Source: an uncultured Latescibacterota bacterium
GTDB lineage: Bacteria > Latescibacterota > UBA2968
Length of the DNA stretch: 64,000 nucleotides
Reading direction: 5' to 3'
Assembly (NCBI GenBank): GCA_951812755.1
Contig: OX638329.1
Span: forward strand, 481,339-545,338
Part shown: piece after piece, positions 1 through 64,000 of the stretch
Layout: each line of letters starts with the position of its first letter
Position numbering within the stretch: the first letter of the stretch is position 1
Notes under the pieces: model-generated
The model's database searches: none
Told to the model about the DNA's origin: nothing
The model's input: only the letters and a program-made list of their open reading frames with translations
Translations under genes and position numbers: made by a program

Positions 1-26
1 AATGTGACGTGTTTCCATTTTGACAT
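1..26 (-). CDS. 5' end of an unknown minus-strand gene (cut by window edge)
   Basis: On the minus strand a strong Shine-Dalgarno AAGGAGG (complement of 32-38) lies five bases before an ATG at 26 that opens MSKWKHVT and then leaves the window. Nothing more can be said about the product. A second ATG at 31 has no room for the ribosome site, so 26 is the better start. The gene would be divergent from the phosphoesterase gene that follows. Confidence 0.35.
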
Positions 27-202
27 GACATCCTCCTTTTGACAGTGGATACTTCTCTTTTGTGATCAATCAAAAGGTAGGCATCTTTCGCGTTCCGAGA
101 AGCAAAAGATGATAAGCGGTTTGAAAGGCTGATGAATGGTCAAAAAGGTATGATAGATACGGGGTTTTCAGATGAGCTTTTTCACTACAAGGAGGTATGA
201 AT

Positions 203-1015
203 ATGCGAATCGCCATCATCTCTGATATTCATGGAAATGCAGTGGCTTTAGAAGCTGTTTTGAACGATCTCAAAACAGAATCCATTGATCACATTGTGTG
301 CCTGGGGGATACTGTCTCTGACGGTCCCCAACCATGTGAGGTTATTGCTCGTTTGAAAACTCTGAATGGTCCTGTTGTCATGGGCAACATGGACATGTGG
401 TGTCTTGATCCTCATCCAGGTAGGGGAAAGAGCGAGAACGCCAGGCGAGGAAATGAAGTCCGATTCTGGGATGTCCGTAAGCTTTTATCTGATGATCTCG
501 ACTACATGCGGACGTTCGAGGCAACGGTCGAGATACCGCTCGACACAAATACCAATCTTCTTTGCTATCACGGATCTCCACGGTCTAATGAAGATGGAAT
601 CGCTTCTCACACGCCAGATGAGGAGATGGAACGCATGCTGTCTGGTTATCACGCGATGGTATTGGCTGGGGGACATACGCATACGCAGATGGTTCGTTAT
701 TATGGAGATAGTACGATCGTCAATCCCGGAAGTGTTGGTGCGCCTGTTCCCGCACAGGATCGGAGACGCCGCGTTCTTCGACATCCATTGGATGATTCAA
801 ACGATAAGGGATATCCTCCCTGGGCAGAATATGGCGTTATTGCCTGGGAGAATAAGAGTCTTCGTATTGAGTTACGCCGTGTGTTGATAGATATCGATTT
901 GCTGGTGAAAAAGACGCGCGAGAGTGGAATGCCACATGTGGATTGGTGGATTCAAAATCGATATCCCGGTGTGGTGTCCGAAAATGAACACTCTCTATAT
1001 GCTAAAAAATCTTGA
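203..1015 (+). CDS. Metallophosphoesterase (calcineurin-like, YfcE/MPP class)
   Basis: Predicted cytoplasmic metal-dependent phosphoesterase of the calcineurin-like fold. Visible metal-binding blocks in order: SDIHGN (D-x-H) near residue 8, GDTVSDGP (GD) near 37, GNMD (GNxD/H) near 62, CYHGSPR near 121, and GGHTHTQ (GHTH) near 156, followed by NPGSVG. About 270 residues is usual for the YfcE/MJ0936-type branch. ATG 203 is chosen over ATG 197 because AAGGAGG at 189-195 is seven bases before 203 and only one before 197. The last residues (PGVVSENEHSLYAKKS) are read through a 22-bp copy of the upstream activator repeat seen before the permease operons, so the C-terminus appears to be a recombination product. 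Substrate unknown. Confidence 0.85.
   Translation: MRIAIISDIHGNAVALEAVLNDLKTESIDHIVCLGDTVSDGPQPCEVIARLKTLNGPVVMGNMDMWCLDPHPGRGKSENARRGNEVRFWDVRKLLSDDLDYMRTFEATVEIPLDTNTNLLCYHGSPRSNEDGIASHTPDEEMERMLSGYHAMVLAGGHTHTQMVRYYGDSTIVNPGSVGAPVPAQDRRRRVLRHPLDDSNDKGYPPWAEYGVIAWENKSLRIELRRVLIDIDLLVKKTRESGMPHVDWWIQNRYPGVVSENEHSLYAKKS
971..992 (-). promoter_or_regulatory. Remnant of the sigma-54 upstream activator repeat
   Basis: Twenty-two bases here (core TGTCCGAAAATGAACA) match exactly one arm of the twin site found at 12878-12918, and nearly exactly those at 29490-29530 and 39057-39097. The first arm has diverged. As at the other sites it is followed on the plus side by the 3' end of a HAD gene copy. 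It now lies inside the end of the phosphoesterase gene, with no sigma-54 promoter to its left, so it is probably a relic. Confidence 0.6.
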
Positions 1016-1055
1016 AATCTTTAGATAGAGGCGGCCATCAGCGGGTCGTTGCTGT

Positions 1056-1210
1056 TTAGTTATGATCCGGGCTATTGATGCGCGCGAGTAATTCAGGCAG
1101 TTCCTCAATTTCAGCAATTGATAATCCACGCCACCCAATTATCGGATAGCCCGTAAAACCCACTCGCAGAGAGCTTTAGCGTTGGGAGTAGTCACCGCCT
1201 TAAATTTCAT
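1056..1210 (-). pseudogene. Remnant of a HAD-hydrolase gene with internal deletion
   Basis: Reading minus, the first five codons (MKFKA) and the last part (GWRGLSIAEIEELPELLAR) are almost the same as the intact HAD gene at 13008-13712. The roughly 550 bases between have been replaced by about 60 unrelated bases carrying stops. All four HAD motifs are gone. It follows the orphan HigA gene just as the intact HAD follows intact higA, so the two loci are a duplication of which this one has decayed. Confidence 0.7.
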
Positions 1211-1236
1211 GGTACCAAACTCTCTGCCGAAGTATT

Positions 1237-1620
1237 CTATACCTCTATCAGCAGATCCGCTGGAATGCCCAGATGCGCTCGCAATGTGCCAATTTGTTTG
1301 ATAGAAAGCGGCCGGGTTCCTTCAAAAAATTCCACTGTCTGACCGCTACTGCCCAGCCACTTTGCCAGATCGTCTCGGGAAAGTCCCTTCTGCTCCAGCA
1401 TAAAATCAACTACTTCCTGGGGGGTAGATTGCTCGTAGGCCAGCAAATGGGTGTCTTCATAAGCCTGCACCAGTACAGACAAAAACGCCAGCCGCTCATA
1501 CGCTTCCGATCCGGGCTGAGGGTCTGTGTCGAGAAGCGTATCGATTTCAGCGACAGCACAATCGTATTCTTCTTCGTTTCTCAACACATGAGGCTTGGTG
1601 AAGTCGAGTATGTCAGCCAT
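1237..1620 (-). CDS. higA: HigA-like XRE antitoxin, orphan copy
   Basis: A 127-residue antitoxin-like protein beginning MADILDFTKP. The N-terminal half (ILRNE-type region through EAYERLAFLSVLVQAYE) is typical of long HigA proteins, and the C-terminal half is a helix-turn-helix (PQEVVDFMLEQKGLSRDDLAKWLG...LSIKQIGTLRAHLGIP). The start at 1620 has AGGAG seven bases upstream; an upstream in-frame ATG at 1692 lies in the leader repeat. It is nearly the same protein as the HigA at 13739-14122, but the higB toxin gene is missing; only a shared leader lies upstream. Function without toxin: perhaps an anti-addiction antitoxin or DNA-binding repressor (inference). Confidence 0.8.
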   Translation of the reverse strand: MADILDFTKPHVLRNEEEYDCAVAEIDTLLDTDPQPGSEAYERLAFLSVLVQAYEDTHLLAYEQSTPQEVVDFMLEQKGLSRDDLAKWLGSSGQTVEFFEGTRPLSIKQIGTLRAHLGIPADLLIEV

Positions 1621-1637
1621 CAGGTACTCCTTTGTAT

Positions 1638-1720
1638 GACTTCTCAGATGTTCATTCGGGATCACTGGATCCGCGTTTACACATATCCGCAATTTAAGCG
1701 AAAAAACAAGAGTTCATAAA
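1638..1720 (-). repeat. Shared TA leader, copy 1
   Basis: This stretch before the orphan higA is closely similar to 30874-30960 (before DUF2442-PIN), and its distal half is similar to 14469-14520 (before higB). Common blocks include TTTACAAATATC, GCAATTTAAGCG and AAAAAACAAGGGTTTATA in plus orientation. It sits between the end of a permease/ABC operon and a TA cassette in all three places. It may carry the cassette promoter, but no convincing -35/-10 pair could be fixed. Confidence 0.65.
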
Positions 1721-1774
1721 GACAATAGTTCATCGCGGCAAAAGAGACTACCCATATCAATCTTACTTGCGATT

Positions 1775-1814
1775 GTCATTGCGGCATGGTTTTAGCCGCA
1801 ATCCAGAAGGTTTT
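1775..1814. repeat. Extragenic palindrome family III, copy 1
   Basis: Inverted repeat with arms ATTGCGGCATG and CCGCAAT, followed by CCAGAAGGTTTT. Related copies occur at 46091-46130, 49459-49499, 50004-50035, 56506-56528 and 58777-58832. No coding content. Confidence 0.7.
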
Positions 1815-1905
1815 GCTGTTCATGTCTATATGGGGCATGATTTACGCCACGATGCAATAGTTATTGACGTCATGTGTGACTTCAAGATTAGAGGTCATAA
1901 GAGCA

Positions 1906-2085
1906 CTGTCATTCTGAGCCTTTCGGCTTCGCTCAAGATAAACTCCGCGCAGCGGAGTCGAAGGAGCGGGGTACAACTGGCCGGTGAACGAGCCTGAAAA
2001 GCGGCTCGTTGTACACCATCCTCAGGCCAGTTCATCTGCTGCCTCAACACTGTGCATGGGTAACAGATGCTTCGTCAGCATGACA
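1906..2085. repeat. Composite palindromic repeat (family I with family II nested)
   Basis: Outer family I arms TGTCATTCTGAGC at the left and AGCATGACA at the right enclose a family II element (GCGGGGTACAACTGGCC ... GGCCAGTTCATC). The inner element is itself interrupted by a GAACGAGCC/GGCTCGTTG palindrome. Family I alone is seen at 26705-26826 and 30991-31110; another composite is at 55046-55250. The interval 1721-2127 between the orphan higA leader and the ABC gene contains only these repeats. Confidence 0.7.
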
Positions 2086-2737
2086 TGGTGTAGTAGCACA
2101 TTTTTTTAAAGTCACACATCACGTTAGTTATTGATACCATTGTGCCTGGGCAGAAAATAGCCTGGCATATTCGCCATTGAGTTTCAGCAATTCTTCATGA
2201 GATCCGGATTCGATGATTTGACCATCCGCCATCACAATGACGCGGTCGGCCAATCGGGCAGCTCCCAGGCGGTGAGATATCATGAGTGCTGTGCGATTTT
2301 CTGTCAGATCTACGAATCGCTCGAACAGGGCGAGTTCTGCTTTGGGGTCTAATGCCGATGTCGGTTCATCGAGTACGACCAGGTCTGCATCTTTGAGATA
2401 GGCTCGTCCCAGTGCCACTTTTTGCCACTGTCCGCCAGATAGGTCGCGGTCTCCAAATTTTCTTCCGAGATATCCATTCCATCCATCGCTCAGGTCTGCG
2501 TGAATATCGAGGATGTCCGCTTTCGGGACCGATGAGTGTGTCGTATCCCTGAGACAAAGAGTCGGTTATATCCGCACCCACTTGCACAGCGGCGCGATGT
2601 ACAGCGCGCTTTTGTTCTTCGGTTTGAACCTGGGATAGGGCGATATTTTCAGCGAGGGAAAGGTGGTAGCGGACATAAGATTGCATCACGGCTGAGTATG
2701 AATGATAGAGCAGGTGGGGTTCTATGTCCTGATAATT

Positions 2738-2932
2738 CAATGGTTCGGACACTTTTCGATAGATTTTTAACCAGCCAAAAATTCTAAGTTTCTATAAAAC
2801 AAAGGTTTATAGAATGATCTGTTTTTTTATCAAACTCAGGGTGCAGACCTAAGTTTAAAATAAAACATCTGGCCTCATCTAACTTGTTGATTTCAAAGAA
2901 CCTTCTACAGCTAAAAACTGTCCGAAGTATTG
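2738..2932. mobile_element. 195-bp MITE with the ends of the IS4-family element
   Basis: Terminal inverted repeats CAATGGTTCGGACAC (2738-2752) and CTGTCCGAAGTATTG (2918-2932) match the ends of the full IS4-family element at 19470-20886. It is flanked by a 6-bp target duplication ATAATT (2732-2737 and 2933-2938). No coding capacity inside. It splits the ABC exporter ATPase between INY and QDI. It is best explained as a non-autonomous derivative moved by the related transposase. Confidence 0.85.
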
Positions 2933-2988
2933 ATAATTAATACCGTCGGCTAAAATCTCGCCTGAATCTGGGCGATAAAGACCCAATA

Positions 2989-4158
2989 AGTATCTATCCA
3001 TGATATTTGTGGTATAATGCAACCGTTATTGAAAAGCGATTTGATATTTCGTCCCCACCTGCACGAGAATATCTTCAACGGCCTTGCTGAGGGCATCGAA
3101 ACTCACATAAGCCGAAAAGGGGAGCCAAGAATACTTGATCAAACGCCACAGGATTTCGATGAGATTCAATTCTGGAGAATACGCGGGTAAAAAATAAAGA
3201 AAGAGTCCTTTCTGCTCCCAAATCGGCACCTGTGTCTGAAAGGCCGCTGACCGATGGATGGACGCATTATCAAGCACAACGACGGTTTTTCGCTTCAGCG
3301 TTTGACTAAAGGCATCAAAGCATCCAATCACAAGGTCGGTATTGACACAGCCTGCCACACAAAAGGAGATCAGATCATTGTCGAGATTGAAAAATCCTAA
3401 GACGTTTTGACGCTTGCCTTTTGCGGCTGGAATTTCCAGCGTTTGCCCCACAGGTTGCCAGGCATAAGCAATGGCCGGATCAAGCGAAAAGCCAGCCTCA
3501 TCAAAGTAGAAGAGGTCAAGGGCTTTAACGCGATGTTTTTTTTAATGTTTCAAGCTCTTGCTGCGCGGTGCGAAACGCCTGTTCATCTCGCTTGGATTTC
3601 ACAGATTTTCGCACGCGTTTCCAACGTAAACCGCTTCGTTTGGCAATCCGTCGCAGGCTGGAACTGCTGATGGTTTTCCCAGTCTTTTCCGCTAAGAGTC
3701 CTAAGACTGTCTTGGGAGCTTGCGGATGCGCCTGAATGAGGGCTTGGGCAACGGCTTGTTCTTGCTCATTCAGCTTGGGAGGACCGCCACTGCGAGGCTG
3801 ATCATACAAGCCTGATAGCCCGGTGGTGGTCCATCTATCGATCCAAGCAGATACGGTGTCTCGATGCACGCGGTAAATGCGGGCAATCTCATCTATGCTT
3901 TGACCTTGTGAACTTAACAAAATACTGTGGGCACGTCTGCGAACCCGTTTGGCGGCCGCCGTGTCGAGAAGATGCTGCAAGTGCGTCATCTCCTCAGGCG
4001 TCAAGGCTGAGACAAATTTCGTGGCAACTTTCATAACCACCTCATCAATAAGAGCGGATAGGTCTTGACCCCTGACTGGCATAGACAGGGAGGAATGGCT
4101 CTTGAATATAGCCATTTCTCAGACTCTCATTATACCAAAAAACTCATGAATGACTACT
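2989..4158 (-). mobile_element. IS630-family insertion sequence (1170 bp)
   Basis: Both ends carry an imperfect inverted repeat of about 31 bp (24 matches by eye), best conserved at the inner GGTATAATG (3011-3019) and CATTATACC (4128-4136). A TA dinucleotide flanks each side (2987-2988, 4159-4160), the target duplication expected for IS630/Tc1-mariner transposition. Excision would rejoin the host gene as VRLLLGLYRPDSG in frame. It carries one transposase gene in two frames. Confidence 0.85.
3026..4115 (-). CDS. IS630-family transposase, two overlapping frames
   Basis: The first frame (4115-3525) encodes the helix-turn-helix half: RRRAHSILLSSQGQSIDEIARIYRVHRDTV, then a winged-helix linker ending LETLKKTSR. 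The second frame (to 3026) encodes the DDE catalytic half with D in LFYFDEAGF, D in VVVLDNASIH and E in LPAYSPELNLIEILW. The frames meet at eight A residues (complement of 3536-3543); passing from one to the other needs a +1 shift, or loss of one A. Programmed frameshifting or transcriptional slippage is known for some IS630 members; a plain inactivating mutation is the alternative. Confidence 0.8.
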
Positions 4159-5433
4159 TAACAGGCGGACAAAGGTGGTTTTGCCCGATCCATTTTCGCC
4201 TACAATGGCGACTTTTTCGCCCGCGTTGATTTCGAAATTCAGATTGTGGAGCGCAGGGATTTCGCTTCCGGGGTAAGTATAGGTTACATTTTTTGCGATG
4301 ATGCTATGGCGCAGGGGTTTTGGAAATGGTCTGGTATTTTTTGTTGGGTCAGCAGATGGGGCACTGTATTCCGGCAGGTCGAGAAAATGGCGCAGGTCTG
4401 ACGCATAACCCGAAGATTCCCCCAGCTGGCGAAGTGCCAAAACGATTAGATACATGGGATCGAGTATGCCCGAAACTGCTTGAAAAAAGATCGTATAGAG
4501 ACCGGGCGATGCATCTACAGATGGACTGACGGCAATATAGTATAAGGCACCGATACTTGCCAGAATGGCGATGCCATACGTACCAAACTGTTTGAGATCT
4601 ACCCGAATGGCCTCACGGCGCAATTCATTTCTGGAGTCCCAATAGAGTTTTGTCCATTTATCGATCAAGTAAGATTTTAAATCATAGAGGCGCGCCTCTT
4701 TAGCTGTATTGCGGTCGGCCATTATGGCGCCGTAATAATCCGCCAAACGCCGCTTAAATGTTTGGCGACTCAAGACAGACCAGACATCCTGACCGCCTTT
4801 CATGGCTATCCAGATAGACACGCCTGTTAATCCCACTACGCCCATCAGGATCATTGGGTGGATGACCCAGAGGACTGCGCCATATCCGATGAAGCTGGAG
4901 AGGTTGCGGACGACGCTCATGATCTGGTCTAAAATATCAGGTCCTTTTTGTTCGGTTTGAGACATGGCGCGCGTGAGTTCGTCGTAATAGCCTGTGTGCT
5001 CGAATTGTTCTAATGAGAGGCGAGGGGCTTTGACTATGACGAGGCGGGTCAGTTCCCTGCCTGCGGTCTGTTGGAATCTGCCGCTCAACCATGGGTCTAT
5101 CCACCCGACCAATCGCTGAATAAAAAGTCCCGCGAGAAGGAAAGTTAGATAGGTAAATACCGGGTTTAGAGATCCACCAGCCCGAACCACATCGACCACA
5201 GCATCGACCAAATACTTAGTAATCCACAGGTTGATGGGCAGTACGAGGCTGCGAATGAGGGATGTAAACGCCCATAAGAGGGCCGGCGCCGGTGCCACCT
5301 TCAGGACGAGGCGCAATAACCAGATCAGATTCAGGAATGGTTTGAAGGATCCGAGGCGATCTGCCCTGAATACTGGAATGGGCTTGGGCTGGGCGGAAGG
5401 GTGGTGAGTATTGGGGGTATTCATAGAAATGGC

Positions 5434-7812
5434 TCACTCATATCTCAGGGCGTCAACGGGATTGGTGCGGGCGACTTTCCACGCCTGATAACTCACTGTG
5501 GTCAATGCGATGAATAACGCCAGAAAACCACTCAATACAAATGCCCATATCTCCAGATCAATGCGATAGGCGAAATCCTGTAGCCACCTGTGCATCGCGT
5601 AATAGGCAATTGGCCAGGCGATGAGATTGGCAATGCCGACGAGCAGGGCGAACTCTTTTGACAACATGAGCACGAGATTAGAAACGGACGCGCCCAGGAC
5701 TTTGCGGATGCCGATTTCTTTGATGCGTTGTTGTGCGGTGAAGGAGGCGAGGCCGAACAGTCCGAGGCTGGCGACAAAGATGGCGAGGATGGAGAAGAGG
5801 CCAAAGAGTGTGCCTGTCTGTTCTTCTGCGCGATAGAGTTTGTCGTAATCGTCGTCGAGGAAGAAATAGTCGAATGGCTTATTCGGTGCAATTTCCGTCC
5901 ACTGTGTTTTCAGAAAACTGAGTGTGCCTGCGACATCATCGGAACGAATGCGGATAGCAAAATACTCAAACCAGCTTACCAGCCTGATAATTAGCGGTTC
6001 AATTTCATGGTGTAGGGACCTATAATGAAAGTCCTTCACAACCCCCACCACATCTCCCCGAACCGCTACTTTCACTTTACCCTCTTCTGTTGGATAAACC
6101 TCTTCGAGCTTTTGATTGGTGCAGGAAGTCCATCCAAAGTGTCGCATAGCGGCTTCATTGAGCATAAATGTTCCATATTTCTCACTAGAAATAAAGTCTC
6201 TACCCTCTATAAGTTCAAGGCCATAAGTTGAGATAAATTCGTGATCAACATCGAGATAGTTCATCATGAAGCGGTCAGTATTTGCATTATCAGAGAAAGG
6301 TCGAAAAGGCCTCGCTGGGGCACCTCGCCCCGGCACATAACCAGACCGCGAAGTATTCAGCACATTTGGATATGTTGACAAGATTGACCTGTATTGCTCT
6401 GTCATTTGTTCACCGGGGTCAGGCATCACAATGACATGTTCTTTATCGAAGCCCAGTTTCTTGTTTCTGATATAATCTACTTGATCATAAACGACAACCG
6501 TTCCAATAATGAGAACAATCGAAATGACAAATTGAAATACGATGAGCGTTTTGCGGAAACTGGAGGTTTTCAATCCTCGTCTCTGTGTGTTTTTTAAGAC
6601 CTCTACTGGCTGAAAAGCCGAGAGGAATAAGGCGGGATAAATTCCAGAGAGTAGCCCTGCAAATAACACAACTCCGAGCAGGATTAATACGATATGCCAA
6701 TTTCCGGTGTAATCTAATACCAATTCGCGCTGGGTAAAGGCGTTGAACGCGGGGAGTGAGACTTCGACAAAAGCAATGGCAAAAAATAGTGCTAATAACG
6801 CCAGCAATATGGATTCGCCTATAAACTGACGGATTAACTGCGTACGGTTTGCCCCAACGACTTTTCGCATGCCGACTTCTTTTGACCGGGTCGCTGAGCG
6901 AGCGGTGGAGAGGTTCATAAAGTTGACGCAGGCGAGTATGAGGACGAAAAGGGCAATGATCAGGAAGAGATAGATATATCGGATATCGCCGTTGGGACTC
7001 ATTTCCCCTTCCAAATTATACAAATGAATATCAGTTAGGGGTTGCAGGAAGTACGTAATTGGACGGGCTAAGACCTTGTACTCTTTACCTGCATGTCTCT
7101 CAATAAAGTCGGGCAATTTCGCTTCCAATTCTCCAGCAGAATCATTTTGCTGAAGCAACAGATAGGTATAAAACTCGTGATTAAACCAAAAATTTGGTTT
7201 AGGGGGTATAGGAGATGCAAGGAGATCGAATGGGAAATGAGAGTTGTGAGCCGTGTCCTTCAAAACGCCCGTTACCTTAAATGCTTTATCATTGAACGAC
7301 AGGATTTGTCCCATCGGATCTTGTTCTCCAAAATACTTTTGAGCCACCGCTTCAGTAATCACAACAGAATAGGGTTCCAAAAATGCCGTCTCGGGATCCC
7401 CCTGACTGAGTGGAAAAGTGAAGACTTGAAAAAAATTAGGATCGGTGAACCAAAGATCATCTTCATAAAAGAAATGGCCGTATTGATCTCCAACAAGCAT
7501 TCTGGGGTCCTCTCCCCCATAAAATCGTACAGCCTCTATGACTTCGGGATAGTCTGTGGCAAGTGCGGGTCCCATTGGCAATGACGTGATCGCGCCCTGG
7601 CGCAGGATTCCGTTGATTTTCACCTTTACAGCAACCCGATAGATTCGGTGCGCGTTTTCGTGATGCCGATCATAGCTCAGTTCATCTTGCACATAGAGCA
7701 GAATGAGGATGCAACAGGCCATGCCAATTGCGAGACCGAGGATGTTGATCGCAGAGAATGTTTTGTTTCTGGCGATGTTGCGGATGGCAACTGTTAGATA
7801 ATTTTTGATCAT
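5434..7812 (-). CDS. FtsX/MacB-like ABC permease C (operon 1)
   Basis: Inner-membrane permease of the two-module MacB/FtsX type, 792 residues. Order: one TM helix (about 17-40, INILGLAIGMACCILILLY), a periplasmic MacB_PCD-like domain (to about 280), three TM helices carrying the FtsX motif KEVGMRKVVGA, a TM helix after the RRGLKTS region, a second periplasmic domain, then three TM helices with KEIGIRKVLGA; it ends NPVDALRYE. Such proteins act in mechanotransmission-type export with a MacB/LolD-like ATPase, not found here. The start has GAGG ten bases upstream. It begins 18 bases after permease B and is followed nine bases on by the ABC exporter pseudogene. It is a close paralogue of the IS-interrupted gene at 17421-21231. 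Confidence 0.9.
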   Translation of the reverse strand: MIKNYLTVAIRNIARNKTFSAINILGLAIGMACCILILLYVQDELSYDRHHENAHRIYRVAVKVKINGILRQGAITSLPMGPALATDYPEVIEAVRFYGGEDPRMLVGDQYGHFFYEDDLWFTDPNFFQVFTFPLSQGDPETAFLEPYSVVITEAVAQKYFGEQDPMGQILSFNDKAFKVTGVLKDTAHNSHFPFDLLASPIPPKPNFWFNHEFYTYLLLQQNDSAGELEAKLPDFIERHAGKEYKVLARPITYFLQPLTDIHLYNLEGEMSPNGDIRYIYLFLIIALFVLILACVNFMNLSTARSATRSKEVGMRKVVGANRTQLIRQFIGESILLALLALFFAIAFVEVSLPAFNAFTQRELVLDYTGNWHIVLILLGVVLFAGLLSGIYPALFLSAFQPVEVLKNTQRRGLKTSSFRKTLIVFQFVISIVLIIGTVVVYDQVDYIRNKKLGFDKEHVIVMPDPGEQMTEQYRSILSTYPNVLNTSRSGYVPGRGAPARPFRPFSDNANTDRFMMNYLDVDHEFISTYGLELIEGRDFISSEKYGTFMLNEAAMRHFGWTSCTNQKLEEVYPTEEGKVKVAVRGDVVGVVKDFHYRSLHHEIEPLIIRLVSWFEYFAIRIRSDDVAGTLSFLKTQWTEIAPNKPFDYFFLDDDYDKLYRAEEQTGTLFGLFSILAIFVASLGLFGLASFTAQQRIKEIGIRKVLGASVSNLVLMLSKEFALLVGIANLIAWPIAYYAMHRWLQDFAYRIDLEIWAFVLSGFLALFIALTTVSYQAWKVARTNPVDALRYE

Positions 7813-7830
7813 GATTTTAAATCCTCATTT

Positions 7831-10245
7831 TCATTCATCTCGCAACTCTTTCACGGGGTTTGTTCGCACAATGCGTGTGGTGTGATATGAAATTGCCGCA
7901 AGTGCCAGGGCGATACAGCCAATCGCCGGTCCTGCAAAGTGCATTGGTTCCAGTGGCATCTGAAAAGGGAAGCGCTGCAGATACGCGCGCATCGCAAAAA
8001 AGGACATGGTGCATCCAGTGATACACCCAATGGTCGCAAGACGGACTATGGGTAAGGATAGTAAGACAAAGAGAGAGCGTGCGGAAGCACCCAGAACTTT
8101 GCGAACGCCAACTTCTTTTGTGCGGCGGGACAGCAGGTGCATGGCAAGCCCGATCAATCCGACACAGGCGACAATAATCGCCATGAGCGAAGCCGTATAG
8201 CCGATGGATTGATACATTTTTCGGGGATCCCGAATGGAATTTACAAGGTCATCCTGCAAAAGACCGAACTGCGGTATAACATCTGGCGCGACTTCGGACC
8301 AGAGTTGCTTTAACAGTGCTTCGGTTTCCGTTGCCATATCCGGTCGGAGGCGCACCAGTATAGCCCGAATCGCGGTTTCGGGATCTTTGTGAATGACCAG
8401 CGGACCCATGGGAGGCAATATATTTTGAAAATAAAAATCAGGAACGACGCCTACTATCTGGGGGTGCTCAACTTGTCCCACTTGAAATGGAAATGTCTGA
8501 CCAGGTGCGTGTGTCCATTCAAATTGCTTTGCGAAGTGTTCGTTGACCAAAACTTCGTTAATCGGCCCGTTCGGGTCCAGATTTTTTCCTGAGACCAGAT
8601 CTATGCCGAGTGTTTTTAGAAAATCGCCGCGCACTTTGTAATGCCATATTATCGTTTCCGAATTGGTCAGCTTTTTCATGCCTGCTGACCACAATACCGG
8701 GATATTATTCACGGCGGACAGTTCAACAACACCTGGGAGTTGCTCTGCTTTTTGGCGAAAGCGCTCGTAATAAATTTCTGCTTCGTCTCCCGGTACTTTG
8801 GGCTGTATGACCATTAAATGGCGCATGTCGAATCCTCTATCCATCGAAGCGAAGTGATTAGTTATCTGTACCATAATCGCGGAGGATGCCACCAAAAATA
8901 CAGCTACGGCAAATTGAACGACCAATAGAAATTGGCTCAGGCGTGCTCTCTGTCCCGGAGATGCCTCACCTTTGAGGGCATTTACGGGCTGAAGCCGCGA
9001 TAACAGCCAGGACGGGTAGAAGCCTGCCAGAATTGACAATAGTACGGGCAACACAAGAATGAAGAGGAATCCCGTCATGTTCCCCTGAAGTTGAGGATTA
9101 TAGTGAGGAAAGAAGGGAAAGAGAGACGCGAAATGGGGCAGCAATAGTTCGTTTGCGCTCAATGCCAGTCCCATTGCGATAAAACAGAGAATCAAGGATT
9201 CGAGGATGGTCTGCCCAATAATATGGCGGCGTGTTGCACCGAGGGTTTTGCGTATGCCGACTTCAGTGCCACGCGACATGAGTCTGCCAATGGTTACGAT
9301 GCCAAAATTGACGGCTCCCACAATGAGCACGAGAAGCCCCACCAGAGATAGCAAGACCAGAAAATGTTGCGGCATGTTTCTCACTTGAAGTCCGGACATT
9401 TCGAATTTGGGCAATGCAGACAGGGGTTGAAGATGGACATGAAAGGGAGACGCTTCCTTTGTCCATTGTCCCTCGGCGCGATGGTTGTCAATCTGTTTGG
9501 CAAAATAAGTGTCTGAAAAGTAGGGCAACCGACGCTTTATGTGATCGGGGGTAATATTTTCTTTTAATTGCAAAAAGAGCATGGCCTCAGATTCACCCCG
9601 CGGATCAGACGCTGCACGCTGAATCAGGTGCTGATATGGAATTAACAAATCGAACTGCAAACTCGAATGGTGCGAAAGCGTTTCGACTATACCGCTGATG
9701 GTAAAATGTTCGCGCACGTTGTTTTTCACCAGGGTCAATGAGGTTCCAACGATGTCGGTGATTGCTCTGTCACGCGATAGTTTTTCAGCGAGTGTTCGAG
9801 AGATGAGTATGTTTTGCGGATGTGACAGGGTCTCGGGATTTCCGTAAAGTACGGGGAATGAAAAGAGCGACAAAAATGCGGGATCGACATAGGCCGCCAG
9901 GTCTCTCCGGAAAAGGTCGTCCTCGTAGAGATATGTAAGATGGCTTAACCGGTATCGACAAACTGTTGCCATTTCGTGCAACTCATCCGCGAGCAACGGC
10001 CCGGCATGGGCGCGAAAAGATGCGTGTTGTCGCTCCCACTCGGTCTGAGCCATTTCACTGGTGCGATAGATCCAGTAGATTCGATCTGCGTTGTCGTGGA
10101 ATTCATCTCGCGTGCGATAGCGGTCTTCGACGATGACAAAGACCATCAACGCACACGTAATGCCCACTGATAGGCCCAACACGCTCATCACACTGGCAAT
10201 TCGGTCGCGTTTGAGTCGCCGCCATGCGATTTTGAGGTTTTTCAT
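7831..10245 (-). CDS. FtsX/MacB-like ABC permease B (operon 1)
   Basis: 804-residue permease of the same two-module layout, but of a distinct subgroup that starts MKNLKIAWRRLKRDRIAS and has no MIKNYLTVA leader. First TM near 19-40, periplasmic domain, FtsX module with TEVGIRKTLGATRR, second module with KEVGVRKVLGASARS, ending NPVKELRDE. GGAG lies seven bases before the start. It is almost identical to permease B' at 21250-23664, so the B-C pair was duplicated recently. It follows permease A by 40 bases. Confidence 0.9.
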   Translation of the reverse strand: MKNLKIAWRRLKRDRIASVMSVLGLSVGITCALMVFVIVEDRYRTRDEFHDNADRIYWIYRTSEMAQTEWERQHASFRAHAGPLLADELHEMATVCRYRLSHLTYLYEDDLFRRDLAAYVDPAFLSLFSFPVLYGNPETLSHPQNILISRTLAEKLSRDRAITDIVGTSLTLVKNNVREHFTISGIVETLSHHSSLQFDLLIPYQHLIQRAASDPRGESEAMLFLQLKENITPDHIKRRLPYFSDTYFAKQIDNHRAEGQWTKEASPFHVHLQPLSALPKFEMSGLQVRNMPQHFLVLLSLVGLLVLIVGAVNFGIVTIGRLMSRGTEVGIRKTLGATRRHIIGQTILESLILCFIAMGLALSANELLLPHFASLFPFFPHYNPQLQGNMTGFLFILVLPVLLSILAGFYPSWLLSRLQPVNALKGEASPGQRARLSQFLLVVQFAVAVFLVASSAIMVQITNHFASMDRGFDMRHLMVIQPKVPGDEAEIYYERFRQKAEQLPGVVELSAVNNIPVLWSAGMKKLTNSETIIWHYKVRGDFLKTLGIDLVSGKNLDPNGPINEVLVNEHFAKQFEWTHAPGQTFPFQVGQVEHPQIVGVVPDFYFQNILPPMGPLVIHKDPETAIRAILVRLRPDMATETEALLKQLWSEVAPDVIPQFGLLQDDLVNSIRDPRKMYQSIGYTASLMAIIVACVGLIGLAMHLLSRRTKEVGVRKVLGASARSLFVLLSLPIVRLATIGCITGCTMSFFAMRAYLQRFPFQMPLEPMHFAGPAIGCIALALAAISYHTTRIVRTNPVKELRDE

Positions 10246-10285
10246 TTTTTATCTCCAGTAAGTCAACCAGAACAGGCATTATTCC

Positions 10286-12712
10286 CTACTCATCTCGCAG
10301 TGCATCAATCGGATTGGATCGCGCTGCGCGAATGGCCTGCATGCTCACGGTCCCAAAGGCAATAATCAGTGCCATTATCGCGCTCACGATAAATGGCAAG
10401 ACATTCAGACCTGTTTGGTAGGCAAACCCGGAGAGCCAGTCGCGCATCAGATAGTAGGCGATTGGCCAGGCGATGAGATTGGCGAGCAGGATGAGCAATA
10501 TAAATTCGCGGGAGAGTAGCATGACCAGATGCGATGTGGATGCGCCCAGTACTTTTCGCACGCCAATTTCTTTGGTGCGAGATTGAACCATGAATGCGGC
10601 CAGTCCGAACAGTCCCAAACAGGCTACAAAAATTGCGAGCAACGAAAATACCCCGAGCATTTTGCCGGTAAGCCGTTCGTTGAAATAGTACCACTGTATG
10701 ATCTCGTCCAAAAACATATATCGAAAGGATGCCTCTGGCACAAAGTGTTTCCACTGGGTTTCGAGAAAAGACAGGGTTTGCGCGGTGTTTTCTGGGCGGA
10801 TGCGCAGGGCCAGCCAAACAAACAGCTCCCATCTGCCTACAAATCCCATGGGTGCGATTTCTTCTCGGAGCGTCAAGCTGTGGTAATCTTTTACGACCCC
10901 AATTACTGTCAGGGATCGGTTTCCAGATGATGATACAATCTGCTTGCCAATCGGGTCATCCTCCCAGCCGAGCAGGCGCACGGCTGTTTCGTTCAAGATG
11001 ATTGCCTGTGATGTATCGCTGGCAACATCTGCTGAAAAGGCGCGACCGCGAAGTACGGGAATGTCAAATGTTTCAAAGAATGAATTATCTACTTCGTTTA
11101 TGCGAATTGTCTGTTCTTTTGTTCGGTCTCCATCGGGCCAGATTAGTCGTGGTCGTCCGCCGTATCCCGAGATGTCGTATCGCAGTGCCGACGCACTGAG
11201 GATATTGGGGTGTTCGAGAAAGACTTGTTTGACCATCTGGTGGCGTGCCGAAAGGCGTTTTAGGGGGACGGCTTCGTGCTCACGGTCGTGAGCAAAGATC
11301 GGTACACTTACAATATGATCGCGTGCAAAACCCATATCTTTGGTTTCTGTAAATCGCAGTTGCTGATAAACCACGAGGGTGCAGATTACCAGCAAGATGG
11401 ACATGCCAAATTGGAAAACTACGAGTCCTTTCTTCAGTCCTTTAGAACCCGGGGAGGAAGACGCGCTGCCTTTTAACGCGGTCACCGGACGAAAGGATGA
11501 GAGGAAAAACGCCGGATACCATCCTGCCAGTAATCCGACCAACAATGTTAGTGCCAATACCGCTGGCGCACCTGCTATTACTGTAGCCGCGTTGAGGTGC
11601 AAATCGCCGCGCACAAATTGGTTGAATAAGGGCAGGCATAACTCGACCAGTGCGAGGGCAATCAGCAGGGCGGCGCAGGTTAAAAGCAGGGATTCAGTCA
11701 AAAACTGGACCATCAATTGTGGACGATGCGCGCCAACCACTTTTCGCACGCCGACTTCGCGCTTGCGGGTGACAGCCCGTGCAGTTGCCAGATTTGTAAA
11801 GTTCACGCACGCAATGACCACTACGATCAGTCCGATAGCCGCCAGCATGTAAATTTGTTGTATGGGACTGTTGGCAGTTGGGTTAAAATCGGATTCGCCA
11901 TACAGGTACACCCGGTGTAGAGGCTGCAAATAGTAGGTGTTTTTTGCTGCAACTTCATCTCCCATATACTGCGTGATCAACGGTTGCATTTTTGCTTGGA
12001 GAGTTTCTGTGGTTTGTCCTGCTTTTAATAGCAAAAAGGTTTTTACAGGCCGCCACGATTGCGTGGGGCGCCACATAGTCCACGTTTCTTGCGTTTCTTC
12101 TACGGAGGGTATTGTGGTTGTGAGCAAATGAAATTGAAGGTCTGATAGAAGGTGTGGCGCCTTGACTATGCCAGTAACTGTGTATTCGCCTGGAAAATTG
12201 CGGTTTTCGATTGAAATTGTTTGGCCCATTGGGTCTGTGTCGCCAAATAAGTGTTGTGCCATGTCGTCGGTAATAACCGCAGAGTAGGGTAGGCGAAAAA
12301 CGGTCTCTAAGTCGCCTTTTATGAGGGGAAAATCGAATACATCCAAAAAGTTATCATCTACCAGTGCTAGGGTATATAGATTCTTGTGGTCGCCATATTT
12401 TGCAGATACACCCCATCGCCAGATACGCACAGTTGTTTCTACTTCGGGAAATGTTTCTTCCAACACGGGACCGAGTGCGCCTGATGTGCCTTCGTCGTAT
12501 GTTGTTTGCGTACTGCTGCGTTCTTCTCGAATTACTTTGTAAATGCGGTCACCCAGAGCGTGATCGCGATCTATTGAAATCTCTTGTTGGATGTACAACA
12601 GGATCAAGATGCCACACGCCAGGCCAATGGCAAGTCCCAAGACATTGATGGATGTGTACAATTTGTGCCGCATCAGATTGCGGATCGCAACGGTCAGATA
12701 ATTTTTGATCAT
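10286..12712 (-). CDS. FtsX/MacB-like ABC permease A, first gene of operon 1
   Basis: 808-residue permease: MIKNYLTVAIRNLMRHK leader, TM1 (INVLGLAIGLACGILILLY), MacB_PCD-like periplasmic domain, FtsX module (KREVGVRKVVGAHRPQL), second periplasmic domain and second FtsX module (KEIGVRKVLGAS), ending NPIDALRDE. AGGAG lies eight bases before the ATG. It is first in operon 1 and is headed by a sigma-54 promoter about 90 bases upstream with a twin activator site. The paralogue A' at 26896-29325 has the same promoter region. Substrate unknown; no partner ATPase is encoded nearby. Confidence 0.9.
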   Translation of the reverse strand: MIKNYLTVAIRNLMRHKLYTSINVLGLAIGLACGILILLYIQQEISIDRDHALGDRIYKVIREERSSTQTTYDEGTSGALGPVLEETFPEVETTVRIWRWGVSAKYGDHKNLYTLALVDDNFLDVFDFPLIKGDLETVFRLPYSAVITDDMAQHLFGDTDPMGQTISIENRNFPGEYTVTGIVKAPHLLSDLQFHLLTTTIPSVEETQETWTMWRPTQSWRPVKTFLLLKAGQTTETLQAKMQPLITQYMGDEVAAKNTYYLQPLHRVYLYGESDFNPTANSPIQQIYMLAAIGLIVVVIACVNFTNLATARAVTRKREVGVRKVVGAHRPQLMVQFLTESLLLTCAALLIALALVELCLPLFNQFVRGDLHLNAATVIAGAPAVLALTLLVGLLAGWYPAFFLSSFRPVTALKGSASSSPGSKGLKKGLVVFQFGMSILLVICTLVVYQQLRFTETKDMGFARDHIVSVPIFAHDREHEAVPLKRLSARHQMVKQVFLEHPNILSASALRYDISGYGGRPRLIWPDGDRTKEQTIRINEVDNSFFETFDIPVLRGRAFSADVASDTSQAIILNETAVRLLGWEDDPIGKQIVSSSGNRSLTVIGVVKDYHSLTLREEIAPMGFVGRWELFVWLALRIRPENTAQTLSFLETQWKHFVPEASFRYMFLDEIIQWYYFNERLTGKMLGVFSLLAIFVACLGLFGLAAFMVQSRTKEIGVRKVLGASTSHLVMLLSREFILLILLANLIAWPIAYYLMRDWLSGFAYQTGLNVLPFIVSAIMALIIAFGTVSMQAIRAARSNPIDALRDE

Positions 12713-12798
12713 GATCCTATCTCCTGTTCCGTCCAGCTATTTCGCAGCCAGAAGTTAGCCATTCATCTTTCAGGTAGTGTGAATGTATAAAAATAACA

Positions 12799-12814
12799 AG
12801 CAATTTTTGTGCCA
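12799..12814 (-). promoter_or_regulatory. Sigma-54 promoter of operon 1
   Basis: Reading minus: TGGCACAAAAATTGCT, with the invariant GG and GC separated by exactly ten bases, a perfect -24/-12 pair. The same element is conserved at 29411-29426 and 38979-38995, each before the first gene of a permease operon. Transcription here would need RpoN and an NtrC-type activator encoded elsewhere. Confidence 0.85.
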
Positions 12815-12877
12815 AAAACTTCTTTTCTATGTTTTACAAGTAGTTATGAAAATTTGTGTCATGAGCACAGTTCAATA

Positions 12878-12918
12878 AGTGTCCGATTTTGATACAGTGG
12901 TGTCCGAAAATGAACACT
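12878..12918 (-). promoter_or_regulatory. Twin upstream activator site of operon 1
   Basis: Two related sites in tandem, TGTCCGATTTTGATACA and GTGTCCGAAAATGAACAC in plus orientation. The second is an imperfect palindrome. Their centres are about two DNA turns apart and 75-100 bases upstream of the -24 box, the usual place for an enhancer-binding protein. Virtually identical at the other two operons. Confidence 0.75.
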
Positions 12919-12929
12919 TAGACAATGAA

Positions 12930-12963
12930 AACAGGCACATTGTTTGATTTCAATGTGCCTGTT
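12930..12963 (-). terminator. Terminator hairpin after the HAD gene
   Basis: Thirteen-base arms AACAGGCACATTG / CAATGTGCCTGTT with an eight-base loop, followed on the minus strand by TTTTC. It closes the higB-higA-HAD unit and separates it from the activator site of the next operon. The same stem recurs at 29544-29570. Confidence 0.75.
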
Positions 12964-13007
12964 GTAGCAACCGTAGGAGCAGTGTTTATATAATGGGATT
13001 ACCCGGT

Positions 13008-13712
13008 TTAGTGGATATGACTGACGCGCGCAAGTAATTCAGGTAGTTCCTCAATTTCAGTAATAGATAACCCACGCCAGCCAGTTATGTCTGGTCTTGG
13101 ATCATATACATCTTCTAAATCGACTTGCTTTAGCACAGGCAAGAAACCTATTTCTTCAGCACCGGTCATTTCCTGGCTGCTACCATCGCCCACATAAACA
13201 CAGACATTTGACGGAAGTCCCAACTGTTCATGTGCCCGTTTATATATTTCAATGGCGGGCTTTTGTATTTTTTCTGTACAAGAAAAGAGCGGTAAATCGA
13301 TATGCTCTGCTAAAGGGGATGTGTGCCAGAGTAGCGGGACATCTGGACCACAGTTTGTTATCAATCCAATTTTATAGCCATCATTTTTTAGATTTTGAAG
13401 CGTAAGCAGGACCTCAGCCTTTGGTTTGAGTGTTCTCATTGTGAAGTCGTATCGATATTGTGCGGCAGTGTTGATTTTGCAATCGCCTGGGGAGAGACCA
13501 ATTTGAGCGCAACATACCGCTATATTCTCTTCTATTGACCTGAATTTCCCAATACATCGGTCAGAAAAAGAAAGATCGGATGCGTGTCTAAACGCTTCGT
13601 ATGGCGCCGACAAAGTTTCGGCCATCAATGCAAGTACTTTGTCGTACTTTTTTTTGCTAAAATTATCAACCAGAGTCCCAAACAAGTCGAAAATTATCGC
13701 CTTAAATTTCAT
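13008..13712 (-). CDS. HAD-superfamily hydrolase
   Basis: 234-residue HAD hydrolase of the haloacid dehalogenase/phosphatase type. Motif I is FDLFGTLVD (nucleophile Asp9), motif II LITNCG near 117, motif III Lys in KPAIEIYKRA near 150, and motif IV VGDGSSQEMTGA near 173, where the usual acidic residues appear as E instead of D further along. A helical cap lies between motifs I and II. It starts 26 bases after higA and is in the same direction, so it is probably part of the TA operon. A deleted copy lies after the orphan higA at 1056-1210. Substrate unknown. Confidence 0.85.
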   Translation of the reverse strand: MKFKAIIFDLFGTLVDNFSKKKYDKVLALMAETLSAPYEAFRHASDLSFSDRCIGKFRSIEENIAVCCAQIGLSPGDCKINTAAQYRYDFTMRTLKPKAEVLLTLQNLKNDGYKIGLITNCGPDVPLLWHTSPLAEHIDLPLFSCTEKIQKPAIEIYKRAHEQLGLPSNVCVYVGDGSSQEMTGAEEIGFLPVLKQVDLEDVYDPRPDITGWRGLSITEIEELPELLARVSHIH

Positions 13713-13738
13713 TATACCAAACTCTCTGTCGATGTATT

Positions 13739-14122
13739 CTATACCTCTATCAGTAGATCCGCTGGAATGCCCAGATGCGCTCGCAATACACCAATTTGTT
13801 CAATAGAGAGCGGGCGAGTTCCTTCAAAAAATTCTGCTGTCTGGCGACTATTGCCCAGCCACTTTGCCAGATCCGCCCGGGAAAGCTCCTTCTGCTCCAG
13901 CATAAAATCAACCACTTCCTGGGGTGTCGATTGTTCATAGACAGGCAAATGAATGTCTTCATAAGCCTGCACCAGTACAGACAGAAACTCCAGTCGCTCA
14001 TACGCTTCTGTTCCGGGCTGGGAATCTGTGTCGAGAAGGGTATCGATTTCAGCGATAGCACAATCGTATTCTGCTTCGTTTCTCAATACATGAGGTTTGG
14101 TGAAATCAAGTATGTCAGCCAT
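13739..14122 (-). CDS. higA: HigA-like XRE antitoxin
   Basis: 127-residue antitoxin, MADILDFTKP start at 14122 with AGGAA upstream; in-frame ATGs further 5' lie in the antisense of higB. C-terminal helix-turn-helix (LSRADLAKWLGNSRQTAEFFEGTRPLS). It lies 13 bases after the toxin gene, the toxin-first order of higBA. It neutralises HigB by complex formation and represses its own promoter (family knowledge). Nearly identical to the orphan HigA at 1237-1620. Confidence 0.88.
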   Translation of the reverse strand: MADILDFTKPHVLRNEAEYDCAIAEIDTLLDTDSQPGTEAYERLEFLSVLVQAYEDIHLPVYEQSTPQEVVDFMLEQKELSRADLAKWLGNSRQTAEFFEGTRPLSIEQIGVLRAHLGIPADLLIEV

Positions 14123-14135
14123 CAGGTATTCCTTT

Positions 14136-14432
14136 TTATAAAGTGCCTTCCCGCGTACGACGAGTATATTCTGCGTGTGTGAGGACATGGCGAACATAGA
14201 CTCTTCCCAAATCATATCGCATATCCACAATGAGTCGATATTTGTTGCCGCCGATATTGAAAACGGTACGCCATTGCCCAAGGAAACTGACAGAAGGAAA
14301 ATCCCGGCGTATTTCATGTGGATTAGAATAGTGCTTTAATCGCATGATGGAGAACCAGACCCTGAGAGAGTTCTCTGACTCAGGATGATTCTGCCAAAAT
14401 TCCTGGAGTCTCTTCCGAGTAATTATATGCAT
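14136..14432 (-). CDS. higB: HigB-family mRNA interferase toxin
   Basis: 98-residue toxin of the HigB branch of the RelE superfamily; starts MHIITRKRLQEFW and carries the family's WRTVFNIGGNKYRLIVDMRY core and the ending VYVRHVLTHAEYTRR. These proteins cut mRNA on the ribosome. The ribosome site before the ATG is weak. It is the first gene of the higB-higA-HAD group, downstream of the shared leader that abuts the stop codon of permease D. Length and core look intact. Confidence 0.88.
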   Translation of the reverse strand: MHIITRKRLQEFWQNHPESENSLRVWFSIMRLKHYSNPHEIRRDFPSVSFLGQWRTVFNIGGNKYRLIVDMRYDLGRVYVRHVLTHAEYTRRTREGTL

Positions 14433-14468
14433 TATTGGCGATTACCAGTTTCAGGAGTCCCTTCACGC

Positions 14469-14520
14469 AACATTTACAAATATCTGCAATTTAAGCAAAA
14501 AAACAAGGGTTTATATAGCT
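14469..14520 (-). repeat. Shared TA leader, copy 2
   Basis: Matches the distal half of the leaders at 1638-1720 and 30874-30960 (CATTTACAAATATC, GCAATTTAAGC, AACAAGGGTTTATATA in plus orientation) and runs straight into the stop codon of permease D. The proximal half seen in the other copies is absent; instead higB begins soon after. Confidence 0.65.
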
Positions 14521-16844
14521 CACTCATCTCTCAACGAATCAGCCGGGTTTGCGCGTGCGGCTTTGAGGGTCTGGGTGGTGACGGTTGTGAGTACGACGAG
14601 GAACATGGCTACGCTGCCGAGTAAGAAGGCACCAATACCCAATTCGGTGCGGTAGGCGAAGGTTTGTAACCATTGATTGGTCGCGTAATAGGCGATTGGG
14701 AATGCGATGAGGCTTGATAGGGCGATGTAGAGGACAAATTCTTGTGAGAGCAGGGACAAGATTTGGGATTGCGATGCGCCCAGTACTTTGCGAATGCCGA
14801 TTTCTTTGGTGCGTCTGGTTGTGGCGAGTGCAGCCAGTCCGAATGCGCCGAGTGCGGCGATGAAGATGGCGAATCCTGTGGCGTATTGGATCATTTGGTT
14901 CCAGCGTTCTTCTTTTTTGTATTGTTTGTCCAGGTTTTCATCGATGAATGAGAAGTTGAATGTCTGGTTGAGTGCGACTTTTTCCCACTGTTCTTTGATA
15001 AAAGCGATGGTGCCGGGCACATTTTCGGGGTGAATGCGAACCAATAAGCGTCCGGTGTGGATAAAAAGGGTCATAATGGCGGGTTCAATTTTGTGATGCA
15101 GGGAGCGGAAATGGAAATTTTGAACAACGCCGATGATGGTATTGTCATTGATGGTTTTGCCAATTGGGGCTTCTATGCCGAGTTTCTCAACCAATGCCTC
15201 GTTGACAATAATTGCTTCTTTGGCATCGGTTGGAGATTCTCTGGCGTATGCTCGACCTGCGACGAGTTTTATGTCGAGTGTTTTGAAAAAGTCGTAATCA
15301 ATATTGAGGGTTTCAACGCTTTGCTTTGGGCTTCCTTGATATTTTACGGGCGATGACATCCTCATGTCGTTGTTTAGAGGATGGTTGATCCATGTCGTGC
15401 TGATCACGGCATGGTGAGACCGCAGGGCATCTCGAAAAACCGTTTCTGTGGTTTTATTTTGTTTTTTTAGATCACTGGTCGAGATGGCGATAACGTGTTC
15501 GGTTTGATATCCCAGGGATTGGGTTCGCAAGAATGTGAGCTGTTTGCCCATCATCAGGGTGGTGATGATGAAAAATATGGATAGGGCGAACTGAAAAACG
15601 ATCAGTGCTTTGCCGAAACGATTGCCCGTTTTGATTTGCAATCTGCTCGCGATGATTTGGGTCGGTTGCAATCGGGATAGGATAAGGGCGGGATAGCCCC
15701 CTGCTGTGATGCCTGCGAGGCTGACCAGCAGGATGAGAAAGGCGAGTGTTGTAAGATTCAGACCGTCACTCATGGACAGGGATTTTTCGGCCAAGGTGTT
15801 GAATGTTGGCAAGGCGAGTTCTGCAATGGCAATGCCGGCGATGAGTGCGATGAAGATGAGCAGGAGCGATTCGCCGATAAATTGGTTTGCGATTTGCAGG
15901 CGTTTTGCGCCGACGACTTTCCGCAAGCCGACTTCTCGTGCTCGCGTTGCCTGCCGTCCGAGGGTTAAGGTAGTGAAGTTGACACATGCGATGAACAGGA
16001 CGAGTAGTGCTATGCCCGATAAGATGTATGAGTAAACGGGATTACTGCGACCGCTTACGTACATGGTTTGATCAAAGTGCATTTTGGTGAGTGGTTGAAG
16101 TTTGATCTGGTTTTCGCGCTTTTCATCCCACCAGTTTTTGGTCCATTTGGGAAATTGTTGTTCGAGACTGTTGGGGTGTACATTTGGGGGGAGCATCATG
16201 AAAGTAAATATGCTGTAGAAACTCCATAGGTCTTCAATCTTGCTTTGTTCAAAGGGTAGTAGTAAGTCAAATTGAATTGTGGAGTTTTTGGGCGCGTTTT
16301 TCACGATGCCTGTGATGGTGTAATCCTGGATTTCATTTTTGTGTTCAATCGGAAGTACTGCTCCGACAGGGTTGGCGTTATTGAAATATTTCTGCGCGGT
16401 TTTTTCTGTTATGAGGGCAGAGTATTTGTCTTGAAGGGCATGGGATGGATCGCCTTGAAGGATTGGAAAAGAAAAGGTGTTGAAAAAGTTGGGATCGGTA
16501 AAACCTAATTTTGCCCGAAATGCGCGATTTTCTGTTCCAATTTTCCCTGTGCGAGATGCGAAACGAACAGTTTGCATGTCGGGGAATGCTTCTGTTAATG
16601 CGGGTCCGAGGGGACCGGGTGTTACACCGTGAACGCGCTCGTTTCGTCCTTTTATATAAACTCGATAGATGCGGTCGGCGTTTTCGTGGAAGGTGTCATA
16701 AGTCCATTCGTTGTGGACGAAGAGGTAGGTGAGGATACAAAAGGCGAGGCCGATGGCAATGCCGATGATGTTGATGGCAGAGTAGATGCGGTGTCTGGCG
16801 AGGTTGCGGACCGCCGTTTTCAGATAGCTACTGAATAAAGACAT
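14520..16844 (-). CDS. FtsX/MacB-like ABC permease D, last gene of operon 2
   Basis: 774 residues from MSLFSSYLKTAVRNLARHR. TM1 (INIIGIAIGLAFCILTYLF), periplasmic domain, FtsX module with REVGLRKVVGAKR, second module with KEIGIRKVLGASQ, ending NPADSLRDE. The start at 16844 is fixed by GAGG upstream and by identity with D' and D''; an in-frame ATG at 17015 would translate the antisense of a TA gene. It lies 576 bases after permease C', from which it is separated by an antiparallel TA relic, so it may have its own promoter or depend on read-through. No sigma-54 box was seen before it. Confidence 0.9.
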   Translation of the reverse strand: MSLFSSYLKTAVRNLARHRIYSAINIIGIAIGLAFCILTYLFVHNEWTYDTFHENADRIYRVYIKGRNERVHGVTPGPLGPALTEAFPDMQTVRFASRTGKIGTENRAFRAKLGFTDPNFFNTFSFPILQGDPSHALQDKYSALITEKTAQKYFNNANPVGAVLPIEHKNEIQDYTITGIVKNAPKNSTIQFDLLLPFEQSKIEDLWSFYSIFTFMMLPPNVHPNSLEQQFPKWTKNWWDEKRENQIKLQPLTKMHFDQTMYVSGRSNPVYSYILSGIALLVLFIACVNFTTLTLGRQATRAREVGLRKVVGAKRLQIANQFIGESLLLIFIALIAGIAIAELALPTFNTLAEKSLSMSDGLNLTTLAFLILLVSLAGITAGGYPALILSRLQPTQIIASRLQIKTGNRFGKALIVFQFALSIFFIITTLMMGKQLTFLRTQSLGYQTEHVIAISTSDLKKQNKTTETVFRDALRSHHAVISTTWINHPLNNDMRMSSPVKYQGSPKQSVETLNIDYDFFKTLDIKLVAGRAYARESPTDAKEAIIVNEALVEKLGIEAPIGKTINDNTIIGVVQNFHFRSLHHKIEPAIMTLFIHTGRLLVRIHPENVPGTIAFIKEQWEKVALNQTFNFSFIDENLDKQYKKEERWNQMIQYATGFAIFIAALGAFGLAALATTRRTKEIGIRKVLGASQSQILSLLSQEFVLYIALSSLIAFPIAYYATNQWLQTFAYRTELGIGAFLLGSVAMFLVVLTTVTTQTLKAARANPADSLRDE

Positions 16845-16950
16845 TTTACACCTCGTAAAAATACAGAATTGCAAAACTACGGGAAATTCACCATATTTAA
16901 AATCACGAGAATCAAAAAGAAATTCGCATTGCGTGTTGGAGGCTTTTTTT

Positions 16951-17259
16951 ATGAAAACCGAGCGTAGGACAATCCCAGGGATTATCAAAGACGGTGTGGT
17001 TGTGCCCCAGAGCAATACCCCCTTGCCTAATGGGATCTATGTAGATATTCTCATTCGTCCGGTAGATATGACGCCTGAACTCAAGTCTGAATTAGACCAG
17101 TGGGACAAGGCGAGCGATGAGGCATGGGCACTGATTGATCAAGAGGCAATCTCGCCCACACAACCAGTTCCAAAATTTGGCAGTGCAAAGGGGCTTGTTA
17201 AAATGTCAGATGATTTTGACGAACCTCTTGAAGATTTCGATGGATCTCCTTCCTATTAG
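16951..17259 (+). pseudogene. Chimeric antitoxin relic: MazE-like N-terminus joined to VapB C-terminus
   Basis: The first 64 residues (MKTERRTIPGIIKDGVVVP ... EAWALIDQ) are the same as the MazE-like antitoxin at 26151-26363. After the shared GATTGATCAA the sequence changes to KFGSAKGLVKMSDDFDEPLEDF, the typical end of a VapB antitoxin. The frame then runs into a second junction (DGSPSY) and stops. It is therefore a fusion of two unrelated antitoxins by deletion. It could still be translated (GGAG before ATG 16951), but neither cognate toxin is complete. Confidence 0.7.
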
Positions 17260-17416
17260 TCCTGCCCATCTCGATGTCCTCAAAACCCTTTCCTTTCATC
17301 ATCGCGACCCCTTTGGTCGCCTCATCATCGCCCAAAGTATTGTTGAAAATGTCCCGATTTTAAGTCGAGATATAACATTTGATTTATATCCGATTGAACG
17401 CAGGTGGGCGACCTGA
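17240..17416 (+). pseudogene. VapC (PIN-domain) toxin, C-terminal fragment
   Basis: Fifty-eight residues corresponding to the last third of a VapC toxin: PISPAHLDVLKTLSFHHRDPF, RLIIAQSIVENVPILSRD, then FDLYPI. The family's HHRDPFDRLLIAQA block has G in place of the catalytic-region D (PFGRLI). The first two thirds, with the other PIN acidic residues, are missing. It overlaps the chimeric antitoxin in another frame and ends four bases before the stop codon of permease C'. Confidence 0.75.
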
Positions 17417-19486
17417 TAGCTCACTCATATCGCAGCGCATCCACGGGATTGGTGCGGGCGACTTTCCATGCCTGATAACTCACCGTGGTCAATGCGATGA
17501 ACAACGCCAGAAAACCACTCAATACAAACGCCCATATCTCCAGATCAATGCGATAGGCGAAATCCTGTAGCCACCTGTGCATCGCGTAATAGGCGATTGG
17601 CCAGGCGATGAGGTTGGCAATGCCGACGAGCAGGGCGAACTCTTTTGACAACATGAGTACGAGATTGGAAACCGATGCGCCCAAGACTTTGCGAATGCCG
17701 ATTTCTTTGATGCGCAGTTGTGCGGTGAAAGAGGCGAGTCCGAACAGTCCGAGGCTGGCGACAAAGATGGCGAGGATGGAGAAGAGGCCAAAGAGCGTGC
17801 CTATCTGTTCTTCTGCGCGATAGAGTTTGTCGTAGTCGTCGTCGAGAAAGAAATAGTCAAATGGCTTATTCGGAGCGATTTCCTTCCATTGTGTCTTCAA
17901 AAAACCAAGTGTACCTGCAACATCATCGGAACGAATGCGGATAGCAAAATACTCAAACCACTTTTCCACAGTGGTGATAATTAGCGGTTCTATTTGATGA
18001 TGCAGGGACTGATAATGAAAGTCTTTCACCACACCTACGACCTCTCCTCTATACACTACCTTCACCTCACCACCCTGTGGCCATATATTTTCCACTTCCT
18101 TACCCGCACACGAAGTCCATCCAAAGTGTCGCATGGCGGCTTCATTGAGGATAAGCTCTCCATCTTTATCACTCAAAATATCTTTTGAAAAATCTCTGCC
18201 TTCGATAAGTTCAAGGCCATAAGTCGAGATAAATTTGCGATCAACCACAATCATGTTCATCTCGAAACCATCCTGAGATGCTCCATCAACAGGGGAGCGA
18301 AACTGACTGGTGGGAAATTGTCGTCCCGGTATATTCGATGATGTCGAAGTGTTCAATACATTTGCATACCCCGACAATCGCGATTTATATCGCTCTGCCA
18401 CCTGCATACCAGGGTAAGGCATGATAATCACCTGTTCTTTATTGAAACCGAGTTTCTTATTTCTGATATAATCCGCTTGATGGTAAACGACAACTGTTCC
18501 AATGATGAGAATAATTGAGATGACAAATTGAAATACGACGAGTGTTTTGCGGGAACTGGATGTTTTCAATCCCCGCTTCAGCGTGCTTTTTAAGATCTCT
18601 ACTGGCTGAAACGCCGAGAGGAATAAGGCGGGGTAAATTCCAGAGGCCAGCCCAGCAAATAACACAACTCCGAGCAGGGTTAATACGACATGCCAATTAC
18701 CCGTGTAATCCAATATCAATTCGCGCTGGGTAAAGGCGTTGAATGCGGGGAGTGAGATTTCGACAAGAGCAACGGCAAAAAATAGGGCTAATAACGCCAG
18801 CAATATGGATTCACCCATAAACTGACGGATTAGTTGCGTGCGGTTGGCACCAACGACTTTTCGCATGCCGACCTCTTTTGACCGGGTCGCTGAGCGGGCT
18901 GTGGAGAGGTTCATAAAATTGACACAGGCGAGTATGAGGACGAAAAAGGCAATGATCAGGAAGAGATAGACATACCGAATATCGCTGTTTTCGCTCATTT
19001 CTCCTTCCAGGTGAGAACGCAAATGAATATCAGTCAGGGGTTGCAAGAAGTACCTGGCAAAGCCACCAGATTTGAGCAGTTCTCCTGTATGTGCCTCAAT
19101 AAAGTCGGGCAATTTCGCTTCTAATTCACGAGCAGAATCACTTTGCTGAAGTAGCAAATAGGTATAAAAATCATGTCGCAGCCAATTTGATTGATGATCG
19201 CGGGACATAGGAGATGCAAGAAGGTTGAATTGGAAATGAGAGTTGTGAGCTGTGTTCTTCAAAATACCCGTTATCTTAAATGCCTTATCATTGAAGGAGA
19301 GAATCTGTCCCATCGGATCTTGTTCACCAAAATACTTCTGTGCTATTGCTTTTGTAATCACAACAGAATAGGGTTCCGAAAATGCTGTCCTGGGGTTCCC
19401 TTTGCTGAGTGGAAAATTGAAGACTTCAAAAAAATTTGGATCGGTGAACACAACACCACTTTCATAAAACAATGGTTCGGACAGAA

Positions 19487-20761
19487 TTAAGCGGCAATAT
19501 TGCCATAATTGATGAGATATGTGTATTTGGGTGATTTTTTTATGTGCTTAGGTTCAAGATCAAACATTGAAAAAAACTTTTCGAGGAAAAAAGTGTTGAA
19601 ATAACAGGCTTTTATGCTGGTCATAGAAAAGGGCTTTGTCGGGGTATCCCAATGGGTTTTCAAGTGCTCTGCTTTGGATAGATTCAGAGTTGTCAAGGAT
19701 GCATTAAAATGGAAATCAAGGCGTTTTTTGTCTCTCGTCTGAGCATCTGATAGGCCAGTAAACTGTTTGGCATCGCGAAAAATAAATTCAATTTGGAAGC
19801 GTGCTTTGTAATAGGTGACCAGGCTTTGGGCATCTAAATGCGGATCGGTAGAAAACAAGATCACATAATTTTTCTTGCTCTTGATCTTCTCATTGACGAG
19901 GACGACGACTTTGAGATTTCTCTTGAAACATTGATGATTGAGTATCTTGCTATACGAGGCAATGCCGTCTTTTGTGTGGTGATAGGTAAAGCGCGATAAG
20001 TCCTGCCAATCAACTTTGCCGTCGTATGTTTTCTGATTGCCAGAGCCTTTTTCTCGTTTGGGACCTGTATAAAGATAGCGACAGTTGGCATCGCGCCGCA
20101 ATCTGCCAATTTGGTGGAGGTGGAGGTTGGTCACGCCATTGATGAATTTCTTTTTGGAGAAGAAGCCATCCACACACAGATAGGTTTCATCCTCGTTCAG
20201 GTAAGGTTTTATGTCTCGTAAGTGGTGTAAATACTGGTCTATACGGTTTTCATCATCTCCTTGTTGGCTGTTTTCGGCCTCAGGGATGGGGGTGGTTTGT
20301 CGAACCGAAAGCGGATAGGCTGTGTTTTTTTCTACATCAACTACTGCCACCCCACAGATTTCTAAGCCTTTTTCTGTTTTGCAATGGCAGCCATTGAAAA
20401 AGTAGTCTAATCCATACGTCTTGTTCCCGGACTTGGGGATAAAAGAGGCATCTAAGGCCAGAATACGTGCAGATGCCTGATCCTGGTCTTGATCCTGGTC
20501 TTGATCCTGGTCTTGATCTTGGCCTTGATCCTGGTCTTGATCTATACATTCATTGATGATGGCACGGTTGAACCCCATAAAGTTAAAGGATTTGTCAAAT
20601 TGACGGGCGTATGTGCGCTCACTGTAATGGGAATAGCGTGAAAGGTTGCGAAAATTGATTTTGCCTCGTGCAATGAGTATGGTGGTAAAAAGGGTGATGA
20701 GAAACTTTTTTTGGGGTTTGCAAATGTCGAGCCGATTGAGTATCTTTTTTGCCAGTTCCAT
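19487..20761 (-). CDS. IS4-family DDE transposase
   Basis: 424-residue transposase. The N-terminal DNA-binding part (FLITLFTTILIARGKINFRNLSRYS) is followed by a low-complexity DQ-rich linker (about residues 72-93), then the catalytic core with first Asp in LALDASFIPKSG and second Asp in YLCVDGFFSKK. The signature Y-x2-R-x3-E-x6-K is exact in YKARFQIEFIFRDAK, which places it in IS4. The reading frame looks complete and both inverted repeats are present, so the element may be active. Confidence 0.9.
   Translation of the reverse strand: MELAKKILNRLDICKPQKKFLITLFTTILIARGKINFRNLSRYSHYSERTYARQFDKSFNFMGFNRAIINECIDQDQDQGQDQDQDQDQDQDQDQASARILALDASFIPKSGNKTYGLDYFFNGCHCKTEKGLEICGVAVVDVEKNTAYPLSVRQTTPIPEAENSQQGDDENRIDQYLHHLRDIKPYLNEDETYLCVDGFFSKKKFINGVTNLHLHQIGRLRRDANCRYLYTGPKREKGSGNQKTYDGKVDWQDLSRFTYHHTKDGIASYSKILNHQCFKRNLKVVVLVNEKIKSKKNYVILFSTDPHLDAQSLVTYYKARFQIEFIFRDAKQFTGLSDAQTRDKKRLDFHFNASLTTLNLSKAEHLKTHWDTPTKPFSMTSIKACYFNTFFLEKFFSMFDLEPKHIKKSPKYTYLINYGNIAA
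20478..20542 (-). repeat. 12-bp tandem repeat coding for a (Asp-Gln)n linker
   Basis: About 5.4 units of TGATCCTGGTCT (plus strand), one unit with three changes. In the transposase frame they encode alternating D and Q (one G) between the DNA-binding and catalytic parts. The unit length keeps frame, so slippage would change linker length without breaking the protein. Confidence 0.85.
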
Positions 20762-21249
20762 TGTGCCGTCTCACTTGTTTGGATTGTCTTTGACTCGGAA
20801 AATCTTTGACATCCAATCTGCGTGAACGGCACTTTTTTGTCTATGATTTTTTTTAACCTTTCGCAAAAAAACTGTCCGAAGTATTGATAAAAGAAATGAC
20901 CGTGTTGATCCTCAACAAGCGTTTTGGGCTCAGCTCTGGAAAACCGCATAGCCTCTATCACTTCGGGATAGTCTTTGACAAGTGCAGGTCCCATTGGCAA
21001 TGGCGTGACCGCATACTGACGCATGGTTCCGGCGATTTTCCCTTCTACGGCAATCCGATAAATTCGATGCGCGTGTTCGTGGTGCTGGTCATAGCTCATT
21101 TCGTGTTGAACATAGAGCAAAATGAGTATGCAACAGGCCATGCCAATTGCAAGACCGAGGATGTTGATCGCAGAGAAGGTTTTGTTTCTGGCGATGTTGC
21201 GGATCGCGACTGTCAGATAATTTTTGATCATGATTTTAAATCCTCATTT

Positions 21250-23664
21250 TCACTCATCTCGCAACTCTTTCACGGGGTTTGTTTGCACAATGCGTGTGGT
21301 GTGATATGAAATTGCCACAAGTGCCAGGGCGATACAGCCAATCGCTGGTCCTGCAAAGTGCATTGGTTCCAGTGGCATTTGAAAAGGGAAGCGTTGCAAA
21401 TACGCACGCATCGCAAAAAAGGACATGGTGCTTCCAATGATACATCCAATGATTGCAAGGCGAACCATGGGCAAGGATAGCAAGACAAAGAGAGAGCGTG
21501 CGGAAGCACCCAGAACTTTGCGAACGCCAACTTCTTTTGTGCGGCGGGACAGCATGTGCATGGCAAGTCCAATCAATCCTACACAGGCGACAATAATCGC
21601 CATGAGCGAAGCCGTATAGCCGATGGATTGATACATTTTTCGGGGATCCCGAATGGAATTTACAAGGTCATCCTGCAAAAGACCGAACTGCGGTATAACA
21701 TCTGGCGCGACCTCGAGCCAGAGTTGCTTCAACAGTGCTTCGGTTTCCGTTGCCATATCCGGTTGGAGGCGCACCAGTATAGCCCGAATCGCGGTTTCGG
21801 GGTCTTTGTGAATGACCAGCGGACCCATGGGGGGAAATATATTTTGAAAATAAAAATCAGGGATGACACCTACTACCTGAGGATGCTCAACTTGCCCCAC
21901 TTGAAATGGAAATGTTTGACCAGGTGCGTGTGTCCATTCAAATTGCTTTGCGAAGTGTTCGTTAACCAAAACTTCGTTGATCGGCCCGTTCGGGTCCAGA
22001 TTCTTTCCTGAGACCAGATCTATGCCGAGTGTTTTTAGAAAATCGCCGCGCACTTTGTAATGCCATATTATCGTTTCCGAATTGGTCAGCTTTTTCATGC
22101 CTGCTGACCACAATACCGGGATATTATTCACGGCGGACAGTTCAACAACACCTGGGAGTTGCTCTGCTTTTTGGCGAAAGCGCTCGTAATAGACTTCTGC
22201 TTCATCTCCCGGTACTTTGGGCTGTATGACCATCAAATGGCGCATGTCGAATCCTCTATCCATTGAGACGAAGTGATCAGTTATCTGTACCATAATCGCG
22301 GAGGATGCCACCAAAAATACAGCTACGGCAAATTGAACGACCAATAGAAATTGGCTCAGGCGTGCTCTTTGTCCCGGAGATGCCTCACCTTTGAGGGCAT
22401 TTACGGGCTGAAGCCGCGACAACAGCCACGACGGGTAAAAGCCCGCCAGAATTGCCAATAGTACGGGCAACACAAGAATGAAGAGGAATCCCGTCATGTT
22501 CCCCTGAAGTTGAGGATTATAGTGAGGAAAGAAGGGAAAGAGAGACGCGAAATAGGGCAGCAATAGTTCGTTTGCGCTCAATGCCAGTCCCATTGCGATA
22601 AAACAGAGAATCAAGGATTCGAGGATGGTCTGCCCGATTATATGGCGGCGTGTTGCACCGAGGGTTTTGCGTATGCCGACTTCCGTGCCACGCGACATGA
22701 GTCGGCCAATGGTTACGATGCCAAAATTGACGGCGCCTACAATGAGCACGAGAAGTCCCACCAGAGATAGCAAGACCAGAAAATGTTGCCGCATGTTCCT
22801 TACTTGAAGTCCGGACATTTCGGATTTGGGTAATGCAGACAGGGGTTGAAGATGGACATGAAAGGGAGACGCTTCCTTTGTCCATTGTCCCTCGGCGCGA
22901 TAGTTGTCAATCTGTTTGGCAAAATAAGTGTCTGAAAAGTAGGGCAACCGACGCTTTATGTGATCGGGTGTAACATTTTCTTTGAGTTGCAAAAAGAGCA
23001 TGGCTTCAAATTCACCCCGCGGATCAGACGCTGCGCGCTGAATCAGGTGCTGATATGGAATTAACAAATCGAACTGCAAACTCGAATGGTGCGAAAGCGT
23101 TTCGACTATACCGCTGATGGTAAAATGTTCGCGCATGTTGTTTCTCACAAGGGTCAACTGAGTTCCAACCATGTCAGCGATTGCCCTGTCATGCGATAGT
23201 TTTTCAGCGAGTGTTCGAGAGATGAGTATGTTTTGCGGATGTGACAGGGTCTCGGGATTTCCGTAAAGCACAGGGAATGAAAAGAGCGACAAAAACGAGG
23301 GATCGACATAGGCCGCCAGGTCTCTCCGGAAGTATTCGTCTCCGTAGAGATATGTAAGATGGCTTAACCGGTATCGACAAACTGTTGCCAATTCGTGCAA
23401 TTCATCCGCGAGCAATGGACCAGCATTGGCGCGAAAAGATGCGTGTTGCCGCTCTCTTTCGGTCTGAGCCATTTCACTGGTGCGATAGATCCAGTAGATT
23501 CGGTCTGCGTTGTCGTGAAATTCATCTCGCGTGCGATAGCGGTCTTCGACGATGACAAAGACCATCAACGCACACGTAATGCCCACTGTTAGGCCCAACA
23601 CGCTCATTATACTGGCAATTCGGTCGCGTTTGAGCCGCCGCCATGCGATTTTGAGGTTTTTCAT
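21250..23664 (-). CDS. FtsX/MacB-like ABC permease B' (operon 2)
   Basis: 804 residues, almost identical to permease B over its whole length (MKNLKIAWRRLKRDRIAS start, TEVGIRKTLGATRR, KEVGVRKVLGASARS, end NPVKELRDE). GGAG precedes the ATG at 23664; an in-frame ATG at 23685 lies in the intergenic gap. It follows permease D' by 40 bases, with a gap sequence like that between A and B in operon 1. The flanks show that B'-C' is a segmental copy of B-C. Confidence 0.9.
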   Translation of the reverse strand: MKNLKIAWRRLKRDRIASIMSVLGLTVGITCALMVFVIVEDRYRTRDEFHDNADRIYWIYRTSEMAQTERERQHASFRANAGPLLADELHELATVCRYRLSHLTYLYGDEYFRRDLAAYVDPSFLSLFSFPVLYGNPETLSHPQNILISRTLAEKLSHDRAIADMVGTQLTLVRNNMREHFTISGIVETLSHHSSLQFDLLIPYQHLIQRAASDPRGEFEAMLFLQLKENVTPDHIKRRLPYFSDTYFAKQIDNYRAEGQWTKEASPFHVHLQPLSALPKSEMSGLQVRNMRQHFLVLLSLVGLLVLIVGAVNFGIVTIGRLMSRGTEVGIRKTLGATRRHIIGQTILESLILCFIAMGLALSANELLLPYFASLFPFFPHYNPQLQGNMTGFLFILVLPVLLAILAGFYPSWLLSRLQPVNALKGEASPGQRARLSQFLLVVQFAVAVFLVASSAIMVQITDHFVSMDRGFDMRHLMVIQPKVPGDEAEVYYERFRQKAEQLPGVVELSAVNNIPVLWSAGMKKLTNSETIIWHYKVRGDFLKTLGIDLVSGKNLDPNGPINEVLVNEHFAKQFEWTHAPGQTFPFQVGQVEHPQVVGVIPDFYFQNIFPPMGPLVIHKDPETAIRAILVRLQPDMATETEALLKQLWLEVAPDVIPQFGLLQDDLVNSIRDPRKMYQSIGYTASLMAIIVACVGLIGLAMHMLSRRTKEVGVRKVLGASARSLFVLLSLPMVRLAIIGCIIGSTMSFFAMRAYLQRFPFQMPLEPMHFAGPAIGCIALALVAISYHTTRIVQTNPVKELRDE

Positions 23665-23704
23665 TTTTGTGTCTCCAGTAGCCAACCAGAACAGGCTTTA
23701 TTCC

Positions 23705-26044
23705 CTACTCATCTCGCAGGGAATCAGCCGGATTTGCGCGTGCGGCTTTGAGGGTTTGGGTGGTAACAGTTGTGAGTACGATGAGGAACAGGACAAGGCT
23801 ACCGAGTAAGAAGGCACCAATACCCAATTCGGTGCGGTAGGCGAAGGTTTGTAACCATTGATTGGTCGCGTAATAGGCGATGGGGAATGCAATGAGGCTT
23901 GATAGGGCGATGTAGAGGACAAATTCTCGTGAGAGCAGGGATAGAATTTGCGCCTGTGATGCGCCCAGGACTTTGCGAATGCCGATTTCTTTGGTGCGTC
24001 TGGTTGTGGCGAGAGCAGCCAGTCCGAAAGCGCCGAGTGCTGCGATGAAGATGGCGAATCCTGTGGCGTATTGGATCATGAGATTCCAACGTTCTTCTTT
24101 TTTGTATTGTTTGTCTAAGTTTTCATCAATGAATGAAAAGTTGAATGTCTGGTTGGGTGCGACTTTTTCCCACTGTTCTTTGATAAAAGCGATGGTGCCG
24201 GGCACATTTTCGGGGTGAATGCGAACCAATAAGCGTCCGGTGCTTGTGCTGAGTGGCAGGACAGCGGGCGCAACTTTGTGATGCAGGGAGCGAAAGTGGA
24301 AATTTTGAACAACGCCGATGATGGTTCTGTTTTTTGAGCCGCTGTATTTGATTGTTTTGCCAACCGGGTCTTCTATGCCGAATTTTTCGACGAGTGCTTC
24401 GTTGACGATGACGGCTTCCTTTTGATCGGTTGGAAATTCTCTGTTGTATTCTCGACCTGCAACGAGTTTGATGTCGAGTGTTTTGAACAGGTCGTAGTCA
24501 ATACTAATACCTTCAGCGCGCTGCTCTGGCTCTCCACGATATGTTACATAGGTTGACAAACTCATGTCGTTGTTTAGAGGATGGTTGAGCCATGTCGTGC
24601 TGATCACAGCGGGATGAGACAGCAGGGCATCTCGAAAAACCGTTTCTGTGGTTTTGTTTTCTTTTTTCAGGTCTTTGGTCGAGATGGCGACGACGTGTTC
24701 GGTTTGGTATCCCAGGGGTTGGGTTCGCAAGTATGTGAGTTGTTTGCCCATCATCAAGGTGGTGATGATGAAGAATATGGATAGGGCGAATTGAAAGACG
24801 ATCAGTACGTTGCCAAAACGATTGCCCGTTTTGATTTGCAACTGGCTCGCGATGATTTGGGTCGGCTGCATTCGGGATAGCACAAAGGCGGGATAGCCCC
24901 CTGCTGTGATGCCGACGAGGCTGATCAGGAGGATGAGAAAGGCGAGTGTTGTGGTGTTGATACCGTCGGTCAGGGCAAGGGATTTTCCAGATAGGTTGTT
25001 GAATGTTGGCAGTGTGAGTTCTGCCATGGCGATGCTGGCGATGAGTGCGATGGTGATGAGTAAGAGGGATTCTCCGATAAATTGGTTTGCGATCTGCATG
25101 CGTTTTGCGCCGACGACTTTCCGCAAGCCGACTTCTCGTGCTCGCGTTGCCTGCCGTCCGAGGGTTAAGGTAGTGAAGTTGACACATGCGATGAACAGGA
25201 CGAGGATTGCGATGCCCGATAAGATGTATGAGTAAACGGGATTGCTGCGACGGCTTACGTACATGGTTTGATCGAAGTGCATCTGGGTGAGTGGTTGAAG
25301 TTTGATCTGGTTTTCGCGCTTTTCGTCCCACCAGTTTTTGGTCCATTGGGGAAATTGTTGTTCGAGACTGTTGGGGTGTACATTGGGGGGGAGCATCATG
25401 AAAGTAAATATGCTGTAGTAACTCCATCTGTCTTCAATCTTGCTTTGTTCAAAGGGTAGTAGTAAGTCAAATTGAATTGTGGAGTTTTTGGGTGTGTTTT
25501 TCACGATGCCTGTGATGGTATAATCTTGAATTTCATTTTTGTATTCAATTGGAAGCACTGCTCCAACCGGGTTGGCGTTATTGAAATATTTCTGGGCGGT
25601 TTTTTCTGTTATGAGTGCGGAATATTTGTCTTGAAGGGCATGGGATGGATCGTCTTGAAGGATTGAAAAAGAAAAAATGTCGAGGAAGTTGGGATCGGTA
25701 AATCCCAATTTTGCCCGAAATGCGCGATTTTCTGTTCCAATTTTCCCTGTGCGAGATGCGAAACGAACAGTTTGCATGTCGGGGAATGCTTCTCTCAGGG
25801 CAGGTCCGAGGGGACCGGGTGTTACACCGTGAACGCGTTCGTTTCGTCCCTTTATGTAAACCCGATAGATGCGGTCGGCGTTTTCGTGAAAGGTGTCATA
25901 AGTCCATTCGTTGTGGACGAAGAGGTAGGTGAGGATACAAAAGGCGAGGCCGATGGCAATGCCGATGATGTTGATGGCAGAGTAGATGCGGTGTCTGGCG
26001 AGGTTGCGGACCGCCGTTTTCAGATAGCTACTGAATAAAGACAT
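23705..26044 (-). CDS. FtsX/MacB-like ABC permease D' (operon 2)
   Basis: 779 residues from MSLFSSYLKTAVRNLARHR, closely similar to permeases D and D''. FtsX modules with REVGLRKVVGAKR and KEIGIRKVLGASQ; ends NPADSLRDE. Its last four codons and stop (LRDE, TAG) and what follows match the end of permease A rather than that of D, pointing to a recombination joint in conserved codons. Upstream, an antiparallel MazEF pair separates it from permease A'. GAGG precedes the ATG at 26044. Confidence 0.9.
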   Translation of the reverse strand: MSLFSSYLKTAVRNLARHRIYSAINIIGIAIGLAFCILTYLFVHNEWTYDTFHENADRIYRVYIKGRNERVHGVTPGPLGPALREAFPDMQTVRFASRTGKIGTENRAFRAKLGFTDPNFLDIFSFSILQDDPSHALQDKYSALITEKTAQKYFNNANPVGAVLPIEYKNEIQDYTITGIVKNTPKNSTIQFDLLLPFEQSKIEDRWSYYSIFTFMMLPPNVHPNSLEQQFPQWTKNWWDEKRENQIKLQPLTQMHFDQTMYVSRRSNPVYSYILSGIAILVLFIACVNFTTLTLGRQATRAREVGLRKVVGAKRMQIANQFIGESLLLITIALIASIAMAELTLPTFNNLSGKSLALTDGINTTTLAFLILLISLVGITAGGYPAFVLSRMQPTQIIASQLQIKTGNRFGNVLIVFQFALSIFFIITTLMMGKQLTYLRTQPLGYQTEHVVAISTKDLKKENKTTETVFRDALLSHPAVISTTWLNHPLNNDMSLSTYVTYRGEPEQRAEGISIDYDLFKTLDIKLVAGREYNREFPTDQKEAVIVNEALVEKFGIEDPVGKTIKYSGSKNRTIIGVVQNFHFRSLHHKVAPAVLPLSTSTGRLLVRIHPENVPGTIAFIKEQWEKVAPNQTFNFSFIDENLDKQYKKEERWNLMIQYATGFAIFIAALGAFGLAALATTRRTKEIGIRKVLGASQAQILSLLSREFVLYIALSSLIAFPIAYYATNQWLQTFAYRTELGIGAFLLGSLVLFLIVLTTVTTQTLKAARANPADSLRDE

Positions 26045-26150
26045 TTTACACCTCGTAAAAATACAGAATTGCAAAACTACTGGAAATTCACGATATTTAA
26101 AATCACGAGAATCAAAAAGAAATTCGCATTGCGTGTTGGAGACTTTTTTT

Positions 26151-26363
26151 ATGAAAACCGAGCGTAGGACAATCCCAGGGATTATCAAAGACGGTGTGGT
26201 TGTGCCCCAGAGCAATACCCCCTTGCCTAATGGGATCTATGTAGATATTCTCATTCGTCCGGTAGATATGACGCCTGAACTCAAGTCCGAAATAGACCAG
26301 TGGGACAAGGCGAGCGATGAAGCATGGGCACTGATTGATCAATGGGAGGCAGAAGAGCGGTGA
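26151..26363 (+). CDS. mazE: MazE-like antitoxin
   Basis: 70-residue acidic protein (MKTERRTIPGIIKDGVVVPQ ... DQWEAEER) with GGAG before the ATG. Its stop overlaps the GTG start of a MazF/PemK toxin, which identifies its role. The short N-terminal strand-rich part (IIKDGVVVPQSNTPLPNGIYVDILI) is compatible with a swapped-hairpin DNA-binding fold, but this assignment rests mainly on context. It lies antiparallel inside permease operon 2, diverging from permease D'. The first 64 codons recur in the chimeric relic at 16951. Confidence 0.7.
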   Translation: MKTERRTIPGIIKDGVVVPQSNTPLPNGIYVDILIRPVDMTPELKSEIDQWDKASDEAWALIDQWEAEER

Positions 26364-26692
26364 GTGTTGGTGACATTCATTGGGTTGATCTGCCTACCGT
26401 CAATGGCCATGAGCAACGCGGGCGCCGTCCCGCCGTGGTTTTGCAAGATGACAACTACAGTGGTGACTTGCCTGTTGTACTTGTGGTACCTCTGACGACA
26501 GTAAGGTCAGCAATTCGTTTTGCCGGTACGACTGTCATTCGTCCCACACCGGGAAATGGGTTGCAACACGAATCGGTGGCACTCGTATTTCAACTGAGGG
26601 CCATTGACCGTCGTCGCTTTCAGGAACGCATTGGGACTGTGAATACTCAGGTTCTGAGAGACTGTTTTAAAACTCATTTTGCCCCTTCTTAG
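26360..26692 (+). CDS. mazF: MazF/PemK-family endoribonuclease toxin
   Basis: 110 residues. The family's opening GDIHWVDLPTVNGHEQRGRRPAVVLQ gives the ribosome-independent mRNA interferase fold with the catalytic Arg region; then VVLVVPLTTVRSAIRF, VALVFQLRAIDRRRF and IGTVNTQVL. GTG 26360 overlaps the antitoxin stop by four bases and has GGGAGG upstream; ATG 26342 is an alternative. It is transcribed against permease operon 2, so strong sigma-54 transcription from 29.4 kb would run antisense through it. Confidence 0.88.
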   Translation: MSVGDIHWVDLPTVNGHEQRGRRPAVVLQDDNYSGDLPVVLVVPLTTVRSAIRFAGTTVIRPTPGNGLQHESVALVFQLRAIDRRRFQERIGTVNTQVLRDCFKTHFAPS

Positions 26693-26704
26693 CTATGCTC
26701 TATT

Positions 26705-26826
26705 GCACTGTCATTCTGAGCGGAGCGCAGCGGAGTCGAAGAATCTCTTACCAACTCAGGTGGAAAAGATGCTTCGGCTACGCTCAGCATGACAAAACGC
26801 CTGACATGCGTAACATCAGGTATTAA
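26705..26826. repeat. Extragenic palindromic repeat family I, simple copy
   Basis: Arms TGTCATTCTGAGCG and CGCTCAGCATGACA with GCAGCGGAGTCGAAGAATC and GATGCTTCGGCTA blocks inside, followed by AAACGCCTGACATGCGTAAC. The 26693-26895 gap between mazF and permease A' contains nothing else. 55046-55250 is the same sequence in the opposite orientation with a family II element inserted. Confidence 0.75.
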
Positions 26827-26895
26827 TTTTAAAACAGCTTCTGAACGCCATATTTGAGGCGCTTGGAAAACTTACAGGGCGCAACCTGTGATATC

Positions 26896-29325
26896 TCACT
26901 CATATCGCAGCGCATCAATGGGATTGGAGCGCGCTGCGCGAATGGCTTGCATGCTCACGGTTCCAAATGCGATGATTAGTGCCATTATCGCGCTTGCGAC
27001 AAATGGCAAGACATTCAGGTCTGTCTGATAGGCAAACCCGGAGAGCCAGTCGCGCATTAGATAGTAGGCAATTGGCCAGGCGATGAGATTGGCGAGCAGG
27101 ACGAGGAATATAAATTCGCGGGAGAGCAGCATGACCAGATGCGGTGTGGATGCGCCCAGTACTTTTCGCACGCCAATTTCTTTGGTGCGAGATTGTACCA
27201 TAAATGCCGCCAGTCCAAAAAGCCCCAAACACGCTACGAAAATTGCGAGCAATGAAAATATCCCGAGCATTTTGCCGGTGAGTTGCTCATTGATATAGAT
27301 ACCATCTATTCTCTCGTCTAAAAACATATGCTCAAAGGGCGCGTCTGGCACAAAGCGTTTCCACTGCGTTTCGAGAAAGGACAGGGTTTGCGCGGTGTTT
27401 TCTGAGCGGATGCGCAAGGCAAGCGAATAAAATAGCCTCCAGCGGGCCACAAATCCCATGGGGGCTATTTCTTCTCGGAGTGTCAAGCTGTGGTAGTCTT
27501 TTACAACGCCGACCACGGTCAGCGTTTTGTTGGGAAATCCCGGGGATTCGATCTGTTTGCCAATCGGGTCGTCCTCCCAGCCGAGCAGGCGCACGGCTGT
27601 TTCGTTCAAAATAATTGCCTGAGAGGTGTCGCTTGCAACATCGGCTGAAAAGGCGCGACCGCGAAGCACGGGAATGTTAAATGTATCAAAGAACGAATCA
27701 TCGACTTCGTTTATGCGAAGTGTCCGTTCTTTTGTGCGGTCTCCATCGGGCCAGATTAGTCGCGGTCGTCCGCCGTATCCCGTAATGTCGTATCGCAGTG
27801 CCGATGCGCTGAGGATATTGGGGTGTTCGAGAAAGACCTGTTTGACCATCTGGTGGCGTGCTGAAAGGCGCATTTGTGGGTTGGGTTCTTTCTGAAAATC
27901 GCGCAAAAAGATCCGCAACATCACAATATGATCGCGCGCAAAACCCATGTCTTTGGTTTCTATAAATCGCAGTTGCTGATAAACGATCAGGGTGCAGATC
28001 ACCAGCAAGATGGACATACCAAATTGAAAAACCACGAGTCCTTTCTTCAGTCCTGTGGAACCCGGGGAGGAAGACGCACTGCTTTTTAATGCTGTTACCG
28101 GGCGAAAAGAGGAGAGGAAAAACGCCGGATACCATCCTGCCAGCAGTCCGACCAACAATGTTAGTGCCAGTACTGCCGGCGCACCTGCTATCACTGTAGC
28201 CGCGTTGAGGTGCAAATCGCCGCGCACAAATTGGTTGAATAAGGGCAGGCATAACTCGACGAGTGCCAGGGCAATCAGCAGAGCGGCGCAGGTTAAAAGC
28301 AGAGATTCGCTCAAAAACTGGACCATCAGTTGCGGGCGATGTGCGCCAACTACTTTTCGCACGCCGACTTCGCGCTTGCGGGTGACGGCTCGTGCTGTGG
28401 CCAGATTTGTAAAGTTCACGCAGGCAATGACGACCAGGATCAGTCCGATAGCTGCCAGCATGTAAATTTTTTCAATAGGGCTATTGGCAGTTGGGTTAAA
28501 ATCGGATTCGCGATACAGGTACACGCGGTGCAGGGGCTGCAGATGATAGGCGTTTTTTTCTGCAACTTCATCTCCCATATACTGTTTGATCAGCGACTGC
28601 ATTTTTGCCTGGAGAGTTTCTGCGGTTTGTCCTGCTTTTAATAGTACATAAGTGTTTACTGGACGCCAGGATTGCAAAGGCCGCCACAGTGTCCACACTT
28701 CTTGCGTTTCTTCTACGGGGGGTACTGTGGTTGTGAGTATTTCAAAATAAAGGTCTGATGAGAGATGTGGTGCTTTTACGATGCCGGTAACTGTGTACTC
28801 GCCTGGGAAACTGCGACTGTCGATTGAAAATGTTTGGCCCATGGGGTTCATATCGCCAAATAAGTGTTGCGCCATGTCATCGGTAATGACCACAGAGTAG
28901 GGTGTGCGAAATGCGGTCTCTAAGTCGCCTTTTATGAGGGGAAAATCAAATACGTTCAGAAAGTTGTCATCTATTAGCGCAAGGAGATATCGACCCTGGC
29001 GTTCGCCGTATTGTGCAGATACGCCCCATCGCCAGATACGCATAGTTGTTTCTACTTCGGGGAATGTTTCTTTTAACGCAGGACCGAGTGCGCCTGATGT
29101 GCCGCCGAAATAGGTTGTTTGTGTGCTGCCGCGTTCTTCTCGAATTACTTTGTATATGCGGTCGCCCAGTGTGTGGGAGCGGTTTACCGCAAATTCCTGC
29201 TGGATGTACAACAGGATCAAGATGCCACACGCCAGGCCGATGGCAAGGCCCAGTACATTGATGGAGGTGTACAATTTGTGCCGCATCAGATTGCGGATCG
29301 CAACGGTCAGATAATTTTTGATCAT
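26896..29325 (-). CDS. FtsX/MacB-like ABC permease A', first gene of operon 2
   Basis: 809 residues, paralogue of A: MIKNYLTVAIRNLMRHK leader, TM1, periplasmic domain, KREVGVRKVVGAHRPQL module, second periplasmic domain, KEIGVRKVLGAS module, end NPIDALRYE. AGGAG precedes the ATG. It is headed by the second sigma-54 promoter with its twin activator site. The next co-directional gene, D', is 851 bases away across an antiparallel MazEF, so A' may be transcribed alone. Confidence 0.9.
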   Translation of the reverse strand: MIKNYLTVAIRNLMRHKLYTSINVLGLAIGLACGILILLYIQQEFAVNRSHTLGDRIYKVIREERGSTQTTYFGGTSGALGPALKETFPEVETTMRIWRWGVSAQYGERQGRYLLALIDDNFLNVFDFPLIKGDLETAFRTPYSVVITDDMAQHLFGDMNPMGQTFSIDSRSFPGEYTVTGIVKAPHLSSDLYFEILTTTVPPVEETQEVWTLWRPLQSWRPVNTYVLLKAGQTAETLQAKMQSLIKQYMGDEVAEKNAYHLQPLHRVYLYRESDFNPTANSPIEKIYMLAAIGLILVVIACVNFTNLATARAVTRKREVGVRKVVGAHRPQLMVQFLSESLLLTCAALLIALALVELCLPLFNQFVRGDLHLNAATVIAGAPAVLALTLLVGLLAGWYPAFFLSSFRPVTALKSSASSSPGSTGLKKGLVVFQFGMSILLVICTLIVYQQLRFIETKDMGFARDHIVMLRIFLRDFQKEPNPQMRLSARHQMVKQVFLEHPNILSASALRYDITGYGGRPRLIWPDGDRTKERTLRINEVDDSFFDTFNIPVLRGRAFSADVASDTSQAIILNETAVRLLGWEDDPIGKQIESPGFPNKTLTVVGVVKDYHSLTLREEIAPMGFVARWRLFYSLALRIRSENTAQTLSFLETQWKRFVPDAPFEHMFLDERIDGIYINEQLTGKMLGIFSLLAIFVACLGLFGLAAFMVQSRTKEIGVRKVLGASTPHLVMLLSREFIFLVLLANLIAWPIAYYLMRDWLSGFAYQTDLNVLPFVASAIMALIIAFGTVSMQAIRAARSNPIDALRYE

Positions 29326-29410
29326 GGTCTTATCTCCTGTTCCGTCCTGTTATTCGTAGCCAAAAGTTAGCCATTCATCTTTCAGGTAGTGTGGACGTAC
29401 AAAAATAGTA

Positions 29411-29426
29411 AGCAATTTTTGTGCCA
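29411..29426 (-). promoter_or_regulatory. Sigma-54 promoter of operon 2
   Basis: Reading minus: TGGCACAAAAATTGCT, GG-N10-GC, about 90 bases before the ATG of permease A'. The surrounding region is nearly the same as that of operon 1. Confidence 0.85.
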
Positions 29427-29489
29427 AAACATTCTTTTCTATGTTTTACAAGGGGTTATGGAAATTTGAGTCATGAACGCTGTTCAATA

Positions 29490-29530
29490 AGTGTCCGATT
29501 TTGATACAGTAGTGTCCGAAAATGAACACT
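29490..29530 (-). promoter_or_regulatory. Twin upstream activator site of operon 2
   Basis: TGTCCGATTTTGATACA followed by GTGTCCGAAAATGAACAC (plus orientation) with the same spacing as at operons 1 and 3, upstream of the -24 box. Confidence 0.75.
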
Positions 29531-29543
29531 TAAAATAAAAATA

Positions 29544-29570
29544 GGCACATTGTTTTGATTGCAATGTGCC
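29544..29570 (-). terminator. Terminator hairpin after the DUF2442-PIN unit
   Basis: Arms GGCACATTG and CAATGTGCC around a nine-base loop, followed on the minus strand by TATTTTTATTTT. Same stem as 12930-12963, and likewise placed between a TA cassette and the activator site of the next unit. Confidence 0.75.
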
Positions 29571-29604
29571 TGTTGTATTATGCGTAGAACTATTATTTAT
29601 TACA

Positions 29605-29760
29605 TCACCCAGCATCAATCTGGTCCCAATCTGGTGGGGTTTGGCTGGGGATTTTTTTTGCCATAACAGCGTCAAACGCCTCCAGTATTTCTCGTTTGTT
29701 TTTGCCTGCATATTGATTTTGGAAAAAGGCTGTGGTTTCCTTATCGACATGTAGTTTCAT
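29605..29760 (-). CDS. Small protein downstream of the PIN toxin (51 aa, unknown)
   Basis: MKLHVDKETTAFFQNQYAGK ... PPDWDQIDAG, 51 residues, with AGGAA nine bases before the ATG at 29760 and 27 bases after the PIN gene. The composition (charged, amphipathic middle, acidic end) is protein-like, while the overlapping longer frame beginning MSIRKPQPF is not. No family recognised. It could be a third component of the PIN operon or a truncated gene. Confidence 0.45.
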   Translation of the reverse strand: MKLHVDKETTAFFQNQYAGKNKREILEAFDAVMAKKIPSQTPPDWDQIDAG

Positions 29761-29787
29761 AATTCGTTATTCCTGTGACTGATCGGG

Positions 29788-30201
29788 TTATGGTACTGGT
29801 GCGCGGATGAACGTCAGGTCGGGAATGTCGGAGAAGTCGTGGTCGTGAGAGGCAAGCGGAGACTCCAGGAGTAGCGCGCTCGCGGCAATCCAGGCATCTT
29901 CCGTGTTTAGCCTGCGCCCCACACGCTCCCGTTCACTACGCAGATGTGCAGAGATACGAACCAGGTCAGAATTCGGCCACATAACCTCATACTGGTCGAG
30001 GCTCCGTCTTAGAGCATTCTTCCGTCTGTCACCCCAGTTCCGTTTGTAGGCACCAAACCACAATTCTTCCAGTGTCTGAAATGAAATGACTGCACGCCGT
30101 CCCGCGATGCGTTCTTGGTAGTAGGGAGCCGACTCTACTCGGCGTATGAGTATTGAGACAACGCTGGTATCAAGGACTATAAGAGAAGGATTTGAAAGCA
30201 T
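29788..30201 (-). CDS. VapC-type PIN-domain ribonuclease toxin
   Basis: 137 residues with the PIN acidic set: Asp in IVLDTSVVSIL near residue 11, Glu in TLEELWFGAY near 46, Asp in TEDAWIAASALLL near 101 and Asp in SHDHDFSDIP near 118. Such proteins are Mg-dependent RNases that cut tRNA or rRNA. The ATG at 30201 overlaps the last base of the DUF2442 gene stop, so the two are translationally coupled. Length is normal for VapC. Confidence 0.88.
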   Translation of the reverse strand: MLSNPSLIVLDTSVVSILIRRVESAPYYQERIAGRRAVISFQTLEELWFGAYKRNWGDRRKNALRRSLDQYEVMWPNSDLVRISAHLRSERERVGRRLNTEDAWIAASALLLESPLASHDHDFSDIPDLTFIRAPVP

Positions 30202-30854
30202 TAGACATTTCGTCCTTCACATATCGCACGATGGAAAGCCTCCCACTCTTCTTCTGTCAGGTCAATGGTAACGACTTTATCAGGATCAAAAATTTTCGGA
30301 TTGGGGTCGTTGCGAAATGCGTCGAGGTCAAAAGGTTCTGACCATGACCGCGTGCTGGTTATCTGCTCTACGTAAATAATATCCCATTCATCATTGTCGT
30401 TGAAGCGACCGCGGCCTCTGATCTCGACATACTGTGTCGCCAGCCGACGCATGTCGTCATTCAGTGCTGGATCAAAACGCAATGGCACGACTCTTTGTGG
30501 GATGTAGTGCAACTCTGCTGTCCCACAAGCCCAGTTCACCTCCATCAGTCGTCCCTCCACCAGTGCAGGCTCGTCCAGAACCGGCGGCTTGGTCTTGTCA
30601 GATTTCTGCTTTTCTTCTGTGGGACAGCCTGCAAACAGTGCCTCAACGCTGAGGTTTTCGTTCAGGTCGGGCCACCGGATGCCTCTCTCGGTACATCGCC
30701 AGTTGCGTCTTTCTTTGGCAGTGGCGTGTGCGAGCCTGGGATACCATTTAAGAGGCGCGGAGATGGTTCGTCCGTCAGAGAGCACTGCCGTCAGCGTATC
30801 TTCTGTTACTTCCACACGCTCAGCCTGCGGCATATCAATTGTCGAAATATTCAT
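30201..30854 (-). CDS. DUF2442-domain protein, putative antitoxin for the PIN toxin
   Basis: 217 residues from MNISTIDMPQAERVEVTEDT (GGAGG seven bases before ATG 30854). The first 80 residues are a DUF2442 domain: LTAVLSDGRTISAPLKWYPRLAHATAKER ... GIRWPDLNENLSVEALFAG. DUF2442 proteins often pair with RelE-like toxins; here the partner is a PIN protein. The remaining 135 residues (EGRLMEVNWACGTAELHY ... GRGRFNDNDEWDIIYVEQI ... TEEEWEAFHRAICEGRNV) contain a region resembling a small beta-barrel and an acidic helix that may clamp the toxin (inference). Confidence 0.75.
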   Translation of the reverse strand: MNISTIDMPQAERVEVTEDTLTAVLSDGRTISAPLKWYPRLAHATAKERRNWRCTERGIRWPDLNENLSVEALFAGCPTEEKQKSDKTKPPVLDEPALVEGRLMEVNWACGTAELHYIPQRVVPLRFDPALNDDMRRLATQYVEIRGRGRFNDNDEWDIIYVEQITSTRSWSEPFDLDAFRNDPNPKIFDPDKVVTIDLTEEEWEAFHRAICEGRNV

Positions 30855-30873
30855 CTCAGGCCTCCATGGTGTA

Positions 30874-30960
30874 CTACTTCTCACAAGTCCGTCCGGGATC
30901 ACCGGGTCTGCATTTACAAATATCCACAATTTAATCGAAAAAACAAGGGTTTATATAACT
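30874..30960 (-). repeat. Shared TA leader, copy 3
   Basis: Closely similar to 1638-1720 along its length (ACTTCTCA, GGGATCACYGG, TTTACAAATATCC, CAATTTAA, CGAAAAAACAAGGGTTTATA). It lies directly before the DUF2442 gene, 3' of permease D''. Confidence 0.65.
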
Positions 30961-30990
30961 CACTGATGTTACGCATCTGCACAATATAAT

Positions 30991-31110
30991 AAGCCTGTCA
31001 TTTTGAGCGCAGCGCAGCGGAGTCGAAAAATCTACTACCAACGCAGGTGGAACAGATGCTTCGGCTCCGTTCCACTCCGCTCAGCATGACAAAACCACAG
31101 ACCTGCGTAA
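30991..31110. repeat. Extragenic palindromic repeat family I
   Basis: TGTCATTTTGAGCGCAGCGC ... CCGCTCAGCATGACA with the GCGGAGTCGAAAAATCT and CAGATGCTTCGGCT blocks. It fills most of the gap between permease D'' and the TA leader. Confidence 0.7.
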
Positions 31111-31120
31111 CGTCAGTAAC

Positions 31121-33445
31121 TCACTCATCTCGCAAGGCATCAGCCGGGTTTGCGCGTGCGGCTTTGAGGGTCTGGGTGGTGACGGTTGTAAGTACGATGA
31201 GGAACATGGCTATGCTGCCGAGTAAGAATGCGCCAATACCCAATTCAGTGCGGTAGGCGAAGGTTTGTAACCATTGATTGGTTGCGTAATAAGCGATTGG
31301 AAATGCGATGAGGCTTGATAGGGCGATGTAGAGGACAAATTCTCGTGAGAGCAGGGATAGGATTTGCGCCTGAGATGCGCCCAGTACTTTGCGGATGCCG
31401 ATTTCTTTGGTGCGTCTGGCTGTGGCGAGTGCAGCGAGTCCGAAAGCGCCGAGTGCGGCGATGAAGATGGCGAATCCTGTGGCGTATTGGATCATGAGAT
31501 TCCAGCGTTCTTCTTTTTTGTATTGTTTGTCCAGGTCTTCATCGATGAATGAAAATCTGAATGTCTGGTTGGGGGCGACTATTTCCCACTGTTCTTTGAT
31601 AAAAGCGATGGTGCCCGGCACGTTTCCGGGGTGAATGCGAACCCACAAGGACCAATGACCTGTAGAGAGGGGCAGAATGGCGGGTTCAATTTTGTGATGC
31701 AGGGAGCGAAAATGGAAATCGCGGACAACGCCGATGATGGTCTTGTCTCGTCCATGTTCGATTGTTTTGCCAACTGGGTCTTCTATGCCGAGTTTTTTGA
31801 CGAGTGCTTCGTTGACAAGGATTGATTCTTTGGGATCTGTTGGAAATTCTCTGTTGTATTCTCGACCTGCAACGAGTTTCATGTCGAGCGTTTTGAACAA
31901 ATCGTAGTCAATCGAGATGCGTTCAACGTATTGCGTAGGACTTCCTTCATAAGTTACACCAGACCGGGCGCTCATGTTGTTGTTTAATCTGTGACCAAGC
32001 CAGGTCGTGCTTATGATTGAGGGATGTGACAGCAGGGCATCCCGAAAAACAGTTGGCAGGGTTTTGTTTTCTCTTTGCAGTGCCTGGGTCTGAATGGCGA
32101 CAACGTGTTCGGTTTGATATCCCATGGGTTTGGTTCGCAAAAAGGTGAGCTGTTGGGCCATCATCAAAGTGGTGATGATGAAAAATATGGATAGGGCGAA
32201 CTGAAAGATGACCAGTAATTTGCCAAAACGATTGCCCGTTTTAATTTGCAACCGGCTTGTTATGATTTGGGTTGGTTGCAATCGGGATAGGATAAAGGCG
32301 GGATATCCCCCTGCTGTGATGCCGACGAGGCTGATAAGCAGAATGAGAAAGGCGAGTGTTGTGGTGTTGAGGCCGTCGCTTATGGATAGGGATTTTCCGG
32401 CCAGGTTGTTGAATGTTGGCAAGGCGAGTTCTGCGATGGCAATGCCAATGATGCATGCGATGATGATGAGTAAGAGCGATTCGCCGATAAATTGGTTTGC
32501 GATCTGCATGCGCCCTGCGCCGACGACTTTTCGCAAGCCGACTTCTCGTGCCCGCGTTGCCTGCCGTCCGAGTGTTAAGGTGATGAAGTTGACACAGGCA
32601 ATAAATAGGACGAGGATAGCAATGCCCGACAGGATGTATGAATAAACGGGATTACTGCTATTGCGTACCCCCATGTTTTGAGCAAAATGCATTTGGGTGA
32701 TAGGCAGGAGTTTGAGTTCTTTCTCGCCGCCCAACCAGATTTTGGTCAATCTGGGAAATTGTTGTTCGACACTATTTGGGGATACATTCGGGGGGAGCAT
32801 CATATACGTATCCAGGTAGTATATATTCCATCGGCTTGGGGCACGCATCATGGGATTTGGTTCAAATGGCAGTAGTATGTCAAATTGAATTGTGGAGTTT
32901 TTGGGCACGTTTTGCACAATGCCCGTGATGGTGTGGTTTTGAATTTCTTTCCCGAAGTACTGAATTGGAAGCTGTTCCCCAACGGGGTTGGCGTTGTTGA
33001 AATATTTCTGCGCGATTTTTTCTGTTATGATTACAGAATACTTGTCCTGGAGTGCTTGAGCGGGATCGCCGTGAATGACTGAAAAAGAAAAAATGTCGAG
33101 GAAGTTGGGATCAACAAAACCCAAAGTTGCTTGAAAAGCGCGGTCTTCTGTACCAATTTTTCCCCCGCTACTGCTGAAACGAACGGTCTGCATGTCTGGA
33201 AATGCTTCTGCTATTGCGGGTCCGAGGGGTTCTGGTGTCATACCAGAAACCCGATAGATGCGGTTGGCGTTTTCGTGAAAGGTGTCGTATGTCCATTCGT
33301 TGTAGGTAAAGAGGAATGTGAGGATGCAAAAGGCGAGGCCGATGGCAATGCCGATGATGTTGATGGCAGAGTAGATGCGATGTCTGGCGAGGTTGCGGAT
33401 CGCCGTTTTTAGATAGCTACTGAATAAAGACATTTCAGAGAACAT
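31121..33445 (-). CDS. FtsX/MacB-like ABC permease D'', last permease of operon 3
   Basis: 774 residues from MFSEMSLFSSYLKTAIRNL; AGGAG six bases before ATG 33445 decides this start. TM1 (INIIGIAIGLAFCILTFLF), periplasmic domain, REVGLRKVVGAGR module, second periplasmic domain, KEIGIRKVLGASQ module, end NPADALRDE. It follows the ECF sigma gene by 50 bases. Paralogous to D and D', but with the periplasmic domains more diverged. Confidence 0.9.
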   Translation of the reverse strand: MFSEMSLFSSYLKTAIRNLARHRIYSAINIIGIAIGLAFCILTFLFTYNEWTYDTFHENANRIYRVSGMTPEPLGPAIAEAFPDMQTVRFSSSGGKIGTEDRAFQATLGFVDPNFLDIFSFSVIHGDPAQALQDKYSVIITEKIAQKYFNNANPVGEQLPIQYFGKEIQNHTITGIVQNVPKNSTIQFDILLPFEPNPMMRAPSRWNIYYLDTYMMLPPNVSPNSVEQQFPRLTKIWLGGEKELKLLPITQMHFAQNMGVRNSSNPVYSYILSGIAILVLFIACVNFITLTLGRQATRAREVGLRKVVGAGRMQIANQFIGESLLLIIIACIIGIAIAELALPTFNNLAGKSLSISDGLNTTTLAFLILLISLVGITAGGYPAFILSRLQPTQIITSRLQIKTGNRFGKLLVIFQFALSIFFIITTLMMAQQLTFLRTKPMGYQTEHVVAIQTQALQRENKTLPTVFRDALLSHPSIISTTWLGHRLNNNMSARSGVTYEGSPTQYVERISIDYDLFKTLDMKLVAGREYNREFPTDPKESILVNEALVKKLGIEDPVGKTIEHGRDKTIIGVVRDFHFRSLHHKIEPAILPLSTGHWSLWVRIHPGNVPGTIAFIKEQWEIVAPNQTFRFSFIDEDLDKQYKKEERWNLMIQYATGFAIFIAALGAFGLAALATARRTKEIGIRKVLGASQAQILSLLSREFVLYIALSSLIAFPIAYYATNQWLQTFAYRTELGIGAFLLGSIAMFLIVLTTVTTQTLKAARANPADALRDE

Positions 33446-33495
33446 TGGTCTCTCCTTTCTGGTGTAAAATAAACTTTGTATTTCAGCATGTGTAG

Positions 33496-34077
33496 TCAGC
33501 CCGCCCAGCCTCCGACCTCTTGTTTTTTCAGCGCGCGTTTTAGCTGATGGCGTCCTCGGTAGAGCCAGATTTTCACGGTGCCGAGGGGGACTTGCATTTC
33601 CCCTACGATTTCGCGGTAGGACAGTTCTTTTATGTAGCGGAGCCACATTGCGCGTTGTTGCACTTTGGGCAATGTGCGTAAGCCCTGTGTTAAGAGTTGA
33701 TGGCGTTCTTTTTGTATGACGCTATCTTCTGGCGTTGTCAGAGTGATTGGTTCGGGCATGTGTTGTGCTGCTTTTTCCATGCCGTTTTTTCGGGATAGCC
33801 GGGACCGAAGGTGTGACCGCCCGACGTTGATGGCAATGCGCGTCAGATAGGTTGTAAATGCCGAGTCGCCGCGGAACTGACGCAGGCTCTGAAAGACTTT
33901 CATGAATACCATCTGCATCAGGTCTTCGGCTTCCTCGCGGTCCTGCACATATCGCCCGACAATGGCGCGTACGCGATTCTGGTGCAGATGGTAGAGTTTG
34001 CCAAACGCGCTTTTGTCGCCGGCTTTTATCATGTGGACCAATTGTATATCGGTTTCTATATCTGATCGTTTATTCAT
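33496..34077 (-). CDS. ECF-type RNA polymerase sigma factor (operon 3)
   Basis: 193-residue group 4 sigma-70 factor. Region 2 spans about residues 10-85 (DKSAFGKLYHLHQNRV, EEAEDLMQMVFMKVFQSLRQFRG, FTTYLTRIAINVGRSHLR) and region 4 about 130-185 (LLTQGLRTLPKVQQRAMWLRYIKELSYREI, VPLGTVKIWLYRGRHQLKRAL). Its ATG overlaps the stop of permease E by eight bases (ATGAATAA), so it is translationally coupled to a permease. No anti-sigma gene lies beside it. Being downstream of a sigma-54 promoter, it would be made only when that promoter is on. Regulon unknown. Confidence 0.9.
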   Translation of the reverse strand: MNKRSDIETDIQLVHMIKAGDKSAFGKLYHLHQNRVRAIVGRYVQDREEAEDLMQMVFMKVFQSLRQFRGDSAFTTYLTRIAINVGRSHLRSRLSRKNGMEKAAQHMPEPITLTTPEDSVIQKERHQLLTQGLRTLPKVQQRAMWLRYIKELSYREIVGEMQVPLGTVKIWLYRGRHQLKRALKKQEVGGWAG

Positions 34078-36436
34078 ATCGCAATGCCTCCACGGGATTC
34101 ATTTTTGCCGCTTTTACAGCTTGCAGGCTCACTGTTCCGATTACGACCAATAGGGTCAGTACACCGCCCAGCACGAATGCCCCAAACCCCAACTCAATCC
34201 GATACGCGAAGTCCGATAGCCATTTGCTCATTGCCCAGTACGCGACTGGCCAGGCGAGTACATTTGCAATGCCCACCAGCAGAACGAATTCGCGCGATAG
34301 CAAATGCACGACGTTTGTGATGCTGGCGCCCAATATTTTGCGAATGCCGATTTCTTTGGTGCGCCGGGTTACGGCGAGTGCTGTCAATCCAAATGCCCCC
34401 AGACATGCGATAAAAATGGCAAAGAAGGTTCCGTATCCGATCAGGCGATGCCATCGCTCTTCGGTTCTGTATTGGCGATCGATGCCTTCGTCGAGGAATG
34501 AATAACGGAATCCAGAGGACTGTGTTATGGCTTCCCATTGTTCTTTCATGAATGACAGTGTGCCGGGAATATCGTCGGCGCGCACCCGAATTAGCAGTCG
34601 GCTAAAGTATTGATTTGCTGGGTCGCATTTTAGAAGTGCGGGGCCAATTTTGTGGTGGAGAGAGCGAAAATGAAAGTCGTTTACCACGCCGATCACTGTC
34701 ATATCATCGAAAAATTTCAGTGTTTTTCCGAGGGGTGGTCCCGGTCCCAGTTGTTTGGCCAGGGTTTGGTTGATGATTACAGACGCGGTGGGGTCTGTCG
34801 CAAGGTCCCGTGAATAATTTCGGCCTTCGATCAATTTGATGTCGAGCGTTGGCACAAAGTCGTAATCGACAAAGAAGACTTCCACGCCGCTTAAGCTCGT
34901 TCCATCATGTACCACATTCCCGCGCGACTGGTATCCATTGCGCATCATGTGATATATTTGAGTCACACCGAGAATTGCGTGATGGGATAACAGGGCGTTT
35001 TGATAGGTTTCAATGCCTTTTGGTCCCAGGTCTCGCAGTTTGCTGAGGCGACTGACGGCAATGAGGTGTTCGCTGTCAAATCCCAGGGGTTTGGTCCGCA
35101 AATAGTCGAGTTGAGAGGTCATGATGAGGGCACAGATGAGGAGAATCGCAGACATCGCGATCTGGAAGACCACGAGAAACTGGCTGAATAATCCCGCACT
35201 GACAATTTTCAATCTGCCTTTGAGTACCTGAATTGGCATAAAGCCGGACAGGACAAAGGCTGGATAGGTACCTGCGAGCAGGCCGACAATTAGAGTTAGA
35301 CCCACTATCGAGGCAAATGCCGGACCATCCAGATGTGCAACCAAAGATAGTTTTTGCGCCATGAGGTTGTTGAACAATGGCAGTAAAAGTTCTGATAGGG
35401 CGAGTCCGATTACAAATGCTATGAGGCTTAAGAGCACGGATTCTGTGAGAAATTGCACAATGACCTGGGGCTTGTGTGCGCCAACGACTTTGCGGATGCC
35501 GATTTCTCGCGCCCGAGAAGCTGACCGTCCCAGGGCGAGGGTCATAAAGTTCACGCATGCGACAAAGAGTACCAGGGCTGTAATGCACAACAGGATGTAG
35601 CTATATGCCGGGTCAGTGGCGGGTTCGGGCGCGCGGATATTTGGATTGAAATGCACATTGGCAAGGGGCTGCAATTTCATCTCTTGCTTTTCCCATATGA
35701 TGATGGGCCACGATCGATTTAGAAAAGGCGGAAATAGCTTTTCCAGGTCTTCGGTGCGGACCTGATTGTGTAGCAAGACGTAAATACTGGTGTTATTGGA
35801 ATTCCAGGTGTTGAGCGCGTCTTCCACATTCTCATAAGATTGGATGCAGTCGAATTGAATGCTGGATGTTTCGGAGGTGTCTTTTACGATGCCTGTAATT
35901 AGAGCTTGATGGATTTTTGCGTTTCTTGTGAAAGAGATTGATTTCCCCATTGGGTCGGTGTTGCCGAAGAATTTTTGGGCGACGGTTTCCGATATGATAA
36001 TGGTATCTTTGCGGTCCAGTGCTGTTGTTGGGTCGCCTGTTATCAGAGAAAATGAGAATACATCCCAGAAACCCGGATCGACATAAATAACGCGCTCTTG
36101 AGATGAATGGTCGCCGTATTGGAGTGTGCGAGATGTGGTATAGATTCTGACGACGTGTTGCATTTGTGTGGGGAATGCTTCTGCCAATGCTGGTCCAAGG
36201 GGACCCGGCATAGCAGCCGAGGCATCGCTGCCTTCTCCCACTTCTCCCCTATTGTAAACGCGATAAATTCGGTCTGCTTTTTCGTGGAATGCGTCAAAGG
36301 ACCATTCGTGTCGTATGTACAGGAATGTCAAGATGCAAAACGCAATGCCGATTGCGAGTCCAGTAATGTTGATGGCCGAATACACTTTGTAGCGGACGAG
36401 ATTGCGGTACGCTACGGTCAGATAGTTGTGGAGCAT
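34070..36436 (-). CDS. FtsX/MacB-like ABC permease E (operon 3)
   Basis: 788 residues: MLHNYLTVAYRNLVRYK leader, TM1 (INITGLAIGIAFCILTFLY), periplasmic domain, REIGIRKVVGAHKPQV module, second periplasmic domain, KEIGIRKILGASITN module, end NPVEALRYE. AAAGGA precedes the ATG. It starts 30 bases after permease F and overlaps the sigma-factor gene. E and F share the same first 40 residues, so they arose by duplication. Confidence 0.9.
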   Translation of the reverse strand: MLHNYLTVAYRNLVRYKVYSAINITGLAIGIAFCILTFLYIRHEWSFDAFHEKADRIYRVYNRGEVGEGSDASAAMPGPLGPALAEAFPTQMQHVVRIYTTSRTLQYGDHSSQERVIYVDPGFWDVFSFSLITGDPTTALDRKDTIIISETVAQKFFGNTDPMGKSISFTRNAKIHQALITGIVKDTSETSSIQFDCIQSYENVEDALNTWNSNNTSIYVLLHNQVRTEDLEKLFPPFLNRSWPIIIWEKQEMKLQPLANVHFNPNIRAPEPATDPAYSYILLCITALVLFVACVNFMTLALGRSASRAREIGIRKVVGAHKPQVIVQFLTESVLLSLIAFVIGLALSELLLPLFNNLMAQKLSLVAHLDGPAFASIVGLTLIVGLLAGTYPAFVLSGFMPIQVLKGRLKIVSAGLFSQFLVVFQIAMSAILLICALIMTSQLDYLRTKPLGFDSEHLIAVSRLSKLRDLGPKGIETYQNALLSHHAILGVTQIYHMMRNGYQSRGNVVHDGTSLSGVEVFFVDYDFVPTLDIKLIEGRNYSRDLATDPTASVIINQTLAKQLGPGPPLGKTLKFFDDMTVIGVVNDFHFRSLHHKIGPALLKCDPANQYFSRLLIRVRADDIPGTLSFMKEQWEAITQSSGFRYSFLDEGIDRQYRTEERWHRLIGYGTFFAIFIACLGAFGLTALAVTRRTKEIGIRKILGASITNVVHLLSREFVLLVGIANVLAWPVAYWAMSKWLSDFAYRIELGFGAFVLGGVLTLLVVIGTVSLQAVKAAKMNPVEALRYE

Positions 36437-36466
36437 TTTATTTTCCTTTGGTGAACAGGTTACTAA

Positions 36467-38932
36467 TTACTCATATCGCAACGCTTCCACAGGATTCATT
36501 TTTGCCGCTTTCACGGCTTGCAGACTCACTGTTCCGATTACGACCAACAGTGTCAGCAAGGCGCCGAGTGCAAATACGCCAACTGTTAGCCCCATGCGGT
36601 AGGCAAAGCTCTGTAGCCACCAGACCATTACCAGATACGTCAGGGGCCAGGCACATAGATTTGCGACTATAACCAGTATTACAAATTCGCGCGATAGCAG
36701 GGATACGATATTTAAAACCGAGGCGCCCATAATTTTTCGAATGCCTATTTCTTTAGTTCGCCTTGCCACGGCCAGTGCCGTCAACCCAAATGCGCCCAGA
36801 CATGCGATGAAAACAGCCAAAAATGTTGCATAGCCCACGATTTTGCTCCAACTCAAAAAGTCCCGGTAATAATTTTCAATATCCTCTTGCAAAAACGTGA
36901 AGTAAAACGGCTCGCCAGCGGGCGCGATCTCTTTCCACCCCGCTTCCAGATATTTCAGGGTCCCGGCAATATCGTCAGATTTGATCCGCACAAAGAAGTT
37001 TTCTGCTTCATCTCCCATCGATGGATTCAGTAAAAGCATCGCGGGTTGAACTTTTTGCTGGAGTGGCAACAAATAAAAATCCTGTACCACGCCAATGACC
37101 CGGGTAATCCCTTTTGACGCTCTCAATAAGTTTGCTGCTTTGCCTTCAAATGTGATGGTCTGTCCAATTGGATCGTCCCATCCCATCTGTTTGACCAGTT
37201 CTTCGTTCACGAGAGTGCTGCCCTGTGCTTGTTCATTCGCATTAGCGTCAAAATCTCGTCCCGATAGTACCTTCATCTCGAATGTTTTTACAAAACTATA
37301 ATCCACATAGAAGCGTTTTATGCCCACAGACTGTCCTTGTTCACCTTTTCCGTCTCTGCGGTCTTGCCACCCTTCGTCCAGTAGTGGATACCTCACTGTA
37401 GTACATCCTATCACCTTGTGATGTTGCAGATAACGGTTCTTGAGCAAATCTTGCTCCCCTCTCATTTCGGGAAGCCCGTCTGTGTTAATAGAAATCACAA
37501 ATTCCGTGTTAAAGCCCAGGTCTTTTTCTTTTACAAATTGAAGTTGATAGACCATGATCAGGGTGCAGGTAATCAAAGCACTCGACATGGCAAACTGTCC
37601 AAAGACGAGTCCGCGACCAAACAAGTTGCGATGGCTCAGCTTAAACCGCCCCGTGAGTATGCGAACCGGGTTAAACCCGGAGATCATAAATGCGGGATAG
37701 CTGCCTATCAGGAGACCGACGACTGTGACCAGAGCGATCAAAAAGGCAAAAGTAGGCCAGGTAAAAATGTTGTCGAAGGACAGGTTCTGATGCATAAATT
37801 CGTTAAAAAATGGCAGTACCAGTTCGGCGAGTGATAGACCCAAAACTACGGCTACAAGGCTCAATAAAATCGACTCGCTTAAGAATTGCCAAATCAGTTG
37901 AGGACGCACAGCACCGACAACTTTGCGAATGCCTACTTCTTTTGTTCGGGTGACCAACCGACCTACTGCAAGGTTGACAAAATTGATGGAAGCCATTACC
38001 AGAACCAGCAATGAAAGGCAGATTAGTCCATACCCGTTCATTGGATCCCGGGGTGCCTTTAAGCCGTGATTGGTGGTTTCCATAAAATCTATTCGATGAT
38101 GCAGATTTGTCAGCGGCTGAAGTCGCAAATGTAAGTTGTCCGCTGAGATCTCTGGTCGCAGCATGTGCGCTTTTACAATCGAACGCATCGTGGGATCTAT
38201 ATCTGTAGCTTTTGTGCTTTCAGTCAGTTGAACGTAAGTGTTACACGCAAAGCTCTTCCAATCATCTGCTTCTTTGTGCAGAAAAAACCACAGGTGTTGA
38301 TATGGTAGCAACATATCAAACTGAATTGATGAGTTGTCGGGTATGGGTTCGGCAATGCCGGTTACTGTGAAGTCAGCGCGTTCGTGGCTCCATAGAGATC
38401 GCAGTGTCAGTTGTTTTCCGATTGGATTTTCATTTCCGAAAATTTTCTTTGCTGTTTCAGCACTCAATACAACAGATTGCGGATGTTTGAGGGCAATTTC
38501 CGAATCGCCAGAGCGAAGGAGAAACGAAAACATGTCCAAGAATCCGTGATCTACGATCAGGAATGGTAACTTGAAGATCTGGTCTCCGTACGTAACCTGT
38601 ATCTCTCGATCATCGGGGTCGTCTCCTCGTCCAGCAACTAAGCGCACAGCCTGGTCCATGCCTGTTGCAGTTTGTACCAATTCATTGCGCAAAGCGGTCG
38701 GCAATGTGGGTATGCGATAAAATTTGTTATCGGGACCGCGGTATTCAGCATATACTCGATAGATTCGATCGGCATTCTTGTGAAACGCATCATAAGACCA
38801 TTCGTGTCGTATGTACAGGAATGTCAAGATGCAAAACGCAATGCCGATTGCGAGTCCAGTAATGTTGATGGCCGAATACACTTTGTAGCGGACAAGGTTA
38901 CGATACGCTACGGTCAGATAGTTGCGGAACAT
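36467..38932 (-). CDS. FtsX/MacB-like ABC permease F, first gene of operon 3
   Basis: 821 residues: MFRNYLTVAYRNLVRYK leader, TM1, a longer first periplasmic domain than in its paralogues, KEVGIRKVVGAVRPQL module, second periplasmic domain, KEIGIRKIMGASVLN module, end NPVEALRYE. AGGGAG lies eight bases before the ATG. The third sigma-54 promoter is about 50 bases upstream. The last 300 bases are nearly the same as in permease E. Confidence 0.9.
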   Translation of the reverse strand: MFRNYLTVAYRNLVRYKVYSAINITGLAIGIAFCILTFLYIRHEWSYDAFHKNADRIYRVYAEYRGPDNKFYRIPTLPTALRNELVQTATGMDQAVRLVAGRGDDPDDREIQVTYGDQIFKLPFLIVDHGFLDMFSFLLRSGDSEIALKHPQSVVLSAETAKKIFGNENPIGKQLTLRSLWSHERADFTVTGIAEPIPDNSSIQFDMLLPYQHLWFFLHKEADDWKSFACNTYVQLTESTKATDIDPTMRSIVKAHMLRPEISADNLHLRLQPLTNLHHRIDFMETTNHGLKAPRDPMNGYGLICLSLLVLVMASINFVNLAVGRLVTRTKEVGIRKVVGAVRPQLIWQFLSESILLSLVAVVLGLSLAELVLPFFNEFMHQNLSFDNIFTWPTFAFLIALVTVVGLLIGSYPAFMISGFNPVRILTGRFKLSHRNLFGRGLVFGQFAMSSALITCTLIMVYQLQFVKEKDLGFNTEFVISINTDGLPEMRGEQDLLKNRYLQHHKVIGCTTVRYPLLDEGWQDRRDGKGEQGQSVGIKRFYVDYSFVKTFEMKVLSGRDFDANANEQAQGSTLVNEELVKQMGWDDPIGQTITFEGKAANLLRASKGITRVIGVVQDFYLLPLQQKVQPAMLLLNPSMGDEAENFFVRIKSDDIAGTLKYLEAGWKEIAPAGEPFYFTFLQEDIENYYRDFLSWSKIVGYATFLAVFIACLGAFGLTALAVARRTKEIGIRKIMGASVLNIVSLLSREFVILVIVANLCAWPLTYLVMVWWLQSFAYRMGLTVGVFALGALLTLLVVIGTVSLQAVKAAKMNPVEALRYE

Positions 38933-38978
38933 TTTGTTCTCCCTGGCTATTGCTGCGAGTTCTTTGTGCCAATTTTAT

Positions 38979-38995
38979 ATGCAATAATCGTGCCA
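38979..38995 (-). promoter_or_regulatory. Sigma-54 promoter of operon 3
   Basis: Reading minus: TGGCACGATTATTGCAT, the full -24/-12 consensus with GG-N10-GC, about 50 bases before permease F. The flanking sequence differs from operons 1 and 2, so conservation of the box is informative. Confidence 0.9.
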
Positions 38996-39056
38996 AAAAT
39001 ACAAGTGTTGAAATAACAGTGAGTTATGAAAATCGCTTGAAATGGACGGACGAATA

Positions 39057-39097
39057 AGTGTCCGATTTTGATACAGTAGTGTCCGAAAATGAACACT
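39057..39097 (-). promoter_or_regulatory. Twin upstream activator site of operon 3
   Basis: TGTCCGATTTTGATACA then GTGTCCGAAAATGAACAC in plus orientation. It is identical to the operon 2 copy although the DNA on both sides is unrelated, which supports selection for binding of one regulator. Confidence 0.8.
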
Positions 39098-39103
39098 TTT
39101 GAA

Positions 39104-39385
39104 ATGTGAAGTAGGAGGTGTGAAGTAGGAAGTGGGAGATGGGAAGTGTGAAAAAAATAAATAGACGCAACCATACGCTATGAGAAAAGTGATAAGCCAA
39201 AACCATCACGCACAGCGTGTGAGTCCGTCTCGCAGCGGAATCTTTATGCCATTGTAACTGTGCAGGCCATAGCATGGTGTATGACCACAGAAACGATTTA
39301 CGCTGTGCCAGCCCCTCGGCGTTTGAGAGCGGCATTTTTTGCCTACTTTTTTTTGCTGTTGAAAAAAAGTAGGTCGCCGAAGGCA
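39104..39385. repeat. Intergenic stretch with GAAGTAGGAGG-type repeats and a long A/T hairpin
   Basis: The gap 39098-39442 has no gene. At 39104-39150 a degenerate direct repeat (GAAGTAGGAGGTGT, GAAGTAGGAAGTGG, GAAGTGTG) is visible. At 39342-39373 the arms CCTACTTTTTTTT and AAAAAAAGTAGG form a hairpin, extended by GCC/GGC nearby, that could act as a terminator on either strand. Confidence 0.5.
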
Positions 39386-39442
39386 TGAAAAAAACTTTAT
39401 ACTTCGCTGTACTACAACAAATGAATTATGCACACCCTTCAA

Positions 39443-40606
39443 TCATGTCCTTTTACCCGGTATCCGAAATACCAGCACAACGCCGAGCAACATCAATATC
39501 GCGCTGATTTGAAAAGCCCGGCGCAGACCATAAGCATCTGCCATGATGCCGAGGAGCAACATTGCCACGCCGCGAAGCGCGAATCCCGCGCCCATGTAAA
39601 GGCCGTTGGCAAATGCCCGGTTTTCTGGGCAGCTTTCCTGTACCATTGCCATGACCACGGGACCGGTGGAGAGGGCGACAAAGCCCAGGATTATTAAAAT
39701 GGGAAATAAGGCCCAGCCCTGGGTTTCGAGAAAGACAAATAGCAGGAGGGGGGTTGCGATCATGGAGAAGCCGAGTATTTGTTTGCGTCCCCATCGGTCG
39801 CTTACCCATCCGCCGATTAGCGCGCCGCCAATGCCCGCGCCTTCCAGTACGGAAAGCGATGCGCCCGATAGCCACAGGCTGGCGCCTTCCTCGGTCAAGA
39901 AGGTGGGCAGAAATGCGGTTAGAGAGGCCATCATGAACGCGCGAACAAAAACGATTCCCGATAGGGGTATCATGACTGGTGCCATGCGTTTTAGGGCAGC
40001 CTGCCAGGTCAGTGCTTTATACGCTGATATGACGCGGCTGGCAACGCTTCTCATTCGCAACAAGAGTACCAGCGAAGCTACAATACCGGCGGGTATTAAA
40101 TAAGGTGTTCCACCAATTCCCCACAGGCCGATGACGCTTACGATTAAAATGGGTCCCAGGGTGCGACCGAGTTCACCGCATAACATCCAGATGCCCATTC
40201 CGCGACCGAGGTTGGAACCCGAGAGCGTTCCGGCCATTGCGGGTCCAACTGCGTGAAATGCCGCGGAGCTAAATCCCGTGATTAACAATAGCACAGTCAG
40301 GGAGAGATAACCGTGCGCGATGCCGAGCAGGCTCATGGCGATGCCCGTTATTGCAGGTCCCAGGATCACGAGAAATCGCAAGTTCAGGCGGTCTGCCTGA
40401 TGTCCGATGATGGGTTGAAATACCGAGGGTGCCTGTCTGACGACCATTAACAAACTGGCTTCGGTTTTGGATAGGGACAGGGTTTGAATGAAGATGGGGA
40501 GTAAGGGGGGTAAGAATCCGCTGTATGTGTCGTGTACTGCATGCCCGCCGGAGAGGGTGATTACGTCGCGGGTCTGAAAACGGCTGTTATCGCTATTTGA
40601 GGACAA
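39443..40606 (-). CDS. Major facilitator superfamily transporter (FSR-like)
   Basis: 387 residues with about 12 hydrophobic segments. The N-terminal block GGHAVHDTYSGFLPPLLPIFIQ and the Q-A-P-S-V-F-Q-P-IIGHQADR loop resemble the fosmidomycin-resistance branch of MFS. Loop 8-9 has the usual SDRWGRKQIL motif. Likely inner-membrane efflux of a small molecule; substrate unknown. It runs toward operon 3, convergent with nothing, and starts nine bases after the small membrane protein gene. Confidence 0.85.
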   Translation of the reverse strand: MSSNSDNSRFQTRDVITLSGGHAVHDTYSGFLPPLLPIFIQTLSLSKTEASLLMVVRQAPSVFQPIIGHQADRLNLRFLVILGPAITGIAMSLLGIAHGYLSLTVLLLITGFSSAAFHAVGPAMAGTLSGSNLGRGMGIWMLCGELGRTLGPILIVSVIGLWGIGGTPYLIPAGIVASLVLLLRMRSVASRVISAYKALTWQAALKRMAPVMIPLSGIVFVRAFMMASLTAFLPTFLTEEGASLWLSGASLSVLEGAGIGGALIGGWVSDRWGRKQILGFSMIATPLLLFVFLETQGWALFPILIILGFVALSTGPVVMAMVQESCPENRAFANGLYMGAGFALRGVAMLLLGIMADAYGLRRAFQISAILMLLGVVLVFRIPGKRT

Positions 40607-40615
40607 GGACAGGTC

Positions 40616-40846
40616 TTACAGTTTGATCACGGCGATGAGAATGCCCGTTATTGCGACCATGGTCGTGATGAGATAGGTGAAGCGAGACCCAATGAGTTTA
40701 TTCGTCTCGACAATCTGCAGGCGCAACTCTTTGCTGTCTTCACGCATCTGCAGGCGTATATCTTGCAGGTCTTCGCGTAGATAAGCAATGCCCCAATGGG
40801 TATTATCCGCAGATGTGGTCGCTTCAGATTCAGGCGTTTCGGCCAT
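40616..40846 (-). CDS. Small coiled-coil protein with C-terminal membrane anchor
   Basis: 76 residues from MAETPESEATTSADN (AGGAG seven bases before ATG 40846). A heptad-like stretch (LREDLQDIRLQMREDSKELRLQIVETNKLI) precedes one TM helix (YLITTMVAITGILIAVIKL). This layout resembles DUF1640/CCDC90-like membrane coiled-coils. Co-directional with the MFS gene. Function unknown. Confidence 0.65.
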   Translation of the reverse strand: MAETPESEATTSADNTHWGIAYLREDLQDIRLQMREDSKELRLQIVETNKLIGSRFTYLITTMVAITGILIAVIKL

Positions 40847-40867
40847 AACAGATCTCCTGTTTCTCTC

Positions 40868-40931
40868 TGGAGAGAGGGGTCGGCTTCTTATGAACAAGAT
40901 ATGCTATCACAGCAAAAAGTCAATGGTCTAT
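40868..40931 (+). repeat. 64-bp direct repeat, left copy
   Basis: From TGGAGAGAGG to AATGGTCTAT; matches 42641-42704 at 59 of 64 positions by eye, in the same orientation. The two copies bracket the AAA-ATPase/nuclease gene. Confidence 0.85.
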
Positions 40932-40947
40932 AGCCCCCGTCATCGCG

Positions 40948-42495
40948 TTACGCATGTACAACCTCAAAGGCCGTTATATTGCGGGTGTTCTTGCTGAATT
41001 CTACGGCGATCAGGTGGATCGGCTGGTCTAAACCGCGATATTTGTCCGCATATCCCTTTTCTTTTAGTTGCGCCATTGCAGTGCCCTCAGACGCCAGTTC
41101 CACCACTTTGAACTCGAAGAGATAAACGTTATCGTTGAAGTGAACGGCCATATCGACACGCCCATGGCTGCTGCTTTCCTCTACGGTGATGTCAAGTCCC
41201 AGGCCAGCGAAATAGGAATAGAACACGCTGGCGTAGTAGCCTTCAAAATTGGCGATGTCGTTGTTGGTGTACCACTCATAGGGAATACTGGCGAAGAAGG
41301 CGTGGAATAGTGTCTTGAGTCCCTCGAAGTCATTGGCTTCTATCAGGCGGTAGAGTTGGACGCTATTCGCCATCTGCCCAGACGGGTCTTTCACCAGGTA
41401 GCGCAACAGGCTTTCGTTGAGGCTCTGGCGCACTTCCCGATTGGGATAACCCAACCGATAGAGGGACTTGCCGCCCAGGTTTTCCTCACTGGTAATGGTC
41501 AGATACCCGGTCTGAAACAACAGGGCTTCGGTCGCGATTTCATCGACATCAAAGGTCGATAACAAGTCGCTACCGCCCATCATTTCGTCGAGTTTCAGAG
41601 AACTGATGTGGCGTTTGAATAGGGTCTCGACCAGAAAGGTCGGCGTACCGGTCTCGAACCAATAGGCTTCGAAGCTGTGCTTTCGAAACAGCAGGAGGAT
41701 GTCGAAGGGGTTATAGACCTTCTCCTCACCCAGCCAGCTATAGCCGTTGTACCAATCTCGGATTTCGTTTCTGTCAAGGCCGGGCAGTTCTGGCGCGAAT
41801 ACGGTGTCGAGGTCTGCTTCGGTATAGCCACAGATAGCAGAATAGCGTGGGTCAATGGTAATATCTGTGAGGTTGTTGAGGCCAGAGAACAGATGTACCT
41901 TGGAGAACTTGCTGACGCCAGTGAGGAATGTGAATTTGATGTGGGCATCATTGGACTTGATGGTGGAATACAGACCGCGCAGAAAGTCGCGGTTGGCGCG
42001 CGCAATCTCCGGTACTTCCAAAGCATCGAGAATCGGCTTGTCGTATTCATCAACCAGAACGACGACGCGCTGTCCTGCTTTCTCGTGAAGGATTTCCAAA
42101 ATAGACGCGAAACGTCCGGGGGCTGTGGTGTACTCGGAAACGATCCCTGCTCGACGTTCTATGGCCGCGAGTTGTTCCATGAGGTTTGCCTGCAGGTAGC
42201 CCACCTCTTTGAAATTGCCGCTGCCAAAGTCGAGTCGCAGGACGGGATAGCGAACCTGCCAATCCCAGTGGTCGTGGATATACAACCCCTCAAAGAGCGG
42301 TTCATTGCCCTCGAACAGTTCCTTCAGCGTGTCCAGAAACAGGCTTTTGCCAAAACGACGAGGACGCGATAAAAAATAGTGCTTGTCCTCATTCAGTAGC
42401 CGATAGATGTAGGCGGTCTTGTCAACATAGTAGCAGTTTTCTTCGCGGATCTCGCGGAAGGTCTGAATGCCGATGGGCAGTCTGCGTTTGGTCAT
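40948..42495 (-). CDS. AAA-ATPase-like / PD-(D/E)XK nuclease family protein
   Basis: 515 residues. The N-terminal part matches the AAA_ATPase-like family (MTKRRLPIGIQTFREIREENCYYVDKT, then FLSRPRRFGKSLFLDTLKELF with a P-loop-like RPRRFGKS, and VVLVDEYDKPI as Walker B). The C-terminal part (FEGYYASVFYSYFAGLGLDITVEESSSHGRVDMAVHFNDNVYLFEFKVV) is a PD-(D/E)XK domain with D, E and K in DMAV...EFKVV. This architecture is abundant in anaerobes and Bacteroidetes and is thought to be selfish or defensive. It lies between two direct repeats, which suggests it came in as a unit. Confidence 0.88.
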   Translation of the reverse strand: MTKRRLPIGIQTFREIREENCYYVDKTAYIYRLLNEDKHYFLSRPRRFGKSLFLDTLKELFEGNEPLFEGLYIHDHWDWQVRYPVLRLDFGSGNFKEVGYLQANLMEQLAAIERRAGIVSEYTTAPGRFASILEILHEKAGQRVVVLVDEYDKPILDALEVPEIARANRDFLRGLYSTIKSNDAHIKFTFLTGVSKFSKVHLFSGLNNLTDITIDPRYSAICGYTEADLDTVFAPELPGLDRNEIRDWYNGYSWLGEEKVYNPFDILLLFRKHSFEAYWFETGTPTFLVETLFKRHISSLKLDEMMGGSDLLSTFDVDEIATEALLFQTGYLTITSEENLGGKSLYRLGYPNREVRQSLNESLLRYLVKDPSGQMANSVQLYRLIEANDFEGLKTLFHAFFASIPYEWYTNNDIANFEGYYASVFYSYFAGLGLDITVEESSSHGRVDMAVHFNDNVYLFEFKVVELASEGTAMAQLKEKGYADKYRGLDQPIHLIAVEFSKNTRNITAFEVVHA

Positions 42496-42640
42496 ATTAT
42501 GTACCTTTGTCTTGCGATCTTTTCAAATGACCTCGACATTGTCTTGTTGGGGTGTGAAGCATGAGAAGTCGTCGGGAAGGGATTAAATCAAGTGTTTGGA
42601 GATGATATCAAATTCTGCCCTGTGAGATGCTCTGGGCCTT

Positions 42641-42704
42641 TGGAGAGAGGTGTCAGCTTCCTGTGAAGAAGATATGCTATCACAGCAAAAAGTCAATGGT
42701 CTAT
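42641..42704 (+). repeat. 64-bp direct repeat, right copy
   Basis: Partner of 40868-40931. The remainder of the 42496-42857 gap holds no gene; 42785-42825 is an A/T-rich tract (AATTAAAAATTAAAAATTAAG) that may carry promoter sequences for the downstream cluster. Confidence 0.85.
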
Positions 42705-42857
42705 CGACTATTTCACCATAGGCTAAGTACAGCAGTGATTCTTAGGGTTGCGGGAATGTATTTGGGGACATAATTTAAGTGCGAATTAAAAATTAAAAAT
42801 TAAGAATTAGGAGCGGGGCGAACTGACTGCTGACTGCTTATTTTTAAGGATTATTAC

Positions 42858-44021
42858 ATGTCTGATTATCCCCCCATTCGCGCGATTACCCGGGGACCTG
42901 AGTTCCACTGGTTTGGTTATTACGATAAGTGGCAAATAGACCCTTCAGGCCGGTTCGCGCTCGGTATGGCGGTGGATTTTGAACACCGGTCGCCTTCGGC
43001 GGATGATACGGTTGCGCTGGGTGTTATTGATATGGAGGATGGGGATACGTGGTCTGAGTTCGGGCGCACGCGGGCGTGGTGCTGGCAACAAGGGTGTATG
43101 TTGCAGTGGATTCCCGACTCGGATACGGAGGTTATTTTTAATGATCGCGAGGGGGATGCGTTTGTCTCGCGGATTTACAATGTAAAAACGGGGGCGATTC
43201 GCACGCTTTCGCCCGCGATTTATACGCTTTCGCCCGATGGGAAGACAGCGATTGGGGCTGATTTTCGCCGGATTAATCACATGCGGCCCGGGTATGGGTA
43301 TGCGGGGATTCCAGATCCCAATCGCGATGTGCGTGCGCCGGATGATGTGGGTGTTTATACGGTGGATCTGGAAACGGGTGCGTCAAGGCTTGTTGTTGCG
43401 ATAGCCGAGGTTGCTGCGATTCCGTATCCGCATGGCGATATTTCCGGGGCGCGGCATTATTTTAATCATTTGCTGTTTAATACGGATGGATCGCGGTTCA
43501 TTTTTTTGCATCGCTGGCGATTTGGAGAGGGGGGCTTTGACACGCGGATGATGACGGCAAATGCCGATGGGTCAAATTTGCATGTGGTTGATGATTACGG
43601 CAAGATGTCGCATTTTATCTGGCGCGATCCAGAGACGATTCTCGGATGGGCGTATCACCCGTCGCACGGGAATAAGTTTTATCACTATCGGGATCTTTCC
43701 GAGGCGGAGCCAGAGGTGATTGGTGATGGGGTTATGACGGTTAATGGTCACTGTACGTATTTGCCGGGCAATGAGTGGATTCTCAACGATACGTATCCGT
43801 CACAGGGCGACCGCAATCAGATTCCGTATCTTTATCAGGTTGCGACTGGCAAGCGCGTTGATCTGGGGATTTTTCCGTCGCCGGAGCCTTATACGGGTGA
43901 GTGGCGTTGTGATTTGCATCCGCGCTATAGTCCCGATGGACAGTTTGTGGTGATTGATTCGGCGCATAAGGGCGATGGGCGGCAGATGTATCGGATTGAG
44001 GTCGGTGATGTTGTGAAATAA
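42858..44021 (+). CDS. TolB/WD40-like beta-propeller protein
   Basis: 387 residues without a signal peptide. Repeated blade motifs include FGYYDKWQIDPSGRFALGM, YTLSPDGKTAIGADF, FNTDGSRFIFLHRWR and RYSPDGQFVVIDSAHKGDGR. The overall pattern (H-W-F-G-Y-Y-D-K start, HPSHGNKFYHY, DTYPSQGDRNQIPYLY) resembles oligogalacturonate lyase-type propellers of the pectate lyase 22 group, but catalytic identity cannot be shown. It starts a co-directional run with two PhyH genes and an enolase-superfamily gene, which suggests handling of a sugar acid or polysaccharide fragment. Confidence 0.7.
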   Translation: MSDYPPIRAITRGPEFHWFGYYDKWQIDPSGRFALGMAVDFEHRSPSADDTVALGVIDMEDGDTWSEFGRTRAWCWQQGCMLQWIPDSDTEVIFNDREGDAFVSRIYNVKTGAIRTLSPAIYTLSPDGKTAIGADFRRINHMRPGYGYAGIPDPNRDVRAPDDVGVYTVDLETGASRLVVAIAEVAAIPYPHGDISGARHYFNHLLFNTDGSRFIFLHRWRFGEGGFDTRMMTANADGSNLHVVDDYGKMSHFIWRDPETILGWAYHPSHGNKFYHYRDLSEAEPEVIGDGVMTVNGHCTYLPGNEWILNDTYPSQGDRNQIPYLYQVATGKRVDLGIFPSPEPYTGEWRCDLHPRYSPDGQFVVIDSAHKGDGRQMYRIEVGDVVK

Positions 44022-44033
44022 AGGAGATATGAG

Positions 44034-44777
44034 ATGGCTATAGCTGAAGTACCTGCTGTATTGACGGAAGAGGAGATGCTGCATTTTCGCACGCGGGGCT
44101 TTCTCGGTCCGTATTCGCTGTGTTCGGAGGCGGAGATGGCGGGGCTTCGCCCGGCGATTGAAGAGGTGCTGGAGACAGATCCGCCGAATGGTAAGAATCG
44201 CATTCACAACCGGCATCTGGATAGTCGCGCGATTTACGATTTGTCAACGCATCCCGAGATTCTCAGTCGGATGGTGGCTCTGTACGGCGCGGATTTGTTG
44301 TTGTGGCGCACGAATTTTTTTATCAAATACAAGGGTACGAAGGCGATTCCATGGCACCAGGATTTCAATTATTGGCCGCTCGAGCCGCCGATTATTGTTT
44401 CGGCGTGGATTGCGGTGGATGCTTCGACAAAGGAGAATGGAAATTTGCAGCTTATTCCCGGTTCACATCGCAAAATTATTCCCCATATTAAAGCCACGCC
44501 CGATGTGCAGTTTCGGGAGATGGCCGATGCGGGGTATTACGATTCGGAGCAATTGGTCGATCTCGAGATGCAGCCCGGTGAGTTTATTTTGTTTAATGAG
44601 CGTACGTTGCATCACTCGAAAGCCAATTTCTCGGATTTGCGGCGCATTGGTCTGGCGGTGCGCGCGATTCCTCCGATTGTCCATGTGCTCAAGTACGATT
44701 CCGAAGACCACGCGCTTCAGGTTATTCACGGTGAAGATACGATGGGGTTTAATCGCGTTGCACAACCGCCGTTATAG
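44034..44777 (+). CDS. Phytanoyl-CoA dioxygenase (PhyH) family oxygenase, copy 1
   Basis: 247-residue Fe(II)/2-oxoglutarate dioxygenase. The facial triad is visible: H-x-D in IPWHQDFNYWPL near residue 105 and the distal His in NERTLHHSKANFSD near 190, followed by the 2-oxoglutarate-binding Arg region (RRIGLAVR). The jelly-roll core reads IIVSAWIAVDASTKENGNLQLIPGSH. Substrate unknown. It starts 12 bases after the propeller gene with GGAG upstream. Confidence 0.88.
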   Translation: MAIAEVPAVLTEEEMLHFRTRGFLGPYSLCSEAEMAGLRPAIEEVLETDPPNGKNRIHNRHLDSRAIYDLSTHPEILSRMVALYGADLLLWRTNFFIKYKGTKAIPWHQDFNYWPLEPPIIVSAWIAVDASTKENGNLQLIPGSHRKIIPHIKATPDVQFREMADAGYYDSEQLVDLEMQPGEFILFNERTLHHSKANFSDLRRIGLAVRAIPPIVHVLKYDSEDHALQVIHGEDTMGFNRVAQPPL

Positions 44778-44798
44778 GGGAATGACCTCTCCCCCCAG

Positions 44799-44823
44799 CC
44801 CCCTCTCCTGAAAGGAAAGGGGG
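44799..44823. repeat. C-rich/G-rich hairpin between PhyH and enolase-family genes
   Basis: CCCCCTCTCCT and AGGAAAGGGGG form an 11-bp stem with a three-base loop. No U-tract follows, so it is more likely an extragenic palindrome or mRNA stabiliser than a terminator. Confidence 0.5.
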
Positions 44824-44860
44824 AGTTCAGTTTAATTCTACTGAAAGAGGAAATTATTAT

Positions 44861-46048
44861 ATGAAGATTACCAATATTGAGACGTTTATTGTCGATGCGG
44901 GTTGGCGCCCGTGGATTTTTGTTCGGGTGGATACAGATGAGGGTATTAGCGGCTGGGGGGAGTGCAGCGATGGTCGCAGTCCTTATGGGGTTACGGGTAC
45001 GGTGCGCGATTTGACGCCTTTGATTATCGGCAAGGATCCGCGTGCTTATGAGATGCGTTTTTGGGATATGTTGCGGGGGACGCGACAAAGTCCGGGGGGT
45101 ATTGCGGCGAAGGCGATTGCGGGGGTTGAACTCGCGCTTATTGATATTAAGGCGCGTGCGCTCGGTATTTCTGTTGTGGAGCTTTTTGGGGGTCCAACGC
45201 GCGAGCAGGTTCGCGTTTACTGGTCGCATTGTGGCACTTCGCGTGCGCGCAATAGCGATTTGCTCAATACGCCACCGCTTCGCACGATGGATGATATTGC
45301 CGCGCTGGGGCGAGAGGTTGTGGAGAGGGGATATACGGCGCTGAAGACGAATATTGTGGTACCGGGGGATCCGGCCAGTGTCTATTTTGGGGGTTTTGGC
45401 GGCGAACCGGGGACGACGGATGGCGTGGTTACGCGGCAGATTCTCCGGCATATTGAGACGCTTATTGGTACGTTTCGAGATGCTGTGGGTCCCGATGTCG
45501 ATATCAATCTGGATCTGAATTTTAATTTTAAGCCCGAGTCGTGTATGCGTATTGCCAGGGTGCTGGAACAATTTGATTTGCTGTGGCTGGAGATCGATAT
45601 GTACGAGCCCGATGCGATTCGGCAGATTAAGGATTCGACGAGTACCAAAATTTGTACGGGTGAAAATTTGTTTTATATGCGCGAATTTATTCCTTATTTC
45701 CAGGCGCGGTCTGCGGATGTGTTTATGATCGATGTGCCGTGGAATGGGTTTGCGCAGTCTAAAAAGGTTGGCGATTTGGCCGAGGCGTATCAACTCAATG
45801 TTGCGCCGCACAATTATTATAGCCATCTTTCGACATGTATCAGTGCGAGCTTGTGCGCGGTTTTGCCGAATGTGCGTATTATGGAGATTGATGTTGACGA
45901 TGTGCCCTGGCGCGAAGATATGGTGGCCAGTGTGCCGCATATTGAGAATGGGTATTTGACGATTCCCTCTGGTCCGGGTTGGGGTATCGAGATGGTTGAA
46001 GAGGTGCTCAAAGCGCATCCCTGGGATAAGGGGAATGCGAATTGGTGA
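44861..46048 (+). CDS. Mandelate racemase/muconate lactonizing enzyme (enolase superfamily)
   Basis: 395 residues. N-terminal capping domain (MKITNIETFIVDAGWRPWIFVRVDTDEGISGWGE), then the TIM barrel: Lys in ALKTNIV near 166, metal ligands Asp in INLDLNFNF near 212, Glu in LLWLEIDMYEP near 246 and Glu in ICTGENLF near 269, and a catalytic-type His in NVAPHNYYSHLS near 322. These fit an acid-sugar dehydratase/racemase of the family; the substrate cannot be read. GAGG precedes the ATG. Confidence 0.88.
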   Translation: MKITNIETFIVDAGWRPWIFVRVDTDEGISGWGECSDGRSPYGVTGTVRDLTPLIIGKDPRAYEMRFWDMLRGTRQSPGGIAAKAIAGVELALIDIKARALGISVVELFGGPTREQVRVYWSHCGTSRARNSDLLNTPPLRTMDDIAALGREVVERGYTALKTNIVVPGDPASVYFGGFGGEPGTTDGVVTRQILRHIETLIGTFRDAVGPDVDINLDLNFNFKPESCMRIARVLEQFDLLWLEIDMYEPDAIRQIKDSTSTKICTGENLFYMREFIPYFQARSADVFMIDVPWNGFAQSKKVGDLAEAYQLNVAPHNYYSHLSTCISASLCAVLPNVRIMEIDVDDVPWREDMVASVPHIENGYLTIPSGPGWGIEMVEEVLKAHPWDKGNANW

Positions 46049-46090
46049 GCAGTAGGAGGGAAATCCTTTTCCCGATCCATTAATAGAGCC

Positions 46091-46130
46091 GTCATCGCGG
46101 CATGCTTAAAGCCGCGATCCAGAAGGTTTT
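46091..46130. repeat. Extragenic palindrome family III
   Basis: GTCATCGCGGCATG / AAGCCGCGATCC followed by AGAAGGTTTT, placed between the enolase-family and second PhyH genes. Confidence 0.7.
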
Positions 46131-46154
46131 GGTCGTTACTTTTGAGAGGACAAT

Positions 46155-46892
46155 ATGAATAATCAACAATACTTTTTTGAACTCGATGTCTATGGCTTTA
46201 CGGTTGTCGAAAATGTTTTGACGACTGAAGAAGCAGGGGAGATGCGCGAAGCCCTTATGCGTTGTGAGAAGGAAGTTGGCACGGAGGCCAGAAATCGGGG
46301 AACCGCTCGGCATGTCGCCAATTTGCCGGTGCTGGATCGCGTTTTTCACAAGACTATTGATCATCCGCGGATACTTCCGTTGCTGGAGCATTATCTGGAG
46401 AAGTCGCTTATTCTGGGGAGTCTCAATGCCCGCATTGTGCGTCCGGGCGATCCAGACCAGGGTTTGCACAGTGATATTCCATTGGAGATGCTCAATTTTA
46501 GTTCACCAGTTATGATGAATACGATCTGGATGCTGGATGATTTTTCGCCGGTAAATGGCGGTACGCGCGTGGTGCCGGGTTCGCATAAAAGTGGATTGGC
46601 TATCCCGCCAGAGAATGTGTCTGTCAAGCATATTGCACAACCCGAAGGATCTGCGGGTAGTGTTATTGTTATTAATGGTCAAATATGGCATGCTGGCGGC
46701 GCGAATACGGGGACTACGAATCGCCATGCGTTGTTCGGTCATTATCGCAAACGGATGTGTATGTTTCAAGTTGATCCCCACGATGGTTTTCCGCCTGAAT
46801 GGTTTGACGGGCTCACGGAGAGACAAAAGCAATTGATGCGGATGAGCAAGGGGCTTAGATCAGCCCATGCGGCGGATGCACATTTTCGATAA
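46155..46892 (+). CDS. Phytanoyl-CoA dioxygenase (PhyH) family oxygenase, copy 2
   Basis: 245 residues; H-x-D in QGLHSDIPLEM near 101, distal His in GQIWHAGGANTGTTNRHA near 178 and Arg in HYRKRMCMF near 200; core NTIWMLDDFSPVNGGTRVVPGSHKSG. Only distantly like copy 1, so not a recent duplicate. GAGAGG upstream of the ATG. Substrate unknown; it lies in the same catabolic-looking run. Confidence 0.88.
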   Translation: MNNQQYFFELDVYGFTVVENVLTTEEAGEMREALMRCEKEVGTEARNRGTARHVANLPVLDRVFHKTIDHPRILPLLEHYLEKSLILGSLNARIVRPGDPDQGLHSDIPLEMLNFSSPVMMNTIWMLDDFSPVNGGTRVVPGSHKSGLAIPPENVSVKHIAQPEGSAGSVIVINGQIWHAGGANTGTTNRHALFGHYRKRMCMFQVDPHDGFPPEWFDGLTERQKQLMRMSKGLRSAHAADAHFR

Positions 46893-46993
46893 GGCGGTGA
46901 GATGTAAGAGGGCCTCACACAAAGACACAAAGACGCAAAGATACAAGACGTTAAAGGCAATCCAGTGGGGTTGGGTGGATTTCTCACTTCACA

Positions 46994-47032
46994 GTGAACT
47001 GGTCTGAACTGCGACCAGTTGTACACCGTTCC
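46994..47032. repeat. Extragenic palindrome family II
   Basis: GTGAACTGGTCTGAACTGCG and ACCAGTTGTACACCGTTCC form the family II stem (AACTGG/CCAGTT). Other copies: 50060-50098, 58861-58900, and nested in 1906-2085 and 55046-55250. Confidence 0.7.
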
Positions 47033-47063
47033 TTCCTTCTCACTTCATAATTGGAGATACAAG

Positions 47064-47495
47064 ATGCTCGTTGGTATATCCCCATTGTTCAGTCCCGAGT
47101 TGTTGGCTGCGATTTATCGCATGGGACACGGAGATGAGATTGTTCTGGCAGATGCACATTTTCCCGGGCATTCGGTGAATGCCAATACGCTGCGGGCTGA
47201 TGGTTTGGGGGTTGCGGATTTGCTCGGGGCAATTTTGCCGCTGTTTGTGCTGGATACGTATGTGGATAGTCCGGTTTTTATGATGGATGCCGTGCCGGGC
47301 GATACGCTCGATCCCACAGTTGAGGCGTCTTATCGGGCTGTTATTGACGAGATATGGCCCGATACACCTCCGATCGCGCGTGTTGAACGCTTTGCTTTTT
47401 ACGAGCAGGCGAGACAGGCGTTTGCGGTTGTTATGACTGGGGAGACCGCAAAATATGGCAATGTTATTCTGAAGAAGGGTGTGACGCCGGTGTAG
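47064..47495 (+). CDS. RbsD/FucU-family sugar mutarotase
   Basis: 143 residues from [38 protein letters not shown] with its catalytic His and the DAHFPGHSV block are typical of FucU (L-fucose mutarotase) and RbsD, decameric enzymes that interconvert sugar anomers; the ending [11 protein letters not shown] with Tyr also fits FucU. GGAG precedes ATG 47064; an upstream in-frame ATG at 47019 falls in an extragenic repeat. It supports a sugar-catabolic role for the cluster. Confidence 0.85.
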
Positions 47496-47516
47496 GAGAG
47501 AAGGGAAAAATCGATG

Positions 47517-47543
47517 ACCTGTCCAAAAGGACAGGTTGTTTTT
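47517..47543 (+). terminator. Rho-independent terminator after the mutarotase gene
   Basis: ACCTGTCC-AAAA-GGACAGGT followed by TGTTTTTG. An eight-base stem with a four-base loop. Confidence 0.75.
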
Positions 47544-47628
47544 GTCCCTGGGGACGGTGTTTTGGGATTGTGAATGGTGTATTTTTGGGGTGAAATTAGA
47601 TATCATTCCAATCAATAGGAGGCATACC

Positions 47629-49395
47629 ATGGCTGTGACGACACTTGATTATGTGCCCTGTGCGCGTGTGGGAGATATTCCCGAGGGTGGGATTATGGCG
47701 GTGAATGTGGAGGGCCATGCGATTGCGCTGGCAAAGTCAGATGGCGAGATTCGGGCGGTGGATAATCGCTGCCCGCATATGGGGTATCCGCTGAGTGAGG
47801 GGTCGATTCACAATGGGTTGATTATTTGCCACTGGCATCACGCGCGGTTTGATCTGGTCAGTGGGTGTACGTTTGATCCGTTTGCGGATGATGTTCGGAG
47901 TTATCCGGTGGATGTGCAGGATGGTGAGATTTATGTCAATGTGCATGCCACGCATCCCGATCCGGTGGGGCATTGGAAGCGGCGGTTGAGCGAGAGTTTG
48001 GAGCAGAATATTAATCTGGTGATTGCCAAGTCGGTGATCGCGCTTCGGGGGCAGCGGGTCGATGGGGATGAGATTGCAGAGATTGGCGCGCGGTATGGTG
48101 CGTTGCGTCGGCGTCAGGGATGGGGGCCTGGGTTGACGATTTTGACGTGTATGGCCAATGTGGTGCCAAAGCTGGCGAATGAAGATCAGGTTCTGGCGCT
48201 GTATCAGGGGTTGTTGCATGTGGCGCAGGAGACGAGTAATGCATCGCCGAGGATTGTGTTTACGCCTCTGGAGACGGAGGAACTTACGCTGGCGCGCATT
48301 AAGGCGTGGTTCCGCTATCTGATTGAGGTGCGAAATGCCGATGGCGCAGAGCGCGCTTTGTTGACGGCGATTCAGATGGGAGCAACGCCTTCGGAGATGT
48401 GCGATATGCTGGTGGCTGCAGCGACGGATCACTTTTATCGCGATGGCGGGCATGTGCTGGATTTTATCAATAAGGGTTTTGAGGTGCTCGAGCGCATTGG
48501 ATGGGATAAGGCCGATGAGATTTTGCCTTCGCTGGTGGGGGTGCTTTCGGGTTCACAGCGGAGTGAGGAGTTGAATCGGTGGCGCAGTCCCGTTGATCTG
48601 GTGGCGTTGTTAAATGGCGCGTTTGATGAGCTTGAGGATCTGGTTCGGGAGGGCAAGGGCAAGACGTGGGACGATGCGGATGCTTTGACAGAAATTTTGT
48701 CAGGTGACGATCCGCATGCGATTGTGGATGGGTTGAAGGCGGCATTTGCCGGGGGGGCGACGCTGACGCAGTTGACGCAGACGCTGACTTATGCAGCGGC
48801 TTTGCGGATTGCGCGGTTTCACGTTAAGAATGAGTTTGCCGATTGGATTGCTGTGCTGCATACGCATTCGGCGGCTAATGCGCTGCATCAGTGTGCAAAG
48901 CGCGCGCCGTCTTTGGATCTGGCGCGGGGGATTTTTCACGGTGCAATGGCGCTGTATTTTGATCGGTGGTTTAATAAGCCAGCAGCCCGATTGCCGCAGG
49001 ATCAGCGTGCGACGCAACAGTTGCCGGAGGATGCGGATGAGTTGCTGGATTCTTTTGTGGCGTTGCTGGATACACAGGCACAGGTGGATGAGGCGGGGCG
49101 GATTGCGTATCGGTATTTGTCGCTGGGGCATCCGCGCGGTGCTTTGTGCGAGCGGTTGGGGCATGTGTTGCTGCGGGAAGATGCGGAGTTTCATTCGTTT
49201 CAGATGCTGGAGTCTGCGTTTAGTCAGGCAGAGGAGTTGGATGAGGAACGCGCACGGATTACGCTGGTGGGCGCGGCGCGCTATCTGGCAGCGCATGCAC
49301 CAACGGCGCGTGCGTTGGGACAGACGGCGAATTTGGCGCTTCGACTTCACAGGGGAGAGGATCTTTCGGCTGAGGATCCGGATGAGGATGTGTGA
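47629..49395 (+). CDS. Rieske [2Fe-2S] protein with a large helical C-terminal domain
   Basis: 588 residues from MAVTTLDYVPCARVGDIPEG, with AGGAGG six bases before ATG 47629. Residues 1-105 form a Rieske ferredoxin domain: C-P-H in DNRCPHMGYPLS and C-x2-H in IICHWHHARFDL, the four cluster ligands. The remaining 480 residues are all-helical, Ala/Leu-rich, with scattered His (DHFYRDGGHVLDFIN, AVLHTHSAANALHQ, GIFHGAMALYFDRW). They match no family I can name with confidence; a helical oxygenase or questin-oxidase-like fold is a guess. It probably delivers electrons to an attached active site. Confidence 0.75.
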   Translation: MAVTTLDYVPCARVGDIPEGGIMAVNVEGHAIALAKSDGEIRAVDNRCPHMGYPLSEGSIHNGLIICHWHHARFDLVSGCTFDPFADDVRSYPVDVQDGEIYVNVHATHPDPVGHWKRRLSESLEQNINLVIAKSVIALRGQRVDGDEIAEIGARYGALRRRQGWGPGLTILTCMANVVPKLANEDQVLALYQGLLHVAQETSNASPRIVFTPLETEELTLARIKAWFRYLIEVRNADGAERALLTAIQMGATPSEMCDMLVAAATDHFYRDGGHVLDFINKGFEVLERIGWDKADEILPSLVGVLSGSQRSEELNRWRSPVDLVALLNGAFDELEDLVREGKGKTWDDADALTEILSGDDPHAIVDGLKAAFAGGATLTQLTQTLTYAAALRIARFHVKNEFADWIAVLHTHSAANALHQCAKRAPSLDLARGIFHGAMALYFDRWFNKPAARLPQDQRATQQLPEDADELLDSFVALLDTQAQVDEAGRIAYRYLSLGHPRGALCERLGHVLLREDAEFHSFQMLESAFSQAEELDEERARITLVGAARYLAAHAPTARALGQTANLALRLHRGEDLSAEDPDEDV

Positions 49396-49438
49396 TCCGC
49401 AGATGAAAAAGAGGGCTGTGAAGTGTGAACAACTGTAG

Positions 49439-49499
49439 GGGCGAGGCATGCCTCGCCCGTCATCGCGGCATGGTTGTAGCCGCGATCCAGAAGGTTTTT
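49439..49499. repeat. 20-bp perfect palindrome followed by family III palindrome
   Basis: GGGCGAGGCATGCCTCGCCC (49439-49458) is a perfect 20-base palindrome. It is joined directly to a family III copy (ATCGCGGCATG / AGCCGCGATCC, then AGAAGGTTTTT). Confidence 0.75.
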
Positions 49500-49505
49500 A
49501 CCCAA

Positions 49506-49538
49506 AAGCCTGTACCAACGTTGGTACAGGCTTTTTTT
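49506..49538. terminator. Bidirectional terminator between Rieske and cupin genes
   Basis: AAGCCTGTACCAA / TTGGTACAGGCTT with a two-base centre, followed by TTTTTT on the plus side and preceded by AAAA. It serves the converging Rieske and cupin genes. Confidence 0.85.
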
Positions 49539-49544
49539 ATGCGA

Positions 49545-49937
49545 TCATATCCTCGGTTTCCATTTTCCCGTTACGCGATAGGCTTCATCATCGCCAGGCC
49601 AGGGTGGCATGGTGATGGCGACGGCGCAGAGGGGTTCGCTGTTGTGGGCGCGAAATTGAAAGTGCGTGCCTTGTGGTATGGTGAGGGTTACACCGGGGGC
49701 GAGGGATGCGATTTCTTCGCGGTTGCCCTGTTTGCGCCACATTTCGCCCTGTCCGCTGATGATGTACCAGATTTCTTCAATGGTGCGGTGGGCAATGGCG
49801 ATGGATGTTTTTCTCGGGGCGAGTTCAAAGTGGGCCATGCCGCCGTTTTTGAGTTCGAGGAGTATGCGAACGTCGGATCCATCGGGCGCAGTGACGTCGG
49901 GTTCCCGGGGCAGGTGTTTTGTGCTGAATTCGGTCAT
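49545..49937 (-). CDS. Cupin-domain protein
   Basis: 130 residues, a single cupin: motif 1 is HRTIEEIWYIISGQGEMW (metal His, Glu region) and motif 2 is LAPGVTLTIPQGTHFQFRAHN (His). It could be a sugar epimerase-like, dioxygenase or binding protein; not resolvable. AGGAG precedes the ATG. It converges with the Rieske gene on a shared terminator. Confidence 0.85.
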   Translation of the reverse strand: MTEFSTKHLPREPDVTAPDGSDVRILLELKNGGMAHFELAPRKTSIAIAHRTIEEIWYIISGQGEMWRKQGNREEIASLAPGVTLTIPQGTHFQFRAHNSEPLCAVAITMPPWPGDDEAYRVTGKWKPRI

Positions 49938-50003
49938 AGAGTTCTCCTGAAAGCGAATCTACGAATCTACGAATCAACAGCCAGCAATCAGTCCCCAACT
50001 ATC

Positions 50004-50035
50004 GTCATTGCGGCATGATTTAAGCCGCAATCCAG
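50004..50035. repeat. Extragenic palindrome family III
   Basis: GTCATTGCGGCATG / AAGCCGCAATCCAG, immediately followed by a family II copy. Confidence 0.7.
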
Positions 50036-50059
50036 TGGGTGGTTGAGCGGGGTTTGTCT

Positions 50060-50098
50060 ATGAACTGGCCTGAGAACCGGCCAGTTGTACCCCGCTCC
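50060..50098. repeat. Extragenic palindrome family II
   Basis: ATGAACTGGCCTGAGAACCG / GCCAGTTGTACCCCGCTCC, just downstream of the ECF sigma gene stop. Confidence 0.7.
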
Positions 50099-50105
50099 GT
50101 CTATT

Positions 50106-50672
50106 TTACATTTCTCGTTGTTCAATGGTTTTTCGAAGCAGGACTCTTCCGCGATACAGATAGGTTTTTACGGTGCCTATGGGTACTTGCATGGTTTTTT
50201 CGATTTCGGCATACGAATAGTCCTCAATATAACGCAGGCGCATGGCTTCGCGATATTGTTGTGGCAGTGTTTGTATGCTCTTGCGTACGAGGTGTTGACA
50301 TTCTCGTGCGTGCAGGGCGGTTTCCGGGTCCTGGGTGTAGCGCGGGGCGATTTTTTCTATGCCTTCTGGCGATTGAAAATAGGTTGCCCATTTGCGCCGC
50401 ACGGATTGCGATTCGCAGTGCGAGAGGCATACGTTCATTGCTATGCGGGTCAACCAGGTTGAAAATGCCGCGTCACCGCGAAAGCGATTGAGTCCCTGGT
50501 ATGCTTTTATAAATGCGATTTGAACCAGGTCATCGATGTCGTCCTTGTTTTTTGTGTGGCTGGCTACAATTGCATAAATGCGAGCTACGTTTGCTTCGTA
50601 CAGTTTGCCAAATGCGATCCCATCACCCATCCGCGCTTTTAGAATCATTGTCTGTTCTTCGTTCGGTGCCAT
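50106..50672 (-). CDS. ECF-type RNA polymerase sigma factor
   Basis: 188 residues from MAPNEEQTMILKARMGDG (AGGAG six bases before ATG 50672; upstream in-frame ATGs lack such a site). Region 2: FGKLYEANVARIYAIV, DDIDDLVQIAFIKAYQGLNRFRG, FSTWLTRIAMNVCLSHC. Region 4: LPQQYREAMRLRYIEDYSYAEIEK, VPIGTVKTYLYRGRVLL. Same subgroup as the operon 3 sigma factor but clearly diverged. No anti-sigma gene adjacent. Hairpins lie 100-220 bases upstream. Confidence 0.9.
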   Translation of the reverse strand: MAPNEEQTMILKARMGDGIAFGKLYEANVARIYAIVASHTKNKDDIDDLVQIAFIKAYQGLNRFRGDAAFSTWLTRIAMNVCLSHCESQSVRRKWATYFQSPEGIEKIAPRYTQDPETALHARECQHLVRKSIQTLPQQYREAMRLRYIEDYSYAEIEKTMQVPIGTVKTYLYRGRVLLRKTIEQREM

Positions 50673-50773
50673 GATACTCCTCTTGTGTCGTGAGGTCATG
50701 TTGTTTTTTTTCATCATCTACTGTGTTCTGCACCGATGGGTGGTTGTGGTGGTCCCCGGAGGGCAACAAAAAA

Positions 50774-50802
50774 CCCGACATCGAATCTATCTCGATGTCG
50801 GG
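50774..50802 (-). terminator. Terminator-like hairpin upstream of the sigma gene
   Basis: CCCGACATCGA / TCGATGTCGGG with a seven-base loop, followed on the minus strand by TTTTTTG. A second short one, ACCCC-TGAGT-GGGGT plus TTTTGG, lies at 50824-50840, and an 8-bp CCTCCAGG/CCTGGAGG stem at 50852-50890. They end transcription from upstream or attenuate the sigma transcript. The 50891-51220 stretch has no recognisable gene, only a short frame ending GWDGKGIIPYDDIVIVR (complement of 51073-51130) that looks like a gene-end scar. Confidence 0.65.
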
Positions 50803-51220
50803 CACGTAGGGTGTAGGCACCAAAAACCCCACTCAGGGGTTGGCAAAATTTTAGCCTCCAGGGCATAATCGCCGCCTCCTGGAGGGATAATGGCAGTGTG
50901 AATGGACCATTTTATTTTACCTAAAGATATTTAAATTCAGGTAGTTATCTCCTGATATTAGAGGACTTTTGTTTTTGGGATTGGACAATATAGCCCGTTC
51001 TGTATTTTCGTGCAAGAAAAAATCTGTACCATACAAAAAAATTGTTTTTTTGAAAATGAGGCGGGACAGCGATCAGCGGACGATCACAATGTCGTCGTAG
51101 GGGATGATCCCTTTGCCGTCCCAGCCTGTATATTAGACCGGATAGGTGAAAATTGTACGTCACGGTGTACGGCAAAAAGTGCGTAATCAAAACTGGACGA
51201 CACCGGCCGTTTCCCACTTT

Positions 51221-51568
51221 TCATAACTCAGAGACCGCAAGCACTGTGGTATAATACGCAAGCATGGCGTTGTCGGCGTCCGATTCAGTGATTTCATAAG
51301 GGATAGATTCAAATGATTTGTGCTCTTGTGCATCGAGTTCTTCTGAAAGGTAAAATTCATGAAGAATATCGTTTCTGCCAAAGGAAAAATTTCTGTCACC
51401 CTTATCGGCTATGCGCACATCCGCTAAGAATACGACAGCGGAAAATATGACTTTAACCTTTTTAGAGTGGTGGTTCTGTAGTGCTCCTTCGACAGTGACA
51501 GTATTGTCTATTTTGCTTATAGATATACCACTTTCATCAATCTCTACTGCCGATGTATTCAGCATCAT
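51221..51568 (-). CDS. Hypothetical protein (115 aa)
   Basis: MMLNTSAVEIDESGISISKID ... VSEL. It has alternating hydrophobic strands (TVTVEGALQNHHSKKVKVIFSAVVFLAD, FYLSEELDAQEHKSF) suggestive of an immunoglobulin-like or FxLYD-type beta-sandwich, with no signal peptide. GAGGG lies eight bases before the ATG. No family is recognised with confidence. The next gene upstream, an antitoxin, is 53 bases away in the same direction. Confidence 0.6.
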   Translation of the reverse strand: MMLNTSAVEIDESGISISKIDNTVTVEGALQNHHSKKVKVIFSAVVFLADVRIADKGDRNFSFGRNDILHEFYLSEELDAQEHKSFESIPYEITESDADNAMLAYYTTVLAVSEL

Positions 51569-51621
51569 AGTTTAACCCTCGTTTTTCCCATTCAGGATAG
51601 CTTAATGGCGGTGAGATGCGA

Positions 51622-51912
51622 CTAACGAGGTATCAGCCGAATGTCCAGACGACAGCCGACAGCCTCTGCATATTTTTTAAGGGTGGCAAGAGAAGGAGAA
51701 TGTTTTTTGTGGCGTCCCGATGCTTCAAGGCGTGCAATTGCGGGCGTTTTGGTACCCATCTTTTTAGCCACATCAGCCTGGGTTAGACCTGCATTTTTTC
51801 TGGCTCTGAGCATTTCATCAAAAAGCACAAATTCATCTGCAAACGCGTCGTATTCAGCGACAAATTCTGGATCTCTCTTCCATTCGTCAATCATTTCACG
51901 ATGTGTTTTCAT
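51622..51912 (-). CDS. XRE-family HigA-like antitoxin
   Basis: 96 residues with an N-terminal helical arm (MKTHREMIDEWKRDPEFVAEYDAF) and an HTH domain (LRARKNAGLTQADVAKKMGTKTPAIARLEA, SPSLATLKKYAEAVGCRLDIRLIP). This is the usual antitoxin of RelE/HigB-like pairs. Its ATG overlaps the TGA of the upstream toxin remnant, so it is still coupled although the toxin is broken. A fragment of a related antitoxin lies at 52730-52902. Confidence 0.85.
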   Translation of the reverse strand: MKTHREMIDEWKRDPEFVAEYDAFADEFVLFDEMLRARKNAGLTQADVAKKMGTKTPAIARLEASGRHKKHSPSLATLKKYAEAVGCRLDIRLIPR

Positions 51913-52052
51913 GTTTCTTCTAAGATTCCCAAATTTGGACCAAAAATCGAGATACGCTCTGTAATCCGAGGATAAACAGCTCTGAGTCCCACGGGCCAGG
52001 CATTCACGATACTTTGGACTTTCTCATTGTAATAAACAATTTTCCAATTCAT
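51909..52052 (-). pseudogene. RelE/HigB-like toxin, N-terminal fragment
   Basis: MNWKIVYYNEKVQSIVNAWP ... ISIFGPNLGILEET, 47 residues. The beginning is a normal toxin start (KIVYYNEKV, ITERISIFGPNLG), but the catalytic C-terminal half (the ELR...R..Y and LLH.F.KK blocks) is deleted and the frame ends at the antitoxin ATGA. Likely a non-toxic remnant. Confidence 0.75.
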
Positions 52053-52135
52053 ACCAAAAATTAACAAATTTGTTAATAAAAAGCAACTCATAATCCTTCA
52101 TTTGATATTATACGACAATGCCGTTTTAACGTTAG

Positions 52136-52582
52136 TTATTTCCCAAGACCGTCAATGACGTCACAGATATAATCTCGCAACCATGGTTCTGGCTCAGAAT
52201 GCGATTTCAGAACAGGCAGAATCTCACGGTCGCTCCACAATTCTGTTGCTTGAACTGCAGCATCTCTAATCTCCACATCATCTAAAGCTAACGCATCGCG
52301 CACGAGTTCGGAACGCCATGAACTCGTTCCTAAATGTTCTTGCCGACCAAGACAACGCAGAACAGATGCTGCGAAGACCGGTTGCTTGGCATCTAAGGAA
52401 AAATCTCTCAACCACTCGAGAATGCGCAGGTCTTCTCCAGATTGCAATGCCTGTCCTATAATGCCCTCAGCCTTATGGAGCATACCATCCTCAAGGAATT
52501 TGGCTTCAAAGGCTGCGTGCAATTTGTTTGTGAGTCGCGCTTGTTTGCGCTCTTCATCTTGCCCATATTTGGCGGGAGTCAT
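52136..52582 (-). CDS. Hypothetical helical-repeat protein (148 aa)
   Basis: MTPAKYGQDEERKQARLTNKL... Helix pairs with spacing like HEAT repeats (LQSGEDLRILEWLRDFSLDA, PVFAASVLRCLGRQ, RSELVRDALALDDVEIRDAAVQATELWSD, LRDYICDVIDGLGK). Probably a small protein-binding scaffold. Partner and function unknown. Confidence 0.6.
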   Translation of the reverse strand: MTPAKYGQDEERKQARLTNKLHAAFEAKFLEDGMLHKAEGIIGQALQSGEDLRILEWLRDFSLDAKQPVFAASVLRCLGRQEHLGTSSWRSELVRDALALDDVEIRDAAVQATELWSDREILPVLKSHSEPEPWLRDYICDVIDGLGK

Positions 52583-52626
52583 GTCGGCACCTAATCCTTT
52601 AAAACAGAAGGGGAAGTTTACGTAAA

Positions 52627-52902
52627 CTTTGTTGGACTTGACCCGTTTTAGTGGACAACTTATCTCTTTCAGAGAAAGGAGTCCACAATGGGAAGAAAAA
52701 GATCATATCCAACCGCATTTCGTCAGCAAATGGTCGCGCTGGTCTAACTCAAGAGCAGGTCGCCGAGAAGATGGGCACGAAGGCGACAGCGATTACTCGC
52801 TTAGAGTCTGCCAATAGCCGACATTCCCCAAAGGTAGAAACGTTGCGAAAATATGCAGAGGCCGTAGGCTGTCAACTCAATATTGAATTGATTCCCGATT
52901 GA
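52627..52902 (+). pseudogene. Scar: IS3-family left end fused to an XRE antitoxin fragment
   Basis: 52627-52687 (TTTTAGTGGACA and AAAGGAGTCCACA) looks like the end of an IS3-type element, followed by ATG 52688 opening MGRKRSYPTAFRQQMVALV, the N-terminus of an IS3 OrfA, which then stops. In another frame from 52730 the sequence reads GRAGLTQEQVAEKMGTKATAITRLES ... EAVGCQLNIELIPD, the C-terminal HTH half of a HigA-like antitoxin. The two pieces are joined at GTCGCGCTGGTC. Neither gene is complete. Confidence 0.65.
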
Positions 52903-52930
52903 CGTGAGGGTATCGGTTTAATAAGAAAGA

Positions 52931-52965
52931 ACGGGTAGAGAATTATAATATTCTTTACCTGTTTT
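52931..52965 (+). terminator. Terminator after the antitoxin fragment
   Basis: ACGGGTAGAGAAT / ATTCTTTACCTGT with two G-T pairs, followed by TTTCTTTTT. Confidence 0.65.
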
Positions 52966-52971
52966 CTTTTT

Positions 52972-53043
52972 GCCAGACAGCGTCTGGCAAATCGGTTGTT
53001 GAGGGAATTTCGCTGAGTTCTGATTTTTCAGACGGTGTCTGAA
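52972..53043. repeat. Pair of related 17-bp palindromes
   Basis: GCCAGACAGCGTCTGGC (52972-52988) and TTCAGACGGTGTCTGAA (53027-53043) share the CAGAC-N3-GTCTG core, 55 bases apart, just 3' of the MNT-HEPN operon. Possible protein-binding sites or overlapping terminators. Confidence 0.55.
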
Positions 53044-53067
53044 GAATTTGCCTAATAGAGTAGGATA

Positions 53068-53478
53068 TCAGGCATCTCCGAGATTCAACTTTGTCCTCAA
53101 AGTGCGGCGAACACGCCGCATAACTTTAACCGCATCTTTAGACTCTTCAACAGTGGCATTTTCCCCGGGATAGCGAAATTCAACGGCAAATGGAGACAGG
53201 AAATTCATATCATCTCGAAGTATCTCAAGTTCGGTGTCAATATCTACAGCGAAATCTAATAATGCCAAAAGGTCGTGAATTTTTGGAAAATGAATGCGAT
53301 GAAGAACCAGAAAGGCTTTGAGATACTTTTCTATACATTGCTGCGCGCAAAAACACACATTGTCGGGAACGGGTTCTTTGCGTTTCCGGACCATTGTTGT
53401 GGCAGTGCGAAAGTCTTCTTCTGCTTTATAGATCCACGCTTGTATATCACCCGGCGGATTTGTAGAGGGTGCGTCCAA
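53068..53478 (-). CDS. HEPN-domain protein of an MNT-HEPN toxin-antitoxin pair
   Basis: About 136 residues if TTG 53478 is used (AGGAA upstream); the exact start is uncertain because the frame overlaps the MNT gene. Helical HEPN core: QAWIYKAEEDFRTATTMVRK, FCAQQCIEKYLKAFLVLHRI, HDLLALLDFAV, EFRYPGENATVEESKDAVKVMRRVRRTLR. The R-x4-6-H RNase motif of toxic HEPN is not obvious, so it belongs to the substrate-binding-like HEPN group. It forms a complex with the MNT partner, which lies upstream and overlaps by about 32 bases. Confidence 0.8.
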   Translation of the reverse strand: MDAPSTNPPGDIQAWIYKAEEDFRTATTMVRKRKEPVPDNVCFCAQQCIEKYLKAFLVLHRIHFPKIHDLLALLDFAVDIDTELEILRDDMNFLSPFAVEFRYPGENATVEESKDAVKVMRRVRRTLRTKLNLGDA

Positions 53479-53785
53479 GTTTGAAAATTTCCTCGAGAAA
53501 TGGATCAAAGTTTTGCAGATGGGTTTGAATTTCTTCAGGTGTACGCACGACAATATCCATCGCAACGTATTTTGGACGACAAATGCGAGCAATTGCGGCA
53601 CTTCGTGCTGTTGGCCGCAAATCTGTATCCATGATGACAAGCAAATCTAAATCGCTATTGGTCTTTGGCTCGCCATAAGCATAAGAGCCAAAGAGGATAA
53701 TCTGATCTGGATGAAAGTGTTCGACAATTTTGTTTGCGATCTCATCCAAAAGCGATTCTGTAATTTTTTGTACTTTTGCATTCAT
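53447..53785 (-). CDS. MNT nucleotidyltransferase of an MNT-HEPN pair
   Basis: 112 residues with the minimal nucleotidyltransferase motif GSYAYGEPKTNSDLDLLV (GSx-G-x8-SD-x-D, metal Asps near 43 and 45) and a third acidic residue in YVAMDIVV. MNT antitoxins of this type AMPylate or otherwise neutralise HEPN RNases. First gene of the pair. Complete by length. Confidence 0.88.
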   Translation of the reverse strand: MNAKVQKITESLLDEIANKIVEHFHPDQIILFGSYAYGEPKTNSDLDLLVIMDTDLRPTARSAAIARICRPKYVAMDIVVRTPEEIQTHLQNFDPFLEEIFKLGRTLYKSAG

Positions 53786-53907
53786 ACCCTGAGTATTTCC
53801 TACTTAATTCGTTCCGAACAGTCATGAATCAGATGGACACATGTAATAAATATACAAAGGATAACAAAACAAGACAAATACGAGGAAATCCCTTTTTCTG
53901 CTGGCGT

Positions 53908-54045
53908 TCAGGGCGCAGGTCGTCGTACTGTCTCTTCAAAGTAAGTTGCCTCCGGATTGTCAATCCAATCGCCAATCCAACCCAGTTTCTTCAGTCCGTT
54001 TTGAACAATTGGCAAGGTCGCCCGCAATTCTTTTATGGCACCCAG
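53908..54045 (-). pseudogene. C-terminal remnant of an unidentified gene
   Basis: A minus-strand frame reads AIKELRATLPIVQNGLKKLG, then WIGDWIDNPEATYFEETVRRPAP and stop. The composition is protein-like, but an in-frame TGA just upstream and no start codon make it a gene end left by a deletion. The rest of 53786-54088 shows nothing recognisable. Confidence 0.35.
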
Positions 54046-54088
54046 TCACGCCAGTGGCGTTGATGACGTCACAAACCTGGATACCGTT

Positions 54089-54940
54089 CTAATAAGACGG
54101 TGTGTTCTCTGGATCCTTCCACAGCCGCACGGTGAAGCGGTGGTCCTCTTCGATCAGGTCTGGCTCGGTGCCGTTGTGGTCGCGCATGGATCCGATGATT
54201 CGGTTGCGCACGCCCATGCCGAGATGCTCCACATAACCATAATCGCGCAACACGTCCTTCACGAGTTCGTTTCTGGATACGCGCAGAACGCCCTCGCGCA
54301 TTTTTTCTACTGTGACGCTATTGGGTAGCCGCCCTGGCGAGATGACTTCGAGGCGATCGCGGTACATAGAAACTTCGACATCTGTACCAACGAGCGTGTA
54401 GTCCCTGTGAACAACGGCGTTGACTATTGACTCCCGAACAGCCTCCAGTGGAAGTGCCTTTTTGCGGATACGACGTCCGCCTTCGAGCCAGGCGATGGTG
54501 TGCAGGTTGCGGTTGGCGAAGTCCACGGCCTGGTCAATCACGCCCTTCTCTTCGACGCGACCACGTTCTGACATGATCGAAACGAGGGGACCTCGTATCA
54601 CTTCCTCGTCAACGGTATCGTATTCCTTCTCATTGCGAGGAAAGGCGGTCGCCGTGATTCCGGCCTGCGGCACGCGGTAATTCGGGTTTTCGCCGAATAG
54701 CAATAACCCTGCGACGGTGGCGGCAGTGATTCCCCCTGCTTCGACGAGGAGGCCAGTGTTCAAGAGAAGCCGGCGCCACGATTCGCGATCGTTGACAGAC
54801 GGCGCATCGCGCTTTAACAGAACGCGGAAGTAGTTGTTGAGCCGGTCTATATCGAGGCTATCCAGTCCCATATCGAGCACAGGCTTGATCTCGTAGTTCT
54901 CGCCGTTTCTGATTATTTCTATCAGATCGGTTCGGTTCAC
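54089..54940 (-). CDS. AlbA_2/RecG-like ATP-binding regulator, lacking most of the AlbA_2 domain
   Basis: 283 residues from GTG 54940 (GGAG eight bases upstream; ATG 54982 is an alternative). It begins as usual for this family (NRTDLIEIIRNGENYE) but jumps after 15 residues to the linker KPVLDMGLDSLDIDRLNNYF, so roughly 120 residues of AlbA_2 are gone in frame. The rest is intact: RESWRRLLLNTGLL, AATVAGLLLFGENPN, the HATPase_c_4 block RESIVNAVVHRDYTLVGTDVEVSMYRDRLEVISPGRLP, and HLGMGVRNRI. Probably a transcription regulator that has lost DNA binding, or a decaying gene. Confidence 0.75.
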   Translation of the reverse strand: MNRTDLIEIIRNGENYEIKPVLDMGLDSLDIDRLNNYFRVLLKRDAPSVNDRESWRRLLLNTGLLVEAGGITAATVAGLLLFGENPNYRVPQAGITATAFPRNEKEYDTVDEEVIRGPLVSIMSERGRVEEKGVIDQAVDFANRNLHTIAWLEGGRRIRKKALPLEAVRESIVNAVVHRDYTLVGTDVEVSMYRDRLEVISPGRLPNSVTVEKMREGVLRVSRNELVKDVLRDYGYVEHLGMGVRNRIIGSMRDHNGTEPDLIEEDHRFTVRLWKDPENTPSY

Positions 54941-55045
54941 GTTTTTTCTCCATGAGGTGAGGGACTTCCTGTTCTCAACCATTCTTACAGGTCTTATCCG
55001 TCCATAGTGGTCATGAACCGGATCGGTTGTCTAAGAGGCTGTTTT

Positions 55046-55250
55046 AAAATTAATACCTGATGTTACGCATGTCCGGCGTTTTGTCATGCTGAGCGTAGCC
55101 GAAGCATCTTTTCCACCTGAGTTGGTAAGAGATGAACTGGCCTGAGAGGCGGCCAGTTGTACCCCGCTCCTTCGACTCCGCTGCGCTCCGCTCAGAATGA
55201 CAGGGCAATAGCGCATCGCCGAGAAGGGGCAAAATGAGTTTTAAAACAGT
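55046..55250. repeat. Composite repeat: family I with a family II element inserted
   Basis: In reverse orientation this is the repeat of 26705-26826 plus its flanks (GTTTTAAAA, TTTTGCCCCTTCT). At the loop of family I a complete family II element is inserted (ATGAACTGGCCTGAGAGG / GGCCAGTTGTACCCCGCTCC, 55131-55170). Together they fill most of the 54941-55377 gap. Confidence 0.8.
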
Positions 55251-55340
55251 CTCTAACAAATATAAAGAGAGGTAAGCAAATAAAACAAGCCAAATACGGA
55301 GAAATTGGGTTTCGGACTGCGACATCTACGTCACGGTGTC

Positions 55341-55369
55341 TTGCATGTCGCGCTTGTGTTGGCTATACT
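55341..55369 (+). promoter_or_regulatory. Sigma-70-like promoter giving a leaderless GNAT mRNA
   Basis: TTGCAT, 17 bases, TATACT. The -10 box ends eight bases before the ATG at 55378, so transcription would begin at or just before the start codon; no ribosome site is present. Confidence 0.45.
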
Positions 55370-55377
55370 TTACATTC

Positions 55378-55887
55378 ATGAAAATTGATATTCGCTCTCT
55401 TAAATCGTCTGAGGTGTCTCGGCTTCAGTATTTGCCGTTTGGTCGGAAAGAAACGCAGCGGCGGCGGTTTATGCTACAGGAATCCGGCAGGCTCATTTTT
55501 TTTGTGGCCTGGTGGGACAATTTGCCAGTGGCGCAGGTGTTGCTCAATTGGGAAGGTGGCGATGCTTCTGGCGTGCCACCGCAAGTGCGACCGTGGCCCG
55601 AGGCGTCGTCTCTTTTTGTTCATCCAGATTATCGGCGAATGGGTGTTGCTTCGCGGTTGTTAGATGTGTGTGAGCGGATCACTTTTCAGCGGGATTATGT
55701 GAATATTGGTCTGTGCGTTCATGTGGCGAATCAACCTGCGCTGAATTTATACGCTCGCCGCGGGTACAGAGATGCGGGATGGGATCCGTATTTGGCTCAG
55801 GGTGTTTATGTCGATTCCAATGGGGGCCGGAGTAATTGGAGAGAGTTGCGCGTTTATTTGATTAAGTCATTCGGGAAGGGAATATGA
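55378..55887 (+). CDS. GNAT-family N-acetyltransferase
   Basis: 169 residues from MKIDIRSLKSSEVSRLQYLPFG. The acetyl-CoA-binding motif A reads SSLFVHPDYRRMGVASRLLDVCE (R-x2-G-x-A/G), and motif B NIGLCVHVANQPALNLYARRGYRDAG. Acceptor unknown. It overlaps pdxH by four bases (ATGA), so the two are translationally coupled. Confidence 0.88.
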   Translation: MKIDIRSLKSSEVSRLQYLPFGRKETQRRRFMLQESGRLIFFVAWWDNLPVAQVLLNWEGGDASGVPPQVRPWPEASSLFVHPDYRRMGVASRLLDVCERITFQRDYVNIGLCVHVANQPALNLYARRGYRDAGWDPYLAQGVYVDSNGGRSNWRELRVYLIKSFGKGI

Positions 55888-56465
55888 ATCCAGATCCTTT
55901 TGTTCAGTTTGATATGTGGTTTGAAGAGGCGAGAGCTTCGGAGCCGACACTGCCCGAAGCCGTGGCACTGGCAACGGCGACGAGTGATGGGCGGCCTTCG
56001 GTGCGTATGGTGCTGGTGAAACAGTGCGATCGGGATGGGTTTGTGTTTTTTACGAATCGAGAGAGTCGCAAGGTCGATGAATTGGCGGAGAATTCCAGAG
56101 CAGCTCTGCTATTCCACTGGAAATCACTGGGCAGGCAGTTGCGTATTGAGGGGACGGTTGAGGCGGTCCCTGATGAGGTGTCCAGGGCGTATTTTGATTC
56201 TCGGCCTCGGGGTAGTCGCTTGAGTGCCTGGGCGTCACCTCAAAGTAAAAAAATTCCCGATCGGGCGTTTTTGGAAGATCGCGTGGCAGAATTGGATCGA
56301 AAATATCCGGGAGAGGATGTGCCGTTGCCGGATTTTTGGGGGGGCTATCGGGTGGTTCCCGATCAGTTTGAATTTTGGGTGAATAGGGATGATCGGTTGC
56401 ACGATCGGTTTTTGTATGTTCGGCAAGGTGGTGGCGCGTGGAAGCGCGCTTTGCTGGCGCCTTGA
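55884..56465 (+). CDS. pdxH: Pyridoxamine 5'-phosphate oxidase
   Basis: 193-residue FMN-dependent enzyme that oxidises PNP/PMP to pyridoxal 5'-phosphate, last step of vitamin B6 synthesis. Family blocks: ALATATSDGRPSVRMVLVKQ, GFVFFTNRESRKVDELAENSRAALLFHWKSLGRQLRIEG (FMN/PLP contacts), SRPRGSRLSAWASPQS, and the C-terminal FWGGYRVVPDQFEFW with RLHDRFLYVR and LLAP. Complete. Next to pdxJ, which makes its substrate. Confidence 0.93.
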   Translation: MNPDPFVQFDMWFEEARASEPTLPEAVALATATSDGRPSVRMVLVKQCDRDGFVFFTNRESRKVDELAENSRAALLFHWKSLGRQLRIEGTVEAVPDEVSRAYFDSRPRGSRLSAWASPQSKKIPDRAFLEDRVAELDRKYPGEDVPLPDFWGGYRVVPDQFEFWVNRDDRLHDRFLYVRQGGGAWKRALLAP

Positions 56466-56505
56466 GAATTGTGAAGGCCACCCCCAACCCACCCCACTGG
56501 ATTGC

Positions 56506-56528
56506 GGCTAAAAACATGCCGCAATGAC
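56506..56528. repeat. Extragenic palindrome family III
   Basis: ACTGGATTGCGGC / GCCGCAATGAC (reverse orientation), between pdxH and pdxJ. Confidence 0.65.
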
Positions 56529-56566
56529 AATTGTCGTTTATGTCTCACCTTTTAACAGGGATTACA

Positions 56567-57289
56567 ATGACCAAACTCAGTGTAAATTTGAATCGGGTGG
56601 CGCTGTTGCGGAATAGTCGGCCGCTTACTTTTCCCAGTGTGACAAGGGCGGCGCAGGTGTGTATTGATGCGGGGGCGCATGGTATTACGGTGCATCCCCG
56701 GCCCGATGAGCGGCATATTCGCAGGACGGATGTTTATGAGTTGAAAGAAATGATTTCGGGGGTGGAGTACAATATTGAGGGCAATCCCTTTCCCGATTTT
56801 ATGGATATGGTGCGGGATGTGGTGCCCGATCAGTGTACGCTGGTGCCCGATGAACCCGATCAGAGTACGTCCGATCACGGTTGGGATTTGAGACGGGATG
56901 GGGAGCGGCTTGTGCCGATTATTGCGGAGTTGAAAGATCTGGGGATTCGGGTTTCTCTGTTTATGGATCCGGTGCCGGAGGATATGGTGCTCGCAAAGGC
57001 TCTGGATGCGGATCGCGTTGAACTTTATACGGAGTCTTACGCTTCTGCTTATGAAGGGGGCAATGTGGGACCTGTTTTTCGGCAGTACGCGGATTCGGCT
57101 CGCGCGGCACAGGATGTTGGGTTGGGGGTTAATGCCGGGCACGATCTCAATCTCGATAATTTGGGTGAGTTTGTGACGATTCCCGGTGTTCTCGAGGTGT
57201 CTATTGGTCACGCGCTGATCGCAGATACTGTTTTTATGGGATTGGAGAATACGGTGAAGGCGTATTTGAAGGTGTTGGGGTATGGGTGA
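56567..57289 (+). CDS. pdxJ: Pyridoxine 5'-phosphate synthase
   Basis: 240 residues from MTKLSVNLNRVALLRNSR (AGGG before ATG 56567; an upstream in-frame ATG at 56531 overlaps a repeat). A TIM-barrel enzyme joining 3-amino-2-oxopropyl phosphate and 1-deoxyxylulose 5-phosphate. Signature blocks: GITVHPRPDERHI, NIEGNPF, TLVPDEPDQSTSDHGWDL, VELYTE, GVNAGHDLNLDNL and EVSIGHALI. Indicates the DXP-dependent B6 route. Confidence 0.93.
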   Translation: MTKLSVNLNRVALLRNSRPLTFPSVTRAAQVCIDAGAHGITVHPRPDERHIRRTDVYELKEMISGVEYNIEGNPFPDFMDMVRDVVPDQCTLVPDEPDQSTSDHGWDLRRDGERLVPIIAELKDLGIRVSLFMDPVPEDMVLAKALDADRVELYTESYASAYEGGNVGPVFRQYADSARAAQDVGLGVNAGHDLNLDNLGEFVTIPGVLEVSIGHALIADTVFMGLENTVKAYLKVLGYG

Positions 57290-57385
57290 GCGCTAATAAT
57301 TGACAAAGCGATTTCATTTGTTTATTATTGCACGTTGGGCCGGTTAGTGAATGAAGTATTATCAAAGAAAGGATTATCCAACGCG

Positions 57386-58723
57386 ATGAATGTGCAGGTG
57401 ACCGAGTCGGGGACGTGGCGTCGAACATTGGAGATTGAGGCCCCGGCGGAAGATGTGGATAAGCGCCTCAATGACGCTTACAGAAAATACAGCAAGACCC
57501 TTAATTTGCCGGGATTTCGCAAGGGTAAAGTTCCCCTGAGCGTTATCAAACGACAATTTGGGTCAGCCATCCAGGGCGAGGTTGTCCAGGAGATGGTCGA
57601 GGAATTTTATCGGGAGGCGAGTGAAGCCGAAGGGATTCAACCCGTTTCTCAGGCGAGTATTGACGATATCAATTTTGAAGAGGGACAACCTCTGGTGTTC
57701 AAAGCTTCTGTTGATGTCCGCCCGGAGATAACTGTCGAGACCTATAAGGGGTTGAAGGTGACGCGGCCTGTGTTTGCGGTTGAAGACGAGCATGTTGATG
57801 ATCGGCTGCGGTATATGCAAGAGGAGAGTGCTACCGAGCAAGTCGTGGAGCGCGCTGCCGATCTCGACGATGTGGTTTTTGCCGATGTCGAAGAACTCGA
57901 TGAGGACGGCGGTCCAGTGGCCGATCACAGGTCAGACGATCAATCGATTCGGCTGTTTAAGACAGAAGATGGCAAGCCGACTGAGTTGGCAAAACAATTG
58001 ATCGGTGTTGCGGCCGGTGAGTCCCGTGAGGTTGCGATTACGCGGCCCGTTCAGGATGAGCACGATCACGAAGATTGTGATCACGACCACGATGAGCACG
58101 ATCATGAGGAGCACGACGAAGAGCCGAAAGAAGAGACCGTGATGTTCCGCGTGACGGCAAAAGAAATACGCGAGCGCGAGTTGCCCGAATTGAATGATGA
58201 GTTGGCTCAGGATGTCGGCGGTGTGGAGACGTTGGACGAACTCAAAACGCAAATTCGCAATGAGATGCAGGCGCAATACGATCAGGCTATTCGCCAACGC
58301 GTTGAGGAAAGTTTGATGGATGCGCTGATTGAGGGAAATTCTTTTGAGGTTCCCGATAGTATGGTCGAAAATTATCTCGAGGGTATGATCGAGTCGTATA
58401 AGCGAGAGCACGCTGGTCACGATCACGGGATTGACGAAGATGCGCTTCGCGAGGAAGGGCGCGATCAAGCCGAGCGCGGTGTCAAACGCTTTTTGTTGCT
58501 GGATGCTGTTGCAGATCAGGAAAATATCGAAGTGACGGATGAAGATCTGGACAAACATCTCGAAGAGATGTCGCAACGGCACAATATTGAGGGACCTCGT
58601 CTGCGTCAAATTTTGAGCCGAACCGAGCAGCTCGATCAGATTGAGTCGGATATTAAAACTCAGAAGACGTTTGATTTTCTCATCGATAACGCAGATATTG
58701 AAGATGTTGAGGAAGTTGAATAG
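57386..58723 (+). CDS. tig: Trigger factor (ribosome-bound chaperone/PPIase) with a His/Asp-rich insert
   Basis: 445 residues from MNVQVTESGTWRRTLEIEAP. The N-terminal ribosome-binding domain has the signature GFRKGKVPLSVIKRQFG near 43-60; the FKBP-type PPIase domain spans about 150-250; the C-terminal chaperone arms follow (LDELKTQIRNEMQAQYDQA, IDNADIEDVEEVE). Inside the PPIase domain, about residues 227-250, sits a run of H, D and E (HDHEDCDHDHDEHDHEEHDE), and a second small HDHG lies in the arms. Such runs bind metals, as in SlyD. First gene of the tig-clpP-clpX run. Confidence 0.93.
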   Translation: MNVQVTESGTWRRTLEIEAPAEDVDKRLNDAYRKYSKTLNLPGFRKGKVPLSVIKRQFGSAIQGEVVQEMVEEFYREASEAEGIQPVSQASIDDINFEEGQPLVFKASVDVRPEITVETYKGLKVTRPVFAVEDEHVDDRLRYMQEESATEQVVERAADLDDVVFADVEELDEDGGPVADHRSDDQSIRLFKTEDGKPTELAKQLIGVAAGESREVAITRPVQDEHDHEDCDHDHDEHDHEEHDEEPKEETVMFRVTAKEIRERELPELNDELAQDVGGVETLDELKTQIRNEMQAQYDQAIRQRVEESLMDALIEGNSFEVPDSMVENYLEGMIESYKREHAGHDHGIDEDALREEGRDQAERGVKRFLLLDAVADQENIEVTDEDLDKHLEEMSQRHNIEGPRLRQILSRTEQLDQIESDIKTQKTFDFLIDNADIEDVEEVE

Positions 58724-58776
58724 ACGAGAAAAGCGCGAATAGACGAATAGACGAACCCCGCTCAACCACCCAAAAC

Positions 58777-58832
58777 CTCTGGATTACTTCGTCATGCTTC
58801 GCGTGGCGGCTAAAAACATGCCGCAATGACGA
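58777..58832. repeat. Extragenic palindrome family III, interrupted copy
   Basis: CCTCTGGATT, then an extra ACTTCGTCATGCTTCGCGT, then GGCGGCTAAAAACATGCC and GCAATGAC. The 19-base insert doubles one arm. Confidence 0.55.
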
Positions 58833-58860
58833 TGGTTAGGATTGATTCGTTGATTCGTAG

Positions 58861-58900
58861 ATGAACTGGCCTGAGAGGCGGCCAGTTTTACACCGTTCCG
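58861..58900. repeat. Extragenic palindrome family II
   Basis: ATGAACTGGCCTGAGAGGCG / GCCAGTTTTACACCGTTCC, between tig and clpP. Confidence 0.7.
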
Positions 58901-58940
58901 TGCAGTTTCTTACATTTAAACATGGGATTTAAAATTAAAT

Positions 58941-59561
58941 ATGGCTCTGGTTCCTACAGTTCTTGAACAAACTGGGCGTGGTGAGCGCGCTTATGACATT
59001 TTTTCGCGGCTGTTGCGCGATAATATTATTTTTATTGGTACGCCGATCAACGATACGATTGCCAATCTGGTGATTGCTCAGATGTTGTTTTGCACGTCTG
59101 AAACACCTGAGAAACCGATTCGGCTGTATATCAATTCTCCCGGCGGTAGTATTACGGCGGGTTTGGCTATTTACGATACGATGCAATACGTGCCCAATGA
59201 TGTTGAAACGCTTTGTGTGGGTCAGGCTTTTTCACTCGGTGCCGTGCTTCTTGCAGGGGGCACAAAGGGGCAGCGACGCGCATTGCCAAATTCGCGCATT
59301 TTGCTGCATCAACCCATTGGTGGTGCAGGCGGTCAGGCTTCGGATATCGAACGACACGCCGAAGAAATTTTGCAATATCGCGACCGTTTGAACGCCATTT
59401 TATCCGAATGCACGGGTCAGCCGATTGAGCGCATAGAAAAGGATGCAGACCGCGATTTCTTTATGTCGGCTGAAGAGTCAAAGGAATACGGCCTGATTGA
59501 CGAAGTGCTCAGTCCCGAGAGTTCCAATTCCACCCCCGATATCGACGAAGCTATGTCATGA
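58941..59561 (+). CDS. clpP: ClpP protease subunit
   Basis: 206-residue serine peptidase forming the tetradecameric barrel of ClpXP/ClpAP. Catalytic Ser in [14 protein letters not shown] near residue 97, His in [10 protein letters not shown] near 122 and Asp in [13 protein letters not shown] near 171. The oxyanion block [20 protein letters not shown] is intact. Usual Ala/Ser-Met around the nucleophile is Phe-Ser-Leu. A weak ribosome site precedes the ATG. Followed 14 bases later by clpX. Confidence 0.95.
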
Positions 59562-59575
59562 GGAAGTAGGGCGTT

Positions 59576-60823
59576 ATGAAGCGACGGACTTCCAGAGCAG
59601 AAATTCGCTGTTCTTTTTGTGGCAAGAGTGCCGATCAGGTCGATAAGATCGTCACTGGCCCGAGCGTGAATATTTGCAGTGAGTGTATCAAGCTTTGCAA
59701 TGAGGTTTTGCGAGAGGATGATCTCAAAAAACCCGTGACGCTTCACAAGGGGTTGCCCAAGCCGCAAGAAATTAAGGACCGTCTCGACGATTATGTGATC
59801 GGTCAAGAGCGCGCCAAGCGCGTTCTTTCGGTTGCGGTGTATAATCATTACAAGCGCATTCGGTCCAATCAGTCTGCAGATGATGTGGAACTCGACAAGA
59901 GCAATATTTTGCTTATGGGACCTACGGGTACTGGCAAGACGCTTTTGGCACAAACTCTGGCGCGCATTTTACAGGTTCCATTTTCGATTGCAGATGCCAC
60001 GATTTTGACCGAAGCGGGGTATGTTGGCGAAGATGTTGAGAATATTCTGGTGCGCCTGCTTCAGGCGGCGGATTACGATGTGGCGCAGGCAGAGATGGGT
60101 ATTTTGTATTTGGATGAGGTCGATAAAATTTCTCGAAAGTCGGCCAATCCATCTATTACGCGCGATGTGTCTGGGGAAGGTGTTCAGCAGGCGTTGTTGA
60201 AAATTCTGGAAGGTACGGTGGCGAGCATTCCGCCCAAGGGGGGGCGCAAGCATCCCGAACAGCCGCTGATTCAGCTCAATACCAAAAATATTTTGTTTAT
60301 TTGTGGCGGTGCATTTGATGGTTTGGAAAGTGTTATTAGCACTCGCATCGGCAAGAAGACCATTGGCTTTGGATCCGATTCGACCGATTTGGAAAAGAAA
60401 AATGTCGGTGAGATTTTCCAGCATGGCGAGCCGGAAGATTTGATTAAGTACGGTTTGATTCCAGAACTGGTTGGGCGAATGCCCGTGATGTGTGCGCTGG
60501 GCAATCTGGACGAGGCTGCTTTGTTGCAGATTTTGACGGAACCACAAAATGCGATTACCAAGCAATATCAGAAGTTGTTCGAGCTCGATGGGGTTGAACT
60601 GACCTTTGAGGATGATGCGTTGCGCGAGGTTGTTCGCATTACGCAGGAAAAGGGTACAGGTGCGCGCGGGTTGCGGTCGGTTCTCGAAGTTGTTATGACG
60701 GATTTGATGTACGATATACCATCCGATGAGGATATAACCGAGGTCACGGTGACCTGCGATATGGTTGAAAACCGCAATAAGCCGCGTATTGAAGTTCTGG
60801 AATCCACGCAAAAACGCGCGTAA
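59576..60823 (+). CDS. clpX: ClpX ATPase, unfoldase of ClpXP
   Basis: 415 residues. N-terminal C4 zinc finger ([13 protein letters not shown] ... ICSECIKLC), Walker [12 protein letters not shown] near 114, Walker [11 protein letters not shown] near 177, the pore-loop region GYVGEDVE, sensor/arginine-finger block VGRMPV and the C-terminal [10 protein letters not shown]. Recognises tagged substrates and feeds ClpP. lon, which often follows, is not here; a terminator and engB follow instead. Confidence 0.95.
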
Positions 60824-60850
60824 AAAGATAGATATTTCCCAAAGATGGGG

Positions 60851-60878
60851 AACCGGGGCCGAATTGGACCCCGGTTTT
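60851..60878 (+). terminator. Rho-independent terminator after clpX
   Basis: AACCGGGG / CCCCGGTT (with GCC-gaatt-GGA inner pairing), followed by TTCGTTTGT. Confidence 0.8.
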
Positions 60879-60985
60879 CGTTTGTGTGAAAGAAGCGAAA
60901 AGCAACCACAGATGAACACCGATAGACACAGATAAAAGGCGTGTCGTGCCTTTTCGGTGGGCGAACTGACAACTGGCTACTAATC

Positions 60986-61573
60986 ATGCAATTCCATTCT
61001 GCCGAATTTGTTACGAGTGTTGGTTTTTTGAGGCAGTTGCCCCGCGATGGGATGGCTGAGATTGCATTTGCAGGGCGTTCCAATGTGGGCAAGTCGTCGT
61101 TGCTCAATCGGCTGTTTAACCGCAAAAATTTGGCGAAGACCAGCAGTACGCCCGGCAAGACGCGAACGCTGAATTTTTACCGTGTAAACCAGGCGTATTA
61201 TTTTGTCGATTTGCCCGGTTATGGCTATGCAAAGCGCAGTTGGCAAGAGCGCCAGACGTGGGGAAAGCTGATTGAGGGGTATGTTCAGGACCGGCCTTCA
61301 ATCAGGGGATTTGTTCAGTTGATTGATGCGAGGCACGATCCGAGCCGAGATGATTTGCAGATGGTCGATTGGCTGGTACACGGCAAAAAGCCGTTTTTGG
61401 TGGTTGCCACCAAGGCCGATAAGTTGTCGGGTCATAAGCTCAAAAATCGATTGGATCAAACGCGACGCATGCTCGCTTTGCACGGTGATATTGATCTGTT
61501 GCCGTTTTCCGCTACGACGGGCCGCGGCAAGGACGCGGTTTGGCGATGGATTGGAGAGGTGCTGAATGCTTGA
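60986..61573 (+). CDS. engB: Ribosome-biogenesis GTPase EngB/YsxC
   Basis: 195 residues from MQFHSAEFVTSVG. P-loop GRSNVGKSSLLNRLF (G1), T in KTSSTPGKTRTLNFY (G2), DLPGYGYAKRS (G3), TKADKL (G4) and SATTGRG (G5). Involved in 50S subunit assembly. The last bases overlap the next ATG by eight (ATGCTTGA), so translation is coupled with the racemase-like gene. Confidence 0.93.
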   Translation: MQFHSAEFVTSVGFLRQLPRDGMAEIAFAGRSNVGKSSLLNRLFNRKNLAKTSSTPGKTRTLNFYRVNQAYYFVDLPGYGYAKRSWQERQTWGKLIEGYVQDRPSIRGFVQLIDARHDPSRDDLQMVDWLVHGKKPFLVVATKADKLSGHKLKNRLDQTRRMLALHGDIDLLPFSATTGRGKDAVWRWIGEVLNA

Positions 61574-62666
61574 CTATCGGGTAAAAAATGCCGGGGAGAT
61601 CCCCACGCCTGCGCTGTTGGTCTATAAGGAGGCGGTGGCGCATAATATTCGCGCGATTGGGGATATGATGGGTGGGTATGCGCGTTTGCGTCCGCATATT
61701 AAGACGCATAAGATGTCGCAGATTGCGCGTATGGAGATGGGTGAGGGGATTGATAAGTTTAAGTGTGCAACGCCCAAAGAGGCGGCGATGCTCGTTGCGA
61801 TTGGTGCGACCGATGTGTTGATCTCTTATCATATCGTGGGGGCAAATATCGGGCGCGTGGTCGATTTGAAGCGGTTGTATCCCGATGTCAATTTGAAAGT
61901 TATTGCGGATGATGCGGATAATATTCAGGCGTTGTCCGATGCCTGCGCTTCTGCGGATGTGAGTCTGGGTGTTATGGTGGATGTCAATACGGGGATGAAT
62001 CGCACGGGGGCATTGCCCGGCGCGCCTTCATTGGCTCTGGCGCAGCAGATTGCCCAATTGCCGGGGTTGTGTTTTGCGGGGTTGCATGTGTATGATGGGC
62101 ATGTGGGTGATTTCGATGGGGATATGCGTCAGAAGACGGCGTTTGAGTCGATTGACCGGGCTGTTGAGACCCGGTGTTTGATAGAGCGGTCCGGTATTGA
62201 GGTTGAGAAATTGGTGGCTTCGGGGTCGCCGGGTTTTGAGCATACGCAACGGGTGGATGGGGTGGATGAGGTTTCGCCGGGTACGTGGATTTTTTGGGAT
62301 ATTGGGTATAGTGATAAGTTGCAGGGTCCCTTTGAATGGGCAGCACTGGTTTTGTCCAGTGTGATCAGTACGACCCGCGCAGATCTCGTTACATTGGATG
62401 CGGGCAGTAAGGCGATTGCGCCCGATACGCCTGTGCCCCATTTTCGGGCGATGGGGTTGCCGGATGATATTGCGTTTGTGCGGCGCAATGAGGAACACCA
62501 GTTGTTGCAACTGCCGGAGGGCACACCGCGACCGCGTGTGGGCGATCAATTTTATCTGGTGCCGCGCCATGTGTGTACGACCGTGAATTTGTGGGATGAG
62601 GTGTGCGTGATTGATGAAGACGGGATGTTTGTAGAGACGTGGGCTGTGGATGCGAGAGGGCATTGA
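61566..62666 (+). CDS. D-threonine aldolase / D-serine dehydratase-like PLP enzyme
   Basis: 366 residues of the alanine-racemase-N fold. PLP Lys lies in RPHIKTHKMSQIA near residue 45; other blocks are DKFKCATPKEAAML, MVDVNTGMNRTG, GLHVYDGH and SPGTWIFWDIGY. The C-terminal metal site PRHVCTTVNLWDE (His and Cys) is characteristic of the DSD1/D-TA group, which acts on D-threo-3-hydroxy amino acids. Substrate inferred only to that level. It is followed directly by serA, so serine metabolism is a plausible link. Confidence 0.85.
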   Translation: MLDYRVKNAGEIPTPALLVYKEAVAHNIRAIGDMMGGYARLRPHIKTHKMSQIARMEMGEGIDKFKCATPKEAAMLVAIGATDVLISYHIVGANIGRVVDLKRLYPDVNLKVIADDADNIQALSDACASADVSLGVMVDVNTGMNRTGALPGAPSLALAQQIAQLPGLCFAGLHVYDGHVGDFDGDMRQKTAFESIDRAVETRCLIERSGIEVEKLVASGSPGFEHTQRVDGVDEVSPGTWIFWDIGYSDKLQGPFEWAALVLSSVISTTRADLVTLDAGSKAIAPDTPVPHFRAMGLPDDIAFVRRNEEHQLLQLPEGTPRPRVGDQFYLVPRHVCTTVNLWDEVCVIDEDGMFVETWAVDARGH

Positions 62667-64000
62667 GTGAAAATGGAAAAGGTTTTGATTGCCGATTCTC
62701 TGGCTGATGGCTGGCAGAATGTTTTTGTTTCTTCAGGTATAGAAGTCGATGTGAATACGGGTCTGTCTGAAGATGAATTGTGTGAGATTATTGGCGATTA
62801 TGCCGGGCTGATTGTGCGCAGTGCAACGGAGGTTACGCGACAGGTGGTTGAGGCGGGTGTGAATCTTCGCGCGATTGGTCGGGCGGGTGCTGGTGTGGAT
62901 AATATCGATGTGGAAGCCGCGACTGAGCGGGGGATTGTGGTGATGAATGCACCGGGCGGCAATACGATTTCTGCCGCTGAGTACGCGATGGCTATGATGA
63001 TGGCGCTGTCTCGCAATATCCCCCAGGCGACGGCATCGCTTAAAGCTGGCGAATGGGAGCGCGGCAAATACACGGGTGTTGAATTATACGGCAAGACTTT
63101 GGGTATTATTGGCGTGGGGCGCGTTGGTCAGCAGGTGGCGCGACGCGCGCATGCGTTTGGTATGACGTTGTTGGGTGCCGATCCTTTTTTGTCGGATGAT
63201 CTGGCGCGGCAGTTGCATATACAGCAGGCTTCTTACGATGAGATTTTTGCCAGATCGGATTATATTACGTTACACGCAGCGTTTACGGATCAGACCCATC
63301 ATCTCATTTCTGCATCGGCGCTTGCAAGGTGCAAAGATGGGGTGCGTATTATTAACTGTGCGCGGGGCGAACTGGTAGATGAGGAAGCACTTGATAGGGC
63401 GATTGATGCGGGTAAGGTCGCAGGGGCTGCATTGGATGTGTTTGGCGAAGAACCGCCTGCGGTTGATCATCCGCTAATTAGAAGGTCAGAAGTGGTTTCT
63501 ACGCCGCATCTGGGGGCTTCGACATTTGAGGCACAGGAAAATGTGGCGCGGCAGATTGCCATGGATTTGTGCGATGCGCTGCAGGGTAAGCCCGTTCCGA
63601 GTGGTATCAATTTGCCGCCGATTGATCCGGAATATTTCGATGCGATCAGTCCCTATTTGTCGCTGGCAGAAAAGGTGGGGTCGCTGCATGCACAACTTAT
63701 GGGCGGGCATTTGCACAGGGTGATTAATCGATATCAGGGTGTGATTCAGGAATACGCTACGGCGCCGCTTACGGCTGCGGTTTTGAAAGGTATTTTTGGA
63801 TATCAGGCTGAGGAGCCGGTGACGCTGGTCAACGCGCCTTTATGGGCGAAGGCGCGCAGTATTCGGGTTGAAGAGTCCAAGAGTAGTCACGCGGATTATA
63901 GCAATTTGATTACGATAGATGTCGAGACTTCGGAAGAGACGACATCGATTTCAGCGACGGCTTTTGGGCGCCGGGATTTGCGATTGGTTCGCATAGATGA
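62667..64000 (+). CDS. serA: D-3-phosphoglycerate dehydrogenase, 3' end outside window
   Basis: At least 444 codons; oxidises 3-phosphoglycerate, the first step of serine synthesis. GTG 62667 is preferred (GAGAGGG six bases upstream, next to the previous stop); ATG 62673 is the alternative. Substrate-binding block RSATEVTRQVVEAG; NAD fold GIIGVGRVGQQVARRA near 148; signature NCARGELVDEEAL with catalytic Arg near 236; catalytic Glu in DVFGEEPP and His in TPHLGAST near 285. After about 320 an ASB-type domain begins (YLSLAEKVGSLHAQL), so this is the long SerA type, probably with a C-terminal ACT domain beyond the window. Confidence 0.92.
   Translation, partial: MKMEKVLIADSLADGWQNVFVSSGIEVDVNTGLSEDELCEIIGDYAGLIVRSATEVTRQVVEAGVNLRAIGRAGAGVDNIDVEAATERGIVVMNAPGGNTISAAEYAMAMMMALSRNIPQATASLKAGEWERGKYTGVELYGKTLGIIGVGRVGQQVARRAHAFGMTLLGADPFLSDDLARQLHIQQASYDEIFARSDYITLHAAFTDQTHHLISASALARCKDGVRIINCARGELVDEEALDRAIDAGKVAGAALDVFGEEPPAVDHPLIRRSEVVSTPHLGASTFEAQENVARQIAMDLCDALQGKPVPSGINLPPIDPEYFDAISPYLSLAEKVGSLHAQLMGGHLHRVINRYQGVIQEYATAPLTAAVLKGIFGYQAEEPVTLVNAPLWAKARSIRVEESKSSHADYSNLITIDVETSEETTSISATAFGRRDLRLVRID

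Follow-up and report, generated by a model that had tools for sequence, protein, structure and literature searches.

The window, i.e., the whole stretch of 64,000 nucleotides (64 kb) that was analysed, belongs to a 6.53-Mb single-contig genome (G000; in the following, G-numbers denote genomes and L-numbers fetched loci). It holds an AAA-ATPase_like/PDDEXK_9 (DUF1703) gene that is bracketed by two copies of a direct repeat T, denoted T_A and T_B. The features of the locus are:

39443-40606, minus strand: native left-hand neighbour gene (MFS transporter), syntenic in empty genomes
40616-40846, minus strand: small gene of the native locus, 76 aa, with a C-terminal hydrophobic stretch by inspection
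40865-40931, minus strand: T_A, the downstream repeat copy, covering a promoter-like motif and the 5'UTR of the small gene
40896-40923, minus strand: promoter-like TTGACT-N16-TATCTT in T_A, a consensus match only
40948-42495, minus strand: AAA-ATPase_like + PDDEXK_9 (DUF1703) gene, 515 aa, intact, with Pfam matches and motifs
42526-42636, minus strand: 5' stub of another dispersed gene, between T_B and the nuclease gene
42638-42704, minus strand: T_B, the upstream repeat copy, ending 143 bp before the start codon of the nuclease gene
42669-42696, minus strand: promoter-like TTGACT-N16-TATCTT in T_B, a consensus match only
42858-44021, plus strand: native right-hand neighbour gene, syntenic in empty and filled genomes

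The gene product matches PF09820 with 226.1 bits (Pfam cut-off 26.1) and, with its C-terminal PDDEXK_9 domain, PF08011 with 79.7 bits (cut-off 25.5). These two DUF1703 models are its only Pfam matches, and no NCBIfam model, Rpn models included, is matched. The protein carries a Walker A (RPRRFGKS) and a Walker B motif (DEYD), for which we followed the motifs given in the DUF1703 passage of PMC1913061, as well as GRxDM...EFK (D...ExK). Within an alignment of nine copies, the catalytic residues of both nuclease and ATPase are nearly all invariant, the exception being the L012 copy (RPRHFGKS and DEND). The small gene (searched as the 80-codon frame 40616-40858) has no Pfam or NCBIfam match, and PADLOC defence models, Rfam and tRNA targets gave no match.

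An earlier note on this DNA had reported that the two repeat copies match at 59 of 64 positions. This is borne out, and the match extends to 61/67 identical positions over 67 bp. The T_A/T_B pair scores 95.1 bits, while none of 100 first-order Markov shuffles of 40300-43400 exceeded 30.1 bits. T_A begins 17 bp past the stop codon of the nuclease gene, and the outer flank of T_B equals the native right flank of the empty sites described below. Two direct-repeat pairs of this class (45-400 bp, at least 85% identity, 0.4-3.5 kb apart) are found in the 64-kb window, i.e., T_A/T_B and 36255-36446/38751-38942. The latter, 192 bp long and 89% identical, lie at the two ends of a large FtsX/MacB-like permease gene (36467-38932); at L128, an FtsX-like gene likewise lies between 69-bp terminator-like repeats. 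Promoter-like matches are found twice in the region, once per T copy, where 1.8 are expected by chance. The T core with this motif is also found elsewhere, at unrelated positions of the window genome and of others in the genus, and is perhaps a shared regulatory site.

Composition of the insert

The repeats bracket the DUF1703 gene, as the earlier note had stated, but not just this gene, since the stub at 42526-42636 lies between them as well. It is 75-79% like the initial ~35 codons of genes in a different dispersed family; its N-terminus is like MADIDTISKYLIQHYPDHFACFALARDDVEVIEVI, its ATG is changed to AGG, and it shows in-frame stops. An intact relative of the stub gene has no Pfam match and a sub-threshold Rpn match (18.3 bits, cut-off 52.1), and it is only by this match that the stub gene may be called Rpn-like. 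Rpn-like genes showed no flanking repeats in the 4 testable of 5 loci tried. Given the stub of another gene inside, the window insert is layered rather than clean and reflects more than one event.

Composites are seen at other loci, too. At L013 and L070, a T-like leader and, behind it, the 5' part of a small-gene paralog precede a DUF1703 gene or fragment, and at L101 and L102 the short shared words CGCAAGAC and CAAA are found at the joint of a DUF3368 (PIN) gene and the leader. Together with the window stub, these composites and joints indicate that slots are used, deleted and reused. An insertion inside the DUF3368 (PIN) gene was considered for L101/L102 and rejected, since the short shared words fit deletion junctions in a cassette array better. 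At L014, a 116-bp fragment of a DUF1703 gene (5805-5920) abuts another ORF (5919-6401) with a sub-threshold PDDEXK_9 match; a fuller DUF1703 copy is kept at this locus in G007, G008 and G009.

Empty and filled sites in related genomes

Window positions 35000-48000 were blasted against the fetched loci. The syntenic locus was recovered in six congeneric genomes and not in G007, G009, G010 and G014. Five of the six (G005, G008, G011, G012, G013) lack the gene, and their small gene and flanks are joined through a single 67-bp repeat. That is, the window has the gene and two T copies, five relatives have one T and no gene, and the outer flanks of the T copies are the two native flanks. G006 carries a DUF1703 gene at the same place that is identical to the window gene at 98% of the amino acids over 322 residues; the contig ends inside the gene, such that the second repeat is out of view there.

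According to the earlier note, looping out between the repeats would remove the gene and leave one T as leader of the small gene. The comparison with empty loci of relatives, which it had proposed, returned exactly this predicted product in 5/6 genomes, although the genomes give no evidence of a looping-out event. The arrangement it had named as contradicting its idea, i.e., both repeats without the gene, was not seen in the six genomes with the locus.

An unrooted tree of the ~3.3-kb right flank groups G000 with G006 (support 0.993). Since the filled genomes thus form one clade, one gain is at least as simple an account of the distribution. At third codon positions, G000 and G006 differ at 9/322 sites of the window gene compared to 35/373 and 50/396 sites of the two flanking genes (85/769; p-value 2.5e-6 vs. 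the gene). That is, the gene is far closer than its flanks, such that gene and flanks do not share their history, which speaks for a recent exchange or transfer.

Between G000 and G006, T_B differs at a single position (66/67). Among the 6 sites where T_A and T_B differ, T_A shows the empty-site base at 4 and T_B at 1, while T_B shares 3 of them with the T of a second, paralogous locus. Judged by these letters, T_A looks like the native copy and T_B like the more foreign one, and the six sites would favour a recombination of T with DNA of a related slot over a purely local duplication. At 4 further sites, T_A and T_B have the same base and the empty sites another one, which points in the opposite direction or to a conversion between T_A and T_B.

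Further empty sites are available for the inserts at L095 (4 genomes) and L078 (3 genomes). The L095 site comprises 16 bp in the four genomes, which are not a T, vs. 2270 in L095, where the insert directly follows a promoter-like TTGACA...TACACT belonging to the native gene. The empty genomes of the L078 site carry unrelated 100-116 bp in place of the insert. For the L160 site, the family offered matches of only 66-78%. L095 also shows a 69-bp direct repeat (2240-2308/3939-4007; 66/69) around a 454-aa gene that is unrelated to the DUF1703 family.

Flanking repeats and cargo at other loci

The DUF1703 gene is present in 11/11 genomes of the genus and in 0/4 of the family's four other genera; G000 has four full copies and two fragments. 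Many genomes are multicopy, led by G046 and G050 with 19 PF09820 matches each. Close copies are found in several phyla, and the named close matches are mostly Latescibacterota MAGs. Copies at L164, L167, L180, L182-L185, L190 and L195, which are 69-79% identical in protein and partly located on chromosome-size contigs, are labelled Gammaproteobacteria, Pseudomonadales, Acidobacteria, Vicinamibacterales and Spirochaetia, suggesting transfer between phyla.

We screened the 31 full-length congeneric copies, of which 27 were testable (at least 300 bp on both sides), for direct repeats of at least 40 bp and at least 80% identity between the 600-bp flanks. Respective repeats are found for 8/27 copies (window, L032, L011, L085, L088, L102 and both L103 copies), for 3/228 control ORFs from the fetched loci other than the window, and for 0/13 control ORFs in the window. 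The difference between 8/27 and 3/228 has a p-value of about 7e-7, or 2e-7 without one of the three repeat-flanked controls (L087), which is a split copy of the DUF1703 gene itself. Only about six congeneric loci are solid, since the L103 tandem pair is counted twice and L032 is weak (80%). No flanking repeat was detectable at these thresholds for the other 19/27 copies. Among further full copies from other genomes, 4/64 have repeats (L160, L206 and the tandem arrays L169 and L207) and 60/64 do not. The earlier note had suggested checking other members of the family for flanking direct repeats; these are indeed more common than around controls (8/27 vs. 3/228), but 19/27 and 60/64 copies are without a detectable one.

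For the tandem cases L103, L169 and L207, a duplication of the gene itself could explain the repeats. The tandem pair of L103 (6490-9918) is 99% identical except for ~250-560 of the coding sequence (59-85%), i.e., a sharply bounded exchanged segment, and L169 (2228-7298) comprises three tandem DUF1703 copies with ~220-bp related spacers on a Latescibacteria chromosome. Wide recent mosaicism is not shown: of 465 pairs compared, only one with an overall identity below 82% contained a 150-bp window that reaches at least 97%.

Within the genus, T is 58, 67, 167, 261 or 288 bp long depending on the locus. At several loci, T consists of a 3' gene end, i.e., that of a PhyH-like dioxygenase gene at L088 (its last 58 bp), a histidine-kinase gene at L085 (261 bp), a tyrosine-recombinase gene at L011 (288 bp; PF00589) and a D-2-hydroxyacid dehydrogenase-like gene at L160 (161 bp), where all names but that for L011 come from reading the translation. 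Since every locus has its own T sequence, T does not belong to a mobile element. L160 and L206 (91-bp repeat; labelled Gammaproteobacteria) show the window layout, each with the repeat at +15 after the stop codon. The T copies differ by 1-15%, such that no insertion is fresh enough to show a clean duplication.

The T-to-T distance is near 1.7 kb at five loci (1706 in the window; L085, L088, L160 and L206 within ~20 bp). A fixed-length mobile unit with a leader of ~130 bp was nevertheless rejected, as the leaders show no relationship to each other and that of the window is a stub left by another gene. The homology between DUF1703 copies often stops near the stop codon, and its left end varies from about -12 to -190.

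The dioxygenase 3' end is a hot spot, which we read in nine genomes (leaving out the probe matches G012:C92 and G013 C427). It holds a DUF1703 gene in G013 and a degenerate one in G006, along with two more genes in G006 that are Xre-RES pair-like by inspection. A DUF433/DUF5615 pair is found in G000, G005, G007 and G011, and at least DUF433 in G009 (the models were confirmed on the G011 copies only); G008 and G010 have neither the DUF1703 gene nor this pair. A second, mostly truncated dioxygenase 3' end (T') closes the insert in 5/9 genomes, with 107 bp in G000, 43 in G005, 137 in G006, 137 in G011 and 58 in G013, and the native terminator comes after the distal T' in G000, G005, G006 and G011. 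If the T copies of the dioxygenase locus are taken as markers of a fresh local duplication, T' is not consistently nearest to the T of its own genome. Other bracketed cargo comprises MNT/HEPN in L085, UPF0175/DUF3368 in L087 and a MazF-like gene in L109 (by inspection). Since the hot spot brackets toxin-antitoxin-like DUF433/DUF5615 pairs instead, the bracket is not tied to the DUF1703 gene. The DUF1703 gene is thus either carried along by a wider process or one of its users.

Origin of the bracketed insert and known systems

We read the locus as a gene-sized insert that was acquired at the promoter/5'UTR of the small gene, with the 67-bp repeats being the duplicated long and variable target, and assign a probability of about 0.62 to this reading. 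The event would have been a gain, either in the ancestor of G000 and G006 or in their exchange pool. Here, incoming gene-bearing DNA would join the chromosome by recombination over T on one side, such that T is left on both sides of the insert and every later gene entering the slot would land behind a T copy. T x T recombination could remove the insert (empty sites) or multiply it (tandem arrays L103, L011 and L169), and short-homology deletions would fuse the leftovers. The DUF1703 nuclease may or may not help the insertion, e.g., by a staggered cut that would make the duplication; a joining enzyme, a circle or an intermediate was not seen. The many copies without detectable repeat, the small number of solid loci, the divergence of the T copies and the stub in the insert speak against the target-duplication reading.

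Single-T empty sites are also the expected remnant of T x T recombination. The T-gene-T arrangement might thus be ancestral and have been lost by looping out, with the empty sites being scars instead of targets; as the tree is unrooted, a single ancestral loss shared by the five empty genomes is conceivable. We consider this unlikely: the filled clade is found among empty genomes, where a gain is one event while a loss requires a prior T duplication, and the empty L078 and L095 sites hold their unrelated 100-116 bp and 16 bp instead of a T. On the other hand, the two repeats could be copies of a shared regulatory leader, with the bracketing being unrelated to mobility. In line with this, the last 36 bp of T, promoter-like motif included, do not vary among the two window copies and the five empty sites, a 31-38 bp T core recurs elsewhere (L015 5294-5324; L072-L076), and the T copies hold the region's only two promoter-like matches, at the chance expectation given above. 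Nevertheless, the duplication reaches 31 bp past the core, both outer flanks correspond to those of the empty site, and the brackets of other loci consist of the 3' ends of coding sequences rather than of leaders, which makes a mere leader very improbable.

A more active role of the gene is conceivable, in which the AAA+/PD-(D/E)XK protein is itself the mobilising enzyme of a one-gene transposable element, where two far-apart nicks and gap filling result in a long variable duplication. While the conserved catalytic residues of the nine aligned copies (with the Walker variants of L012), the high copy numbers of G046 and G050, the close copies in several phyla and the frequent end of homology near the stop codon would suit such an element, the dioxygenase bracket holds DUF433/DUF5615 pairs without such a gene between the repeats, MNT/HEPN and UPF0175/DUF3368 pairs are bracketed too, no terminal inverted repeats are among the pairs listed, and the left end is variable. 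We therefore regard it as rather improbable. Little credence is likewise given to DUF1703 genes as minimal mobile elements, i.e., an ORF and its ribosome-binding site with little other DNA, whose own protein would nick the target at two distant positions such that 60-300 bp of it are duplicated, and which would move neighbouring toxin-antitoxin pairs in trans; the respective slots would lie behind active promoters or at gene 3' ends.

With regard to DNA transposons, terminal inverted repeats were not found at the insert ends among the 5 inverted pairs listed, and a short target duplication of fixed length is not observed (58-288 bp, variable). Integron gene cassettes carry single genes or toxin-antitoxin pairs and are separated by repeats. 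Unlike in integrons, the repeats studied here are locus-specific copies of neighbouring genes (58-288 bp), and no integron integrase was seen nearby; the recombinase fragment of L011 scores far below the NCBIfam integrase cut-offs.

The preferred reading, i.e., insertion with long target duplication, corresponds to a known mode, which is here extended to the DUF1703 family. Such insertions are described for restriction-modification genes of Helicobacter pylori, after Nobusato et al. 2000 (also in passages of PMC1643837 and PMC4978471), and Kobayashi and colleagues state that restriction-modification systems can insert with target duplications that are long and variable, around 100 bp (in passages of both PMC3874152 and PMC3031569). 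As far as these passages go, the common features are a gene-sized insert without counterpart in relatives, a repeat found once in the empty site and twice around the insert, variable direct repeats of ~100 bp, selfish nuclease-coding genes, and multiplication through the repeats. Given that the structural features tested here are present, the locus fits this pattern. The window insert comprises only the DUF1703 gene and the stub, i.e., no restriction-modification genes; in the same passages, such cargo is a frequent association and not a structural part of these insertions. In contrast to the H. pylori cases, we observe a DUF1703 gene and toxin-antitoxin-like pairs in Latescibacterota, with one slot being reused and T located between cassettes.

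For Cardinium cCpun, 25 DUF1703 paralogs with recombination and horizontal transfer are described (PMC6387759). Like the window family, they have the same two domains, are multicopy and show paralog recombination and inferred horizontal transfer, while the DUF1703 passages of PMC6387759 and PMC1913061 mention neither flanking repeats nor empty sites nor a way of inserting. Likewise, flanking repeats and empty sites are not described for this family in the DUF1703 (PF09820/PF08011) literature covered by our search, which included few subscription journals. Rpn/YhgA-like recombination-promoting nucleases are linked with RecA-independent horizontal transfer (PMC5350276); the possibly Rpn-like stub in the window insert is a likeness, and the membership of the window protein in another Pfam family a difference. 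For transposed genes of Arabidopsis, flanking direct repeats of host sequence are reported that are present at the empty orthologous site, and circle excision with homologous integration is proposed (passages of PMC2869330). These concern a eukaryote and other genes, and many of the repeats given there are shorter.

Given the empty sites, the long duplications that are particular to each locus and the reuse of a slot by toxin-antitoxin pairs, the spread of DUF1703 genes, which are multicopy in scattered bacteria, becomes testable. A mode of gene mobility known mainly from Helicobacter restriction-modification genes is thereby widened to another class of nuclease genes. Elsewhere in the window, positions 53423-53802 are 95.5% identical to a duplicated minimal-nucleotidyltransferase gene region of L012 (4066-4442 and 9931-10309), i.e., another small gene that is apparently mobile.
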